Shown here: one piece after another, positions 1 through 64,000 of the stretch
Layout of the letters: every line of letters starts with the position of its first letter
How positions within the stretch are numbered: the stretch's first letter is position 1
Source of the DNA: Microbispora catharanthi
Lineage (GTDB): Bacteria; Actinomycetota; Actinomycetes; Streptosporangiales; Streptosporangiaceae
Direction of reading: 5' to 3'
Assembly: GCF_006334915.2 (NCBI RefSeq)
Contig: NZ_VDMA02000002.1
Span: forward strand, 62,001 to 126,000
Length of the DNA: 64,000 bases
Position numbers and translations under genes: made by a program
The notes under the pieces: generated by a model
The model's database searches: none
What the model was told of the DNA's origin: nothing
The model's input: only the letters and a program-made list of their open reading frames with translations

Positions 1-10
1 GGCGGGGCCG

Positions 11-262
11 GTGGCCGAGGTGCTCATCACCGTGCGGCTCGCCGCGCCCGCGACGCTGGAGGCCGCGATGCGGCGGCTCGGCCTCACCGAGGACGAGGTC
101 GACGCCGCGTACGGCCTGGTGCCGGTCGATCCCGGCAGGAACCTGTACGTCCTGCGGGTGACGGAGGACGCCGGACGGCGCGTCGGCGACTCGGGCGCCG
201 GGGCGGCGGACGGCGGGCCTTACTCCGATCCGCCCATCGAGCCCTACGGCCCGCCGCGATGA
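11..262 (+). CDS. Small conserved hypothetical protein
   Basis: An 83-residue protein of unknown function read from a GTG start near the left edge. The N-terminal half reads as a small alpha/beta fold (LITVRL, then [19 protein letters not shown] and LYVLRVTED), followed by a Pro/Gly-rich tail that looks disordered. No catalytic motif, signal peptide or membrane segment is visible. Its stop overlaps the start of the next gene in an ATGA arrangement, so the two are probably co-translated. Only ten bases precede the start, so a longer N-terminus outside the window cannot be excluded, although the GTG gives a natural beginning. Base composition matches the neighbours. Confidence 0.6.
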
Positions 263-825
263 CCGCTCCGGTCTGGGTGGTGTCCGGTCCGCCGGGCGCG
301 GGCAAGTCGACCGTCTGCGACCTGCTGCTGGCCCGCCTCGACCCCGTGCCCGCCCTGCTCGACAAGGACACGATGTACGGCGGCTTCGTCGAGGCCACGC
401 TCGCCGCGTACGGCAGGCCCCCGGGCGAGCGTGAGGGGCCGTGGTACGACGAGCACGTCAAGCGGCACGAGTACGCCGGCATGACGGCGACGGCCAGGGA
501 GATCCGCTCCCACGGCTGCCCGGTGATGCTCGGCGGGCCCTTCACCTCCCAGGTGCACGACGCGGCGCTCTGGCACGCGTGGGTGGAGGCGCTGGGCGGA
601 CCTGAGGTGCGCCTGATCTGGATCCGCTCCGACGGCCCGACGCTGCGTGAGCGGCTCATCCGCCGGGGCCTCGCCAGGGACGGGCAGAAGCTGGAGAGGT
701 TCGCCGAATATCTGCGCGCCATCCGCGTCGACGAGCCGCCCGCCGTGCCCTACGACGAGGTCGACAACCGCCTCGGCGCCCCGCCGCTGGAGGTCCAGAT
801 CGACCGGCTGCCGGCGAGGGCGTAG
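259..825 (+). CDS. P-loop NTPase / AAA-type small-molecule kinase
   Basis: 188 residues with a Walker A loop GPPGAGKST at residues 9-17 directly after a beta strand (VWVVSG). It has the compact layout of gluconate/shikimate-type nucleotide-dependent kinases. A lid-like Arg cluster ([12 protein letters not shown], about residues 131-142) would close over the phosphoryl donor. The substrate cannot be read from sequence; such stand-alone actinobacterial kinases are usually annotated only as AAA family ATPase. No signal peptide or transmembrane segment is present, so it is cytoplasmic. The start overlaps the upstream stop by four bases, which indicates a two-gene operon. Confidence 0.75.
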
Positions 826-879
826 GCGGCGCCTCCAATCGTTCCCGTCTGGTGTCGCGGAACGCGGGGATGTGAGGCA

Positions 880-921
880 AACGGTCGGTCGCCCCTCTCA
901 CTTCAGTCGAACGGGCGGTCG
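880..921. promoter_or_regulatory. Pair of 12-bp direct repeats upstream of the oxidoreductase
   Basis: Two near-identical 12-mers, aacggtcggtcg at 880-891 and aacgggcggtcg at 910-921, lie on the same face of the helix (start-to-start distance 30 bp, about three turns). They are 90 to 130 bp upstream of the quinone oxidoreductase start. This is the kind of spacing bound by a dimeric repressor or activator (TetR, HxlR and MarR families commonly guard such reductases). The regulator is not identifiable in the window. Inference from pattern only. Confidence 0.3.
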
Positions 922-1010
922 AGTCCAATACCGTCCGAGGCATGGAAGCGATGCGCTTCCGTCGCGTCCGGGCGCGCGGCGCCCGGGCCGGTCCCGATCG
1001 GTCCCAGAGC

Positions 1011-1985
1011 ATGGAGACGACCTTGAAGGCAGTCACGATCCAGGCATTCGGAAGTCCCGAAGGTCTGGCGGTCATCGACCTCCCTGCCCCGGCTCCCGGA
1101 GCCGGGCAGGTGCTGATCGCCACCGAGGCGATCGGCGTCGGCGGCGTCGACGCCGTGATCCGAAGCGGCGCTCTGGCTGCCTACGGTTTCACGGAAGGCC
1201 ATATCCCCGGCGGCGAGGTGGCGGGCACCGTGATCGCCGTCGGCGACGACGTCGACACGTCGTGGATCGGGCAGCGGGTGTGGGCGTTCACCGGCGTGGG
1301 CGGCGGCTACGTCGAACAGGCGATCGCCGCGATCGAGGAGGTCCTTCCCCTTCCCGCGAGCCTGTCCGCCGTCGACGCGGTGACGCTCGGGAGCTCCGGG
1401 GTGGTGGCCCACTTCGGCCTTTCCCATGCCCGCTTCGCGCCCGGCGAGTCGGTGCTGGTACGCGGCGCGGCCGGCAGCATCGGGATCATGACGGTCCAGC
1501 TCGCCGCTCACGGCGGTGCCGGCGCGGTGGCGGTCACGACGTCGTCGGCCGAGCGCGGCGAGCGCCTGCGCGCGCTCGGCGCGACCCACGTGCTCGACCG
1601 CTCCGGCGAGGGCGGCGCGGACGCTCCCGCGGGCTACGACGTCATCATCGACATCGTCGCCGGCGCGGACATGCCTTCGTTCTTCGCCAAGCTCAACCCG
1701 AACGGTCGCATGGTGGCCGTCGGCGCGGTCGGAGGCCAGCCGCCGGCGGACTTCGGCATGAGGATGATGGCGGCGTTCCGGAAGTCGATGTCGTTCGCCA
1801 CGTTCAGCGCCGACACCGTGGCCGGGCCCGAGCGGCGTGCCGTGAGGACCGAGCAGTTCGCCGCCGCGAGTCGCGGCGCGCTGCACACGGTGGTGCACGA
1901 GGTGCTGCCGTTGGAGCAAGCCGTGTCGGCGCACCGGAAGATGGACGCGGGCGAGGTGTTCGGCAGGATCGTGCTGACGCCGTAG
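1011..1985 (+). CDS. Zinc-independent quinone oxidoreductase-like MDR family protein
   Basis: About 324 residues, the usual size of the NADPH:quinone reductase branch of the medium-chain dehydrogenase/reductase superfamily. The N-terminal GroES-like domain opens KAVTIQAFGSPEGLAVIDLP. The C-terminal Rossmann domain carries a nucleotide-binding GAAGSIGIMTVQLA turn and ends with the usual HRKMDAGEVFGRIVLTP. No Cys ligands for a structural zinc are seen. It would reduce quinones or enals with NADPH in the cytoplasm. An ATG further upstream (942) is open but codes an Arg-rich, non-homologous extension. ATG 1011 is chosen, though TTG at 1023, preceded by GGAG six bases upstream, fits the family N-terminus even better. 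Confidence 0.85.
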   Translation: METTLKAVTIQAFGSPEGLAVIDLPAPAPGAGQVLIATEAIGVGGVDAVIRSGALAAYGFTEGHIPGGEVAGTVIAVGDDVDTSWIGQRVWAFTGVGGGYVEQAIAAIEEVLPLPASLSAVDAVTLGSSGVVAHFGLSHARFAPGESVLVRGAAGSIGIMTVQLAAHGGAGAVAVTTSSAERGERLRALGATHVLDRSGEGGADAPAGYDVIIDIVAGADMPSFFAKLNPNGRMVAVGAVGGQPPADFGMRMMAAFRKSMSFATFSADTVAGPERRAVRTEQFAAASRGALHTVVHEVLPLEQAVSAHRKMDAGEVFGRIVLTP

Positions 1986-2011
1986 CCCTCGCGGCTCACG
2001 CCGGTCGCCGG

Positions 2012-2608
2012 TTACACGATCCCGTGCCCGTACGCGGCGGCGAGCGGCCGCAGGTCGGGGACGCCGAAGACCGCGCACATCGACGCGAACGTCTCGGCCT
2101 TGTCCTCGCCGTAGCGGCGGACGTGGGCCGCGTAGGAGTCGGCGGTGACGAATCTCGGCGGGTCGGTCTTGCTGTGGAACTTGTCCGCGAACATCACGAG
2201 CTCTTCCTCGGCCGACTCCGCGTGATAGTCGGCGGGAGGCAGCGGCAGGCCCTGTCGCAGCACGTCCTCCCGGCTGATGCCCACACCCGTGTGGTGAGAG
2301 CAGAACCGGCACAGGCTCTCGGGTAGTCCCTCCCCGCGGAGCAGTTCGTGGCCGAGGATCCCATGGCGCACGTAACCGGCGTGGTCGAGCCGTCCGTCCT
2401 CGTCGTAGAGCAGGTAGACGCCGATGTCGTGCAGGAGGCTTCCGGCCCGCACCAACTCGGCGTCGACGTCGAGCCCGGCGCGGTCGGCCAGCCGCAGGGC
2501 GATCGCGCAGACGATCTCGCAGTGCGTGTGGACGAGGTCGAACGCTTCCTCCGTGGGCGCGTGTTTCGCGTGCAGTGCGCGGATCTCAGCGTCCGTCGGA
2601 AGCCGCAT
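2012..2608 (-). CDS. HD-domain phosphohydrolase
   Basis: 198 residues with the metal-binding HD motif in LLHDIGVYLLYDEDG (about residues 58-72), preceded by a conserved His in LVHTHCEIVCAIA and followed by HH in CSHHTGVG (about residues 107-114). These are the typical ligands of an HD/HDIG hydrolase, and the length is that of the stand-alone bacterial group rather than a Cas3 or RelA. It probably hydrolyses a nucleotide or phosphate monoester in the cytosol; the substrate is unknown. It converges on the oxidoreductase with a 26-bp gap. No clear Shine-Dalgarno precedes the ATG, so it may be leaderless. Confidence 0.75.
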   Translation of the reverse strand: MRLPTDAEIRALHAKHAPTEEAFDLVHTHCEIVCAIALRLADRAGLDVDAELVRAGSLLHDIGVYLLYDEDGRLDHAGYVRHGILGHELLRGEGLPESLCRFCSHHTGVGISREDVLRQGLPLPPADYHAESAEEELVMFADKFHSKTDPPRFVTADSYAAHVRRYGEDKAETFASMCAVFGVPDLRPLAAAYGHGIV

Positions 2609-2652
2609 GCGCGGAGTCTAGCAAGCGACGATCATGGGCCATGGGACGCGGC

Positions 2653-3528
2653 TCAGGAGGGCACCCGTTCGCCCAGGCTCTCGCGCAGGCTCCTGATCTC
2701 CTCGCGCAGGGCCGACAGCTCGGCGAGCGTCGAGCGGTCGTCCCTGGCCTCCTCCTCCATCGCGCTCACCACGACCGCGATGAAGAGGTTCAGCACGACG
2801 AAGGTGCAGACCAGGACGAACACCACAAAGTAGATCCATGACGAGGGATGACTCTCCATCAGCTGCCGGTTGATCTCCGACCAGCCGTCCCCCGTCATGA
2901 CCTGGAACAACGTGTACAGCGACGTGGGCAGGTCGCCGAAGTACTCGGGCGCGGCGGCGCCGTACAGCTTGGTGCCCATGACGGCGCCGACGTACAGGAC
3001 GAGGCCGAGCAGGACGACGATCGAGGTCATCCCCGGGATGGCGGTGAGCAGCGCGGAGACCACCCGCCGCAGCGACGGCACCACCGAGATCAGCCGCAGC
3101 GCCCGCAGGACGCGCAGAGCCCGCAGCACCGACAGGCCGCCCGCCGTGGGGAGGAACGAGAAGCCGATGATCAGCAGGTCGAAGACGTTCCAGGCGTCGC
3201 GGAGGAACCGCCACCCGTAGACGTAGATCTTGGCCAGAATCTCCGCCACGAAGACGTACAGGGCGACATGGTCGGCGACGTGCAGTTCCGTGCCGTACCG
3301 GGCGACCGCCTCGGCGGAGGTCTCGACGCCCAGCGTGGCCGCGTTGAAGAGGATCACCACGGTGATCGCCTGCTGGAACCGCCGCGACTCGATCAGGCGG
3401 CGGACACGTTCACGCACGAAGGACTCCTGGGGGCCATGGAAGATCGCCACAGAGCCTAGTGCCACCGCCCGACATATCCGTTCCCGGTCGGTCTGAAGCA
3501 CTCCGGGCTCAGTGTTCGATCCACTCAC
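2653..3528 (-). CDS. Single-domain voltage-gated cation channel
   Basis: 291 residues with six hydrophobic segments, the size and layout of the NaChBac-like bacterial ion-transport family, which forms homotetramers in the membrane. The S4 sensor carries repeated Arg (LRALRVLRALRLISVVPSLRR, Arg at every third to fourth position). A pore loop follows with the filter TGDGWSE, then S6 ending LNLFIAVVVSAMEEE. The C-terminal tail (TLAELSALREEIRSLRESL) has heptad spacing and would form the tetrameric coiled coil. The filter differs from the classical sodium-selective LESWS and has Gly and Asp in a calcium-channel-like pattern. The start is a GTG, and the region before S1 contains other possible starts. 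Confidence 0.85.
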   Translation of the reverse strand: MSGSNTEPGVLQTDRERICRAVALGSVAIFHGPQESFVRERVRRLIESRRFQQAITVVILFNAATLGVETSAEAVARYGTELHVADHVALYVFVAEILAKIYVYGWRFLRDAWNVFDLLIIGFSFLPTAGGLSVLRALRVLRALRLISVVPSLRRVVSALLTAIPGMTSIVVLLGLVLYVGAVMGTKLYGAAAPEYFGDLPTSLYTLFQVMTGDGWSEINRQLMESHPSSWIYFVVFVLVCTFVVLNLFIAVVVSAMEEEARDDRSTLAELSALREEIRSLRESLGERVPS

Positions 3529-3652
3529 GTCGCGCCGTCACCGCATGGCGGCCGCCGCCGCGAGGTGGGATGACGGACGGAAAGCCCAAGTTTCCGGACC
3601 TGTCTTCGCGACCGTCCTTGGCGCGTCCTCGGGCCGCCGGGAGAGTCGAGCC

Positions 3653-4321
3653 ATGACTCAGACGACACCCGGCACGCAGGAAACGGAGCATCGGAGCCTG
3701 GGAACGCTCATCCGGGCCTGGCGGGATCGCGCGCTGCTGACCCAGGAGCAGCTCGCCGACCGGGCAGGCGTCAACGTCCGCACCATCGGCAGGCTCGAAG
3801 GCGACGTCGTGGGGCGACCCCGCAGTGCGTCGCTTCAGCGGCTGGCCGAGGCGCTGGGCCTGGACGGGCGGGAGCGGGCGGCGCTCGCCGCGGCCGCCTG
3901 CCGCATGCCGGCCCGGCGCGACGCGGGGTACGCATGCCCCGGCATCCCGCACCGCGGGGCGCCCGAACAGGAGGCCGGCTCTCTGGGGCGAGAGCAGAAC
4001 GACACCGGCCTGACGGAGGGCGTGCATATGATCGGCCGCAGCGCCGGGGCCGTCCGGTCCGATCACCGGCTCGTACGCCGGTTTCCGGAGCCGTGTCTCC
4101 TCGTGGATCTGTCGGGTAGGCCGGAGCCCGACGAGGTGCTCCGCCACCTGTTGTGCACGCTCCGCCTGCCTCACGGGGAGACCTCGAACCTCGGGGACTG
4201 GGGCCGGCTCTACCAGACGGTCCTGACCGGCCACAGGCTGCTGATCGTGCTCGCGGACGCCGCGCCCGCGAGGGTCGGATCCGCGTGCCGGTGCCGGTCC
4301 CGCCGGGATGCCCGGCGCTGA
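3653..4321 (+). CDS. HTH (XRE) protein with truncated, frameshifted AfsR-like ATPase domain
   Basis: 222 residues from ATG 3653. Residues 15-80 are a helix-turn-helix domain (LIRAWRDRALLTQEQLADRAGVNVRTIGRLE) of the kind that begins actinobacterial XRE/NB-ARC (AfsR-like) regulators. After a low-complexity linker, residues 150-205 resemble a fragment of the P-loop domain around the Walker B strand (HRLLIVLADAA), but no Walker A remains. The family sequence appears to continue in another frame just after position 4270 (VPVPPGCPALI, expected next in AfsR-like proteins), while the annotated frame runs into Arg-rich nonsense and stops. It is therefore probably a remnant: the DNA-binding domain could still be made, but the sensor/ATPase part is lost. 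Confidence 0.55.
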   Translation: MTQTTPGTQETEHRSLGTLIRAWRDRALLTQEQLADRAGVNVRTIGRLEGDVVGRPRSASLQRLAEALGLDGRERAALAAAACRMPARRDAGYACPGIPHRGAPEQEAGSLGREQNDTGLTEGVHMIGRSAGAVRSDHRLVRRFPEPCLLVDLSGRPEPDEVLRHLLCTLRLPHGETSNLGDWGRLYQTVLTGHRLLIVLADAAPARVGSACRCRSRRDARR

Positions 4322-4403
4322 TCCCCAGCCAGATCGTCCGACAGAGCCGCGGAGCGCGACGCCCCTCCGGGGACGATCCGGAAGGGCGCCGCGGATGGTG
4401 GTC

Positions 4404-4763
4404 TCAGGCGGCCACGGCGCGGCTCGCGAGCGGCTCATCGCTCCTGCAGACCACGCAGAAGAGCCAGAGCTGGACCGCGACGATGCTGCTGCCGTCGCGG
4501 ATGTAACGGCAGTAGGCGCGGTAGTTCCCGGTCGCCTCGTACGCGCTGCCCGCGGCCACGCACTTCCCGCATGCGTTGGGCTGGGAGTAGGTGGCTTCGA
4601 GGAAGGAGCCCGACGGGGGAAGTGAGGTCGAGCAACTCACAGCGGGCGCGAGGCCGGCCGTGGAAGGTTCCGCCCGCACCGGGGCCGCGCTCGCGATTCC
4701 GCTCGACATCAGCGCGAAAGCCGCGCCCAGTCCGATGGCCGTCTTCGTGAAGCGCACAGTCAT
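4404..4763 (-). CDS. Small secreted Cys-containing protein
   Basis: 119 residues. The N-terminus is a classical Sec signal peptide (basic MTVRFTK, hydrophobic core, cleavage after SGIASA about residue 26). The mature part of about 90 residues has six Cys, including CGKC and CVVC pairs, and several aromatic residues, suggesting a disulfide-stabilised extracellular protein. A good GAGAGG ribosome site lies six bases before the ATG. It is followed on the same strand by no gene, and preceded by another small secreted Cys protein, so the two may form one transcription unit. The family is not recognised. Confidence 0.65.
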   Translation of the reverse strand: MTVRFTKTAIGLGAAFALMSSGIASAAPVRAEPSTAGLAPAVSCSTSLPPSGSFLEATYSQPNACGKCVAAGSAYEATGNYRAYCRYIRDGSSIVAVQLWLFCVVCRSDEPLASRAVAA

Positions 4764-4823
4764 GATGCCTCTCTTTCGATGGCTTCCATTGGGCGTGACC
4801 GGCGCCGCCGGTCGTCTCGGCGG

Positions 4824-5138
4824 TCAGCGCTCCGCGGGACCGGCGCCTGTTGAGGCCGCCCACACCCCGTCGGCCCGGTCGCACGCCTCGGCGGCGTGCG
4901 TGGGGCTGACGCCGGTCTCCCTGAGCACGTCGTAGCAGAAGACGTAGCCGCCGATCTCCCCGCTGGCGGCCCGTTCGCAGGCCATCCTCTTCGCCGTCGT
5001 CTCCGGATAACCCGCGCCGGCGAGGTAGGAGAGACAGTCACTGGGGGACGCCTGGGCGGGGGACGCGACGACGACCGCCGACCCGGCCGCCGCCAGGGCG
5101 ACAGCGACCGTCGTGGCCGCTCGGAACCGTCTGAACAT
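4824..5138 (-). CDS. Small secreted Cys-containing protein
   Basis: 104 residues with an Arg-rich start, hydrophobic core and signal peptidase site after SPAQA (about residue 30). The mature part has four Cys (DCLSYLAGAGYPETTAKRMAC, FCYD, EACDRA) in a helical-looking sequence, consistent with two disulfides. It lies 60 bp upstream of, and codirectional with, the other small secreted Cys protein. No catalytic motif is seen. Such four-Cys helical secreted proteins are common and mostly uncharacterised in Streptosporangiales and Streptomyces. The assignment as a gene rests on the signal peptide and GC3 pattern. Confidence 0.65.
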   Translation of the reverse strand: MFRRFRAATTVAVALAAAGSAVVVASPAQASPSDCLSYLAGAGYPETTAKRMACERAASGEIGGYVFCYDVLRETGVSPTHAAEACDRADGVWAASTGAGPAER

Positions 5139-5477
5139 GCGAGTCTTTCCCTTCTGCGGAACCGTTTCCGGGGGAACCGCCTCGTGCGGCCTTCACGTCG
5201 GCGGCTTCGGAGGGCCGGGAGGGGAGCAGTGGCACTCCCTGCCGCAGAACGACGTGCAGCACCGGTCCTGGGATCCACTCTCATGGCTGCGTACGTGGCG
5301 GACCAGGGCGTCCACCGGACATTCGTCGGGTATTCGCGGCATGCCCGATTGCCTGTGCGACTTCGGGCCGCGAGCCCGTGGACCGGCGGCCGCGGTCCGG
5401 TCCGGTCCGGTCCGGCCTCCAGCCCGGCGAACCGCGCAAGCCCGCCTCGGCGGACAGGCCGCGCTCCGGCGCGGATC
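5139..5477. other. Non-coding interval with ROK-gene terminator candidate and GGTCC repeats
   Basis: This 339-bp gap holds no convincing gene. A hairpin with arms GGACCG (5380-5385) and CGGTCC (5393-5398) lies downstream of the ROK gene's stop in its direction of transcription and may end that transcript. It runs straight into four tandem GGTCC units (5394-5413). The right part (about 5140-5270) is the promoter/leader of the small secreted protein. The open frames crossing it are shadows without coding character. Confidence 0.4.
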
Positions 5478-6647
5478 TCAGCGGGCGGCGGCGTCGACGG
5501 CCTGGGCCGACAGGACGTGGTCGAGGACCATGAGCGCGCAGCCGGTGATGCCCGCGCCGGGGCCGAGGTGGCTGCGCTCGATGCGCAGGCTGCGGGTGGC
5601 GAGCTGGGTGGAGCGCCGGTAGACGACCTCGCGCACGCCCGACACCAGCGGCTGGAACATCTCGGCGACGTCGCCCCCGAGGACCACGACGGCGGGGTTG
5701 AGCAGGTTGACCGCGCCGGAGATGACCTCGCCGAGCCAGCGACCGGCCTGCCGCACCACGGCCATGGTCTCCGCGTCGCCGGCCCGGACCAGGGCGGTCA
5801 CGTCGGCGAGCGACATCACGTCGCGGCCCTTGGCCCGCAGGTCGCGCAGGATCGCGGTGCCGCTGGCGACCGAGTCGACGCAGTCGAGGTTGCCGCAGCG
5901 GCACAGCACGCCCCCGCCGTCCCGCACGGGGATGTGCCCGATCTCCCCGGCCGCGCCGAGCGCGCCGCGCAGGATGCCGCCGCCGGAGATCACTCCCGCG
6001 CCGATCCGGGTGGAGACCTTCACGAACAGCAGGTCGTCGAGTTCCGACGCGTAGACGACCCGGTGCTCGCCCATCGCGATGACGTTCACGTCGTTGTCCA
6101 CGAGCACCGGCACGCGGAACCGCTCGGCGATGATCGGCGGGATCACCACGCCGGTCCAGCTCGCCATTACGCGGGCGCTCTCGACCCGTCCTGCGGCGAA
6201 CTCCACGGTCGCCGGCACGCCCAGCCCGATGCCGACGACGTCGTCCCGCCCGTCGAGCAGCTTCTCCCAGGTGTCCATGAGCAGGGGCAGGACGACGCCC
6301 GGCCCCTCCTCGACGTCGATGTCCAGGTCGGTGCGGTGCAGCACCTCGCCCGCGAGGTCGCACAGCGCGATCTGGGTGCGGCGGGCGCCGAGCGAGGCCA
6401 CCGGGACGACTCCCCCGGAGGCGGCGAAGCGCAGCCGCATGGGCGGGCGGCCTCCGGTGGACGGCCCCTCGGCGTCCTCCAGGATCAGCCCGCGCTGAAG
6501 CAGATCGGCGACGCGGTGCGCTACGGCGGGGCGGGACAGGCCCGTCACACGGCCGATGTCGGCGCGCGTCACCGCCTCCCCGCTCCGGATGAGCTGGAGG
6601 ACCTCGCCGGTGGTGGCTAGACGTGACATCGAGCGTAAGTGAAGCAC
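5478..6647 (-). CDS. ROK-family transcriptional repressor
   Basis: 389 residues, full length for a ROK (repressor, ORF, kinase) regulator. Residues 10-65 form a winged HTH (TRADIGRVTGLSRPAVAHRVADLL). Residues 80-389 form the actin-like sugar-binding fold, with VGIGLGVPATVEF, VLVDNDVNVIAMGEH and the zinc-binding CRCGNLDCVDS motif (about residues 250-260). In place of the kinase DxGGT motif it has VASLGARRTQIALCDL, so it is probably a sensor rather than an active kinase. It is divergent from edd-glk-eda and is the obvious candidate repressor of that operon, with a hexose, gluconate or ED intermediate as inducer. GTG 6647 has AGGTGA eight bases upstream; ATG 6629 is the alternative. Confidence 0.85.
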   Translation of the reverse strand: MLHLRSMSRLATTGEVLQLIRSGEAVTRADIGRVTGLSRPAVAHRVADLLQRGLILEDAEGPSTGGRPPMRLRFAASGGVVPVASLGARRTQIALCDLAGEVLHRTDLDIDVEEGPGVVLPLLMDTWEKLLDGRDDVVGIGLGVPATVEFAAGRVESARVMASWTGVVIPPIIAERFRVPVLVDNDVNVIAMGEHRVVYASELDDLLFVKVSTRIGAGVISGGGILRGALGAAGEIGHIPVRDGGGVLCRCGNLDCVDSVASGTAILRDLRAKGRDVMSLADVTALVRAGDAETMAVVRQAGRWLGEVISGAVNLLNPAVVVLGGDVAEMFQPLVSGVREVVYRRSTQLATRSLRIERSHLGPGAGITGCALMVLDHVLSAQAVDAAAR

Positions 6648-6650
6648 AGG

Positions 6651-6687
6651 AACTCACCTAAGTTCAATGACTTATTCATTCTGAGTT
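6651..6687. promoter_or_regulatory. Candidate ROK operator in the divergent ROK/edd promoter region
   Basis: The 221-bp divergent region is unusually AT-rich. It carries aactcacctaagtt at 6651-6664 (arms AACTCA/TAAGTT, near-palindromic) and a further tgagtt at 6682-6687, the inverse of AACTCA. Between them lies aatgacttattcatt with perfect AATGA/TCATT arms. The first element covers the ribosome-binding site of the ROK gene, which would allow autoregulation. Assignment to this regulator is inferred from position. Confidence 0.35.
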
Positions 6688-6868
6688 ACAAAAGTGGGCT
6701 TGAAAAGTCGCATAACTTCCCGATACTGTCCCATCCGTGCCCGATCGACACCTGGTGCCCGATCAACGGATCGGGGCCGGACGCGCCGCCGGGCACACGT
6801 CCCGGGACGACAGCCCCGGGGCGAGTTGGACCCGCCTCGCGGCGGCCCCGGCAGGAGGAGGACCTTCC

Positions 6869-8698
6869 GTGACGAACCCCGTTATCACCGAGGTCACCGA
6901 TCGCGTGGTCGCGCGGAGCCGCGAAAGCCGCGGGGCCTACCTGGAGCGGGTGCGCCGCGCCGGGGCCGAGCTGCGTGAGCGGGGGCCGGCCCGGGGGCGG
7001 CTCGGCTGCGCCAACCTGGCCCACGGCTTCGCCGCCGCGCCCGCCGAGGACAAGCTCGACCTGCGCGGTACGGCGAAGCCCGGCGTTGCCATCGTGACGT
7101 CGTACAACGACATGCTGTCGGCGCACCAGCCGTACGAGACCTACCCGCCGGAGCTGAAGCGGGCGGTCCGGGCGGCGGGCGGCGTGGCGCAGGTGGCGGG
7201 CGGCGTGCCCGCGATGTGCGACGGCATCACCCAGGGCAGGGCGGGCATGGAGCTGTCGCTCTACAGCCGCGACGTGATCGCGATGGCGACCGCGATCGCG
7301 CTGTCGCACGACATGTTCGACGCGGCCCTGCTGCTCGGGGTCTGCGACAAGATCGTCCCGGGGCTGCTCGTCGGCGCCTTACACTTCGGGCACCTACCGG
7401 CCATATTCGTCCCCGCCGGGCCGATGACCTCGGGCCTGCCCAACAAGGTCAAGGCCAGGGCGCGGCAGTCCTTCGCCGAAGGCAAGATCGGCCGCCTGGA
7501 GATGCTCGACGCCGAGGCGGCGTCCTACCACTCCCCCGGCACCTGCACGTTCTACGGCACCGCCAACTCCAACCAGCTCCTCATGGAGGTCATGGGCCTC
7601 CACCTGCCGGGGGCGACGTTCGTCAACCCGCACACCGAGCTGCGGCACGCGCTGACCGCGGCGGCGGCGCGGCGGGCGGTCGAGATCACCCCGCACGGCG
7701 AGGACTACACGCCCGTCGCCGAGATCGTGGACGAGAAGGCGATCGTCAACGCGGTCGTCGCGCTGCTCGCCTCCGGCGGCTCCACCAACCACACGATGCA
7801 CCTGGTCGCTATGGCGGCGGCCGCTGGCATCGAGCTGACCTGGGACGACATGGCGGCCCTGTCCAAGGTCGTGCCGCTGATCACCCGGATGTACCCCAAC
7901 GGCCAGGCGGACGTGAACCACTTCCAGGCCGCGGGCGGCATGGCGGTGTTCATCGGCGACCTGCTGGACGCCGGGCTGCTCCACGAGGACGTGCTCACGG
8001 TCGCCGGGCGCGGCCTCGGCCTCTACCGCTCCGCCCCGGCGCTCAAGGAGGGCGCGCTGGTGTGGGAGGAGCGGACAGAGCCCAGCGCCGACACCGAGGT
8101 CCTGCGGCCGGTCGCCGAGCCGTTCTCCCCCGACGGAGGCATCCACATGCTGTCGGGCAACCTGGGCCGGGCGGTGAGCAAGGTCTCCGCCGTCAAGCCC
8201 GCGCACCTGGTGATCGAGGCCCCCGCCAAGGTGTTCGACGACCAGCTCGATCTGCTCGCCGCGTTCGAGCGGGGCGAGCTCGACGGGCAGGACTTCGTCG
8301 CGGTCGTCCGCTACCAGGGCCCCCGGGCCAACGGCATGCCGGAGCTGCACAAGCTCACGCCGCCGCTGGCCGTCCTGCTCGACCGCGGCCAGAAGGTGGC
8401 CATCGTCACCGACGGCCGCATGTCCGGCGCCTCGGGGAAGGTCCCCGCGGCGATCCACCTGTCTCCCGAGGCCGCCGACGGCGGGCCGATCGCGCTGGTG
8501 CGCGACGGCGACGTGATCCGCCTCGACTCGGCCGCCGGGACCCTCACCGTGCTCGCCGACCTCACCGGGCGTACGCCGGAGGGCGCCCCGCTGACCGACG
8601 AGCAGTGGGCCGGCACCGGCCGCGAGCTGTTCGCCTCCTTCCGCCGCACGGTCGGCCCGGCCGAGCGCGGGGCGAGCGTCTTCGGAGGTGCCGCGTGA
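6869..8698 (+). CDS. edd: 6-phosphogluconate dehydratase
   Basis: 609 residues, the length of Edd, the iron-sulfur dehydratase converting 6-phosphogluconate to KDPG in the Entner-Doudoroff pathway. IlvD/Edd hallmarks are present: [16 protein letters not shown], the cluster-region segments [24 protein letters not shown] and CDKIVPG, the PAGPM turn, [13 protein letters not shown], and the C-terminal [22 protein letters not shown] 6869 is chosen because GGAGGAGG lies seven bases upstream and the N-terminus fits the family; the open frame further upstream is non-homologous. Codon 171 is TTA, rare in such genomes. It overlaps glk by four bases and is first in edd-glk-eda. Confidence 0.95.
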
Positions 8699-9654
8699 GC
8701 CTTCCCTGGCTGGTCGCGGACATCGGCGGAACCAACGCCAGGTTCGGTTTGGTGACGCGGCCCGGAGGGCAGCCGGAGGCGGTAGCCGTACTCGACGTTT
8801 CCCAGCATCTCGGCCTTGCCGATGCCGTAGCCGCCTATCTCGCAGACCATGCGGGCGGAGTTCGGCCGGGGGCCGCGTGCCTGGCGATCGCCGGTCCGGT
8901 CGACAACGACCGGTACCGGCTGACGAACGCGGGATGGTCGGGATCCGTGGAAAAGCTCGGCATCCCGCGTACGGTGCTGCTCAACGACTTCGAGGCGCTG
9001 GCGATCTCGCTGCCGCACCTGGCGGGGGACGACCTCCTGCCGCTCGGCGGCCCGCCGCCGACCGCCGGCCTGACGAAGGCCGTGCTCGGACCCGGCACCG
9101 GGCTCGGGGTGGCCGGTCTCGTGCCCGTGCGGGAGGGCTGGCAGCCGGTGCCCGGCGAGGGCGGGCACGTGGCGGTTCCCACCGTCACGGACCTGGAGAT
9201 GGAGATCGTCAGGGCGCTGCGCGCGGACGGCCTGCCGTACGTGGACGCCGAGCACCTGCTGTCGGGCACCGGGCTGCCGCGCCTGCACCGCGGGCTCGCG
9301 CTCGTGCGCGGCGTCGCGCCCGAGGCCCGTACGGCGGCGCAGATCACCTCCTCGGACGAGCCGCTGTGCGCCGAGACCGTGGAGGTCTTCCTCGCCCTGC
9401 TCGGCGGCTTCGCCGGCGGCGTGGCGCTCACCCTCGGCGCGCGGGGCGGGGTCTACCTGGGCGGCGGCGTGCTGCCGCGCCTGGTCTCGCGGATCCCCGG
9501 CAGCGCGTTCCGGGCCCGGTTCGAGACGACCGCGCCGGCGCTGACCGAGTACGCCGCCGCGATCGCCACCGTTCTGATCATCGCCGAGCAGCCGGCGCTG
9601 ACGGGTGCGGCCGCCTGGCTCGCCCAACGAAACCCCCATGTGGAGCTGGTATGA
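8695..9654 (+). CDS. glk: Glucokinase (Glk family, non-ROK)
   Basis: 319 residues of the E. coli-type glucokinase family. It has the phosphate-1 loop [13 protein letters not shown] at residues 6-18, LNDFEAL with the catalytic Asp (about residues 97-103), the phosphate-2 loop [13 protein letters not shown], and a late [12 protein letters not shown]. It phosphorylates intracellular glucose released by the glucosidases encoded further along the window, feeding glucose-6-phosphate towards the ED route. Actinobacteria mostly use ROK glucokinases, so this type inside an ED operon is noteworthy. GTG 8695 overlaps the edd stop, with GGAGGTG just upstream, and the 3' end overlaps eda. Confidence 0.92.
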
Positions 9655-10268
9655 GCAACCTTCTCGACCTCGCGCCGGTCGTCCCGGTGGTCGTCCTCGA
9701 CGACGCCGAGAGCGCCGTCCCCCTCGCCCGGGCCCTGGTGGCGGGCGGGCTGCCGGTCATCGAGGTCACGCTGCGCACTCCGGTCGCCCTCGACGCGATC
9801 CGGCGGATCGCCGCCGAGGTGCCGGAGGCCGTGATCGGCGCGGGCACCGTGCGCTCGCCCGAGGACGTGGAGGCCGCGGCCGGGGCCGGCGCTCGCTTCC
9901 TCGTCTCCCCCGGCACCACGCCCGGCCTGCTCGCGGCCATGCTCGCCTCGGGCGTGCCGTTCCTGCCGGGCGTCGCCACGGCCACCGAGGCGATGACGCT
10001 GGCCGAGCGCGGCGTGCGCGAGCTCAAGTTCTTCCCGGCCGAGCCGGCCGGCGGTGTCGCGTACCTGAAGTCGCTGGGCGGCCCGCTGCCCGACGTGCGG
10101 TTCTGCCCCACGGGCGGGATCACGCCGTCGAACGCGCCGGCCTACCTCGCCCTGCCGAACGTCGGCTGCGTCGGCGGAAGCTGGCTCACGCCGCGCAGCC
10201 TCGTGACGGCGGGCGACTTCGCCAGGATCGAGAAGCTCGCGTCCGAGGCCGCCGCGCTGCGTCCTTGA
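9651..10268 (+). CDS. eda: KDPG aldolase (2-keto-3-deoxy-6-phosphogluconate aldolase)
   Basis: 205 residues, the normal size of the class I KDPG/KHG aldolase. The TIM-barrel landmarks are present: [13 protein letters not shown] with the catalytic Glu and phosphate-binding Arg, [16 protein letters not shown], the Schiff-base Lys in RELKFFPAE (about residue 128), and [17 protein letters not shown]. It splits KDPG into pyruvate and glyceraldehyde-3-phosphate. The start overlaps the glk stop (ATGA), so the three ED genes are translationally coupled. The 3' end and stop lie in the first unit of an imperfect tandem triplication. Confidence 0.95.
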
Positions 10269-10329
10269 GCGCTCCCACCCGCGCTGCGTCCATTAGCGCT
10301 CCCCTCGCGCTGCGCCCCTGAGCGCTCGC
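10253..10329. repeat. Three imperfect 24-bp units spanning the eda stop codon
   Basis: Copies at 10253-10276, 10280-10303 and 10306-10329 share CGCGCTGCGYCC followed by a TGA/TTAG/TGA equivalent and AGCGCTC. The period is 26-27 bp. The first copy contains the last codons and stop of eda, so the downstream units look like duplicated gene ends. Confidence 0.75.
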
Positions 10330-10460
10330 TGAGTTTCCCCAGCTCGCCGGCCCGTCCTTCCTCCCTCGGCGGAGCCGGTGGCCATGCTCGCGCCCGCGAC
10401 CCGGGCACGTCCATGGGTGCCGGGCCCGCGACCGCTCACCTGCGGTGGCGGGCCCGGCGT

Positions 10461-10520
10461 CGTCTCACGACACAGCACCCAGTCTCACGACACAGCACCC
10501 AGTCTCACGACACCGGGCCC
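10461..10520. repeat. Three 20-bp direct repeats at the 3' end of the PfkB kinase gene
   Basis: Exact 20-bp period. Units 10461-10480 and 10481-10500 differ in one or two bases (the latter reads agtctcacgacacagcaccc), and 10501-10520 has drifted at its 3' end. The third unit contains the stop codon and last two codons of the minus-strand kinase. There are no spacers, so this is not a CRISPR array. Confidence 0.85.
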
Positions 10521-11398
10521 AGCAGGGCGTCCAGGCCGATCGGGTCCTCGTGCGTGCCCTCCGAGGTGCACGCGTGCGCCCCGGCCACCGCGCCCAGCCG
10601 TACGCACTCCTCCAGGGGCCGGTCGGCCAGGCGGCCGTACAGGAAGCCCGACACGAACGCGTCGCCGGCGCCGTTGCTGTCGGCCACCGGGCCCGGCAGC
10701 GGCTCGGCCGGGAAGCCGCGGACCTTCCCTTCGGCCAGCACGTGGCAGCCCTCGGCCCCGTCCGTGCACACGACCACCGACGCGCGGCCCCGCTCCGCGA
10801 TCGCCCGCATGACCTCCTCGCGCCGCCCGCCGAGCTTGGTCGCGGACAGGAAGACCACGTCGGAGGAGTAGGCGAAGTCCTCGTGGTGCGGGTTCTCGCC
10901 GTCCCAGTCGTGCAGGTCGGTCGAGACCGTCGTGCCGTCCGGGATGTCGGCGTACACGTGCCGGGCGAAGTCCACGATCGAGACGTGGACGTGCCGGGCC
11001 GATCGGAGGGCCGGCAGGTAAAGGTCGCGGGGCATCCGCTGGCCGGGGACGGCCCGGGGGTCGAAGAGCGAGAGGCGCCTGCCGTCTGGGCCCACGAGCA
11101 GGACGCTGCGGCGGGTGCCCGCCTCGGACGGGGCGTGGGCGAAGTCCACGCCGCGGGCGGCGAGGTGGTCGCGGATCAGCGCGCCCTGCGGGTCGTCGCC
11201 GATGAGGTCGACGAACTTCACGCGCAGGCCGAGGGCGTGGCAGCCGAGCGCTACTCCCGCGCCGGTGTTGCCGATCCGGTCCACGACGGGCGGCACGGCG
11301 TAGGTGTCGGCGTACGGCAGGGGCAGTTCGGGCACGTAGACGGTCGTGTCGACACCGGCGCCGCCGACGACCAGGACGTCGAAGGGGTGATCGGTCAT
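10505..11398 (-). CDS. PfkB-family carbohydrate kinase
   Basis: 297 residues with the ribokinase/PfkB fold. The N-terminal glycine motif is VVGGAGVDTTVYV, the sugar-binding region is GNTGAGVALGCHALG, and the C-terminal signature DSNGAGDAFVSGF (about residues 245-257) holds the catalytic Asp and anion hole. It phosphorylates a sugar or nucleoside using ATP; KDG, fructose or ribose cannot be told apart here. Given the adjacent ED operon a 2-keto-3-deoxygluconate or related kinase is attractive but unproven. ATG 11398 is preferred over the upstream GTG/ATG because GGAG lies eight bases before it. It is convergent with eda. Confidence 0.82.
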   Translation of the reverse strand: MTDHPFDVLVVGGAGVDTTVYVPELPLPYADTYAVPPVVDRIGNTGAGVALGCHALGLRVKFVDLIGDDPQGALIRDHLAARGVDFAHAPSEAGTRRSVLLVGPDGRRLSLFDPRAVPGQRMPRDLYLPALRSARHVHVSIVDFARHVYADIPDGTTVSTDLHDWDGENPHHEDFAYSSDVVFLSATKLGGRREEVMRAIAERGRASVVVCTDGAEGCHVLAEGKVRGFPAEPLPGPVADSNGAGDAFVSGFLYGRLADRPLEECVRLGAVAGAHACTSEGTHEDPIGLDALLGPVS

Positions 11399-11601
11399 TC
11401 GCAACGCTCCTGAGGACGTCATGAGGGTCCGGCGCGGTGATCTCGCACGGTCGCCGGAACGGGGGTGAAAGGCGATCAGGCCGGGGCGGGCATGCCGGGA
11501 CCGGCCTGCGGGTACAGCGGACCCGCGCCGGGCGCTTCACGCCGCACGGGCGGCCGGGACCGGTGGCGGCAGCGGCCGGGGTCAGGCGGCAGCGGCAAGG
11601 C

Positions 11602-12642
11602 TCAGCGGTTGACCAGCGGGCCCGAGCTGGTGGAGCCGCGCACCACGAGCTCGGGCTGGTAGACCAGCTCGACGTGCTTGGCGGGAGTGCCGCCGATCTC
11701 CTCGAGCAGGGTCTCGACGGCGGCGGCCGCCATCGCGCCGATCGGCTTGCGCACGGTCGTCAGCGGCGGGTCGGTGAACGCCATCAGCGGCGAGTCGTCG
11801 AACCCGACGACCGACACGTCCCCGGGCACCGACAGCCCGCGCTCGCGGGCGGCGCGGATCGCGCCGAGCGCCATGAGGTCGCTCGCGCAGAAGATCCCGG
11901 TGCAGCCGCGGTCGAGCAGCGCCGAGGCGGCGGCCTGCCCGCCCTCGACGGAGAACAGCGAGTGCTGGATGAGGTCGTCGACGTCGGCCCGGCCGAGCAG
12001 CTGCGTCATCGCCTGGCGGAAGCCCTCGATCTTGCGGATGACCGGGACGAAGCGCCGCTGCCCCAGCGCGAGGCCGATGCGCTCGTGCCCGAGGTCCACC
12101 AGATGCTGCACGGCCAGGCGCGCGGCGAGCCGGTCGTCGGGCGAGATGAACGGCACCGGGATGGCCTCGTTGTAGCCGTCGACGAGCACGATCGGCAGCC
12201 CCCGGTCGGTGAGCCGGGTGTAGCGGTCCATCCGCGCGGTGGTGTCGGCGTGCAGGCCGGAGACGAAGACGATGCCGGACACGCCCCGGTCGAGGAGCAT
12301 CTCGGTGAACTCGTCCTCGGGGGCACCGCCGGGCTCCTGCGTGCACAGGATCGGCGTGTAGCCGTGCTGGATCAGCGACTTCTCCATCGCCTGCGCGAAC
12401 GCCGGGAAGATCGGGTTGCCGAGCTCCGGGATCACCAGGCCGATCAGGCCGTTGCTGCGCTGGCGCAGCCGCTGGGGCCGCTCGTAGCCCATCAGGTCGA
12501 GGGCGGTGAGCACGGCCTGGCGGGTGGCCGGGGAGACCCCCGCCTTGCCGTTGAGCACACGGCTCACCGTCGCCTCGCTGACTCCGGCCTGGGCGGCGAT
12601 GTCGGCGAGCCGTGTGTTGTTCATGAGCATTACTTTAGACAT
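11602..12642 (-). CDS. malR: LacI-family repressor of the maltose operon
   Basis: 346 residues. Residues 8-60 are the LacI HTH (NTRLADIAAQAGVSEATVSRVLNGKAGVSPATR) plus hinge helix; the rest is the periplasmic-binding-protein-like effector domain (GLIGLVIPELGNPIFPAFAQAMEK, GVSGIVFVSGLHADTT, DVSVVGFDDSPLMAF, LTTVRKPIGAMAAAAV). It is the last gene of malEFG-glucosidase-malR, an order known from Streptomyces, where MalR represses maltose/maltodextrin uptake until maltopentaose-like inducers bind. Its ATG overlaps the end of the glucosidase gene by eight bases. The symbol follows gene order and family and has not been tested for binding. Confidence 0.85.
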   Translation of the reverse strand: MSKVMLMNNTRLADIAAQAGVSEATVSRVLNGKAGVSPATRQAVLTALDLMGYERPQRLRQRSNGLIGLVIPELGNPIFPAFAQAMEKSLIQHGYTPILCTQEPGGAPEDEFTEMLLDRGVSGIVFVSGLHADTTARMDRYTRLTDRGLPIVLVDGYNEAIPVPFISPDDRLAARLAVQHLVDLGHERIGLALGQRRFVPVIRKIEGFRQAMTQLLGRADVDDLIQHSLFSVEGGQAAASALLDRGCTGIFCASDLMALGAIRAARERGLSVPGDVSVVGFDDSPLMAFTDPPLTTVRKPIGAMAAAAVETLLEEIGGTPAKHVELVYQPELVVRGSTSSGPLVNR

Positions 12643-14248
12643 TGTTCCCGGTCCACCAGGTGGCGGAGTCGGGCGCGAGCCGGACCACCCCGCCGGACGT
12701 CTCCGGCCCGCCGCTGGCCAGCAGCAGGTCGCCCGGCGCCTCGATCTCCACCCACTCCGGCGTCATGTTGAGCACGCAGACGAACGAGTCGCCGCGCCGG
12801 AACGCCAGCGTGCCGGCCGGGCTGTCGATCCAGGTCAGCGTGCCGTCGCCCAGCTCCGGGTGCTCCCGCCTGAGGGTGAGAGCGGCCCGGTAGAGGCTGA
12901 GCATCGACGCGCCGTCCCGCAGCTGCGCCTCCACCGACAGGTCGCGCCAGCCGGCCGGCATCGGCAGCCAGCTCTCGTAGATCCCCGGCGGGGTGAAGCC
13001 GTACGGCGGCTCGCCCGCGGCGGTCCACGGGAGCGGCACCCGGCAGCCGTCGCGCCCGCTGTCGGGGTCGCGCAGCCGCTGCGGGTCCTGCAGGTACTGC
13101 TCGGGCAGGTCGAGCACCTCGGGCAGCCCCAGCTCCTCGCCCTGGTAGACGTAGGCCGAGCCGGGCAGTGCCAGCATGAGCAGCGCCGCCGCCCGCGCCC
13201 TGCGCAGGCCGCGCTCGCCGCCGCCATAGCGGGTGACGTGCCGCTTGACGTCGTGGTTGGACAGCACCCAGGTCGGGGGCGCGTCCACCAGCGCCGACGT
13301 GCGCACCGACTCGTCGATGACCTCCCGGAAGCGCGCCGCGTCCCAGGGCGTCTTGAGAAAGTGGAAGTTGAACGCCTGGTGCAGCTCGTCGGGGCGGACG
13401 TAGTTGGCCAGCCGCTCGGGCGAGGGCGCCCACGCCTCGGCCACCCCGATCCGCTCGCCCTCGTAGGAGTCGAGGATGCGGCGCCAGGCCCGGTGGATCT
13501 CGTGCACGCCGTCCTGGTCGAAGAACGGCACGACCTGCGCGCCGATCATCTCGGCCTGGCCCCGGGCTCCCACATCGGGCAGGCCCGGCGCCTTGACCAT
13601 GCCGTGCGCCACGTCGATCCGGAAGCCGTCCACGCCGAGGTCGAGCCAGAACCGCAGCACGTCGGCGAACTCCTCGTGCACCTCCGGGTGCTCCCAGTTG
13701 AGGTCCGGCTGCTCGGGGGCGAACAGGTGCAGGTACCACTGGCCGTCCTCGACCCGGGTCCAGGCGGGCCCGCCGAAGATCGACTCCCAGTCGTTGGGCG
13801 GCAGCTCGCCCGCCGCGCCCTTGCCCTCGCGGAAGATGTAGCGCTCCCGCTCGGGGCTGCCCGGCCCGGCCAGCAGCGCCGCCTCGAACCAGGGGTGGCG
13901 GTGGGAGGTGTGGTTGGGCACCACGTCCACGATGATCCGCAGGCCCAGCCGGTGGGCGTCCGCGATCAGCGCCTGAGCGTCCGCCAGCGAGCCGAAGAGC
14001 GGATCGACGTCGCGGTAGTCGGCCACGTCGTATCCGAAGTCGGCCATCGGCGAGGGGTAGAACGGCGTCAGCCAGATCGCGTCCACGCCGAGGTCGGACA
14101 GATACCGCAGGCGGCTGCGCACGCCGAGCAGGTCGCCGATCCCGTCGCCGTTGCCGTCCGCGAAGCTGCGGACGTACACCTGGTAGATCACCGCGTCGCG
14201 CCACCACCGGGTCGCGACCGCGGACGGCTGGACGGCGAGTTCGGTCAT
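12635..14248 (-). CDS. aglA: GH13 alpha-glucosidase (oligo-1,6-/maltodextrin glucosidase)
   Basis: 537 residues of the intracellular GH13 alpha-glucosidase group; no signal peptide. The (beta/alpha)8 motifs are [35 protein letters not shown] with the nucleophile Asp near residue 212, GVAEAW with the acid/base Glu near residue 271, and LSNHDVKRH with the transition-state Asp. It would cut glucose from imported maltodextrins. It sits between malG and malR, and a GGGGGA ribosome site precedes ATG 14248. Trehalose synthase or isomaltulase are family alternatives, but the operon favours a maltodextrin substrate. Confidence 0.9.
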   Translation of the reverse strand: MTELAVQPSAVATRWWRDAVIYQVYVRSFADGNGDGIGDLLGVRSRLRYLSDLGVDAIWLTPFYPSPMADFGYDVADYRDVDPLFGSLADAQALIADAHRLGLRIIVDVVPNHTSHRHPWFEAALLAGPGSPERERYIFREGKGAAGELPPNDWESIFGGPAWTRVEDGQWYLHLFAPEQPDLNWEHPEVHEEFADVLRFWLDLGVDGFRIDVAHGMVKAPGLPDVGARGQAEMIGAQVVPFFDQDGVHEIHRAWRRILDSYEGERIGVAEAWAPSPERLANYVRPDELHQAFNFHFLKTPWDAARFREVIDESVRTSALVDAPPTWVLSNHDVKRHVTRYGGGERGLRRARAAALLMLALPGSAYVYQGEELGLPEVLDLPEQYLQDPQRLRDPDSGRDGCRVPLPWTAAGEPPYGFTPPGIYESWLPMPAGWRDLSVEAQLRDGASMLSLYRAALTLRREHPELGDGTLTWIDSPAGTLAFRRGDSFVCVLNMTPEWVEIEAPGDLLLASGGPETSGGVVRLAPDSATWWTGNNV

Positions 14249-14274
14249 TGGGATCCCCCGATTCTCATATAGGG

Positions 14275-15141
14275 TCACGCCTTCGTCGCGCCGGCCGTCA
14301 GGCCGGTGACGAGGTGGCGCTGGACGAGCAGGAAGACGACGGCCGCCGGGATGGCGATCAGCACCGACGAGGCCGTCAGCAGGCCCCACTCCGCCTTGTG
14401 CTGGCCGACGAACTGGCTCAGGCCGACCGCGAGCGTGTACTTGTCGTCGCCTGTCATGAACGCGGTCGCGTACGCGACCTCCGCCCAGGCGGTGATGAAC
14501 GAGTAGAACGCGGCCACGGCCAGGCCGGGCTTGGCCAGCGGCAGGATGAGCCGCCAGAACGTGCCGAAGGGGGACAGGCCGTCCACCCGGCCCGCCTCGT
14601 CGATCGTCACGGGGACGGTGTCGAAGTAGCCCTTCATCATCCACGCGCAGAACGGCACGGTGGAGGTGAGGTAGGCGATGACGAGGGACGGGAACTGGTT
14701 GATCAGTCCGAGCCCGGCCATCAGGTTGTAGATCGGCACGATCAGGATCGCCACGGGGAACATTTGCGTGATCAGCAGCATCCACATCACCGTGCGGAAG
14801 CCCGGGAAGCGGAAGCGGCTGACCGCGTAGCCGGTGGTCGCCGACAGCAGCACGCCGAGCACGGCCGTGATGAGCGAGACGACGACGGAGTTGGCGGCCC
14901 ACGTCAGGAACCGGGTCTCCCCCAGGACCTGGGTGTAGTTGGCGAGCGTGGGGTGGTCGATCGGCGCCACCGAGGCGGTCTCGATGACCGTCCGCGGCTT
15001 GAGCGAGGTCAGCACCAGCCACGCGACCGGGAACACCGACACGATGCTCGCCGCGATCAGCGTGAGGTGCAGGGCGATCGACTTGCCGGGGCTGCGCCTG
15101 TCGCGGCTCCACGCGCCGGCGGGAGCGGCCCGGCTCACCAT
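14275..15141 (-). CDS. malG: Maltodextrin ABC transporter permease (MalG type)
   Basis: 288 residues with six predicted membrane helices, of the binding-protein-dependent permease family. The EAA loop, which docks the ATPase, is DEAGRVDGLSPFGTFWRLILPLAKPG (about residues 185-210). It ends with the basic, ATG-like tail typical of MalG. Together with MalF it forms the membrane channel. ATG 15141 overlaps the malF stop (ATGGTGA). The open frame further upstream is the shadow of malF. Confidence 0.92.
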   Translation of the reverse strand: MVSRAAPAGAWSRDRRSPGKSIALHLTLIAASIVSVFPVAWLVLTSLKPRTVIETASVAPIDHPTLANYTQVLGETRFLTWAANSVVVSLITAVLGVLLSATTGYAVSRFRFPGFRTVMWMLLITQMFPVAILIVPIYNLMAGLGLINQFPSLVIAYLTSTVPFCAWMMKGYFDTVPVTIDEAGRVDGLSPFGTFWRLILPLAKPGLAVAAFYSFITAWAEVAYATAFMTGDDKYTLAVGLSQFVGQHKAEWGLLTASSVLIAIPAAVVFLLVQRHLVTGLTAGATKA

Positions 15142-16097
15142 GCCTCCCCCTGCTGCCTGAGCGCGCGCCGGTAGACCGTGGCCATCACGACGAGCAGCGC
15201 GAGGATCACCATGCCCCAGGCGGCGGAGCCCGAGTAGTTCCTGATGCCCTCGAACGCCTGGCGGTAGGCGTACGTCACGAGGATCTCCGTGGCTCCGCCC
15301 GGTCCTCCCTTGGTCAGCAGGAAGATGACCGGGAACTGGTTGAACGTCCAGATCGTGCCGAGCAGGACGACCGTGTTCGACACCGGGCGCAGGCCCGGCA
15401 GCGTGATGTGGCGGAAGCGCTGCCACGGCGTGGCGCCGTCCACCTCGGCGGCCTCGTGCAGCTCGCGCGGGATGGCCTGCAGGCCGCCGAGCAGCGCGAG
15501 CATCATGAACGGCACGCCCAGCCACACGTTGCAGGCGATCACCGAGACCTTGGCCCAGAACGGGTCGTCCAGCCAGGCGATCCCGGCGAACCCGGCGGCC
15601 CGCAGCATGGCGTTGACCACGCCGAACTCGCCGTTCAGCAGGTAGCGCCAGATGAAGGCGGACACGAAGGCCGGCACGGCCCAGGGCAGCACGAGCAGAA
15701 TCCGGTAGAGCGACCTCAGCCGCATGGGCCGGTTCAGCAGCATCGCCAGGCCGAGGCCGATGCCCACGTGCAGGGCGACGCACACGACCGTCCACACGAC
15801 CGTCCAGGCCAGCCGTCCGAGGAACTCCGAGGACGTGAGGATGTCGGCGTAGTTCTTCAGGCCCACGAACTCGTAGGTGGACGGGATGACGTTCATCCCG
15901 ATCGTGCGGCCCATGTTGCCCTCGGTCGCGTCGGTGAGCGACAGGTACACGCCCCGCACGAGGGGGTAGCCGACCAGCACCAGCATCACGATGACGACCG
16001 GCGCGGTCATCGCCCAGGCGTACCAGTGACGCGACAGGAGGCGCCGCGCCCCGGAACGGGGCGCGGCCCTTCTCGTCGCGACGACGTCAGCCGTCAT
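15135..16097 (-). CDS. malF: Maltodextrin ABC transporter permease (MalF type)
   Basis: 320 residues. The hydrophobic core has six membrane segments after a basic N-terminal cytoplasmic stretch (RRAAPRSGARRLLSRHWYAW). The EAA signature HEAAEVDGATPWQRFRHITLPGLRP (about residues 210-235) is intact for ATPase coupling. It starts three bases after the stop of malE and overlaps malG, so the permease pair is translationally coupled. No ATPase is encoded in this operon; the divergent MsiK-like gene is the likely partner, as in Streptomyces. Confidence 0.92.
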   Translation of the reverse strand: MTADVVATRRAAPRSGARRLLSRHWYAWAMTAPVVIVMLVLVGYPLVRGVYLSLTDATEGNMGRTIGMNVIPSTYEFVGLKNYADILTSSEFLGRLAWTVVWTVVCVALHVGIGLGLAMLLNRPMRLRSLYRILLVLPWAVPAFVSAFIWRYLLNGEFGVVNAMLRAAGFAGIAWLDDPFWAKVSVIACNVWLGVPFMMLALLGGLQAIPRELHEAAEVDGATPWQRFRHITLPGLRPVSNTVVLLGTIWTFNQFPVIFLLTKGGPGGATEILVTYAYRQAFEGIRNYSGSAAWGMVILALLVVMATVYRRALRQQGEAW

Positions 16098-16100
16098 GTC

Positions 16101-17396
16101 CTACAGGCTCCAGCCCTTGAGGATGCCCTGGTATGCGGTGGCGACGTCCTTGAGCATGGGCTCGGTGGTCGTCTGCCCGCCGGCGAGCTTCTGGTAGCCG
16201 TCGACCAGCGGCTGGAACAGCGAGGCGGCCTCGGGGATCCAGGGACGCTCGACGGCCGTCTCCATCGGCTTCTGCCACTGGGCGATCTTCGGGTTGGCCG
16301 TGGCCTCGGGGGCGCTGTAGGCGGGCTGGCGGGTCGGCAGCAGGCCGAGCTTGCCGGCGATCTTGGCCTGGCTCTCCGCGCTGTCCATGAACTGGACGAA
16401 CAGGTACGACGCGTCGAGGTTCTTGGAACCGGCGTAGACGGTGTAGTCGTGGCCGCCCAGGGGCGAGCCCGCCTTCGCCGAGCCGGCCGGGACCGGGGCG
16501 ACGCCGAAGTTGTCCGGGTTGTCCTTGAACACCTTGCCACCGAGGTTGTCGGCGTTCGACCACGGACCATTGAAGATCATCGCGACCTTGCCGTCCTTGA
16601 ACGCGGTCTCGGCGTTCGTGTAGCTGTCCTGCAGCGCCGGCTTGACCGCGGCGCCCGACGTGATCAGGTCCTCGACGACCTTCACCCCCGCCACGCTCTG
16701 CGGGGACGAGATCGTGATCTTCTTGTTCTGGACGTCGACGAAGTCGCCGCCCTCGCCGTAGATGAACGGAAGCAGGAAGTAGGCGTCCACGTTCAGGGCG
16801 AGTCCGCCCGCTCCGGTCTTCGACTTGACGTCGAGCGCCGCCTTCTTGAGGTCGGCCATCGTCGCCGGAGGCTCGTCGTAGCCCGCCTTCTTCAGTAGTT
16901 CCTTGTTGTACAGGAGGCCGAGGGTGTCCGTCACCTGCGGCACGCCGTACGTCTTGCCGTTGTACTTGCCGCTGGCGGACGGGACGGGCAGGAACTCCTC
17001 GGGCTTGTCGACCGCGGGGGTGCCGTCGAGCGGCGCGAGGTAGCCGAGCGAGGCGAACTCCGCGACCCACCCCACGTCGGTGCGCAGCACGTCGGGCGCG
17101 CCCGACCCGGACTGCGCGGCGGTCTTGAACTTGTCGCGCGCGTTCGCGAACGGCACGTTGACGTAGTTGACCTTGATCTTCGGGTACTTGGCCTCGAAGT
17201 CCTTGATGATCTCCTGGAAGACCGGGCCCTCGGTCGTGGCGTCCGAGGTGTCCCACCAGGTGACCGTGCCGGTCACCTCGGCGGGGGCGGCGCTCTTGGC
17301 CGGGGCCGATCCGGCGTCGCCGGAACCGTCGCCACAGGCGGTGACCGCCAAAGCGAGCGCCGCGGCCACCGCCGCGGACGTGAGGACTCGCCTCAT
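16101..17396 (-). CDS. malE: Maltodextrin-binding lipoprotein
   Basis: 431 residues. The lipoprotein signal ends in the lipobox AVTAC (Cys about residue 21), so the mature protein is anchored on the outer face of the membrane. A Gly/Ala/Ser-rich linker is followed by a two-lobed solute-binding domain of the family-1 sugar group (VTWWDTSDATTEGPVFQEI, YGVPQVTDTLGLLYNKELLKKAG, VAMIFNGPWSNADNL). It captures maltose or maltodextrins released by the amylopullulanase encoded nearby and delivers them to MalFG. AAGGAG lies ten bases before the ATG. First gene of the mal operon. Confidence 0.92.
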   Translation of the reverse strand: MRRVLTSAAVAAALALAVTACGDGSGDAGSAPAKSAAPAEVTGTVTWWDTSDATTEGPVFQEIIKDFEAKYPKIKVNYVNVPFANARDKFKTAAQSGSGAPDVLRTDVGWVAEFASLGYLAPLDGTPAVDKPEEFLPVPSASGKYNGKTYGVPQVTDTLGLLYNKELLKKAGYDEPPATMADLKKAALDVKSKTGAGGLALNVDAYFLLPFIYGEGGDFVDVQNKKITISSPQSVAGVKVVEDLITSGAAVKPALQDSYTNAETAFKDGKVAMIFNGPWSNADNLGGKVFKDNPDNFGVAPVPAGSAKAGSPLGGHDYTVYAGSKNLDASYLFVQFMDSAESQAKIAGKLGLLPTRQPAYSAPEATANPKIAQWQKPMETAVERPWIPEAASLFQPLVDGYQKLAGGQTTTEPMLKDVATAYQGILKGWSL

Positions 17397-17710
17397 CTGC
17401 GTCGCACTCCTTGCTCAGGGGGATTTGAGCGGAACGTAACAGGGGTGCGAAGGGGATGAAAGTCCTTACAGAAACTTTCAGCAATTTCGTTACATTTGAC
17501 GCCTCGCAGAGGGGCACGGGGGAGGTCACGGCGCGACCCTGACAGCCGTCTTTAGTAAGGGGAAAGTTAGGAGTAACGAGAAGTTGCACGTAGATGCCGG
17601 ATCTTTCACGACACGTATGGACACGAGTGCCCGCGACGCGATGTACTACCTCATCATTCACACCGAAGGCTGGGGATCCGGGCGTGCCTGCCCGGGAGGA
17701 ACGAGCGCGC
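17397..17710. promoter_or_regulatory. Divergent malE / ATPase promoter region
   Basis: 314 bp without a gene. It contains gaaactttc (17471-17479, a 9-bp odd palindrome) inside a run of related A/T-rich words (gaaagtccttac 17458-17469, caatttcgttac 17482-17493). Further right is gggaaagttaggagtaacgagaag (about 17560-17582), with GTTAC/GTAAC recurring in both directions. These are candidate operators for the LacI regulator of the operon, but no single perfect LacI palindrome stands out. The ATPase ribosome site GGGAGG is at 17695-17700. Confidence 0.4.
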
Positions 17711-18985
17711 ATGAGCACCGTCGTCCTCGACAACGTGACGAAGATTTACCCGGGGGGGTACCTCGCGGTCGACCGCATGAACCTGCGCGCGGACGAGGGT
17801 GAGCTCCTCGTCCTGCTCGGGCCGTCGGGCTGCGGGAAGTCCACACTGCTGCGCATGATCGCGGGACTGGAGGAGATCACCTCCGGCGACCTGTGGCTGG
17901 GCGGGCAGCTCGCCAACCACCTCGCGCCCCGGGACCGGGACGTCGCGATGGTCTTCCAGAACGGCGCCCTGTATCCCCACCGGACGGTGCGCGGCAACCT
18001 GTCGTTCCCGCTGGAGATCGCCAAGGCGGACCCCACGATGGTCAAGCAGCGGGTCGTCGAGCTGTCGCGCGCGCTGCACATCGACGAGACGCTCGACCGG
18101 CGGCCGGGCACGCTGTCCGGCGGCCAGCGCCAGCGCGTCGCGATGGGCCGCGCGATCGTGCGCCAGCCCTCCCTGTTCCTGATGGACGAGCCGCTGTCCA
18201 ACCTGGACGCCGGCATGCGCACCGAGCTGCGCATGGAGATCTCGTCGCTGGTGCGCGCCCTCGGGGTCACCACCATCTACGTGACGCACGACCAGGTCGA
18301 GGCCCTCACCCTGGCCGACCGCATCGCCATCATGAACCGGGGCGTGCTGCAGGACATCGGCACCCCGGCGCAGGTCTACAACGACCCCGCGACCGCGTTC
18401 ACCGCCGCGTTCCTCAACTCCCAGCAGCTCAACCTGCTCGCGGCGACCGTGCGCACCCCGCAGAACCAGTTCATCATGCTCGACTTCGGCCCTCATCAGA
18501 TCACGATGCCCTGGACCGATCCACGGGCGTATGCGGTGTCGCAGCACACCGGCATGCAGATCATCGTGGGTATCCGGCCGGACGGGCTGGTGCCGGTGCC
18601 GGAGCGGACGGAGGGCCCGACGTTCTTCGGCCGGGTCAGGACGCTGGAGTATCACGGCCACGAGTGGCTCGCCTACCTGGAGGCCGGGATCCCGGCCGTC
18701 AACGTGCCGGAACCGCCGGACCGCCGCCAGCTGAACGGCGCGGGAGGCGGCGGCAGGGCGCGGTCGATGATGCGCCGCCTGCTGAACGGCTCGGCCCCCG
18801 CGGAGGAGGAGGAGCAGCCGCCGCCGCTCTCGCAGTCGGGCACGCACCGCCGCGCGGACCTGATCGTCAGGCTCGGCAACCGGCCCGTATGGCGCGCGGG
18901 CGACGCCGGCCGGGTCGCCGTCGACGTCTCCCGGCTCATGCTGTTCACGATGGACGGCACCCGCATCGACCCGCCGCGCCGGTAG
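17711..18985 (+). CDS. msiK: Sugar ABC transporter ATPase (MsiK/UgpC type) with C-terminal insertion
   Basis: 424 residues. The nucleotide-binding domain is intact: Walker A GPSGCGKST (about residues 37-45), Q-loop MVFQNGALYP, signature LSGGQRQRVAMGRA, Walker B LFLMDEPLSNLD and the H-loop VTHDQVEA. Residues 240-424 are the regulatory OB/TOBE region. Between about residues 335 and 390 it carries a Gly/Arg-rich then Glu/Pro-rich stretch not found in ordinary MsiK (about 370-380 residues). MsiK energises several sugar importers in Streptomyces; neither mal nor ceb operon here has its own ATPase, so this one probably serves both. The symbol is by analogy. Confidence 0.85.
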   Translation: MSTVVLDNVTKIYPGGYLAVDRMNLRADEGELLVLLGPSGCGKSTLLRMIAGLEEITSGDLWLGGQLANHLAPRDRDVAMVFQNGALYPHRTVRGNLSFPLEIAKADPTMVKQRVVELSRALHIDETLDRRPGTLSGGQRQRVAMGRAIVRQPSLFLMDEPLSNLDAGMRTELRMEISSLVRALGVTTIYVTHDQVEALTLADRIAIMNRGVLQDIGTPAQVYNDPATAFTAAFLNSQQLNLLAATVRTPQNQFIMLDFGPHQITMPWTDPRAYAVSQHTGMQIIVGIRPDGLVPVPERTEGPTFFGRVRTLEYHGHEWLAYLEAGIPAVNVPEPPDRRQLNGAGGGGRARSMMRRLLNGSAPAEEEEQPPPLSQSGTHRRADLIVRLGNRPVWRAGDAGRVAVDVSRLMLFTMDGTRIDPPRR

Positions 18986-18990
18986 GACCG

Positions 18991-19608
18991 TCAGGCAGTA
19001 CGGCTGACGCCGCCGGCCAGCACGGAGACGATCCCCACCAGGCGGGCGATCTTGTCCAGCTCGGCCCGGTGGAACGCCGGTCCCTGGGAACGCGCCACCA
19101 CCAGGTGGATGCCGTCCATCGGCACGCTCGCCAGGTGCAGCCCGCCCTCCTCGAACGCCGAGGCGCGCAGCGGGGTGAGGTCGGCCGCGGGCACCTTCTC
19201 GGGGGCCTGCCAGCTTCCGTGGACGATCGTGCCGTCGGCCGAGTCGACCCCCACCGCCCACTCGGCGCTGACCAGGTCGGGCACCGCGTCGACGAGGGTG
19301 ACGTACGCCCGGTCGGGGTCCGCGGCGACGTGGCCGAGCAGGTCGTAGTCGGGAGTCGAGCCGGGCACCTCCCGGGTCGGCCACACGGCCTCCACCCGCG
19401 TGCCGGGGACCACGCCGATCCGCTCGCGCAGCTCGCCGGGCTCGAAGACGCCCGACCAGGAGACGGTGAAGTCGTCGACCGCGCGGCCCGCCTGCCGCTC
19501 CAGCACGGTGACCTGCAGGATGTCCGCGCCCATCACCCCGAACGCGCGCGCCACCTGGCCGAGCACCCCGGGCCGGTCAGGGAGCGAGACCCGCAGCCGC
19601 AGCAGCAT
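18991..19608 (-). CDS. ACT-domain protein
   Basis: 205 residues. The N-terminal ACT domain begins LLRLRVSLPDRPGVLGQVARAFGVMGADILQVTVLE, the ligand-binding fold that senses amino acids in metabolic enzymes and regulators. The remaining 120 residues (DRAYVTLVDAVPDLVSAEWAVGVDSADG, HLVVARSQGPAFHRAELDKIARL) have no catalytic motif that I recognise; they resemble a degenerate sensor half. Stand-alone ACT proteins of this kind are common in Streptosporangiales. ATG 19608 is chosen because GGAGGTGG lies nine bases upstream; the frame is open 45 bases further. It converges on the ATPase gene with a 5-bp gap. Confidence 0.75.
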   Translation of the reverse strand: MLLRLRVSLPDRPGVLGQVARAFGVMGADILQVTVLERQAGRAVDDFTVSWSGVFEPGELRERIGVVPGTRVEAVWPTREVPGSTPDYDLLGHVAADPDRAYVTLVDAVPDLVSAEWAVGVDSADGTIVHGSWQAPEKVPAADLTPLRASAFEEGGLHLASVPMDGIHLVVARSQGPAFHRAELDKIARLVGIVSVLAGGVSRTA

Positions 19609-19689
19609 CCCCACCACCTCCTTCTCGTGCGACACCAACAGTGTCGGACACACGTTTCGCGGCTGTTACGCCGGTGGGTCACGGAATGG

Positions 19690-19726
19690 CTGCAATGTTT
19701 CTGGAACTTGCAGCAAAGCCTTGCAT
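19690..19726 (+). promoter_or_regulatory. Candidate MalR-type operator upstream of the amylopullulanase
   Basis: CTGCAA at 19690-19695 and TTGCAG at 19708-19713 form perfect 6-bp arms with a 12-bp spacer. CTTGCAG (19707-19713) is followed by CTTGCAT (19720-19726) as a direct repeat. CTTGCAG direct repeats are the hallmark of Streptomyces amylase/mal promoters controlled by MalR. The element ends 30 bp before the ATG of the secreted starch-degrading enzyme, so it would overlap the promoter. Assignment to the LacI protein of this window is inference. Confidence 0.5.
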
Positions 19727-19756
19727 GGCCCGGGGTCCGACAGTAGCTTCCGGCCC

Positions 19757-22700
19757 ATGGTGACCCCCCAGCACCGGCGTACGCGCGTGCCCACAGCGCT
19801 GTCCACCGTCACTGCGCTCGCCGCCGCGCTCATCGCCTTCCCCCTGCCGCCTGCCCCGGCGGCGTCGGCCTCCGTCGCCACGGGCACGGTCACGGCGGGC
19901 ACCGCCACGACCGCCGTGACCGCCGCGACCGGCGCGCCGTCCGACGCGGAACTCGCCCGCGACGCCCTCCGCGCGGACCTGTCCCGCGAGCGACTGTACT
20001 TCGCGATGACCGACCGGTTCGCCGACGGCGACCCCTCCAACGACCGGGGCGGGCTGTCCGGCGACCGGCTGACGACCGGCTTCGACCCCACCGACAAGGG
20101 CTTCTACCAGGGCGGCGACCTCACGGGCCTGATGGGGAAGCTCGACTACATCAAGGGCCTGGGCAGCACGGCCATCTGGCTCACGCCGTCGTTCGAGAAC
20201 CGGCCCGTGCAGGGCACGGGGGCGAACGCCAGTGCCGGCTACCACGGCTACTGGATCACCGACTTCACCAGGATCGATCCGCACCTCGGCACCAACGCGC
20301 AGATGAGGAGCCTCGTCAAGGAGGCGCACAAGCGCGGCATGAAGGTGTTCTTCGACATCATCACCAACCACACCGCCGATCTCATCGACTACGCGGAGAA
20401 GACGTACGGCTATCGCGGCAAGGCGGCCTACCCCTACGTGGACGCCTCCGGCCGGGCCTTCGACGACCGCGACTACGCCCTGCGCGACGACTTCCCGAAG
20501 GTCACCGCCGAGTCGTTCCCGTACACGCCGGTGGTGACGGCCAGGTCGAAGGTGCCGTCCTGGCTGAACGACCCGACCATGTACCACAACCGGGGCGACT
20601 CGACCTTCTCGGGGGAGAGCTCCGAGTACGGCGACTTCTCCGGCCTCGACGACCTGTGGACCGAGCGGCCCGAGGTCGTGAAGGGCATGACCGACATCTA
20701 CAAGACGTGGGTCAAGGAGACCGGCGTCGACGGCTTCCGCATCGACACCGCCAAGCACGTCGACATGGAGTTCTGGCAGCGCTTCGCGCCCGCCCTGCAC
20801 GGTTACGCCGCCAAGCTCGGCAACGACAGGTTCTTCATGTTCGGCGAGGTCTACAGCTCCGACCCCGCGTTCGAGAGCCGCTACACCACCACCGGCACGC
20901 TCGACGCCACGCTGGACTTCGGCTTCCAGGAGGCGGCGCGCTCGTACGCGAGCGGTGGCGACGCCGCGAGCCTCGGCAGGTTGTACGCCGCGGACGACTA
21001 CTTCACCGACGCCGACTCCAACGCCTCGTCCCTGCCGACGTTCCTCGGCAACCACGACATGGGCCGGATCGGGTACTTCCTCAAGCAGGACGACCCCTCG
21101 GCCGGCGACGCCACGTTGCTCGCCCGCGACCGCCTGGCCCACCAGCTCATGTACCTGACCCGCGGCCAGCCGGTCGTGTACTACGGCGACGAGCAGGGCT
21201 TCACCGGCGGCGGGGGCGACAAGGACGCCCGGCAGCCCATGTTCGCCTCGAAGACGGCCGACTATCTCGACGACGATCTCATCGGCACCACCGCCACCCA
21301 CGCGACCGCCAACTTCGTCACCACCCATCCCCTCTACACCTCGATCGCCGAACTGGCCCGGCTGCGCGACCGCTATCCCGCGCTGGCGAACGGCGCCCAG
21401 ACCGTGCGGCTGGCGAGCGGGAACGTGTTCGCGTTCTCCCGGATCGCCGCCAAGGAGCGGGTCGAGTTCGTCGTGGCGCTCAACAACGGCGCGGCCGCCG
21501 AAGCCGTCCAGATCCCGACGTACTCCCCCGGCACGTCCTTCACCCAGGTCTACGGCGGGACGGGCAGGCTCACCGGCGCGGCCGACGGGAAGCTGCCCGT
21601 GACCGTGCCGCCGCTGTCGGCCGTCGTCTACCGTGCGGACAAGCCCCTGGCCGCCCCGGCCGGGGCGCCGGAGATCTCTCTCACGCTGCCCGCCGAGACG
21701 CTGCGCGGCACGGCCGGCGACGGCCGGGTGGCGATCTCCGCCGAGGTGCCCGGCGACGGGTTCGCGCAGGTCACCTTCGCCGTCAAGGCCGGGGACGCGC
21801 CGTGGCGGGTGCTCGGCACCGACGACGCCCCCAACGGCCACACCTTCCGCGTCTTCCACGACCTCACCGGCGTGCCCGAGGGCACCCCGCTCACGTACAA
21901 GGCCGTCGTCAAGGACGCGGCGGGCCGCTACGCGGGCGCCACGGCGACCGCGACGGCCGGGCCGCAGCCCGCGGAAGAGGAGCCGGGCGCGGTCAAGCGC
22001 GACCACCTGGTGGTCCACTACAGGCGCGACGGCGGCGACTACGACGGCTGGGGTCTGCACGCCTGGGGCGACATCGACCAGACGGTCGAGTGGGGCTCGC
22101 CGGTCGCCTTCGAGGGCGAGGACGCGTTCGGCCGCTTCGCCTGGCTGAAGCTCAAGCCAGGGGCCACCGAGGTCGGCCTGATCACTCACAGGGGTGACAC
22201 CAAGGACCAGGGCGACCGGATGGTCAGCCCGGCGCGCACGGGCGAGGTGTGGCTCGTCGAGGGCAGGCCGGACGTCTACGCCTCCCGGGCCGCCGCCGAA
22301 GGGTACGCCACGGTCCACTACCGCCGCCCCGACGGCGCGTACGACGGCTGGGGCCTGCACCTGTGGGGTGACGCGCTCGCCGACGGCGCGGGCACCGAGT
22401 GGGGCTCCCCGCGGCCGCCGGACGGGACCGACGCGTTCGGGGCCTTCTGGCGGGTGCCGTTGAAGAACGCCGACGCGCCGCTGAACTACATCATCCACAA
22501 GGGCGACACGAAGGACCCCGGGCCCGACCAGTCGTTCGTGCCCGCCAGGCAGGCAGAGGCGTACGTGAACTCGGGCGGGACGGCGATCCACGGCAGCGCG
22601 GCGGCGGCGCGGAACGTCGCGGTGCTGCACTACCACCGGGCGGACGGCGACTACGGCGGCTGGGGCCTGCACTTCTGGGGCGACGCGTCCGGCTCGGTCG

Positions 22701-25516
22701 AGTGGGGCGACCCGCTCAAGCCGGCCGGGACCGACGCATTCGGCGTGTACTTCGAGGTGCCGCTCGCACAGGGCGCGAAGACGCTGGGGTGGATCATCCA
22801 CAAGGGCGATCAGAAGGACCAGCAGGCCGACCAGTCGCTGGACCTCGGCGTGACCGGCCACGAGGTGTGGAAACTGTCAGGTGTGGACGGATACCTGCTG
22901 CCGCAGCCCGCGGCCACCGGGGCGGACGCCGACCTGTCCAAGGCCACGGCCCAGTGGATCGACCGCGACACGGTCGCCTGGAAGGGCGAGGTCGCCGCGG
23001 CGAACCACTACGCGCTGGCCTACTCCCCCAAGGGCGACATCGCGTACGACAAGGGCGACCTGACCGGGGACGTCCATCTCATCCGGCTGGCGCCCCGTGC
23101 TTCCGATGAGCCCAGCACGCTCACCGACGCCCAGAAGGCCGCGTGGCCGCATCTGGCGGCGTACGGCGCGCTGAAGGTGGACCCGCGCGACGCCGACCTC
23201 GTGCGCGACGCACTGCGCGGCCAGGTCGTGGCGATCGAGCGCGGGCCCTCGGGCGCGCTGCTGACCGCCACGGGCGTGCAGATCCCCGGCGTGCTCGACG
23301 ACCTGTACGCCGGGGCCGCCGAGGTCCCGCTCGGCCCCACCGGCCGCGGCGGCCTCGCGGTGTGGGCGCCGACCGCCCAGAAGGTCGAGCTGGCCCTCTA
23401 CGACGGCCCGTCCACCGATCGCAGGACGGTCCACCGGATGCGCAGGCACGACGCGACGGGCGTGTGGTCGCTCGACGGCCCGGCGTCGTGGCGGGACAGG
23501 TACTACACCTACCTCGTCACCGTCTACGCCCCGGCGGCCGGGAAGATCGTGACCAACGAGGTGACCGACCCCTACAGCCTGTCGGTCTCGGCGGGCTCGG
23601 GGCGCAGCCGGTTGGTCGACCTGGACGACCGGTCGCTGCGTCCCGAGGGGTGGACGGCGCTGAGGAAACCCCCGGCGGTGCGCCAGGACCGGGCGTCGAT
23701 CTACGAGCTGCACGTGCGCGACTTCTCGGCCTCCGACACCACCGTGCCGGCCGCCGAGCGCGGCACCTACAAGGCGTTCACCGAGACCGGCAGCGCCGGG
23801 ATGACCGAGCTGCGGAGCCTGGCGAAGGACGGGCTGACCCACGTCCACCTGCTGCCGGCCTTCGACTTCGCCACCGTGCCCGACCGGAGGGCCGACCGCA
23901 CCGAGCCCGGCTGCGACCTGGCCGCGCTGCCGCCGGACTCCGACCGGCAGCAGGCGTGCGTCGCGGAGACGGCCGCGAAGGACTCGTTCAACTGGGGCTA
24001 CGACCCGCTGCACTACACCGTGCCCGAGGGCTCGTACGCGACCGACCCGGACCGGAGGATCAAGGAGTTCCGCGAGATGGTCGCGGGGCTCAACGGCGCG
24101 GGCCTGCGAGTGGTCATGGACGTCGTCTACAACCACACCCACGCCGCCGGGCAGGACCCCACCAGCGTGCTCGACCGCGTCGTCCCCGGCTACTACCACC
24201 GGCTCATGGACGACGGCACGGTGGCCACCTCCACCTGCTGCGCGAACACCGCCCCGGAGCACGCGATGATGGGCCGGCTCGTCGTCGACTCGATCGTCAC
24301 CTGGGCGAAGGAGTACAAGGTCGACGGCTTCCGGTTCGACCTTATGGGCCACCACCCGAAGGCGAACATCCTGGCCGTGCGCAAGGCCCTCGACGCGCTC
24401 ACGCCCGAGAAGGACGGCGTGGACGGCAAGTCGATCATCCTGTACGGCGAGGGCTGGAACTTCGGCGAGGTGGCCGACGGCGCCCGGTTCGAGCAGGCCA
24501 CCCAGGCCGGCATGGCGGGCACCGGGATCGGCACCTTCAGCGACCGGCTGCGCGACGCCGTGCGCGGCGGCACACCGTTCGACGTGGACCCGGGCGTCCG
24601 GGGCTTCGGCTCCGGGCTGGCCGACTCCGGGCCGGACGACCGGCTCGCGCGCTACGAGGACCTGATCAAGCTCGGACTCGCGGGCAACCTGCGCGACTTC
24701 ACGTTCACCGGGTCGTCCGGCGCGCCGGTCAAGGGCTCGGAGGTCGACTACAACGGCAGCCCCGCCGGGTACGCCGCCGCGCCCGGCGACACGGTGACCT
24801 ACGTCGACGCCCACGACAACGAGACGCTGTTCGACGCGCTCGCCTTCAAGCTGCCCACGGACACCCCGATGGCCGACCGGGTCAGGATGCAGTCGCTGTC
24901 GCTGGCGACGGTCCTGCTCGGCCAGGGCACCGCGTTCGTCCACGCCGGCAGCGAGCGGCTGCGGTCGAAGTCGCTCGACCGCAACTCCTACGACTCGGGC
25001 GACTGGTTCAACCGCCTGCTGTGGGACTGCCGCCAGGGCAACGGCTTCGGCGGCGGCCTGCCGCCCGCGAAGGACAACGAGGCGCGCTGGCCCTACGCGC
25101 GGCCCCTGCTGGCCGACCCCGCGCTGCGGCCCGACTGCGCGGCGATCGGGGCGGCCAGGGCGAGGTTCGGCGAGTTGCTGCGGATCCGCTACTCCTCCCC
25201 CGCCTTCTCGCTGGGCTCCGCCGCCGAGATCGGCAGGCGGGTCTCCTTCCCGCCGTCCGGCACCCCCGGTGTGATCGTCATGCGCATCGACGCCACCGGC
25301 GTCGATGCCGCGAACAAGGCGATCTACGTGGTGTTCAACGCCACCGGGAAGACCGCCGCACCCGCCGTGCCCGCGCTGAAGGGCGCCCGGGTCGCGCTGC
25401 ACCCCGTGCAGGCGGCGTCGGACGACCCCGTGGTCCGGCAGGCGTCGGCGGACGGGGCGACCGGCACGCTGACCGTGCCCGCCCGCACGGTGGCGGTGTT
25501 CACCGAGACGCCGTAG
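19757..25516 (+). CDS. pulA: Secreted amylopullulanase with two GH13 catalytic modules
   Basis: 1,919 residues. The Ala-rich signal peptide ends about residue 40. Module 1 (about 60-640) is a GH13 alpha-amylase with [11 protein letters not shown] (nucleophile Asp330), FGEVYS (Glu364) and GNHDMG (Asp434). Three starch-binding CBM41/PUD repeats follow at about 749-840, 850-945 and 955-1045, each opening with a HYxR..G.Y.GWGLH.WGD block. After a pullulanase N2-like segment and a CBM48 domain (about 1190-1290), module 2 is a GH13 pullulanase: [24 protein letters not shown] (Asp1528), YGEGWNF (Glu1565) and DAHDNETL (Asp1687). It debranches and cuts starch outside the cell, feeding MalEFG. The ATG follows the MalR-type element. 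Confidence 0.93.
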
Positions 25517-25541
25517 GGGCGCCGTGGGGACGCCGTAGGAG
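25509..25541. repeat. Three 11-bp tandem units over the amylopullulanase stop
   Basis: CGCCGTAGGGG (25509-25519), CGCCGTGGGGA (25520-25530) and CGCCGTAGGAG (25531-25541) follow each other with an exact 11-bp period. The first unit holds the TAG stop of the gene. Confidence 0.7.
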
Positions 25542-25663
25542 TGGCGCCGGGCGCGGGGCACCCCCGCGCCCGGTTGCACTCATTAAGAGACTTTGGGCAA
25601 CTTTGGGACGAGCTTTTCGCTGTCGCGAGTTTCCCTAAAGATGACCATCAGTAGCCTCGGGTA

Positions 25664-27061
25664 ATGCTCCTCCCCAGGCGCTCCCCGTCACTGCGAGCCC
25701 GGCTGGCACTCCTCGCCACCGGGACAGCGGCGATCCTGCTGATCCCACTCGCGATCGTGGTGCACGTACTCGTCCGCGACATGGTCGCGGACCGCATCTG
25801 GGACCGGAGCCTGGACACCGCCACCCACGTCGCCGCGCAGATCCGCGACGGGCGCCTGCGCAACCCCATCCCGACCGGCGGGAACGACATCGACCTGATC
25901 GAGGTGTCGGGACCGGACGGCCGGGTCGTCGCCGAGAGCGCGGCGGCCAGGGACGTGCCCCGCCTGAGCCCGTTACGCCCGGCCCCCGACCGCGAGGTCA
26001 CCCAGACGACGGCCTGCTCGCCCGCCGGTCGCGACTGCCTCTACATCACGGTGCTGCGGGTCTCCCCGGGGTCCGGCTCCGACCTCGTCTACGCGGGCCG
26101 GGCTGCCCCGGCGATCCTCGACACGTCCTTCACGCTGCCGGCGCTGCTCCTGGCGGCCCTGCTGCTCGCCGCGCTCGCGGGCTGGACGGCCTACAAGGTG
26201 ACGGGCCGCGCGCTGCGGCCGGTGGAGGCGATCCGGTCGGAGCTCGCCGAGATCACCGAGAGGAACCCCGGCGGCCGGGTGCCCGAGCCGCCCGGCGACG
26301 ACGAGTTCTCCCGGCTGGCCCAGGCGGCCAACGACGCGCTGTCCCGGCTGGACACCTCGATCCAGCGGCAGCGGCAGTTCGCCGCCGACGCCTCGCACGA
26401 ACTGCTCACCCCCATCGCCGGGATCCGGGCCCAGCTGGAGAGCGCTCGGCTGCACCCCGAGGACACCATTGAGGCGGTCTGCGCCGCGCTGCGCGACACC
26501 GAGCGCCTGGAGGCGATCGTCGCCGACCTGCTCCTGCTCGCGCGGATCCCCACGGTTCCCGAGACCGCCCGGGAGGATGTCGACCTGTCCCACCTGGTCG
26601 TCGCCGAGGTCGAGCGGCGGCCCGAACGGCTGCCGACCCACCTCCACAACACCCCGGGGGTGACGGTCAGGGGCATGCGCCGCCACCTCGCCCGGGTGGT
26701 GGCGAACCTGCTCGACAACGCCGAGCGGCACGCGCTGACCGTGGTCTGCGTGCGGGTCACGCGCACCGAGGACGCGGCCGTCCTCTACGTGCGCAACGAC
26801 GGCAGGCCGATCTCCGAGGCGGACCGCGAGCGGATCTTCGAGCGGTTCTACCGCACCGACGCGGCGCGCAGCCGCGACCGGGGCGGCACGGGCCTCGGCC
26901 TGGCCATCGCCCGCGAGGTGGTGGAGGCCCACGGCGGCTCCATCCGGGTCGAGGACGTCACGGACGGCGAGCCCGGCGTGCGTTTCGTGATCACGCTGCC
27001 GCTGGCCCCGGACGATCCCGCCCCCGATGGCGCCGACCCGTCCGGCGACACCCAAAGTTAA
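25664..27061 (+). CDS. Orphan sensor histidine kinase
   Basis: 465 residues. Membrane segments at about residues 15-38 and 160-180 bracket a 120-residue extracellular sensor containing two Cys (TTACSPAGRDCLYI). A HAMP linker (GRALRPVEAIRSELAEITERN) follows, then the H-box ADASHELLTPIAGIR (His about residue 245; the usual Arg after Glu-Leu is Leu), N-box VANLLDNAERHA, and FERFYR and GGTGLGLAIA of the ATPase domain. It would autophosphorylate and pass phosphate to a response regulator, but none is adjacent on either side. Its promoter has two ACTTTGGG words 11 bp apart (about 25590-25608). Codon 104 is TTA. Confidence 0.88.
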   Translation: MLLPRRSPSLRARLALLATGTAAILLIPLAIVVHVLVRDMVADRIWDRSLDTATHVAAQIRDGRLRNPIPTGGNDIDLIEVSGPDGRVVAESAAARDVPRLSPLRPAPDREVTQTTACSPAGRDCLYITVLRVSPGSGSDLVYAGRAAPAILDTSFTLPALLLAALLLAALAGWTAYKVTGRALRPVEAIRSELAEITERNPGGRVPEPPGDDEFSRLAQAANDALSRLDTSIQRQRQFAADASHELLTPIAGIRAQLESARLHPEDTIEAVCAALRDTERLEAIVADLLLLARIPTVPETAREDVDLSHLVVAEVERRPERLPTHLHNTPGVTVRGMRRHLARVVANLLDNAERHALTVVCVRVTRTEDAAVLYVRNDGRPISEADRERIFERFYRTDAARSRDRGGTGLGLAIAREVVEAHGGSIRVEDVTDGEPGVRFVITLPLAPDDPAPDGADPSGDTQS

Positions 27062-27085
27062 GGACCGCGCCCCTGGTCGTTCAGC

Positions 27086-27163
27086 CCAGTAACCCCCAAC
27101 TGGAGGACCTGCTGGCTAGTTTTCGGGACACCCCGGCCCCCTTGGGTCACACGGGTTCCCGAA
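27086..27163 (+). promoter_or_regulatory. Structured leader of the nonulosonic-acid operon
   Basis: Two inverted repeats precede the operon start: CCAGT/ACTGG (27086-27090 and 27099-27103), and a longer hairpin with perfect arms TTCGGGA (27122-27128) and TCCCGAA (27157-27163) whose loop contains ACCC/GGGT nested pairing. The second ends about 10 bases before the GAGGAG ribosome site. It could attenuate or gate translation, or simply terminate histidine-kinase transcripts. No known riboswitch class was recognised. Confidence 0.35.
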
Positions 27164-27185
27164 GTCGCAGGTAGAGGAGTCACTC

Positions 27186-29276
27186 GTGCGAGTGCTGGCA
27201 GTCGTCCCCGCCCGTGGAGGCTCCGTGGGCGTCCCCCTGAAGAACCTGGAGAAGGTGGGCGGAGTTCCGCTCGTCACCCGGGCGGTGGACGCCTGTCTGC
27301 GCGCCGAGCTGGTGGACGAGGTGGTCGTCAGCACCGACCACGACCGGATCGCCGAGGTGGCCGAGGCCGCGGGCGCGCGGGTCGTGCGCCGGCCCGCCGA
27401 TCTCAGCGGCTCGACCGCCTCCAGCGAGTCCGCCGTGCTGCACGCCCTGTCGGAGATCCCCTCCGAGAGCTCCGGCGAGCAGCCGGAGATCGTCGTACTC
27501 GTCCAGTGCACCAGCGCGTTCCTCGATCCCCGCGACCTCGACGCCGCCGTCGCGAAGGTACTGGACGGCGAGGCCGACTCGGTCTTCTCCGGCACCGAGA
27601 CCTACGAGTTCGTCTGGACCGGCGCCGGCCACGGGGTGAACCACGACCCGGCCGTGCGCCCGCGCCGCCAGGACCGCGAGCCCCACTTCCGCGAGACCGG
27701 CGCGTTCTACGTCATGCGCACGGAGGGCCTGCGCGAGCGCGGCCACCGTTTCTTCGGCAGGGTCGCGGTCCAGCCGGTGCCCGTCCGCCACGCGGTCGAG
27801 ATCGACACCCCGGAGGACCTGGAGATCGCCCGGGCGCTCGCGCCGTTCGTGGACGAGCCGCTGCCGATCGACGTGGACGCTGTCGTCACCGACTTCGACG
27901 GCGTGCACACCGACGACCGCGCGTTCGTCGACTCCGACGGCCGGGAGATGGTCGCGGTCAGCCGCTCCGACGGGATGGGGATCGCGCTGCTGCGCCGGGC
28001 CGGCGTGAAGGTGCTCGTGCTGTCCACCGAGCGCAACCCGGTCGTCGCCGCCCGCGCCGCCAAGCTCGGCGTGCCGGTGGTGCAGGGCCTCGGCGCCAAG
28101 GACGTCGCACTGCGTGAATGGCTGGCCGCCGAGGGCCTGGCTCCCGAGCGGGTGGCGTACGTGGGCAACGACGTCAACGACCTGTCCTGCATGGCGATCG
28201 TCGGCTGGCCGGTCGCGGTGCCCGACGCCCACCCCCGGGTGCGCGCCGCCGCCCGCGTCGTGCTGTCGGCCCCCGGGGGCGCCGGAGCCGTGCGGGAGCT
28301 GTCCGACCGGGTGCTCGCGGCCCGCCCGGCCACCGCGCTGGAGACCGTCCCGGCCCCCGCGCCCGTCAGCGTGCCCGTCACCGCGCTCGGCCACCTCGGG
28401 CAGGTGCGGCCGGTGCGGATCGGCCGGTCGCTGGTCGGCCCCGGGCAGCCGGTGTACGTGATCGGCGAGATCGGCATCAACCACAACGGCGACGTCGACA
28501 TCGCCCGCAAGCTCATCGACGTGGCCGCCGACGCCGGCTGCCAGGCCGTCAAGTTCCAGAAGCGCACCCCGGAGATCTGCGTGCCGCTCGAGCAGCGCGA
28601 CCAGATCCGGCAGACGCCGTGGGGCGAGATGACCTACATGGAGTACAAGATCCGCACCGAGTTCGGCGCGGACGAGTACGCCCACATCGCCAAGTACTGC
28701 GAGGAACGCGGCGTCGACTGGTTCGCCTCGCCCTGGGACGTGCCGTCGGTGGAGTTCCTGGAGGACATGGACGTCGTCGCGCACAAGGTGGCCTCGGCCT
28801 CGGTGACCGACCACGAACTGCTGCGCGCGCTGGCCGCCACCCGCAAGCCGATCATCCTGTCCACCGGAATGTCCACGATCGAGGAGATCGACGCGGCGGT
28901 GGAGATCCTCGGCACCGAGCGCCTGGTGATGATGCACGCCACCTCCACCTACCCGCTCCCGCCCGAGGAGGCCAACCTCCGCATGATCACCACGCTGCAG
29001 CAGCGGTATGGCGTGCCGGTCGGCTACTCGGGGCACGAGCGCGGGCTGCAGATCTCGCTCGCCGCCGTGACGCTGGGCGCGGTGACCGTCGAGCGGCACA
29101 TCACCCTCGACCGGGCGATGTGGGGCTCCGACCACGCCGCCTCGCTGGAGCCCACCGGCCTGGAGCACCTGGTCCGCGACATCCGCATCATCGAGACCGC
29201 ACTCGGCGACGGCGTGAAGCGCGTCTACCCGGGCGAGGAGGCCCCCCGGGCCCGCCTGCGCCGGGCCACGGCATGA
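27186..29276 (+). CDS. Trifunctional NeuA-type CMP-sugar synthetase / KdsC-like phosphatase / NeuB-type synthase
   Basis: 696 residues in one uninterrupted frame. Residues 1-228: CMP-acylneuraminate synthetase (PARGGSVGVPLKNL, RPADLSGSTASSESAVLHAL, ETGAFYVMRTEGL, HAVEIDTPEDLEIA). Residues 230-375: HAD phosphatase of the KdsC/Kdn-9-P type (VTDFDGVHTDD with Asp236 and Asp238; STERNPVVAARAAKLGV; GNDVNDLSCM). Residues 405-690: NeuB TIM barrel (EIGINHNGDVDIARKLIDVA, KFQKRTPEICVP, STGMSTIEEIDAAVEIL, GYSGHERG). The C-terminal SAF (antifreeze-like) domain of classical NeuB is absent; the chain ends right after KRVYPGEEAPRARLRR. It would condense PEP with a mannose-type sugar phosphate, dephosphorylate the product and activate it with CTP. 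GTG start with GAGGAG upstream; overlaps the next gene. Confidence 0.88.
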   Translation: MRVLAVVPARGGSVGVPLKNLEKVGGVPLVTRAVDACLRAELVDEVVVSTDHDRIAEVAEAAGARVVRRPADLSGSTASSESAVLHALSEIPSESSGEQPEIVVLVQCTSAFLDPRDLDAAVAKVLDGEADSVFSGTETYEFVWTGAGHGVNHDPAVRPRRQDREPHFRETGAFYVMRTEGLRERGHRFFGRVAVQPVPVRHAVEIDTPEDLEIARALAPFVDEPLPIDVDAVVTDFDGVHTDDRAFVDSDGREMVAVSRSDGMGIALLRRAGVKVLVLSTERNPVVAARAAKLGVPVVQGLGAKDVALREWLAAEGLAPERVAYVGNDVNDLSCMAIVGWPVAVPDAHPRVRAAARVVLSAPGGAGAVRELSDRVLAARPATALETVPAPAPVSVPVTALGHLGQVRPVRIGRSLVGPGQPVYVIGEIGINHNGDVDIARKLIDVAADAGCQAVKFQKRTPEICVPLEQRDQIRQTPWGEMTYMEYKIRTEFGADEYAHIAKYCEERGVDWFASPWDVPSVEFLEDMDVVAHKVASASVTDHELLRALAATRKPIILSTGMSTIEEIDAAVEILGTERLVMMHATSTYPLPPEEANLRMITTLQQRYGVPVGYSGHERGLQISLAAVTLGAVTVERHITLDRAMWGSDHAASLEPTGLEHLVRDIRIIETALGDGVKRVYPGEEAPRARLRRATA

Positions 29277-30238
29277 TCACTCTCTCCGTGGTCGTGCCGG
29301 TCAGGGACGGCGAGGCGTACCTCGGGGACGCGCTCACGTCCCTGGTGCGCAACCGGACGCGCGAGTTCGAGACCGAGGTCGTCGTCGTGGACGACGGCTC
29401 GGCGGACGCGACGCCGGAGGTCGTCGAGGACTTCCGGCGCGACCTGCCGGGGCTCACGGTCGTCCGCAACCCGATGCCGCTGGGACTGGCCGGCGCCCGC
29501 AACGCCGGGCTGAAGCTGGCCGCCGGCCGGTACGTCACCTTCCTCGACGCCGACGACTGGCTCGCGCCCGGTTACCTGTCCCGCCTCGTGGCCGCCATCG
29601 ACGGGCTCGGGTGCGACTTCGTGCGCGTGGACCACATCCAGGTCGAGGGCCGCAGGCGGGAGACGCACCGGGCGCCGCAGCCGCGCCGCGGCGTCGTGCT
29701 GGACCCGCGCGACGGCATCCTGCCGGCCGATTTCAAGACGATGGTCGACTATCCCTACGCCTGGGCGGGGATCTACCGGCGCGAGCTGGACGACCTGCTG
29801 ACCTTCCCCGCCGGGCTGCACACCGCCGAGGACCGCCCGTGGATCTGGCGGCTGCACCGCCTGGCCCGGTCGTACGCCGTGGTCTCCCTCGCCGGGGTGT
29901 TCTACCGGCGGGGGCTGACGGCGTCGCTCACGCAGATCGGCGACGAGCGGCAGCTCCACTTCTTCGACGCCTACGACATCGTGCTGGACGAGGCCGAGCC
30001 GCGCTACCTGCCGAAGGCGGCCCGCAACCTGTGCGCGCTGCTCGCCCACCACGTGGAGCTGGCCGACCGGTTCACCCCGGCCGTACGCGCCCGGTTCGAC
30101 GAGCGGGCGCGGGCGGCGCTCGCCCGGCTGCCCCACGAGGCGCTGACCGAGGCGATCGGCGGGCTGGAGCCCGAGCGGGCCGCTCTGCTCCACTCCTACC
30201 TACCGGGCCCCCACACGACAGGAGGGCCGCGTGCCTGA
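29273..30238 (+). CDS. Family 2 glycosyltransferase
   Basis: 321 residues. The GT-A fold is clear at the N-terminus: LSVVVPVRDGEAYLGDALTSL, VVVDDGSADATPEVVEDF and the DxD-type FLDADDWLAPGYL (about residues 90-102). The C-terminal part has TAEDRPWIWRLHRLA, probably contacting the acceptor. It transfers a sugar from a nucleotide donor, probably in assembly of a wall or capsule polymer that also contains the nonulosonic acid made by the preceding enzyme. It overlaps both neighbours (ATGA at the start, eight bases at the end), so the three genes form one tightly coupled operon. Donor and acceptor are unknown. Confidence 0.85.
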   Translation: MITLSVVVPVRDGEAYLGDALTSLVRNRTREFETEVVVVDDGSADATPEVVEDFRRDLPGLTVVRNPMPLGLAGARNAGLKLAAGRYVTFLDADDWLAPGYLSRLVAAIDGLGCDFVRVDHIQVEGRRRETHRAPQPRRGVVLDPRDGILPADFKTMVDYPYAWAGIYRRELDDLLTFPAGLHTAEDRPWIWRLHRLARSYAVVSLAGVFYRRGLTASLTQIGDERQLHFFDAYDIVLDEAEPRYLPKAARNLCALLAHHVELADRFTPAVRARFDERARAALARLPHEALTEAIGGLEPERAALLHSYLPGPHTTGGPRA

Positions 30239-31493
30239 CTCCACGCTGTTCTACGCCTCCACGCTGTTCGGCGCGATGACGCTCGCGGCGGCGATCGACG
30301 AGGGGCGGTTCCGCGACGGCGGCCGGGTCCTCCTCGTGTCGAACAACGCGGCGATCCCGGAGGTCACCCCGGCGCTGGACGAGGCGCCGGGGTTCGCCGC
30401 GCTGCGCGACAGGTTCGACCGCGTCCTGTCCTGGAACGAGATCATCGCGCCGCTTCACCCGTCGGACTGGAAGCCCCGCTCGATCGAGACGCCCATGCTC
30501 GGCCGCCTGCTGCGCGACCTGATCGGCGAGCCGGACGAGCTGGTCCTGGAGTCGATCGCGGTCTCCCCGTCGCGTACGCTCGCCGGCCTGGTCAAGGACT
30601 GCCCGATCACCGTCTACTCCGACGGCCTCATGAGCTACGGGCCGACCCGCGACCCGCTCCCCCACGAGATCGCCGGCCGGATCGCCCGGCTGCTCCACCT
30701 CGACCTCGTCCCCGGCCTGGCGCCCCTGCTCCTGGCCGAGCACGGGGTGCCGGCCGAGGCCCTGACGGACGCGTCGTTCGCACGCGTGGTGGGCCGGGTG
30801 ACGGAGGCGGCCGAGGCGGTTCCCCGCGCCGAGGCGGTCGTCCTCGGCCAGTACCTGTCCGCGCTCGGCCTGGTCACGGCCGCCGAGGAGGCCGCGCTGC
30901 ACGAGCGCATGCTGCGCGGACTGGCGGCGCGCGGCCACCGGACCGTGCTGTTCAAGCCGCACCCCGCCGCCGGGCGGCGGCACGCCCGCGAGCTGCGGCC
31001 GGTCGCCGCGGAGCTGGGCGTCGACCTCCTCGTGGCCCCCGAGACGACGCCCGCCGAGGCGTGCTTCGCCGCGCACCGCCCCGAACTGGTCGCCGGGTGC
31101 TTCTCCACCGCGCTGGTGACCGCGCGGCGGCTGTTCGGCCTGCCGGTCGCGGCCACCGGCACCGATCTCGTGCTCGAACGGCTCACGCCGTACGAGAACG
31201 GCAACCGGATCCCGGCGACGATCGTGGACGCCACGCTGCCCCGGCTGGAGGCCGACGGCACGGTCACCGAGCCGCCCGCCGCCGACCTCACCGCCCTGGT
31301 GGCGGCCGTGGGCTACTGCATGCAGAGCGGGGCCCACCCCGGCCTGCGCGAGACCGCGGCGGCCTACGTGGGCGCCCACGGACCGGCGCGCTACTTCAAG
31401 AAGCGCAGGCTGGAGTCGCTCGGCCTGATCGAACGCCCGGCCCCCGCGCCGGCCCGTCCGCAGGCGCGCCTGCGCCGCCTGCTGTCCCGCTGA
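30231..31493 (+). CDS. Polysialyltransferase-family glycosyltransferase
   Basis: 420 residues resembling the bacterial alpha-2,8-polysialyltransferase family (GT-B type). Landmarks are TLFYASTLFGAMTLAAAID at the start, VLFKPHPAAGRRHARELRPVA (about residues 240-262), and VAGCFSTALVTARRLFGLPV (about 287-306). The latter two match the family's KPHP and S/T-A-L nucleotide-binding segments. It would add CMP-activated nonulosonic acid units, the product of the fusion enzyme two genes upstream. GTG start with GGAGGG immediately before it. The Pro/Arg-rich tail is cationic and may bind the membrane. The family call is from remembered motifs and is good but not certain. Confidence 0.72.
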   Translation: MPDSTLFYASTLFGAMTLAAAIDEGRFRDGGRVLLVSNNAAIPEVTPALDEAPGFAALRDRFDRVLSWNEIIAPLHPSDWKPRSIETPMLGRLLRDLIGEPDELVLESIAVSPSRTLAGLVKDCPITVYSDGLMSYGPTRDPLPHEIAGRIARLLHLDLVPGLAPLLLAEHGVPAEALTDASFARVVGRVTEAAEAVPRAEAVVLGQYLSALGLVTAAEEAALHERMLRGLAARGHRTVLFKPHPAAGRRHARELRPVAAELGVDLLVAPETTPAEACFAAHRPELVAGCFSTALVTARRLFGLPVAATGTDLVLERLTPYENGNRIPATIVDATLPRLEADGTVTEPPAADLTALVAAVGYCMQSGAHPGLRETAAAYVGAHGPARYFKKRRLESLGLIERPAPAPARPQARLRRLLSR

Positions 31494-31513
31494 TCGGGCC
31501 GGCGGGGGCCGCT

Positions 31514-32740
31514 TCAGAACGCCTTGAGGTAGCGGCGCATCCGCCGCTTGGCGCGGTAGCCGTACCGCAGGACCTTGGGCGGCACCTCCAGGCGCAGCCG
31601 GGCGCGGCGGCGGGCGGCGGCATGCTCGGGACCGTCGAGGAGCGAGCGGCCCGGCTCCAGCGTCCCCGCGCGGGCCGCGGCGACCAGCGCCGCGACGCGG
31701 CCGGTCCAGTCGCTGGCCGAGGAGTCGTGGAAGTAGTTGGCCCGGCACCACTCCTCGGCCGGGACCCGGAAGTCCGCCTTGGCCAGGTCGTCGAGCGTGC
31801 CCAGGCAGCCGCTGCCCTCGAACACCAGGTTGATCATCTCCGCGCTGACCCCGAAGTCGGACAGCACGAGCAGCGGCACGTTCCCGGCGATCGCCTCAAG
31901 CGCGGCCGTCGAGCTGACCGTGACGAATCCGGCGGCCCGGCTCAGGTGCTCGTGCATCGGGCCCGCGGCGAAGCGCACGGCGCCCGCGGGCACCCGGCCC
32001 TCGGCCTCCATCGCGGTCCACAGCCGCTCGTAGTGGTGACGTTCGTTGTGCGTCTGCCGCTCGTCGTCGCGGGCCCGCAGCTTGACCACCACGTCCAGGT
32101 CGGGTCGGGCCCGTCCGAGCGCGGCCAGGGCGAGCAGGATCCGCTCCCGTTCCTCGCGCCGCCTGGGCACCTTGGCCTGGGTGGCGAACACGACGCGGTC
32201 GCGCACGCCCCCGGTGTCCTGCGCGGCCGGTTCGCGGGGCAGGAGGTCCAGGTAGGGCAGGCGGGCCAGCGCCACCGCCCCGCCCCCGCCGAGCCGCGCG
32301 CCGATCTCGGAGAACTCGGCGACCTCCCGGCCGCTGTGCACGACGAACAGGTCGCAGCCGCTGCGGAACAGCCAGGCCTTCTCCGTCGCGGGCACCGAGA
32401 TGCCGGGCAGCCCCGACACCAGCACCGGCCGGGGCCGCAGCCCGGCCAGCGTCTCCGCCGCCAGCGCGTCCACGACCGGCCCGGTGCAGGCCAGCAGCAC
32501 GGCGTCGGGCCGGAACCGTTCGGCGGCCCGACGCAGCTGCCGCGCGGGCAGGACCGGGGGAAGCCCCTCGCCCTGCGCGCGGGTGCCGCTCACCGCGGCG
32601 GCGATCTGCGCCGCCGAGGGGGTGATGGGAGTGCGGACGACGGCCAGATCCGTGACCCAGTCCTCCGGAGTCGCGTCGAGCAGGCCCGCGGCCCACTTGA
32701 GATACGAGTCGGAGTCGGCCACGGCGAGCAGACGGGTCAA
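31514..32740 (-). CDS. Putative glycosyltransferase (DUF6716-like)
   Basis: 408 residues, probably a GT-B glycosyltransferase of the family usually found beside polysialyltransferase genes in actinobacteria. It opens TRLLAVADSDSYLKWAAGLLD. It contains VVFATQAKVPRRREERERILLALA (about residues 195-220), VVVKLRARDDERQTHNERHHYERLW and the donor-site-like FVTVSSTAALEAIAGNVPLLVL (about 280-300), and ends in a strongly basic tail (YRAKRRMRRYLKAF) that could hold it at the membrane. TTG 32740 is taken as start: it overlaps the stop of the upstream gene (TTGA) and has AAAGG seven bases before it. A longer ATG frame exists but reads into the upstream gene. The substrate is not known. Confidence 0.7.
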   Translation of the reverse strand: MTRLLAVADSDSYLKWAAGLLDATPEDWVTDLAVVRTPITPSAAQIAAAVSGTRAQGEGLPPVLPARQLRRAAERFRPDAVLLACTGPVVDALAAETLAGLRPRPVLVSGLPGISVPATEKAWLFRSGCDLFVVHSGREVAEFSEIGARLGGGGAVALARLPYLDLLPREPAAQDTGGVRDRVVFATQAKVPRRREERERILLALAALGRARPDLDVVVKLRARDDERQTHNERHHYERLWTAMEAEGRVPAGAVRFAAGPMHEHLSRAAGFVTVSSTAALEAIAGNVPLLVLSDFGVSAEMINLVFEGSGCLGTLDDLAKADFRVPAEEWCRANYFHDSSASDWTGRVAALVAAARAGTLEPGRSLLDGPEHAAARRRARLRLEVPPKVLRYGYRAKRRMRRYLKAF

Positions 32741-33768
32741 GGAGCGACCTTTCCGGGATCGTGCGTGTGGGGCTGATGAGGTTCGTGCGCGAAGAGCTGG
32801 AGGTGGGAGCGCAGCGACGGGGCGGCCGAGGCCGTCCACCAGTCCTCCGGCACGTCCACGGTCTCCACCCGTACGCCCCGGGCCGACAGCAGGACGCGCA
32901 GCGAGGTCACCGCGGTGGACGGCAGGCTCAGCACCCGCTGGTCCGGCCGCAGGTCGCGCAGCGTCATCTCGGCGGGCGCCCCGGCGTCGTACACGGTCAG
33001 CCCGGCGATCCTGCGCACCCGGTCGAGGTCCCCGGGGTCCTCACGCCGGTGGGGGAAGTACGCGACGGGCTCGTCGATCCGCTCCAGCCAGCGCAGGTAG
33101 CGGTCGCGGTGGATGAGCCCGTTGCGTACGAGCGAGGTGCCGAGCACGACGGTGCGCTCCGGCGGCGGCCGGTCGGCGGGCTGGGCGCGCAGCCAGGCGA
33201 AGTCGTGCCGGACGAGCCGCGCGCCCGTGCCCTCCACCGCCTCGGCGAGGCCGGTGGGCACCGGGAGCGCGGTGAACACCGTGGGCCTGCGGGTGCGCAG
33301 GCGGAACCCGGCGGCCGCGGCGAGCACCTTGCGGCCGAGGCCCGGGGTTCCGCGGGCGCGCAGCAGCGGACGCCGCGCGACCAGCAGCTCGAGCAGGCGG
33401 ATCGTGGCCAGCCCGTCGTCCACCAGCACCGTACGGCCGGGAAGGGCCGTGACGAGGGCGAGCTGGACGCGCCCGGAGAAGGCGTCGCCCACCGCCCACA
33501 CGCGGCCCGGCCGGGGAACCCGCTCGGCCGGCTCGGCGAACTCCAGCCCCTCGGGCAGCCCGAGCCGCTCGAGCTCGCGGCGGGTCAGCCGCAGGGCCGG
33601 CAGCCCGGCCCGCGGCACCACCGTGGTGACGGCCCCGAGGAGCCCCGCGTGGTGCGCCTCGACGACGCACAGCAGCTGCAGGGGGGACTCCACCCACGCG
33701 ACGGCCTGCCCCTGCTCGGCGGCGTGGCGCCGTCCCTCGTTCTCCACGCCCCGTAAAGAAACGTTCAC
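32737..33768 (-). CDS. Putative sialyltransferase-like glycosyltransferase
   Basis: 343 residues. The opening AVAWVESPLQLLCVVEA (about residues 22-38) and late RVLSLPSTAVTSLRVLLSARG (about 275-295) resemble lipo-oligosaccharide/alpha-2,3-type sialyltransferases of the GT52-like group, which start with a C/E-x-P-L-Q-x-L strand. It overlaps the next gene by four bases, forming a two-gene unit that converges on the nonulosonic-acid operon. From GTG 33768 the fifth codon is TTA, which could make expression bldA-dependent. No signal peptide. Function is inferred from these two motifs and from context. Confidence 0.55.
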   Translation of the reverse strand: MNVSLRGVENEGRRHAAEQGQAVAWVESPLQLLCVVEAHHAGLLGAVTTVVPRAGLPALRLTRRELERLGLPEGLEFAEPAERVPRPGRVWAVGDAFSGRVQLALVTALPGRTVLVDDGLATIRLLELLVARRPLLRARGTPGLGRKVLAAAAGFRLRTRRPTVFTALPVPTGLAEAVEGTGARLVRHDFAWLRAQPADRPPPERTVVLGTSLVRNGLIHRDRYLRWLERIDEPVAYFPHRREDPGDLDRVRRIAGLTVYDAGAPAEMTLRDLRPDQRVLSLPSTAVTSLRVLLSARGVRVETVDVPEDWWTASAAPSLRSHLQLFAHEPHQPHTHDPGKVAP

Positions 33769-33858
33769 GACGCGCTCACCCTAGCCGCCCGACACGACGA
33801 CGGCGGGAACACCCGGTGAACAGACCCCGAAGGGATCTTCTCGGGGCATTACGGCAGC

Positions 33859-34686
33859 ATGGGAGGCATGAACGTCGTCACCTTGAACAACAATGTGCGG
33901 ATGCCCCAGCTCGGTTTCGGTCTGTGGCAGGTGGCCGACGACGAGGCCGAGAAGGCCGTGGCGACGGCCCTGGAGTACGGCTACCGCAGCATCGACACCG
34001 CGAGGCTGTACCGCAACGAGGAGGGCGTCGGCCGCGCCCTGCGCGCCTCGGGCGTCCCCCGTGAGGAGCTGTTCGTCACCACCAAGCTCTGGAACGACCA
34101 GCACGGCTACGACAAGGCGCTGCGCGCCTTCGACGCCAGCATGCGGCGGCTCGGCCTGGAGACTCTCGACCTGTACCTGATCCATTGGCCGGCGCCCAAG
34201 CAGGACAGGTACGTCGAGACGTGGAAGGCCCTGGAGAAGCTGTACGCCGACGGCCGGGTGCGGGCCATCGGGGTGTCCAACTTCACCGTGAGCACGTTGG
34301 AGCGTCTGCTCGCCGAGACCGATGTGATCCCCGCGCTGAACCAGATCGAGCTGCACCCGCAGTTCGCGCAGCGGGAACTGCGCGGCCTGCACGCCGAGCG
34401 CGGCATCGCCACCGAGGCGTGGAGCCCGCTCGGGCAGGGCAAGGGCCTGCTCGACCTGCCCGTCCTGGCCGAGATCGGCGCGAAATACGGCAAGACGGCC
34501 GCGCAGGTGGTGCTGCGCTGGCACATCCAGCTCGGCAACGTGGTGATCCCGAAGTCGGTGACGCCGTCGCGCATCAAGGAGAACATCGAGGTCTTCGACT
34601 TCACGCTGAGCCCGGAGGACATGGCCGCGATCAACGGTCTCGACGAGGGCCGCCGTCTCGGCCCCGACCCCGCCACCCTCGGCTGA
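33859..34686 (+). CDS. Aldo/keto reductase
   Basis: 275 residues, the usual size. The AKR tetrad is complete: SIDTARLYRNE (Asp and Tyr), FVTTKLWND (Lys), and LYLIHWPAP (His). NADPH-binding features VIPKSVTPSRIKENIEVFDF sit near the C-terminus. It is similar to 2,5-diketo-D-gluconate reductase-like enzymes and reduces sugar or other carbonyls in the cytosol. ATG 33859 and ATG 33868 are both possible; neither has well-placed ribosome binding, so the gene may be leaderless. Not obviously linked to its neighbours. Confidence 0.9.
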   Translation: MGGMNVVTLNNNVRMPQLGFGLWQVADDEAEKAVATALEYGYRSIDTARLYRNEEGVGRALRASGVPREELFVTTKLWNDQHGYDKALRAFDASMRRLGLETLDLYLIHWPAPKQDRYVETWKALEKLYADGRVRAIGVSNFTVSTLERLLAETDVIPALNQIELHPQFAQRELRGLHAERGIATEAWSPLGQGKGLLDLPVLAEIGAKYGKTAAQVVLRWHIQLGNVVIPKSVTPSRIKENIEVFDFTLSPEDMAAINGLDEGRRLGPDPATLG

Positions 34687-34785
34687 CCGACCGGCGGCGG
34701 AGGATTCACCAGAGTCTCTCCCATAACGGACGCGGTGCGGTCACCCGGTCACGCTGCGTACGTTTCCCCTGACGAGCACGCGGCA

Positions 34786-36348
34786 ATGATTGCTGCCGTG
34801 CCCCAACCACGACGATCGAGAAAGCTGTGGGCCGGGCTCGCCGCGGCGCTCCTGCTGTGCCTCGGGCTCACCGGCGCCTCCCGTGCCGAGCCCGCCCCCA
34901 CGCTCGCGGCTCAACGGCCCAATATCGTGCTGATCCTCACCGACGACCTGGACGCGGCGGATCTGAGCCGGTTCCCCAACATCACGAACCTCCTGGTGCG
35001 TCAGGGCACCACGCTGTCGCGCTTCTTCGTCACCAACCCCTGGTGCTGCCCCTCCCGCTCGTCCATCCTGCGCTCGCAGTACATGCACAGCCACCAGGTG
35101 GAGAGCAACCGGTCGCCGACCGGCGGGTTCCCGAAGTTCCGGCCATTGGAGGCCTCCACCCTCGGGACGTGGATGCACGACGCGGGCTACCGCACCGCGC
35201 TCATGGGCAAGTATCTCAACAACTACCCCGAGGGCGCGCCGCGCACGTACGTACCGCCCGGCTGGGACGAGTGGCACGTCCCCGTCACCCGCCTCTACCA
35301 GGAGTACGGCTACACGCTCAACGAGAACGGCGTGATCCGGCGGTACGGCGACGCCCCCGAGGACTACCTGGAGGACGTGCTGAGCGCCAAGGCCGCGGCG
35401 TTCGCGACCGGTTCCGCCGCCGAGTCCTCCGCCGGGGCGGACGCGCCGTTCTTCCTCTATCTCGCTCCGGTCGCGCCGCACCTGCCCGCGCACTACGCGC
35501 CGCGCCACGCCGCCGCCTTCGCCGGCGAGCAGGCGCCGAGGACCGCGTCGTTCGACCAGGCCGACCTGTCCGCCGAGCCCCGCTGGCTCAGCGAGCGCAC
35601 GCCGCTGTCGGCCGCCGACACGCGGCGGATCGACCGGGTCCACCGCGACCGGCTGCGGGCCATGCTCGGTGTGGACGACATGGTGGGCGCCCTGGTCGAG
35701 GCGCTGCGCCGGGCGGGCCGCCTGGACGACACCTACATCTTCTTCACCTCCGACAACGGCTTCCATCTCGGCCAGCATCGGCTGCGGCCGGGCAAGACGA
35801 CGCCCTTCGAGGAGGACATCCGGGTGCCCATGGTGGTGCGCGGGCCGGGGGTGCCCGCCGGGGGCGTGGTCGACGCGCTCATGTCGACGGTCGACCTCGC
35901 GCCCACGTTCGCCGAGCTGGGCGGGGCCGCGGTGCCGCCCACGGCCGAGGGCCGCTCGCTCGTCCCGCTCCTGCAGGGGCACGACGTCCCCTGGCGCGAC
36001 GCCGTGCTCGCGGAGTTCTACCACCCCTCCTACTCGCCGAACTCGCCGCCCACGTATGCGATGCTGCGGACCGGGCGGTACGCGTACGTCGAGTACGAGA
36101 CCGGGGAGCGGCAGCTCTACGACCTGCGGGACGACCCGGCGGAGCTGCACAACATCGCGGCGACGGCCGGGCCGGGCCTGACGGCCGCGCTAGCGGCCCG
36201 GCTCGCGCTGCTGCGAGCCTGCTCCGGACCGGCGTGCCGGCTGGCGGACGCCGCCGGCACAGTGATCTCAGACACAGTGGTCTCAGGCACGGGGGTCTCG
36301 CTGGGCGGCGGAGTGTCCCTGGGGACGGCCGCGGTGGCCCACGGGTGA
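34786..36348 (+). CDS. Secreted sulfatase (formylglycine type)
   Basis: About 520 residues. An N-terminal signal peptide (RRSRKLWAGLAAALLLCLGLTGASRAEP) directs export. The sulfatase signature CCPSRSSIL gives Cys87 as the residue to be converted to formylglycine. The metal site is completed by ILTDDLDAADLSRFPNI and FFTSDNGFHLGQH, and MGKYLNNY belongs to the N-acetylglucosamine-6-sulfatase-like group. It would desulfate polysaccharides outside the cell. ATG 34786 lies in an inverted repeat (GCGGCAA-tga-TTGCTGC); GTG 34798 is an alternative. The last 25 residues derive from a 15-bp tandem repeat and are not part of the fold. Confidence 0.85.
   Translation: MIAAVPQPRRSRKLWAGLAAALLLCLGLTGASRAEPAPTLAAQRPNIVLILTDDLDAADLSRFPNITNLLVRQGTTLSRFFVTNPWCCPSRSSILRSQYMHSHQVESNRSPTGGFPKFRPLEASTLGTWMHDAGYRTALMGKYLNNYPEGAPRTYVPPGWDEWHVPVTRLYQEYGYTLNENGVIRRYGDAPEDYLEDVLSAKAAAFATGSAAESSAGADAPFFLYLAPVAPHLPAHYAPRHAAAFAGEQAPRTASFDQADLSAEPRWLSERTPLSAADTRRIDRVHRDRLRAMLGVDDMVGALVEALRRAGRLDDTYIFFTSDNGFHLGQHRLRPGKTTPFEEDIRVPMVVRGPGVPAGGVVDALMSTVDLAPTFAELGGAAVPPTAEGRSLVPLLQGHDVPWRDAVLAEFYHPSYSPNSPPTYAMLRTGRYAYVEYETGERQLYDLRDDPAELHNIAATAGPGLTAALAARLALLRACSGPACRLADAAGTVISDTVVSGTGVSLGGGVSLGTAAVAHG
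36258..36302. repeat. Three 15-bp tandem units in the sulfatase 3' end
   Basis: cacagtgatctcaga, cacagtggtctcagg and cacgggggtctcgct follow with an exact 15-bp, in-frame period, encoding TVISD-TVVSG-TGVSL close to the stop. Short in-frame duplication rather than conserved protein. Confidence 0.75.
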
Positions 36349-36422
36349 GGTGACGGAGCGGATAAAGGCGGGCGCCCCGGCAGGTTCGGGGCACCCCCTA
36401 TTCATTTCTGCCCATATGGCTA

Positions 36423-36436
36423 TGGGAGCGCTCCCA
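36423..36436. promoter_or_regulatory. CebR/CelR box 1 (TGGGAGCGCTCCCA)
   Basis: A perfect 14-bp palindrome identical to the operator bound by CebR in Streptomyces and CelR in Thermobifida. It lies 246 bp before cebE, at the left of the ceb promoter region (36349-36681), which has no gene. A second copy is 120 bp to the right, allowing looping. The cognate repressor gene is the last in the same operon. Confidence 0.9.
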
Positions 36437-36542
36437 AGCGTGCTATGTCCTAGTATGTCCCATTGACCGGCTCTAACCACCCAGGGAGTAACAGTTAGGT
36501 TTCGGCATATTGACGCCCCGGTTGCTCATAGAGGACCCTTCG

Positions 36543-36556
36543 TGGGAGCGCTCCCA
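36543..36556. promoter_or_regulatory. CebR/CelR box 2 (TGGGAGCGCTCCCA)
   Basis: Second perfect copy, 125 bp before the cebE start and exactly 120 bp from box 1. A TTGACG hexamer (36510-36515) lies just upstream, suggesting the box covers the -10/+1 region of the ceb promoter, although no ideal -10 is visible. Bound repressor would block transcription until cellobiose or another cello-oligosaccharide releases it. Confidence 0.9.
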
Positions 36557-36681
36557 ACGGTGCTTAGTACACCGTGCGGGAGCACCGAGCACAACCTTCG
36601 ATCGCGGGCCGTGAGATCGGGGACCGGCCTGGGATGCACCTCCCACGAACGATTCGGGATACCACCTGAGAGGGGTCCGGA

Positions 36682-38028
36682 ATGATTGCAAACTCGCGCC
36701 GCGGCAGGCTGCTCGCGGTCGCCGCGGTGGCGGCGCTGGCTCTCGGCGCCACCGCCTGCCAGTCCGACGACAAGCCCGACACCGCGTCGGGTGGCGGGTC
36801 CACGGCGGCGGCCGGCCCCGTCACCATCACGCTCCAGACGTTCGGCGGCGGCAAGAACTTCGGCTACAAGGAGGCCGTCGACAAATGGAACGCCGAGCAC
36901 AAGGACATCCAGATCAAGTATGACAACCTGACCGACCAGTTCGAGCAGGTCTACTGGCCGCAGATGATCCAGTGGCTGCAGTCCGGCGCGGGCGCCGGCG
37001 ACGTCGTCGGCATCGACGAGGGCGGCATGGGCCTCGCCAAGGCGCACCCCGAGTGGTGGGCCGACCTGGGCGAGTTCGGCCTGCAGAACCGCAAGAGCGA
37101 CTTCGCCGCCTGGAAGTGGGAGAACGGCGTCACCGCCGACGGCAAGCTGTTCGGCCTCGGCACCGACGTCGGCGGCATGAGCCTGTGCTACCGCCGTGAC
37201 CTGTTCGAGAAGGCCGGTCTGCCCGCCGACCGCGAAGAGGTCAGCAAGCTCTGGCCGACCTGGGACGACTTCGTCAAGGTCGCCCACAAGTTCCAGGACA
37301 AGATCAAGGACACGAAGTTCGTCGACGGCACCAACACGCTCTACAACGTGGTCCTGGTGCAGGAGGGCGCCAAGAACGGCAACGTCACGTACTTCGACAA
37401 GGACAACAACCTGATCGTCGACAAGAACCCGGCGGTCAAGACGGCGTACGACTTCGCCCAGAAGATCAGCCAGGAGGGCCTCACGGCCAAGCTGCGCAAC
37501 TTCACGCCCGAGTGGAACACCGGCATGAAGAAGTCGCAGTTCGCCACCCTCGGCTGCCCGTCGTGGATGCTCGGCGCGGTGAGCGGCGACGGCGGCGCCG
37601 GACCGGACTTCAAGGGCAAGTGGGACGTCGCGGCGGTGCCCGGCGGCGGCGGCAACTGGGGCGGCTCCTGGCTGGCTGTGCCGAAGCAGTCGAAGCACCC
37701 CAAGGAGGCGGCGCAGGTCCTCGACTACCTGACCGGCAAGGACTCCGAGGTCAGCGTCTTCAACTACGCCGGCAACATGCCGAGCAACGTCCAGGCGCAG
37801 CAGGACCCGGCCGTCCAGGGTGCGAAGAACGAGTACTTCAACGACGCCCCCGTCGGTGAGATCTTCGCCAAGTCGGCCTCCTCGCTCCAGCCGATCTTCC
37901 TCGGCGTCAAGCACGCCCAGGTCAAGAACGCCATCGAGTCGGTCGTCTCCGCCATCGACGACGGCTCCGTGCCGTACGCGAACGGCTGGAAGAAGCTCGT
38001 CGACGACGCCGTGAAGGCCGCGGGCTGA
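36682..38028 (+). CDS. cebE: Cello-oligosaccharide-binding lipoprotein
   Basis: 448 residues. Lipoprotein signal with lipobox GATAC (Cys about residue 26), a Gly/Ser linker, then the two-lobe family-1 sugar-binding fold (TITLQTFGGGKNFGYKEAVDKWNAEH, GLGTDVGGMSLCYRRDLFEKAGL, GGNWGGSWLAVPKQS). Aromatic residues in the groove would stack on cello-oligosaccharides. GAGAGGGG is placed six bases before the ATG. First gene of cebEFG-bglC-cebR, preceded by two CebR boxes. The cello-oligosaccharide assignment follows from operon order and operator, and the protein on its own would only be called a sugar-binding protein. Confidence 0.9.
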   Translation: MIANSRRGRLLAVAAVAALALGATACQSDDKPDTASGGGSTAAAGPVTITLQTFGGGKNFGYKEAVDKWNAEHKDIQIKYDNLTDQFEQVYWPQMIQWLQSGAGAGDVVGIDEGGMGLAKAHPEWWADLGEFGLQNRKSDFAAWKWENGVTADGKLFGLGTDVGGMSLCYRRDLFEKAGLPADREEVSKLWPTWDDFVKVAHKFQDKIKDTKFVDGTNTLYNVVLVQEGAKNGNVTYFDKDNNLIVDKNPAVKTAYDFAQKISQEGLTAKLRNFTPEWNTGMKKSQFATLGCPSWMLGAVSGDGGAGPDFKGKWDVAAVPGGGGNWGGSWLAVPKQSKHPKEAAQVLDYLTGKDSEVSVFNYAGNMPSNVQAQQDPAVQGAKNEYFNDAPVGEIFAKSASSLQPIFLGVKHAQVKNAIESVVSAIDDGSVPYANGWKKLVDDAVKAAG

Positions 38029-38112
38029 TCCTGCCCGCCAGGTGAGCACCGGTCCGCCGCAGCGGCACCCCGCCGGCGGGCCGGTCGCCTGCTTTCACCC
38101 GAAAGGTAATCT

Positions 38113-39087
38113 ATGAGCCTGCACGTCGACGCCGGGCACCCCACCCGGGCACCGATGCCGCCCAGCCGGAGGCATGTCCGGCCGAGACCGGGCCGGTCCT
38201 TTCTGACCTGGCTGGACCTCAAGGCCGCGCCCTACCTCCTGGTCTCTCCCTACTACCTGCTCTTCCTGGTCTTCGGGCTCTTCCCGCTCGCCTTCACCCT
38301 CTACTACTCGTTCTTCGACTACGACCTCACGGGCACGGTCGAGTGGACGGGCCTCGGCAACTTCACCGCCCTGCTCGACGACGCCGATTTCTGGAAGGCG
38401 GTCGTCAACACCCTCGCGATGTTCGTCATCGCGACGGTCCCGCAGATCCTGCTGGCCCTGCTGCTGGCCAACGCGCTGAACAAGCGGATGAAGGCGCAGC
38501 TGTTCGTCCGGCTGGGCGTCCTGCTCCCCCTCGTCACCTCGGTCGTCGCAGTGGCGGTCGTCTTCACCCAGCTGTACGGCCGCGACTACGGCATGGTCAA
38601 CTGGGTGCTGAGCTGGTTCGGCATAGATCCCGTCAGCTGGAAGACCGAGCGTCTCCCCTCCTGGCTCGCCATCGCGACGATGATCGACTGGCGCTGGACC
38701 GGCTACAACGCGATCATCTTCCTGGCCGGCATGCAGACGATCCCCAAGGACCTCTACGAGGCGGCCTCGATCGACGGCGCGTCCCGGCGGCGCCAGTTCT
38801 GGCAGATCACGGTCCCGATGCTCCGGCCCACGATGATCTTCGTGGTGCTGAACTCCACCATCGGCGGTCTCACGCTGTTCTCCGAGCCGACGACGTTCTA
38901 CAACGGCAACGTCCACGGCGGCACCAACAGCCAGTTCCAGACCGTCTCGATGTTCATCTTCGAGCAGGGCTTCCGCGAGTTCGACTACGGCTACGCCTCC
39001 GCGGCCGCCTGGCTGCTGTTCCTGCTCATCCTCATCGGATCGGCCATCAACTTCCTGCTCATCCGCCGGATCGGGGGCAACAAGTGA
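38113..39087 (+). CDS. cebF: Cello-oligosaccharide ABC permease
   Basis: 324 residues with six membrane segments and the permease EAA loop YEAASIDGASRRRQFWQITVPMLRP (about residues 216-240). The Pro/Arg-rich N-terminus is cytoplasmic. It pairs with the next gene product to form the membrane channel for the CebE-bound sugar. It follows cebE by 84 bp, with GAAAGG before the ATG, and overlaps cebG by four bases. No ATPase gene is in the operon. Confidence 0.92.
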   Translation: MSLHVDAGHPTRAPMPPSRRHVRPRPGRSFLTWLDLKAAPYLLVSPYYLLFLVFGLFPLAFTLYYSFFDYDLTGTVEWTGLGNFTALLDDADFWKAVVNTLAMFVIATVPQILLALLLANALNKRMKAQLFVRLGVLLPLVTSVVAVAVVFTQLYGRDYGMVNWVLSWFGIDPVSWKTERLPSWLAIATMIDWRWTGYNAIIFLAGMQTIPKDLYEAASIDGASRRRQFWQITVPMLRPTMIFVVLNSTIGGLTLFSEPTTFYNGNVHGGTNSQFQTVSMFIFEQGFREFDYGYASAAAWLLFLLILIGSAINFLLIRRIGGNK

Positions 39088-39973
39088 CCACGCTCTCCGC
39101 GCCCGCCACCCCGCGGCGGCGCCGCGCCAAGGCGCCGGGAGGTGCCGCCGGCCTCTGGACCGCCACGCCGATGACGAGGCTCGTCCTCGCGGTCACGATC
39201 ATCATCTCGGCGTTCCCGCTGTACTACATGATCGTCATCGCGTCGCGCACCAACACCGAGGCGACCGACATGCCGCCGCCGTTCCTGCCGGGCGGCAAGC
39301 TCGGGGAGAACGTCCAGCGCGTTCTGTCCAACCCCGACGCGCACTACCTGACCGGTCTGACCAACTCGCTGATCATCGCCGCCACGGTGACGGTCTCGGT
39401 GGTGCTGATCTCGACGTTCGCCGGCTTCGCGTTCGCCCGGCTGCAGTTCAAGGGCGGCAAGATCCTGCTGCTGCTGGTGCTGCTGACCATGATGGTCCCG
39501 CTGCAGCAGATGGGCCAGGTCCCCCTCTACCGGCTCATGGTCAGCCTCGAATGGGTCGGCTCGATCAAGGCCGTGATCCTGCCCTTCCTGCTCAACGGCT
39601 TCGGCGTCTTCCTGATGACGCAGTACACCGAGCAGGCCGTGCCCAACGAACTGGTCGAGGCCGCCCGCGTCGACGGCGCCTCCACCCTGCGGATCTGGTG
39701 GAACGTCATCCTGCCCGCCGTACGGCCGGGCATGGGAGTGCTGGGCATCAACACGTTCATGCTGAACTGGAACGAGTTCATGTGGCCGCTGATCGTGCTG
39801 AACCCGGACAACCCGACGGTCCAGGTCGCGATCAACTCGCTCAACGCGAAGTACGGGACGGACTACGTGCTGATCTTCAGCGGCACGCTGTTGTCGATCC
39901 TCCCGCTCATCGTCGTCTTCATCCTGTTCGGCCGACAGATCATCGGCGGACTCATGGAAGGTGCGGTCAAGGC

Positions 39974-39977
<4 letters not shown>
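39084..39977 (+). CDS. cebG: Cello-oligosaccharide ABC permease
   Basis: 297 residues. GTG 39084 overlaps the cebF stop. After a basic start (RRRRAKAPGG) come six membrane segments and the EAA loop VEAARVDGASTLRIWWNVILPAVRPG (about residues 190-215). The C-terminal QIIGGLMEGAVKA is typical of MalG/CebG-type permeases. Long frames beginning earlier are shadows of cebF. It is coupled to bglC by another four-base overlap. Confidence 0.92.
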
Positions 39978-41410
<1,433 letters not shown>

Positions 41411-41438
41411 GCGCAGACACGACAAGGGGGCAGTATAG

Positions 41439-42458
41439 ATGAACGGGGACCGCCGTTCCGGAGGCCGGCCGACTCTGGAAGCGGTCGCCGCACGCGCCGG
41501 GGTCGGCCGCGGCACCGTGTCGCGGGTCATCAACGGCTCGCCCAAGGTGAGCGACCGGGCCCGCGACGCGGTGTTACTGGCGATCCAGGAGCTCGGCTAT
41601 GTGCCCAACCGGGCGGCGCGCACCCTCGTGACCAATCGGACCGACACCATCGCGCTGGTGGTGTCGGAGTCGGAGCAGCGCGTCTTCGACGAGCCGTACT
41701 TCGCCGGGCTGATCCGCGGCATCGGCTCCGCCCTGGCGGAGACCGGCCTCCAGCTCATCCTCACGATGGCGCAGAACCGTGCCGAGCACGACCGGCTGGA
41801 GCACTACCTGACCGGGCAGCACGTCGACGGCGTGCTCCTCACCTCGGTGCACGGCGCCGACCCGCTGCCGGGACGGCTGGAGGAGCTGGGCGTGCCGACC
41901 GTGCTCGGCGGCCGCCCGGTGGGGCTCAACCCGTACAGCTTCGTCGACATGGACAACCGGGCCGGTGCCCGGCAGGCGGTCAAGTACCTGCTCTCCAAGG
42001 GCCGTACCAAGATCGCCACCATCGCCGGTCCGCAGGACATGGGCGTGGGCGTCGACCGTCTCGCCGGATACCGCGACGCGCTGCTGGCCACCGGCATGAC
42101 CGAGCGCGTCGCGTACGGCGACTTCTCCGAGGAGAGCGGGGAGGCGGGCATGCGCGATCTGCTCGCCCGTCATCCCGACCTGGACGCCGTGTTCACGGCC
42201 TCCGACCCGATGGCGGTCGGCGCCCTGCGGGTGCTGAAGGAGCAGGGCCTGGTCGTGCCCGACGACGTCGCGGTGATCGGCTTCGAGGACTCCAAGGTGG
42301 CGCTGCACACCGATCCTCAGCTGACGAGCGTGCACCAGCCGACCGAGGCGATGGGCCGGCAGATGGTCCAGCTCCTGATCGCCCGGATCAACGGCGAGCC
42401 GCTGGAGCAGCCGGTCGTCATCCTCGACACCCACCTGGTGATCCGCGCCTCCGCCTGA
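41439..42458 (+). CDS. cebR: LacI-family cellobiose-responsive repressor
   Basis: 339 residues. HTH at residues 5-58 (TLEAVAARAGVGRGTVSRVINGSPKVSDRAR), hinge helix with RAARTLVT, then the sugar-binding domain (IALVVSESEQRVFDEPYFAGLIRGI, YSFVDMDNRAGARQAVKYLL, DVAVIGFEDSKVALHTDPQLTSVHQP). It lies 28 bp after bglC with AGGGGG upstream of the ATG. The four TGGGAGCGCTCCCA-type sites in the window are the expected targets, two at its own operon and two at the NRPS locus. Codon 46 is TTA, which may tie the repressor to bldA-dependent development. A terminator hairpin follows. Confidence 0.92.
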   Translation: MNGDRRSGGRPTLEAVAARAGVGRGTVSRVINGSPKVSDRARDAVLLAIQELGYVPNRAARTLVTNRTDTIALVVSESEQRVFDEPYFAGLIRGIGSALAETGLQLILTMAQNRAEHDRLEHYLTGQHVDGVLLTSVHGADPLPGRLEELGVPTVLGGRPVGLNPYSFVDMDNRAGARQAVKYLLSKGRTKIATIAGPQDMGVGVDRLAGYRDALLATGMTERVAYGDFSEESGEAGMRDLLARHPDLDAVFTASDPMAVGALRVLKEQGLVVPDDVAVIGFEDSKVALHTDPQLTSVHQPTEAMGRQMVQLLIARINGEPLEQPVVILDTHLVIRASA

Positions 42459-42473
42459 CGGCCACGCGAATTC

Positions 42474-42509
42474 GCGACCGCCGCGCACCTGTACGTGCGC
42501 GGCGGTCGC
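42474..42509. terminator. Bidirectional terminator between cebR and the TetR gene
   Basis: A perfect 15-bp stem (GCGACCGCCGCGCAC, 42474-42488, pairing with 42495-42509) closes a 6-base loop CTGTAC. There is no U-tract, as is usual in actinobacteria. It lies between convergent genes. Confidence 0.85.
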
Positions 42510-42602
42510 ACCATAACGCCGGCCAGGACCGGGAACATCTGCCCGAGTAGGCACCCGTTCGCTCGCGGCGATCGACGGCCTTGGATGGAGTGGTTTCGGT
42601 CT

Positions 42603-43208
42603 TCAGGCCGCGCCTGTGCTGGGTGGAGCAGTCACGGAGAGGGCGCGCAGGTCGTCGAAGGCTTGGAGGAGATGTGCGTCCAAGCTCTGTGAGGGGTCGT
42701 CGATCCAGGCGTGGACCGCTTGGTGGAAGGCGGCCCAGCCGGTCTGAGCAGCCAGGCCGGCCAGCCGATGGGTGACGCCGCGCTGCCGCAGTGCCTCCGC
42801 CACGGCTTCGGTGATCGACGCGGCCTTGGCCAGGTCGCGTTCACGGAGTGCCGGTGTCGCCGCGATGACTTGTAGTCGTGGTTCGGCGAACGGGCGGTTG
42901 TCCTCAAGGATCCGTTCGACCTTCCGGAAGGCGCAGAGCAGCATTTCGAGCGGCTGCAGATCATGAGGCGCTTCGGCTACCTCCCGCGTCAGCGCGGCGC
43001 GCAGGTCGGATTCGCCGTCGAAGAGCACCTCGCGCTTGTCCGGGAAGTGCCGGAAGAACGTGCGTTCGTTGACGCCGGCCCTGGCGGCGATCTCGGCCGT
43101 GGTCGTCTGCTCGAACCCGCGTTCCCGGTACAGCTCCAGGGCCGCCTGCTGAAGGCGGCGGCGCGCTTCTGCTCCGCTCCGTGGCCGCCGCCGCCCGGCT
43201 GGAGTCAC
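42603..43208 (-). CDS. TetR-family regulator
   Basis: About 201 residues from GTG 43208. The HTH ARRRLQQAALELYRERGFEQTTTAEIAARAGVNERTFFRHFPDKREVLFDGE (residues 14-65) is a textbook TetR domain; the C-terminal ligand domain ends with LQAFDDLRALSV. It would repress a nearby gene, but the adjacent SDR has lost its 5' end and there is no intergenic space for a promoter. The frame is open further upstream into an Arg-rich region, so the true start is uncertain. It converges with cebR. Confidence 0.75.
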   Translation of the reverse strand: MTPAGRRRPRSGAEARRRLQQAALELYRERGFEQTTTAEIAARAGVNERTFFRHFPDKREVLFDGESDLRAALTREVAEAPHDLQPLEMLLCAFRKVERILEDNRPFAEPRLQVIAATPALRERDLAKAASITEAVAEALRQRGVTHRLAGLAAQTGWAAFHQAVHAWIDDPSQSLDAHLLQAFDDLRALSVTAPPSTGAA

Positions 43209-44002
43209 TGGGGGCCACACCACACCGCGGCTCCCTGGACGACCTCGACAGCCTGCACAGGGGCGCCGCAGCCGCCGACGGAGTCGTGCACATGGCCTAC
43301 GGCGGCGACTTCTCCGACCTCGACGACATGATGAGGCGCGACCGGACCGCGATCGAGACACTCGGCCGGCCATTGGAACACTCGGGCAAGCCGCTCGTCG
43401 TCACCTCGGGCACCCTGGTCATGCCCGCCGGGCGGGAGACCACCGAGAAGGACGAGCCCGACGCGGCCGGGATCGCCGCCTTCCGCATCGCGGGTGAGCG
43501 AGCGTGTCTCAGCTTCGCCACCCGGGGAGTGCGCACGAGCGTGGTCCGCCTCGCTCCCACCGTCCACGGTCCCGAAGACCACGGTTTCATCCCCATGCTC
43601 ATCGCCACCGCGCGAAAGACCGGCGTCTCGGCGTACATCGGAGACGGCGCCAACCGCTGGCCCGCGGTGCACCGGCTCGACGCGGCGGTCCTGTTCCGCC
43701 TGGCGGTGGAGAAGGCACCTGCGGGCAGCGTGCTGCACGGAGTAGCCGAAAGCGGCGTCACCCTGAAGAGCATCGCAGAGACGATCGCCCGGGGCCTGGA
43801 TCTGCCCACGGTCTCGCTGACCCCCGACGAGGCCGCCACGCACTTCGTGAGCCCGTTCATGGCCACCGCCTACGGCTTCGACGGGCCCGTCTCCAGCTCC
43901 TGCACGCAGGAGCTGCTCGGCTGGTCGCCCTCCTACCCGACGCTGCTCGAAGACCTGGAGCACGGCGATTACCTGGTCACGCCGGCCGCCCGGACAGCAT
44001 GA
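43181..44002 (+). pseudogene. SDR/NAD-dependent epimerase, N-terminally truncated
   Basis: 273 residues of an extended SDR (NAD(P)-dependent epimerase-like) protein: GVVHMAYGGDFSDLDD, PLVVTSGTLVMPAGRETTEKDE, GVRTSVVRLAPTVHGPEDHGFIP and the sugar-domain end ELLGWSPSYPTLLEDLEHG. The first about 45 residues, which should hold the GxxGxxG NAD-binding strand, are absent. The open frame begins at AAAARLESLGATPHRGSLDDL, a point just after beta-2 of the fold, and immediately upstream DNA is the TetR coding end on the other strand. The protein cannot bind its cofactor normally, so I call it a deletion remnant. Its 3' end is in a 22-bp tandem triplication. Confidence 0.75.
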
Positions 44003-44056
44003 GGCGGACGCCCGGACAGCATGAGGCGGACGCCCGGACAGCATGAGGCGGACGCC
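43991..44056. repeat. Three 22-bp tandem units over the SDR stop
   Basis: Exact 22-bp copies at 43991-44012, 44013-44034 and 44035-44056, each containing GCATGAGGCGG. The first carries the SDR stop codon. The third copy also supplies the left arm of the downstream terminator hairpin. Confidence 0.9.
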
Positions 44057-44080
44057 CAGACGACACAGGGCGCCCGCCTC
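44045..44080. terminator. Bidirectional terminator between SDR and NRPS operon
   Basis: GAGGCGG-a-CGCCC (44045-44057) pairs with GGGCG-c-CCGCCTC (44068-44080) around a 10-base loop: 12 bp of stem with one mismatch. It ends the minus-strand NRPS operon and the plus-strand SDR. Confidence 0.75.
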
Positions 44081-44084
44081 GCGG

Positions 44085-47000
44085 TCAGCTGCCGGCGGAC
44101 GAGAGCAGGCGCTCGGCCTCTTCCTCCGACATGTTCTCCAGCTCGGCCACCAGCAGGTCCTCCAGCGCGACCGCCAGCTCGGCCACGGTGCGCCGCTCGA
44201 AGATCGTCCGGACCGGGACCTCCACCCCGGTCCCCCGGCGCAGCCTGGCCGCGATCCTCGTCGCGAGCAGCGAGTGCCCGCCCAGGGTGAAGAAGTCGTC
44301 GTTCACGCCGATGGAACCGACGCCGAGCAGTTCCGCCCAGATCTCGGCCACCAGCAGCTCCGCGTCCGTGCTCGGCGGGACATGCCCGGCCGACGGCGTC
44401 CGGACCGGCGCGGGCAGCGCCGCCCGGTCCACCTTGCCGCGGCTGGTGAGCGGCAGCGCGTCGAGAACGACCCAGGCGGTCGGGACGAGATGGCGCGGCA
44501 GGGTCCGCGCGAGGTGCCCGGCGAGCTCCTCCCCGGTCGCGGTCCCGGTCACGTACGCCACCAGCTCCTCGGCGTGGACCGTCACGAACGCCTGGCCGAC
44601 GCCCGGGTGGTCGAGCAGCCGCGCCTCGACCTCGCCCGGCTCGATCCGGAAGCCGCGGACCTTGAGCTGCCCGTCGAGCCGTCCGAGGAACTCCAGCGCG
44701 CCCTCCTGGTTCCAGCGCGCCCGGTCGCCGGTGCGGTACCTCCGCGATCCCGGCGACCCCAGCGGGTCGGGGACGAAGGCGGCGGCCGTGAGCGCCGGGC
44801 GGCGCAGGTAGCCGCGCGCCACCCCGACCCCGCCGATGACGAGCTCGCCGATCACGCCCTTCGGGACCGGCGCCCCGGCGGCGTCGAGCAGGTGGACCGT
44901 CGTCGCGCCGACGGGCCGCCCGATCGGCGGCCTGCCGTACGGCGTCGCGCCGAGGTCGGTCGCGGTCGCGATGACCGCGGCCTCGGTCGGGCCGTAGGTG
45001 TTCACCAGGCGGACGCCGTCGCCGAACCGGCCGCGCCAGCGCGTGACCGCGCCGCCGGACGCCTGCTCGCCGCCGATGACGACCAGACGGAGCGCGGGCG
45101 GCCAGGCGATCTGGTCGATCTCCTCGACCAGGTGGTGCCAGTAGGCGGTGGGCAGGTCGAGCATCGTGATCCGCTCCCCGCCCGGGGCGGCGAGCAGGTC
45201 GGGGAGGGTCGCCGCCCCGCCCGGCAGCAGCACCAGGGTCGCTCCCGCGGCGAGCGTGGGGAAGACCTCTTCGAGGTGGGTGTCGAAGCTCAGCGACGCG
45301 AACTGGACGACGCGGTCGCCGGGCGCCAGGCCGTACTCCTCGCGCATCCACCGGATCCGGGCCGCGATGGCGCGGTGCTCGACGGCGACGCCCTTGGGCC
45401 TGCCGGTGGAGCCGGAGGTGGAGATCACGTAGGCCACGTCGCCCGGGCGCGTGCCGGCCGGTTCGCCCTGATCGTCGGGGGCCGCATGGTCCTCGCCGCC
45501 CAGCGGGTCGACGGCGGTGAGCCCGGCGGGCAGCGCCCGGGTCGTGATCACGTGTGTGGCCCCGGCGTCCGCGAGCGAGAAGGCCAGCCGCTCCTCCGGC
45601 TCGTCCGGCTCGAACGGCAGGTAGGCCGCGCCGGCCCGCCAGACGGCGAGCAGCGCGCTGATCGCCTCGGCCGAACGGGGCAGGCAGACGCCGACCACGT
45701 CGCCGGGGCGCACGCCCTCCGCCCGCAGCGCCGCGGCGAGACGTGCCGCCCGCCGGTCCAGTTCGCCGTAGGTGATCTCGGTCTCCCCGCAGACCACCGC
45801 GACGGCGCCGGGCGTGCGCCGGACGGTCTCCGCGATCATCTCGGGGACCATCGGTCCTCTGCTGTCCGGCTCCGGGGCGTCGGCGCCGTCGCCGGCCATG
45901 GCACGGATGTCGGCCTCGTCGTCGCCGGTCCAGACGCGCAGCTCGGAGATCCGGCGATGCGGCTCGGCCACGGCCGACTCGAGCAGGAGCAGGAAGCGCT
46001 CGGCGAGCCGTCGGACGGCCTCCGCCTCGTGCGGAGATCCGCTGGACCCGTCGTGGCCGAACGACACGACGATCTCGCCGTCCTCGAACCACGCCTCGGC
46101 GTACAGTCCGAGCTTGACCTGCCGGTACCCGTCGGGGAAGAAGCCGACGGACAGGTCGCCGAACGGCCGGGTGGGCCCCAGGTCCTGGGTGTGCAGGATG
46201 AACATGGTCGGCATCAGCGCCTCGGCGGGGTGCCCGATCCGCTCGAACGGGACCGAAGGCCGGCTCAGCGCCGTCAGCGCCTCATGCCTGATGCGCCCCA
46301 GCAGCTCGGTGAACGACGGATCGCCGTCGAGGTCGCCGCGCAGCACGACGGTCTGCGAGAGGTAGCCGATCATCGGCTCCAGCTCGACCCGGTCGCGGCC
46401 CGCCACGGCCGTGCCGACGAGGACGTCGGTGTGGCCGGTGTGCCGGTTCAGCAGCACCTGGTAGGCCGTCATGAGCACGGTGAACAGCGTGGTCCTGTGC
46501 TCGCGGGCGAGCCGGTCCAGCTCGCCCGCGACCTCCCGGCCCATCCGGACGATCTGGAAGCCCGCGCGCCCCTCGTCACGGATGCCCTCGTCACCGCTGC
46601 CCCCGCTCCCCATGCCGCAGGGCAGGTCGGGCGGCGGCGGATCGGCCAGCCGCTCCTGCCAGTACGGCACCGCGCGCTCGGCGCGGCGGCGCTGCCAGCG
46701 GGCGTAGTCGGACGGCTGGACCGGCAGCGGCGCCAGACTCGGCGCGCGCCCGTGCAGGCGCGCGGTGTAGCACTCCGCCAGGTCGTCGAAGAGGATCCCC
46801 AGCGACCAGCCGTCGCCGATGATGTGGTGCATCGTGACGCACAGGACGTGGTCCAGCGCGCCGATCGCGATGACCGCGACGCGCAGCGGCACGCCCTCGG
46901 CGAGGTCGAACGGCGCGTTCACCCGCTCGGCGACGAGCCGCCGGGCATGCTCCTCGTCGCCGGCCTCAATCCGCTCCACCGGCGGGAGGGACCCCGCCGC

Positions 47001-47225
47001 CCCCGGCGGCTCGGCGACCGCCCAGGGGACGCCGTCCTCCTCGTCGAACCGGGTGCGCAGGCCCTCGTGCCGGGCCACGACGTCGGCGAGGGCCTGTTCG
47101 AGGGTGCCGGTGTCGAGGGGCCCGCGCAGCCGGCGGACGGTGTACATCGTGTACGAGGCGTCGCGGGGATTCAGCCTCTGCAGGAGCCAGAGCCGTTCCT
47201 GGCCCGGCGACAGGGGCGCCCTCAT
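44085..47225 (-). CDS. NRPS module C-A-PCP
   Basis: 1,046 residues. Condensation domain from the start (PLSPGQERLWLLQRLNP; HHIIGDGWS about residues 131-139), adenylation domain about 450-950 (STSGSTGRPKGVAVEHRAI, SLSFDTHLEEVFPTL, NTYGPTEAAV, YRTGDRARW), peptidyl carrier about 960-1030 (DDFFTLGGHSLLATR with the phosphopantetheine Ser). The specificity residues I read by eye are D-T-E-D-V-G-T-V-I-(K); acidic residues at 239 and 278 suggest an amino acid with a positively charged side chain (lysine, beta-lysine or ornithine-like), but this is not certain. No thioesterase. It is the last gene of the operon and starts by ATGA overlap with the gene before. Confidence 0.93.
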   Translation of the reverse strand: MRAPLSPGQERLWLLQRLNPRDASYTMYTVRRLRGPLDTGTLEQALADVVARHEGLRTRFDEEDGVPWAVAEPPGAAGSLPPVERIEAGDEEHARRLVAERVNAPFDLAEGVPLRVAVIAIGALDHVLCVTMHHIIGDGWSLGILFDDLAECYTARLHGRAPSLAPLPVQPSDYARWQRRRAERAVPYWQERLADPPPPDLPCGMGSGGSGDEGIRDEGRAGFQIVRMGREVAGELDRLAREHRTTLFTVLMTAYQVLLNRHTGHTDVLVGTAVAGRDRVELEPMIGYLSQTVVLRGDLDGDPSFTELLGRIRHEALTALSRPSVPFERIGHPAEALMPTMFILHTQDLGPTRPFGDLSVGFFPDGYRQVKLGLYAEAWFEDGEIVVSFGHDGSSGSPHEAEAVRRLAERFLLLLESAVAEPHRRISELRVWTGDDEADIRAMAGDGADAPEPDSRGPMVPEMIAETVRRTPGAVAVVCGETEITYGELDRRAARLAAALRAEGVRPGDVVGVCLPRSAEAISALLAVWRAGAAYLPFEPDEPEERLAFSLADAGATHVITTRALPAGLTAVDPLGGEDHAAPDDQGEPAGTRPGDVAYVISTSGSTGRPKGVAVEHRAIAARIRWMREEYGLAPGDRVVQFASLSFDTHLEEVFPTLAAGATLVLLPGGAATLPDLLAAPGGERITMLDLPTAYWHHLVEEIDQIAWPPALRLVVIGGEQASGGAVTRWRGRFGDGVRLVNTYGPTEAAVIATATDLGATPYGRPPIGRPVGATTVHLLDAAGAPVPKGVIGELVIGGVGVARGYLRRPALTAAAFVPDPLGSPGSRRYRTGDRARWNQEGALEFLGRLDGQLKVRGFRIEPGEVEARLLDHPGVGQAFVTVHAEELVAYVTGTATGEELAGHLARTLPRHLVPTAWVVLDALPLTSRGKVDRAALPAPVRTPSAGHVPPSTDAELLVAEIWAELLGVGSIGVNDDFFTLGGHSLLATRIAARLRRGTGVEVPVRTIFERRTVAELAVALEDLLVAELENMSEEEAERLLSSAGS

Positions 47226-49144
47226 GCGTCCGACGCCATCTCGTCGAGCACGACCGCCAGGTCCTCGGCGCTGAGGCCGTCGAGCTCGTCGCGGAGCGCG
47301 GCGATCTCGGCGAGGTCCAGGTCGTCGTCGTCGAGCCGGTCCATCGCCGCCGCCAGATCGGCCACCGTGGGGTTCTCGAACAGCACCACGATCGGCACGT
47401 TGATCGCGAAGCGCGCCTGGATCCTGGCGATGATCTGGGTGGCGGTCAGCGAGTGCCCGCCCAGCTCGAAGAAGTCGTCGTCGACGCCGACCGGTTCCGC
47501 GATGCCGAGCACCTCCCCCCACATCGCCGCGAGGTCCTCCTCCAGCGGGGTGGACGCGGGCCGGTAAGGCCGGCTCCGCGCGCGAGTCCACTCGGGCACG
47601 GGCAGCGCCTTGCGGTCGAGCTTGCCGTTGGGGGTGAGCGGCAGGGCGTCCAGCACCACGAGGTGCGCGGGCACCATGTACTCGGGCACGTCGCGGCGCA
47701 GCCGGTCACGCAGGGACGGCCACAGGTCGGCCTCCTCGGGCTCCCCGGGCTCCCCGGCCGCGCGTACAACGTAGGCGACCAGACGCGGCAGCCCGTCGGG
47801 ACCGTCGCAGACGCCGACGGCGGCGCCGGCCACCTCCGGCGCGGCCCGCAGCACGCTCTCGATCTCGCCGAGCTCGATCCGGAACCCGCGCACCTTCACC
47901 TGCTGGTCGGCCCGGCCCAGGTAGCGGAGCCTGCCGTTCTCGATCTGGGCGAGGTCGCCCGTGGCGTACAGGCGGGCCCCCGGCGCTTCGGAGAACGGGT
48001 CGGGCAGGAACCTGGCCGCCGTCTGGCCCGGCATGCCGCGGTATCCCCTGGCCAGGCCGGCGCCGCCGATGTGCAGCTCACCGGCCTCGCCGGGCGGCAC
48101 AGGACGCCCGTCGGGGCCGAGGATGTGCACCGTCGTGTTGCCGATGGGCTCGCCCAGGTCCACAGGCGCGGGAGAGGGGGCCACCCGGCCGGCCGTCGAC
48201 CAGACGGTCGTCTCGGTCGGGCCGTACACGTTCCAGAGCCGGGCGCCGCCGTCGAGGAGGGCGTCGGCGAGGTCGCGGGGCAGCGCCTCGCCCCCGCACA
48301 GCCGGGTCGCGACGTTCTCGGGGACCCCGCCGGATTCGAGCAGGATGCGCCAGCTCGCCGGGGTCGCCTGCATGATCGTGACGGCCTCGCTCACGGCGCG
48401 CGACCGCAGGGCGCGGCCGTCCGCCGTCTCGTGCCCGGACGCGACCACCACCCGGGCACCGCAGGCCAGCGGCAGGAGGAGCTCGAGCACCGAGATGTCG
48501 AACGACAGCGTGGTGACCGCAAGCCAGGCGTCGCGCGGGGTGAGCTCCAGCAGGGAGGCGAAGGACTCCAGCAGGTTGACCACCGCGCCGTGCGGCACGG
48601 CGACCCCCTTGGGCCTGCCGGTGGAGCCGGAGGTGTACATGAGGTAGGCCAGGTCGCCCGCGGCGCCGCCGACCGACACCTCGCCGTCGGCCGGCCCGTC
48701 GCCGGACGCCCAGCCCGCGACGGGAACGCCGTCCTGCGTCAGCTCGACGACGTCTGGGACGCCGTCGAGCAGCCGGGACTCGACGCCCTGGCCGGCCAGC
48801 ACCAGCCGGATGCCCGCGTCCTCCCGCATGAACCGGAGCCGGTCCTCGGGGAATCCCGGGTCGAGCGGCACGTAGGCGCCGCCGGCCCGCCACACGGCGA
48901 GCAGGGCGACGACCATGCCGGGGCAGCGCTCCAGGCACAGGCCCACCGGGACCTCCGGGCCGATTCCGCGGGCGCGCAGCAGCGCCGCCAGCCGGTCGAC
49001 CCTGTCGTGCAGCTCCCGGTAGGTCAGCACGCCGCCGGCGCCGCTCACCGCGACCGCGTCGGGGCTCGCGTCACGCCACCGGCGGATCAGCGCGAGCGCC
49101 GTATCAGGGCTGGTCACGCCGCTCACCGCGTCACTCACTTTCAT
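47222..49144 (-). CDS. NRPS A-PCP (predicted glycine)
   Basis: 640 residues. The adenylation domain occupies about 20-540 (MYTSGSTGRPKGVAVPHGAV, TLSFDISVLELLLPL, IMQATPASW, RLCGGEALP, NVYGPTETTVWS, YATGDLAQI) and a carrier domain about 545-610 (DDFFELGGHSLTATQ). The specificity residues D-I-L-Q-L-G-V-V-W-(K) differ in two positions from the glycine code DILQLGLIWK, so glycine is the best guess. It has no condensation domain of its own; the free C protein encoded just upstream could supply it. Acidic C-terminus (LDDDDLDLAEIAALRDEL) may be a docking helix. Confidence 0.92.
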   Translation of the reverse strand: MKVSDAVSGVTSPDTALALIRRWRDASPDAVAVSGAGGVLTYRELHDRVDRLAALLRARGIGPEVPVGLCLERCPGMVVALLAVWRAGGAYVPLDPGFPEDRLRFMREDAGIRLVLAGQGVESRLLDGVPDVVELTQDGVPVAGWASGDGPADGEVSVGGAAGDLAYLMYTSGSTGRPKGVAVPHGAVVNLLESFASLLELTPRDAWLAVTTLSFDISVLELLLPLACGARVVVASGHETADGRALRSRAVSEAVTIMQATPASWRILLESGGVPENVATRLCGGEALPRDLADALLDGGARLWNVYGPTETTVWSTAGRVAPSPAPVDLGEPIGNTTVHILGPDGRPVPPGEAGELHIGGAGLARGYRGMPGQTAARFLPDPFSEAPGARLYATGDLAQIENGRLRYLGRADQQVKVRGFRIELGEIESVLRAAPEVAGAAVGVCDGPDGLPRLVAYVVRAAGEPGEPEEADLWPSLRDRLRRDVPEYMVPAHLVVLDALPLTPNGKLDRKALPVPEWTRARSRPYRPASTPLEEDLAAMWGEVLGIAEPVGVDDDFFELGGHSLTATQIIARIQARFAINVPIVVLFENPTVADLAAAMDRLDDDDLDLAEIAALRDELDGLSAEDLAVVLDEMASDA

Positions 49145-49151
49145 GCACCTT

Positions 49152-50579
49152 TCACTTCGGGAACACGCTCGCGAACGCGCCGCTCAGCGCCGACAGCGGG
49201 ATGTCCGGGTCGGCCCCGGCCCGCCGTACGACCTCGGCGAAGCCGCCGACGAGGCGGCGCGCGGTCGCGGGCGCGAACAGATCGCTGCTGTAGTCGAGGA
49301 CGCCGCCCAGCCCCTCCGGGCCCCGCCACAGGTCCATCGAGACTTCCGACTTCGTGTGGCTGGGCGGGACCGTGTAGACCTCCCGGTCGAGGTCGGCCAT
49401 CCGGGTCCCCAGCAGGTCGTCCTTGGGCAGGTTGTGCAGATTGAACATGGCCTGGCACAGCGGCGGCCTGCTGATGTCGCGGGAGACGCGCAGCGCGGCC
49501 AGGACGTGCTCGAACGGCACCTCCGCGTGCCGCATCCCGGCCAGGGTCGCCTCCCGCACGCGGTCCAGCAGCTCGTGGAACGACGGGTCGCCGGACAGGT
49601 CGGCGCGCAGCACCATCGTGTTGCCGAAGTAGCCGATCAGCGGCGCCAGCTCGCTGCGGGTACGGCCGGCCACCGGCACGCCGATGCAGAAGTCGGTCTG
49701 GCCCGACGCCAGGGCGAGGGTCGCCTGGTAGGCGGCGACCAGGGCCATGAAGGACGTGCAGCGCCGCTTCCTGGCCACCTTCTCCAGCGGCGTGATCTCC
49801 TCCGGCGGCAGCAGCAGGTGCTCGCGCCCGCCGCGCCCGGACCAGCGGTCCGGGCGGGGGTGGTCGGCCGGGAGGTCCAGCGCGGGCGCGCCGGTCAGGC
49901 GGCGCGTCCAGTGCTCCAGGCCCTGCGTGTGGTCCCGCTGTCTCTCCTGTACGGCGAAGCGGGGGTACTGCGTGGGCAGCTCAGGCAGCTCGGGCTCACG
50001 TCCCTCGCGCCCGGCGGCGTAGCACTCCGTGAGCTCGCGCAGGAGCACGTCGAGCGACCAGCCGTCCATCACGATGTGGTGCAGGACGATGCACACGACC
50101 GCGTCGTCCTTGCCCGGCTCGGCCAGCCCGGCCCGCAGGGGAGGCTCGTTCTCCAGGTCGAACGGGCGCTCGACGAACTCCTTCAGCGCCCGGTCGAGGT
50201 CCGCCTCTCCGGAGAGCGCGATCTTCTCCAGCGGCACGGGTCCGGGCGGCAGCACGACCTGCACGGGGGCGTCCCCGCGCAGCCGGAAGCGGGTCCGCAG
50301 CACCTCGTGCCGCTCCACGATCCGGGTGAACGCCGCGGTCAGCGCGTCCACGTCGAGCGGCCCGCGCAGCCGCATGCACCAGGGTGTGTTGTAACTGGTG
50401 TCGCCGGGGTCGAAGCGGCTGAGGAACCACAGGCGCTCCTGTCCCGGCGACAGCGGCCACTCCTGCCCGCCGGGCTCCCGCGCCGCGCCCCCGAGGGAGC
50501 GCAGCAGCGCCGCCCGGCGCTCGGGGGGCAGCCCGGCCAGCTTCTCGATCAGCGCGGCGCGGCGCTCCGCGGTGGTCAT
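49152..50579 (-). CDS. Stand-alone condensation-domain protein
   Basis: 475 residues from ATG 50579. After a short helical leader it is a complete condensation domain: PLSPGQERLWFLSRFDPGDTSYN, LHHIVMDGWSLD with catalytic His (about residues 166-177), FCIGVPVAGRTRSELAPLIGYFGNT, VPFEHVLAALRVSRDISRPPLCQAMF. No A or carrier domain follows. It probably works in trans with the A-PCP protein encoded next (gap of seven bases). The start overlaps the mbtH stop. Confidence 0.9.
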   Translation of the reverse strand: MTTAERRAALIEKLAGLPPERRAALLRSLGGAAREPGGQEWPLSPGQERLWFLSRFDPGDTSYNTPWCMRLRGPLDVDALTAAFTRIVERHEVLRTRFRLRGDAPVQVVLPPGPVPLEKIALSGEADLDRALKEFVERPFDLENEPPLRAGLAEPGKDDAVVCIVLHHIVMDGWSLDVLLRELTECYAAGREGREPELPELPTQYPRFAVQERQRDHTQGLEHWTRRLTGAPALDLPADHPRPDRWSGRGGREHLLLPPEEITPLEKVARKRRCTSFMALVAAYQATLALASGQTDFCIGVPVAGRTRSELAPLIGYFGNTMVLRADLSGDPSFHELLDRVREATLAGMRHAEVPFEHVLAALRVSRDISRPPLCQAMFNLHNLPKDDLLGTRMADLDREVYTVPPSHTKSEVSMDLWRGPEGLGGVLDYSSDLFAPATARRLVGGFAEVVRRAGADPDIPLSALSGAFASVFPK

Positions 50580-50806
50580 CTGTCCCGGGCGCTCAGCGTT
50601 GCCGGGTCGCGTACGCTCAGCGTTTCCGGGTCGCGTGCGCTCAGCGGGCGCATGTCGGTCCACACCGTCTCGATGTGGTCCAGGCATTCCTGCCGCGTGC
50701 CCGCGAAGCCGGTGGCCCGCCACCCGGCGGGCGGCTCGCGGTCGCTCCACCATACGGAGTACTGCTCCTCGTCGTTGACGACCACGAGCATCGGGGAGTC
50801 GATCAT
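50576..50806 (-). CDS. MbtH-like protein
   Basis: 76 residues. The core NDEEQYSVWWSDREPPAGW and FAGTRQECLDHIETVWTDMRP is the complete MbtH signature (two invariant Trp and the S-W pocket). MbtH proteins bind and activate adenylation domains. The family normally ends just after this; the remaining 22 residues (LSARDPET-LSVRDPAT-LSARDR) come from a 24-bp tandem repeat and probably hang free. It starts one base after the upstream gene. Confidence 0.93.
   Translation of the reverse strand: MIDSPMLVVVNDEEQYSVWWSDREPPAGWRATGFAGTRQECLDHIETVWTDMRPLSARDPETLSVRDPATLSARDR
50591..50647. repeat. 24-bp tandem repeat extending mbtH
   Basis: Two full units (50591-50614, 50615-50638) and a partial third, encoding L-S-x-R-D-P-x-T repeats before the mbtH stop. 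In-frame duplication of the gene's 3' end. Confidence 0.8.
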
Positions 50807-50807
50807 G

Positions 50808-52598
50808 TCACCTTCCCAAGACGGTCATTGCGGAAGACGGGGCCCGGCCACCGCCCTCGATCAAGCGGGGACAGGCGGGCCAACCGGCGGGGCCGGCCGG
50901 CGACGCCGTGCACAGGACGTAGTGGTGGGGGGCGAGCACGTCAGTCCGGCCGGCCGCGGCACGCATCACGGCGGCGTGGACGGCCTCGGGCGTGTCCAGC
51001 CCGGGACGCGCGACGAGATACCCGGTCAGCCGGGCCGCGGCCGCGTCTCCGGCGTCGTCTCCGGCGTCCTCCACCACGACCGCGGCGAGGTCGGTCCCGC
51101 ACACCCGGCGCAGCAGCGCCTCGGTCTCCGGCACGTCCACCCAGTCGGGGCCGATCGCCGTCCACCCGGCGGGGCGCAGCACCGGGTCCAGGCCCGCCAC
51201 CTTCGCGACCTGGTCCAGCGGCACCTCCTCGGAGACCGCCCGGACCAGCAGTTCCTCCAGGCCGGTGAGCATCCGCCCGGCGACGTCCCCGGGCAGGAAG
51301 GCCGTGTCCACCAGCACGTAGAACTCGCAGGTGGACGGGGCCGGGCCGGTGGCGAAGAAGATCCTCGCCTTGACCTTCGAGTAGGCGCCGACGAAGAACG
51401 TCCTGGTCCGCTCGCGCAGTGCGGCGAGCGCAGCGGCGTCCCCGGGATCGACCGGCGGCAGGCCCTGCCAGCGGCCCGCCTGCCTGACGTCGTTGAAGAA
51501 CGCGTCCAGGTCGATGTCGGCGCCGCGGTCCCATGCCTCCGCTTCCCACGCGGCCAGCACGAGCGCGGGGTCGTAGTGCCCGTTCCGGTAGGTCGCCATG
51601 GTCCTGCGGTGTCCGTGCCGCAGCGCGTCGGCGAACGTGCCGGCCCCCATCTCGACGACGCACAGCCCGTCCTGGGCTGCGGGCCCGGCCATCGCCTCCA
51701 TCCCCGGGTGGTGCCGGTTCGACACGATGAGCTGCAGCGCCGCCCTGGGGTGCCCGGTGACGGCGGCCAGCAGCGCGGCGCTGGCGACCGTGAGCACGCT
51801 GGAGGTCGTCACGCCGTGCCGGGCGGCGAGCGCCTCGGCGGCGACGGCCACCGCCGGGGAGTCCATCCCGTGCCGGACGAAGCGCGGCTCCTCGGGTTCC
51901 CTCGTCGGGAAGTCGAACATCGAACGCGGGGCGGACGCCAGCCCGGTCCGCCAGTGCCGCAGCGCCTGGCCGCCGGGCGGCGGGTCCGACCGCTCGGAGG
52001 CCGCCTGGTCGAGCGGCTGCCAGCCCGGGCCGGGCAGGTCCTCCCCCGCGACCAGCCGCGGCCACTCCGCGGCCACCATGTTCAGCGACCAGCCGTCGAG
52101 CGCGAGATGGGACAACGCGAGCGCCAGCGCGCGCGGCCGGCCCCTCTGGCAGACCACCGCGCACCGGATCGGCAGCTCGGCCGCGTAGTCGAACCCGGTC
52201 GCGGCCAGCTCGGCGGCCAGCGCCTTGGCCGCGCTCATCGGCTTGGCCGCCGCCTCGTACACGCCGACCGTGAGCCGGCCCTCCCGGCTCACCCGCTGGA
52301 CCGTGTTCTCCCCGGTACCCTCGCCGTTCCGGACGAACGCCGTGCGCAGCGTCTCGTGCCGCTCGACGAGACGGCCCACCGCGCGCAGCACCGCGTCCAG
52401 GCCGGCCGCGCCGGTCACCGGCAGGGTCCAGGCCAGGTTGAAGTAGGGGTCGCCGTCGTCCAGCCACTGCGTGGAGCGCCAGATCCCCTGCTGGCCCCAG
52501 GTCAGCGCGGCCTGCCCGCCCCGTGCGCCGCGGAACTCCACGGTGCGCGGCGGCAGCGCCGTGAGACCGGTGACCTGCGCCGGCGGGCTCGTAGTCAC
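50808..52598 (-). CDS. Condensation-domain protein with residual adenylation C-subdomain
   Basis: 596 residues from GTG 52598. Residues 25-460 form a condensation domain (LTWGQQGIWRSTQWLDDGDPYFNLAW; active segment ALSHLALDGWS, where the first His of HHxxxDG is Ser but the catalytic second His is kept). The last about 110 residues look like an A-domain C-subdomain (VPETEALLRRVCGTDLAAVVVED, RLTGYLVARPGLDTPEAVHAAVM, HHYVLCTASPAGPAG), but the large ATP-binding subdomain is entirely missing and the catalytic Lys region is not seen. It may be a fossil of a C-A protein or a docking surface. It overlaps the ACP stop (GTGA). Confidence 0.82.
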   Translation of the reverse strand: MTTSPPAQVTGLTALPPRTVEFRGARGGQAALTWGQQGIWRSTQWLDDGDPYFNLAWTLPVTGAAGLDAVLRAVGRLVERHETLRTAFVRNGEGTGENTVQRVSREGRLTVGVYEAAAKPMSAAKALAAELAATGFDYAAELPIRCAVVCQRGRPRALALALSHLALDGWSLNMVAAEWPRLVAGEDLPGPGWQPLDQAASERSDPPPGGQALRHWRTGLASAPRSMFDFPTREPEEPRFVRHGMDSPAVAVAAEALAARHGVTTSSVLTVASAALLAAVTGHPRAALQLIVSNRHHPGMEAMAGPAAQDGLCVVEMGAGTFADALRHGHRRTMATYRNGHYDPALVLAAWEAEAWDRGADIDLDAFFNDVRQAGRWQGLPPVDPGDAAALAALRERTRTFFVGAYSKVKARIFFATGPAPSTCEFYVLVDTAFLPGDVAGRMLTGLEELLVRAVSEEVPLDQVAKVAGLDPVLRPAGWTAIGPDWVDVPETEALLRRVCGTDLAAVVVEDAGDDAGDAAAARLTGYLVARPGLDTPEAVHAAVMRAAAGRTDVLAPHHYVLCTASPAGPAGWPACPRLIEGGGRAPSSAMTVLGR

Positions 52599-52828
52599 TT
52601 CCGCTGCCCCGCGATGTGCTCGACCAGGCCGTCGAGCGTGTCGAGGTGGCCGCCGTCCAGGTCGACGTCGCAGTCGAACTCGGTCTCCAGCAGGTCGATC
52701 AGCCGGAGGTAGGCGATCGAGGTGAGGCCGAGCGCGGGCAGGCTGCAGTTCGCCGCCAGGATGTCGGCGACGGTCAGGTCGCCGCCGCTCGCCTTCGACA
52801 CCAGCTCGGCCACGCGCTCCCTCAGCAC
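52595..52828 (-). CDS. Free-standing acyl/peptidyl carrier protein
   Basis: 77 residues. Four-helix carrier fold with the attachment site in LPALGLTSIAYLRLIDLLE (Ser about residue 37) and an acidic helix 2/3 (ETEFDCDVDLDGGHLDTLDG). It probably receives an acyl or aryl group activated by the AMP-dependent ligase encoded two genes upstream. GTG start overlaps the stop of the C-PCP gene by seven bases, with GGAGGAG immediately before it. Confidence 0.88.
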   Translation of the reverse strand: MLRERVAELVSKASGGDLTVADILAANCSLPALGLTSIAYLRLIDLLETEFDCDVDLDGGHLDTLDGLVEHIAGQRK

Positions 52829-54408
52829 GTCTCCTCCCGCAGGCGGGCGACCTCCGCCGCGATCCCGGCGATCGTCGGCTCGTCGAAGAACACGTCGAAG
52901 GACAGCTCCACGTCCATCCGCTCGCGCACCTTCGCGATGATCTGCGTGATCGACAGCGAGTGCCCGCCGAGGTCGAACAGGTCCTCGTCCGGACCGATCT
53001 CCGGCATGCCGAGCACCTCGCGCCAGATCTCGCCCACCTCCGCGAGGTACGGCACAGCGTCCGCCTCGCCGGCCCGTGCCGAGGGGGCCGGCTCCCCGGC
53101 CCGGGCGAAGGACGGCTCGACCACGCCGTCGACCACCGGGGACGGCAGCGGCAGGTCGGCCACGTCGGCGTCCGGAGCGGCGGCCAGCGCCCGCAGCAGG
53201 GCGAGCAGGTCCTCGGCGACGGTCTCGCAGCCCGACCGGCCCAGGACGAGCGGGTTGAACTGCAGCCGGGCCGCGACGCCGTCCGGCGCGTCGACCACCT
53301 GCAGGTGCAGCGTGCCGCGCACCGCGTGGTTGAACGACATCCAGTCCACCGACGCCTCGACGCCGGGGAACTCCGGCGCGCTCCCGTCACGCCTGCGGTA
53401 GCTGACCGACACGGGCGTCAGCGCGGTGCGCGGGCTCACGCCGCCGACCGCACGCGCGAGCGGCACCTCCCGGAACCGGTACGTGGCCCGCAACTCGTCG
53501 CGTACGGTGTGGGCGAACTCGGCGAACGTCCCGCCGGGTGCCGGGGCGGGCACCGGCAGCTCGTTCACGAACAGGCCGATGTGGCCCCGCGTCTCCTCGG
53601 TCCTGGTCGACAGGTCGACGGCCACCGCCGCGTCCTCGTTGCCGTACGCCGCGAGCAGGGTGTGCACGGCGGCGAGCACCAGCTCGAACCGGGTGACGCC
53701 CATCTTGTCCGCGGCGACGGCGAGATCGGCGGGAAGCGCGAAGTCGACGGCGTCGCCGTCCGCCGCGCGGGTCGAGACCCCGGACAGCCCGGGCAGTCGC
53801 AGGTCCTGCCGGTCCTGCCAGCGGCCGCGCCAGAACTCGGCGGCGTCGCCGAGCAGCTCGGCCACCCGGGCGTTCTCCCGCTCGACGGCCTCGCCGTAGG
53901 TCAGGGGAAGGGCCGGCGACGGCAACCCGGCGTAGGCGCCGGCCAGGCCGCGCACCAGGATGTCCTTCGACATGCCGTCGAAGACGGCGTGGTGGGCGAC
54001 GAAGACGAGCAGGTGCCGCTCCGGCGCGAGCCGGAACACCGTGAACCGGGCGGTCGGCCCGGTCCCCAGGTCCAGGGCGAGCGACGCCTCCCGGTCGACC
54101 AGCTCGCCGGGCTCACGCCCTGCGTCCTCGAACCCGGAGGCGTCCTCGAACCCGATCGGCGGCGGCACGGCGGCGGGCACCAGGCGCACCACGCCGTCCC
54201 GCTCCGCCAGGGCCGAGGCCAGCTGGGGATGCGCGCGGACCACGTCGTGGCAGGCCGCCAGCAGCCGGTCCACGTCGAGGGGGCCGTCGAACCGGATGGC
54301 CAGCGGCATGTGGTACACCCGGCCCCCGCAGCCCATCTGCTCCGTTATCCACATGCCGTGCTGTGCGAGGGACGCCTGCTCCCCCTCGTCGATGAGTGTC
54401 GGTGACAT
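52822..54408 (-). CDS. NRPS C-PCP didomain without adenylation domain
   Basis: 528 residues. Condensation domain about 10-430 (SLAQHGMWITEQMGCGGRVYHMP, FVAHHAVFDGMS about residues 137-148) and a carrier about 445-520 (DEDLFDLGGHSLSITQIIAKVRE). There is no A domain between them, so its carrier must be loaded in trans. A short duplicated segment (GFEDAS-GFEDAG, residues about 87-98) is encoded by an 18-bp repeat (54122-54157). It follows the ligase gene by one base. Confidence 0.9.
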   Translation of the reverse strand: MSPTLIDEGEQASLAQHGMWITEQMGCGGRVYHMPLAIRFDGPLDVDRLLAACHDVVRAHPQLASALAERDGVVRLVPAAVPPPIGFEDASGFEDAGREPGELVDREASLALDLGTGPTARFTVFRLAPERHLLVFVAHHAVFDGMSKDILVRGLAGAYAGLPSPALPLTYGEAVERENARVAELLGDAAEFWRGRWQDRQDLRLPGLSGVSTRAADGDAVDFALPADLAVAADKMGVTRFELVLAAVHTLLAAYGNEDAAVAVDLSTRTEETRGHIGLFVNELPVPAPAPGGTFAEFAHTVRDELRATYRFREVPLARAVGGVSPRTALTPVSVSYRRRDGSAPEFPGVEASVDWMSFNHAVRGTLHLQVVDAPDGVAARLQFNPLVLGRSGCETVAEDLLALLRALAAAPDADVADLPLPSPVVDGVVEPSFARAGEPAPSARAGEADAVPYLAEVGEIWREVLGMPEIGPDEDLFDLGGHSLSITQIIAKVRERMDVELSFDVFFDEPTIAGIAAEVARLREETC

Positions 54409-54409
54409 C

Positions 54410-56004
54410 TCACTTGCCTTCCGTCGTGCTGATCACGGAGTCGCCCAGCAGCGCGGGCAGCTCCTTCTTGATGACCTTGCCTGACTGGTTCCTGGGCAGG
54501 CTGTCGACCACGAGGACCCGTTCGGGCAGCTCGTGCCAGGCCAGCCGGTCCATCAGGAAGGCGCGCACCTCGCTCTCCGACAACCCGAGGCTTTCCGACA
54601 ACCCGGGGCTCTCCGACTGTCCCGGCGACCGCGGCGAGCTGGGCACGACCGCGGCGCCCAGCACGGAGCCCAGCACCGGATGCGGGAGCCCGAACACGGC
54701 CGCCTCGGCGATCCCCGGGTGCTCGTGAAGCGCGGCCTCCACCTGGAGCGTGGACACCTTGAACGCGCCGGTCTTGACCACGTCGCTCTCCCTGTCGACG
54801 AGGTAGAGGTAACCGTCGGCGTCCACGTATCCGACGTCGCCCATGCGCACCCAGCCGTCGCGGAACGACCGGGCGCTGGCCTCGGCGTCGCCGTAGTAGG
54901 ACCGGGTGGCGGTGGGCGACCGCATCCACACCTCGCCGGTCTCCCCGGGCGGAAGCGGGTTGCCCTCCTCGTCGGTGATGCGCAGCGAGCCGCCGAACGC
55001 GGGCCGCCCCAGCGCGGCCGGCCGCGTCCGGTCGTAAATCATGATCGTCTGGGCGGGGGCGGCCTCGGTGGACGTGTAGTAGTTCGTCACGGTCGCGTTC
55101 GGGAAGGCCACCGACAGACGTTCCGACAGGGCGGGGGGAAGCGCGGCCGCCGCCGACCCCAGCAGCACCACGCTGGACATGTCGTGCCGCTCGTGCAGCC
55201 CGGCGTCGAGCAGCTCGATCGCCATCGAGGGCACCAGGAACACCGTGCCGGGACGGTAGGTCTCGATCAGCCGGGCGAACCGGCCGGGCGTGAACCTCGC
55301 CGGGGTCAGCACGGTCGGCCGGGCGTCCAGCGCGTTGATCAGCATGGTCTGGCCGGCGTTGGTGCCGATCGGGAAGGCGTGCAGCAGGTGGCGCGAGTGG
55401 GCGAACCTGCGGTGCTTGGGCTGTGTGACGCACCCGTAGGCCAGGTTGGCGTGGCTCGCGCCGACCCCCTTGGGCCGCCCGGTCGTGCCGGAGGTGTAGA
55501 GGATCTGCGCCAGGTCGCCGGGCCGCACCCGCGGTCCTTCCTGCGCCGTCTCCGCCCCGAAGCCGGCTTCCAGCTCCGCCGGGGTCGCGGTCCACGGCTC
55601 CCCGGCCCTCTCCACCGGCCCCGGTCCCGACGGCGCCGTGAGGTCCCGGCCGAGCAGCACCGCCGACGCCGCGCAGTGCTCGATCATGTAGCGCAGCTCG
55701 GCGGGCGCCAGCCGGTCCGACATCGGCACGGCCACCGCGCCCGCCTTGAGCACCCCGAAGAACGCCACGGCGAAGTCGATCCAGTCGCGGCTGCCGAAGT
55801 GCAGCGCCACCCGGTCGCCCGGGGCGACGCCCCGGTCCGCCAGCCCGGCGGCGAGCGCCGCCGACCTGCGGTCCCAATCGGCGAAGGTGAGCGTCCCGTG
55901 CCCCTCCACGATCATCGCGACGCCGTCCGGTTCCTGCCCTGCGCGCAGCCGCAGCAGCTCCGGCACGGTGAGCGCGGGCGCGCCCCGCGTCCTCGTCGTC
56001 CCCG

Positions 56005-56008
<4 letters not shown>
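54410..56008 (-). CDS. AMP-dependent acyl-CoA/acyl-ACP ligase
   Basis: 532 residues from ATG 56008, overlapping the stop of the large NRPS gene. ANL-family motifs: LYTSGTTGRPKGVGASHANLAYG (A3), NYYTSTEAAPAQ (A5), RMGDVGYVDADGYLYLVDRESDVVKTGAFKV (A7-A8) and PRNQSGKVIKKEL with the catalytic Lys near residue 517. It activates a carboxylic acid, and the free ACP two genes on suggests it loads a starter acid on a carrier rather than making free CoA ester. Neither chain length nor aromaticity can be read from sequence. Confidence 0.9.
54573..54626. repeat. 18-bp tandem triplet inside the ligase gene
   Basis: Units 54573-54590, 54591-54608 and 54609-54626 encode repeated SES(L/P)GL in the flexible C-subdomain surface of the ligase. 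The period is exactly 18 bp, in frame. Confidence 0.8.
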
Positions 56009-61590
<5,582 letters not shown>

Positions 61591-61798
61591 GACGCCGGCA
61601 CCTCGGTTGAAATTTGCATTAAGAACATGGCATTCCTCTGTGCGCTCTGCGCCCGGTACGCCGGCGATTCGATGCGAAGACGCGGACGACCAACGATCCG
61701 GCGACGGAATCACCGCCGGTGAGCTTCCTGCCTGGTGCCTGGCGCGGCACGGAATCCACTGCCGCTCGCGCCGGTAACCCCCATTTCGGACGCGGTAG

Positions 61799-61851
61799 TG
61801 GGAACGCTCCCACGGCAGTGGAGGCTAGGGATCACTGCTTTCGTTCGTCAA
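61799..61851 (-). promoter_or_regulatory. NRPS operon promoter with CebR box
   Basis: Reading the minus strand, TTGACG (61851-61846), an 18-bp spacer and TAGCCT (61827-61822) form a good -35/-10 pair. Nine bases further is TGGGAGCGTTCCCA (61812-61799 on the minus strand; TGGGAACGCTCCCA on the plus strand), one base from a perfect CebR box. The repressor would sit on the initial transcribed region. The leader to the NRPS GTG is about 220 bases and contains no gene. Confidence 0.75.
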
Positions 61852-61964
61852 GTGTCATGGAAGTTTCTGTCCGTTATTAGCCCCAAGGCGGGGAATGTGA
61901 GGTTATTGCCGCAGATCACGGACAATGCGGTCGTAATCTCCCAAATTCGCCATATGGCCAGGGA

Positions 61965-62010
61965 TTGACAGAGCTTCTTACCGCACCTACCCTCCGTGGG
62001 AGCGCTCCCA
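61965..62010 (+). promoter_or_regulatory. E1 operon promoter with perfect CebR box
   Basis: TTGACA (61965-61970), a 17-bp spacer and TACCCT (61988-61993) form a strong vegetative-type promoter. The perfect operator TGGGAGCGCTCCCA occupies 61997-62010, three bases after the -10, so it covers the start of transcription. A hairpin GACAGGA-tgc-TCCTGTC (62011-62027) follows directly. The pairing of a consensus promoter with a consensus operator is the strongest regulatory signal in the window. Confidence 0.85.
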
Positions 62011-62018
62011 GACAGGAT

Positions 62019-62083
62019 GCTCCTGTCAATGATGCCGGCGCTCCTGTCCATGGATGCTGGTGCTCCTGTCCCTGGCAGCGGCG
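62019..62083. repeat. Three 21-22-bp units in the E1 leader
   Basis: Each unit begins GCTCCTGTC (62019, 62040, 62062) and diverges at its end; they contain out-of-register ATG triplets upstream of the chosen start. Confidence 0.6.
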
Positions 62084-62134
62084 CCCGGCGTCGAGCGCGC
62101 CCTCGACCAGAGACGCACCAGGAGCGGACCACCT

Positions 62135-63058
62135 GTGATCGTCACCGCTGCACCGCCCCGGAGCCCGCGGCATGCCCTCAACGACGGGGATCTCCGCTCA
62201 CTCCTCCTCATCCGGCACTTCGAACGCGCCCTGCTCCGCCTGTTCGAGCAGGGCGTGCTGAGCGGCACCACCCATACCTGCCTCGGGCAGGAGTACATCC
62301 CGGTCACGCTGTCGGCCCTGCTCCGCGACGACGACTTCGTGTTCAGCAACCACCGGGGGCACGGCCACTTCCTCGCCCGCCATCCCGACCCGCACGGCCT
62401 GCTCGCCGAGATCATGGGGCGGGAGGGCGCCCTGTGCGGGGGAGTCGGCGGCAGCCAGCACATCTACCACCGGCGTTTCCTGTCCACCGGCGTGCAGGGC
62501 GAGAGCCTGCCCGTGGCGACCGGGGTGGCCTTGAAACTGGCCGGCACGGGAGCGCTGGCCTGCGCGTACATCGGAGACGGCACCTGGGGCGAGGGCGCCG
62601 TCTACGAAGCGCTGAACATGGCGTCCCTCTGGCGGGTGCCGCTGCTCGTCGTGGTCGAGCACAACGGCATCGCCCAGTCGACCCCCACGTCCGCGCAGAT
62701 GGCCGGCACGATCGCCGCCCGGGCGGCGGCCTTCGGCGTCCGCCACCACCACGTCACGTCCACGGACGTCGGCGAGATCAGGGACGCCCTCGCCCCGCTG
62801 GTCGACGCCGTGCGGGCCGAGCCGTCCCCGCTGGTCGTCGAGTTCGCCACGCACCGCCTCGGACCGCACAGCAAGGGCGACGACACCCGCCCGCCGGAGG
62901 AGATCCGCCGGGCACAGGAGTCCGACTGGTACGACCGGCACGCCGAGACCGATCCCGAGCGGTTCGCCCGGCTCGACCGGGAGCAGCGAGAGCTCGTCGA
63001 GCGGGTGGTCGCCGAGGTCTCCGCCCGGCCCCTCTCCCGGCCGGGAGGAGCGGCGTGA
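62135..63058 (+). CDS. 2-oxoacid (pyruvate/acetoin type) dehydrogenase E1 alpha subunit
   Basis: 307 residues from GTG 62135 (AGGAG 11 bases before). The thiamine-diphosphate/magnesium site is intact: YIGDGTWGEGAVYEALNMASLWRVPLLVVVEHNGIAQST (GDG...N, about residues 145-180). Other landmarks are FSNHRGHGHFLA (His for catalysis), GGVGGSQHI and THRLGPHSKGDDTR (phosphorylation-loop region). It decarboxylates a 2-oxoacid; length and sequence resemble acetoin/branched-chain E1 alpha, and the substrate is not certain. The frame is open to ATG 62054, but that extension lies in the repeat leader. The start of E1 beta overlaps the end. Confidence 0.88.
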   Translation: MIVTAAPPRSPRHALNDGDLRSLLLIRHFERALLRLFEQGVLSGTTHTCLGQEYIPVTLSALLRDDDFVFSNHRGHGHFLARHPDPHGLLAEIMGREGALCGGVGGSQHIYHRRFLSTGVQGESLPVATGVALKLAGTGALACAYIGDGTWGEGAVYEALNMASLWRVPLLVVVEHNGIAQSTPTSAQMAGTIAARAAAFGVRHHHVTSTDVGEIRDALAPLVDAVRAEPSPLVVEFATHRLGPHSKGDDTRPPEEIRRAQESDWYDRHAETDPERFARLDREQRELVERVVAEVSARPLSRPGGAA

Positions 63059-64000
63059 CCAGGGTCTCCGAGCACCTCAACCAGGCGCTGCACGATCTCA
63101 TGGAGTCCGACCCCTCGGTCCACCTGCTCGGCGAGGACGTCAGCGACCCCTACGGCGGCGCGTTCAAGGTCACCCGGGGACTGTCCGGCCGGTTCGGCTC
63201 CCGCGTGAGGTCCACGCCGCTGAGCGAGGGCGCGATCGCCGGGGTCGGGGCCGGGCTGGCCCTGGCCGGCGACAAGGCCATCGTCGAGATCATGTTCGCC
63301 GACTTCGTGGCGCTGGCGTTCGACCAGATCACGAACTTCGCCGCCAAGTCCACCTCGATGTACGGCAGGCCCGTGCCGGTGCCGCTCGTGGTGCGCTGCC
63401 CCACGGGCGGCAACCGCGGCTACGGCCCGACCCACAGCCAGAACCCGCAGAAACACTTCATCGGCGTGCCGGGGCTGTCCCTGTTCGAGATGACGCCGTT
63501 CCACGACGCGGGCGAGCTGTTCTCCCGGATGTTCGGGCTCGGCCGACCCTGCCTGTTCTTCGAGGACAAGGTCCTGTACACGCGGCAGATGTACCGCACG
63601 GACGACCTGTTCCGGTTCGAGCTGGTGGACGACGTGGCGCGGGTGTACCTCGACGGCGCGGGCCGTCCCGACTGCACGCTGGTCACCCATGGCGGGCTCG
63701 TCCACCGGACGCTCGACGCCATGCGGGCGCTGCTCCTGGAGGACGACCTAATCTGCGAGCTGCTGGTGCCCGCCCAGCTCTACCCCGTGCCCCACCTGCC
63801 GGGACTGGAGGACGCGCCGCACGTCTGCGTCGTGGACGACGGAACCGAGGGCGGCACCTGGGCGGCCGAGGTGGCCACGGCGCTCTACCCGCGCCTGTGG
63901 GGCCGCCTGCGCCGCCCGATCACGCTGATCAACTCGGCGGACGGGGTGATCCCCGCCGCCCCCCATCTGGAACGCGAGGTGCTCGTGCAGGCCGACAGCA
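63055..64000 (+). CDS. 2-oxoacid dehydrogenase E1 beta subunit (runs off the window)
   Basis: At least 315 residues from GTG 63055, which overlaps the E1 alpha stop and has GGGAGGAG upstream. It reads TRVSEHLNQALHDLMESDP, LLGEDVSDPYGGAFKVTRGL, the conserved TPLSEGAIAGVGAGLALAG and PVPLVVRCPTGGNRGYGPTHSQ, and ends in the transketolase C-domain (CTLVTHGGLVHRTLDAM, VCVVDDGTEGGTWAAEV) that is almost complete at the right edge. Alpha2beta2 heterotetramer with the preceding subunit. An E2 or lipoyl gene may follow outside the window. No stop was seen. Confidence 0.9.
   Translation, partial: MTRVSEHLNQALHDLMESDPSVHLLGEDVSDPYGGAFKVTRGLSGRFGSRVRSTPLSEGAIAGVGAGLALAGDKAIVEIMFADFVALAFDQITNFAAKSTSMYGRPVPVPLVVRCPTGGNRGYGPTHSQNPQKHFIGVPGLSLFEMTPFHDAGELFSRMFGLGRPCLFFEDKVLYTRQMYRTDDLFRFELVDDVARVYLDGAGRPDCTLVTHGGLVHRTLDAMRALLLEDDLICELLVPAQLYPVPHLPGLEDAPHVCVVDDGTEGGTWAAEVATALYPRLWGRLRRPITLINSADGVIPAAPHLEREVLVQADS

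Follow-up and report, generated by a model that had tools for sequence, protein, structure and literature searches.

A thaxtomin-type pathway comprises the nonribosomal peptide synthetases (NRPSs) TxtA and TxtB, with the activator TxtR and a P450. In Streptomyces scabies the thaxtomin NRPS genes txtA, txtB and txtR are described as controlled by the repressor CebR, with boxes reported at -899/-900 of txtA, at -786 of txtR and at +1507 in txtB (PMC5332605, PMC12527672). CebR of this organism is reported to bind the cebE and bglC boxes, and cellobiose and cellotriose to inhibit the binding (PMC4890002). The bglC box has one mismatch, and the txt boxes are imperfect too, for which the authors propose weaker repression (PMC5332605). 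The same 14-mer is described at cellulase and cellobiose-transporter promoters of the CelR regulon in Thermobifida and other actinobacteria; this 2012 paper also gives CelR sites near pyruvate dehydrogenase-related genes in Streptosporangium roseum and a mirum site within a PKS gene, but its main text contains neither 'peptide synthetase' nor 'nonribosomal' (0 matches; PMC3377646). The rotihibin NRPS cluster of S. scabies likewise responds to cellobiose, which raises its enzymes, but the effect is reported as cebR-independent and is also given by glucose (PMC8552735), and several S. scabiei clusters are described as having a cellobiose response without a matching response to cebR deletion (PMC8914351). 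Titles and abstracts in the open-licence literature gave no report of CebR or CelR boxes at NRPS genes outside thaxtomin producers.

The locus described here lies in the window, by which we mean the whole 64,000-nucleotide stretch of Microbispora catharanthi DNA that was analysed. Our best reading is that it resembles thaxtomin control, with a probable LacI-family cellobiose repressor, a 14-bp palindrome and an NRPS pathway tied to the cellulolysis regulon, but that the boxes act on the core promoters of a different NRPS: they stand at the expected start points of the NRPS and E1 promoters, and the NRPS layout differs from that of thaxtomin. The Microbispora host is not known as a plant pathogen. 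Below, G denotes a genome (G000 being the own genome), L a locus and C a contig of the own genome; genes were called by a home-made script, and their starts are approximate.

A scan of the window bore out the earlier note on this DNA, which had placed exact copies of the palindrome at 61997-62010 and twice at the ceb operon and a one-mismatch copy at 61799-61812. Its description of two good promoters, each overlapped by a box and diverging from one another, holds as well, since each box lies at the expected start point of a TTGAC promoter (hexamers identified by eye), one promoter leading into E1-E2-beta-glucosidase genes and the other into a nine-gene NRPS operon. The elements are as follows.

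61997 to 62010, no strand: putative perfect CebR/CelR-type operator TGGGAGCGCTCCCA of the E1 promoter (sequence; invariant in alignments)
61799 to 61812, no strand: putative one-mismatch operator TGGGAACGCTCCCA of the NRPS promoter, reading TGGGAGCGTTCCCA towards the NRPS operon
61965 to 61970, plus strand: -35 TTGACA of the E1 promoter (sequence; GATTGACA invariant across 3 genera)
61988 to 61993, plus strand: -10 TACCCT of the E1 promoter, 17-bp spacer (sequence)
61846 to 61851, minus strand: -35 TTGACG of the NRPS promoter (sequence; GTCAAG invariant across 3 genera)
61822 to 61827, minus strand: -10 TAGCCT of the NRPS promoter, 18-bp spacer (sequence; GGAGGCTA invariant across 3 genera)
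36423 to 36436, no strand: perfect box, distal, of the ceb operon (window scan)
36543 to 36556, no strand: perfect box, proximal, of the ceb operon (window scan)

Both promoters were called by eye as good sigma-70-type promoters. By eye, the E1-side box starts 3 bp after its -10 and the NRPS-side box 9 bp after its own, so that the two would cover or touch the expected start points; the 14-mer and its one-mismatch form thus stand at promoters, as in a CebR/CelR regulon. As proof against chance the window scan is uninformative (9 matches at up to 3 mismatches, 8 expected), so we assessed chance from exact sites in the whole genome and across the family.

The own genome, 9.25 Mb in 68 contigs, contains 14 boxes that match exactly and 7 with one mismatch. 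Base composition predicts 0.13 exact boxes in 9.25 Mb, and the reversed-pattern control gave 0. At up to one mismatch the 21 sites compare with 4 control sites; the one-mismatch box alone is weaker evidence, but it is conserved. Among 61 genomes, one per sampled genus of Streptosporangiaceae, 334 exact sites were found against 2 control sites, so nearly every exact site is likely to be real; 43 of the 61 have any.

For the most part, the other boxes of the genome outline a cellulolysis regulon. They lie ahead of GH6-CBM2, GH9 and GH48-CBM2 genes (GH48 having one perfect and one one-mismatch box), an AA10 LPMO gene (one mismatch), a gene for a Cip1-like secreted protein (Pfam score below the cut-off), the ceb operon and, with one mismatch, a second ceb-like operon. 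There is also a perfect box at a second NRPS (NRPS2, contig C4), which has the same unusual C-A-T-TE-MFS layout as the first NRPS of the window, and a one-mismatch box ahead of a free condensation protein gene on C11. The nine condensation-domain matches of the genome fall in five loci, three of which are boxed; the two condensation-domain loci on C3 have no box at up to 2 mismatches within 16-kb stretches. Four perfect boxes are without an obvious cellulolysis promoter: L004 (between gene ends), L007, L008 and L013:5001. A GGDEF-EAL gene is found near a perfect box in two genera (L007:5001-7409, with the box before the gene, and L205; likeness by eye), and a HATPase gene follows a perfect box by 17-20 bp, also in two genera (L008:6514-7014 and L212:3523-4014; likeness by eye). 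Signalling genes seem to be part of the regulon.

The genes that would be controlled from the divergent promoters, and those of the ceb operon, are listed next; domains are from a profile scan.

56005 to 61590, minus strand: NRPS C-A-T-TE with a fused MFS transporter domain, first gene of the operon
54410 to 56008, minus strand: free-standing AMP-forming ligase, best matches acyl-CoA ligase models, below their cut-offs
52822 to 54408, minus strand: NRPS C-T
52595 to 52828, minus strand: free-standing carrier protein (PCP), 77 aa
50808 to 52541, minus strand: free-standing divergent condensation-domain protein
50576 to 50806, minus strand: MbtH-like protein
49152 to 50579, minus strand: free-standing condensation domain
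47222 to 49144, minus strand: NRPS A-T
44085 to 47225, minus strand: NRPS C-A-T
62135 to 63058, plus strand: E1 alpha (PF00676), 307 aa, below the cut-offs of the PDH equivalog models
63055 to 64000, plus strand: E1 beta, 325 aa, cut by the window end
36682 to 39977, plus strand: likely cebE, cebF and cebG, named by position and sequence
40019 to 41410, plus strand: GH1 beta-glucosidase of the ceb operon
41439 to 42458, plus strand: cebR, LacI-family repressor and probable regulator (profile scan; match to 5ysz_A)

Condensation, adenylation, carrier and thioesterase domains are all present, as in an NRPS natural-product cluster, and the minus-strand order is C-A-T-TE-MFS, AMP-forming ligase, C-T, PCP, free C, MbtH, C, A-T and C-A-T. 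The adenylation-domain codes, taken by eye, are DILQLGVVWK (47222 gene), DFTKLGHVGK (56005 gene) and DTEDVGTVIK (44085 gene), which we take, as leads only, to be Gly-like, Asx-like and perhaps basic, respectively. An MFS domain fused behind the thioesterase occurs in two NRPS proteins, at 56005-61590 of the window and at L050:619-6138, both behind CebR-type boxes. An isonitrile chalkophore was considered and dropped: TauD, an acyl ligase and a carrier protein had suggested it, but their genes lie on different contigs.

Past the window end the E1 operon continues with the rest of E1 beta, an E2 (412 aa; lipoyl and catalytic domains) and a GH1 beta-glucosidase, and a perfect box at window position 66965 lies ahead of an aldose-epimerase gene, followed by an APH-type kinase gene. 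The scores depart from those of a housekeeping pyruvate or 2-oxoacid dehydrogenase: E1 alpha reaches 183.5 bits against an NCBIfam cut-off of 393.85, E1 beta 145.8 against 321, and E2 150.3 against 449. The canonical E2 catalytic motif is DHRxxDG; in this E2 (L002:6029-7267) the motif is DHRFING. The E1 alpha, E1 beta, E2 and free carrier protein are the parts expected of a two-carbon unit of the NapB/NapD type. In the dnacin relatives of naphthyridinomycin NapB/NapC/NapD the sizes are given as 306 aa (DinU), 76 aa (DinT, an ACP) and 754 aa (DinS) (PMC7570522), and here, where E1 beta and E2 are separate and the likeness is one of gene content and size, the E1 alpha of 307 aa, the carrier of 77 aa and the E1 beta of 325 aa plus E2 of 412 aa correspond. 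The profile scan of the nine NRPS-operon genes and six plus-strand genes gave no KAS III, so the unit is not filed as a member of the NapB/NapD type but only as probably working like one. Elsewhere, a related E1 gene adjoins KAS III and ACP genes (G204), and carrier-protein genes of 76-90 aa lie beside related E1 genes. The S. roseum 'pyruvate dehydrogenase' sites may well belong to this E1 operon type and, as reported in the main text of that paper (PMC3377646), would be the nearest earlier sighting.

The earlier note had proposed a search for the boxes at orthologous loci as a check. Both are present in all 12 orthologous Microbispora loci and in three more genera, so the absence that the note named as refuting its idea did not turn up. 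By a cluster-specific protein, the nearest named relatives are Microbispora in 9 of 11 loci (76-92% identity), and an orthologous E1 alpha occurs in 12 of 15 Microbispora genomes (89-100% identity). The two boxes are 198 bp apart in 11 of the Microbispora loci and 199 bp in one; outside the genus the distance is 198 bp in G019, 197 bp in G360 and G421 and 200 bp in G075. In G029 a box pair 199 bp apart lies between an NRPS operon and a CopC gene, and in G088 a divergent NRPS/E1 pair retains the NRPS-side box only. The spacing of 197-200 bp, kept in five genera (Microbispora, G019, G360/G421, G075 and G029), made looping a candidate, but other NRPS loci are spaced at 207, 211, 175, 166 and 125 bp, and we therefore make no looping claim.

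In an alignment of 13 loci from 2 genera 184 or 185 bp separate the boxes in all rows, and the two leaders vary from 195 to 223 and from 57 to 157 bp. The perfect box is invariant in these 13 loci and in 5 loci of 3 genera. In other Microbispora the intergenic region shares 79-95% identity with the own one; across the three genera identity falls to 50-62%, with 14 of 14 and 12 of 14 positions of the two boxes invariant and invariant runs of at least 6 bp only in the two boxes, both -35 hexamers and the NRPS -10. What has survived unaltered from genus to genus is the boxes and the core promoters. Of 21 boxes linked to NRPS or E1 genes and listed by hand, 15 have TTGAC in the 50 bp upstream and 2 have it on the other side; shuffling gives 0.75.

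The gene order E1 alpha, E1 beta, E2, beta-glucosidase, box, epimerase, kinase is kept in all 10 extended Microbispora loci, but the gap between E2 and beta-glucosidase is about 0.6-1.4 kb in three of them (L240, L247, L248), so that co-transcription cannot be the general case; the top E2 match in L247 spans 237 residues only. All 14 Microbispora orthologues of NRPS2 have the box, and the free C protein retains one in only 5 of 12 Microbispora loci. In the sampled genomes of the family, NRPS genes with a perfect or one-mismatch promoter box occur in ten genera by handle (G000 and its genus, G019, G029, G064, G068, G070, G075, G081 with G360 and G421, G088 and G095). Three other genera bring cebR and such genes together: G070, where E1 alpha, E1 beta and an orthologue of the C4 locus (NRPS2 63%, TauD 75%, glycosyltransferase 44%) adjoin cebR; G088, where a window-type NRPS cluster directly follows the ceb operon; and G036, where a free C protein gene adjoins cebR. 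The E1 enzymes of this kind are not bound to box control: at up to 2 mismatches, the fetched stretches show no box at related E1 genes in G002, G036, G029, G018, G017, G204, G316 and others, nor at second E1 copies in Microbispora. A search of 394 sampled genomes of the class placed the close E1 alpha family (E 1e-60 or better) in 16, of which 14 belong to Streptosporangiaceae. In G064 (L285:1180-6225) a GH5-CBM2 cellulase gene stands behind a perfect box; codirectional condensation-domain genes come after it, and a variant box precedes the first of these.

The NRPS-facing boxes are often the same imperfect variant, TGGGAGCGTTCCCA. The mismatch in the S. scabies txt boxes is a different one. 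In the own genome the variant has only two sites, both at NRPS genes, and in the 61 genomes it has 36 sites against 1 control. We counted the nearest gene on either strand within 600 bp, using condensation, carrier and MbtH profiles, which were built from proteins of the same clusters. An NRPS-type gene was found at 17 of the 36 variant sites and at 4 of 76 perfect sites (Fisher p 4e-7; the two samples come from partly different genomes, and related genomes are not independent), and at 2 of the 14 own perfect sites. With the nearest gene only, the counts are 15 of 36, 4 of the 76 in the perfect sample and 1 of 14 own perfect sites (p 5e-6). Within G000 and G064 together the variant scores 7 of 7 and the perfect box 5 of 30 (p 8e-5), or 4 of 30 by nearest gene only (p 3e-5). 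The perfect sample consists of 76 sites in listing order, 75 among the matches listed (13 genomes; the last, G064 C37:287684, lies in L153) and one G070 site. At variant matches L291 and L292 the E1 gene is closer than the NRPS gene, and the own E1-side perfect box counts as NRPS-facing within 600 bp because its minus-strand neighbour is the NRPS gene. At the remaining 19 of the 36 variant sites the box faces some other gene or no gene at all, and not every NRPS box is the variant: that of NRPS2 and some others are perfect.

The best candidate regulator is CebR, the predicted product of 41439-42458. As in the CebR/CelR regulon, a cebR orthologue lies in a ceb operon with boxes of its own (the permeases being named by position only, and the likely cebE binding protein having no NCBIfam match). 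The protein matches PDB chain 5ysz_A, which we take to be Thermobifida fusca CelR, with 407 bits, and the helix stretch GVGRGTVSRVINGS is identical in the two; the same stretch occurs in the CebR proteins whose genes adjoin NRPS, E1 or free C genes in G070, G088 and G036. Two LacI paralogues are encoded in the own genome. One, on C10, is 53% identical to CebR and lies in the second ceb-like operon, which has the one-mismatch box TGGGAGCGCTCTCA; the other, on C68, is 44% identical, and perfect boxes stand 24 bp upstream of its gene and some 1.5 kb downstream of it. The regular expression used for the LacI helix did not catch all paralogues, that of L140 being among those missed. A LacI-type protein resembling the C68 paralogue by eye (L013:5001-7526) stands behind perfect boxes in five other genomes (L190, L195, L209, L216, L224), and a MscL gene lies near the C68-like LacI gene in the own genome (Pfam) and in L224 (by eye). 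The C68-like protein is possibly a second reader of the box.

Some or all of the boxes might thus be read by the C10 or C68 paralogue in place of CebR, and TGGGAGCGTTCCCA may be the paralogue's site; the inducer may then be a different beta-glucan sugar. The kinship of the two proteins with CebR, the TGGGAGCGCTCTCA box, the perfect boxes flanking the C68 gene and the enrichment of TGGGAGCGTTCCCA at NRPS promoters would all fit, but of the proteins compared it is the window CebR that has the GVGRGTVSRVINGS of 5ysz_A, where the C10 paralogue reads GVSRATVSRVVNG, and it is cebR itself that adjoins NRPS genes in the three other genera, so that we consider a paralogue in this role quite unlikely.

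The boxes could instead serve sugar metabolism through the E1-E2-beta-glucosidase operon only, the NRPS genes being constitutive or otherwise controlled, as might be suspected from the perfect box on the E1 side, the mismatched one on the NRPS side and the carbon-metabolism genes downstream. The NRPS-side box is conserved across genera with its -35 and -10, though, and G088 has kept it alone; boxes also face NRPS genes that have no divergent E1 (L155, L156, L152, L153, L203, L223), NRPS2 among Microbispora always has its box, and this restricted role is very improbable. That the palindromes arose by chance and were kept because related genomes are too young to have diverged has a negligible probability: the high intergenic identity within Microbispora would allow it, but the boxes hold their positions where identity between genera has fallen to 50-62%, and exact sites vastly outnumber controls in the 61 genomes.

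We return to CebR on a double promoter. The reading of the window as a cellulolysis-linked natural-product locus is supported by box conservation, the cellulolysis regulon and the LacI match, and we put at roughly 0.83 the probability that the double promoter has two CebR operators, that CebR represses it, and that cellobiose releases the NRPS, E1-E2 and beta-glucosidase genes together with the cellulases. Without cello-oligosaccharides, CebR would occupy both boxes and block transcription; cellobiose made by the cellulases and imported by CebEFG would free CebR from them, and the NRPS enzymes, the E1-E2 complex and the intracellular GH1 beta-glucosidase would then be made alongside the cellulases. 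Rather than acting in primary metabolism, the E1-E2 proteins most likely supply the NRPS in the manner of NapB/NapD, by charging a carrier protein with a small acyl unit. We infer this role from their divergence from the PDH models, the free 77-aa carrier, the carrier and KAS III neighbours of related genes and the sizes published for proteins of the NapB type. By using up the inducer, the beta-glucosidase would limit the response in time.

A further reading is that Streptosporangiaceae hold a dedicated cellobiose-gated NRPS pathway, with TGGGAGCGTTCCCA as its own operator subclass, its own release threshold and a product serving cellulolysis. Its parts would be the NRPS, the free condensation proteins, the NapB/D-like E1-E2, TauD and the glycosyltransferase; in Microbispora these would be spread over two or three loci, and in other genera they would lie with cebR. 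We regard it as doubtful; if true, the product might, for example, bind copper for LPMOs or protect the sugar that is released. Copper is suggested by two loci, G029 (L301:3512-4975), in which a CopC gene and an NRPS operon have a common double-box promoter, and G019 (L055:7547-9333), in which CopC and CopD genes lie downstream of E1-E2 and a chitinase gene; a link between copper supply, LPMOs and the peptide is possible.

The known case of a CebR-controlled NRPS is that of a plant pathogen, where such control looks like a virulence adaptation. Here the same operator is conserved on the core promoters of a different NRPS family, in ten sampled genera of one family of soil actinomycetes, and a new finding, the bias towards TGGGAGCGTTCCCA, gives a testable idea of why NRPS promoters so often carry one particular imperfect operator. 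Growth on cellobiose or deletion of cebR would be a simple recipe for waking these clusters. From sequence, Microbispora and several related genera appear to keep a peptide gene cluster under the same sugar-sensing repressor as their cellulases, so the peptide is probably made during the digestion of plant fibre, and this suggests that the coupling of peptide synthesis to cellulose breakdown is wider than one pathogen.
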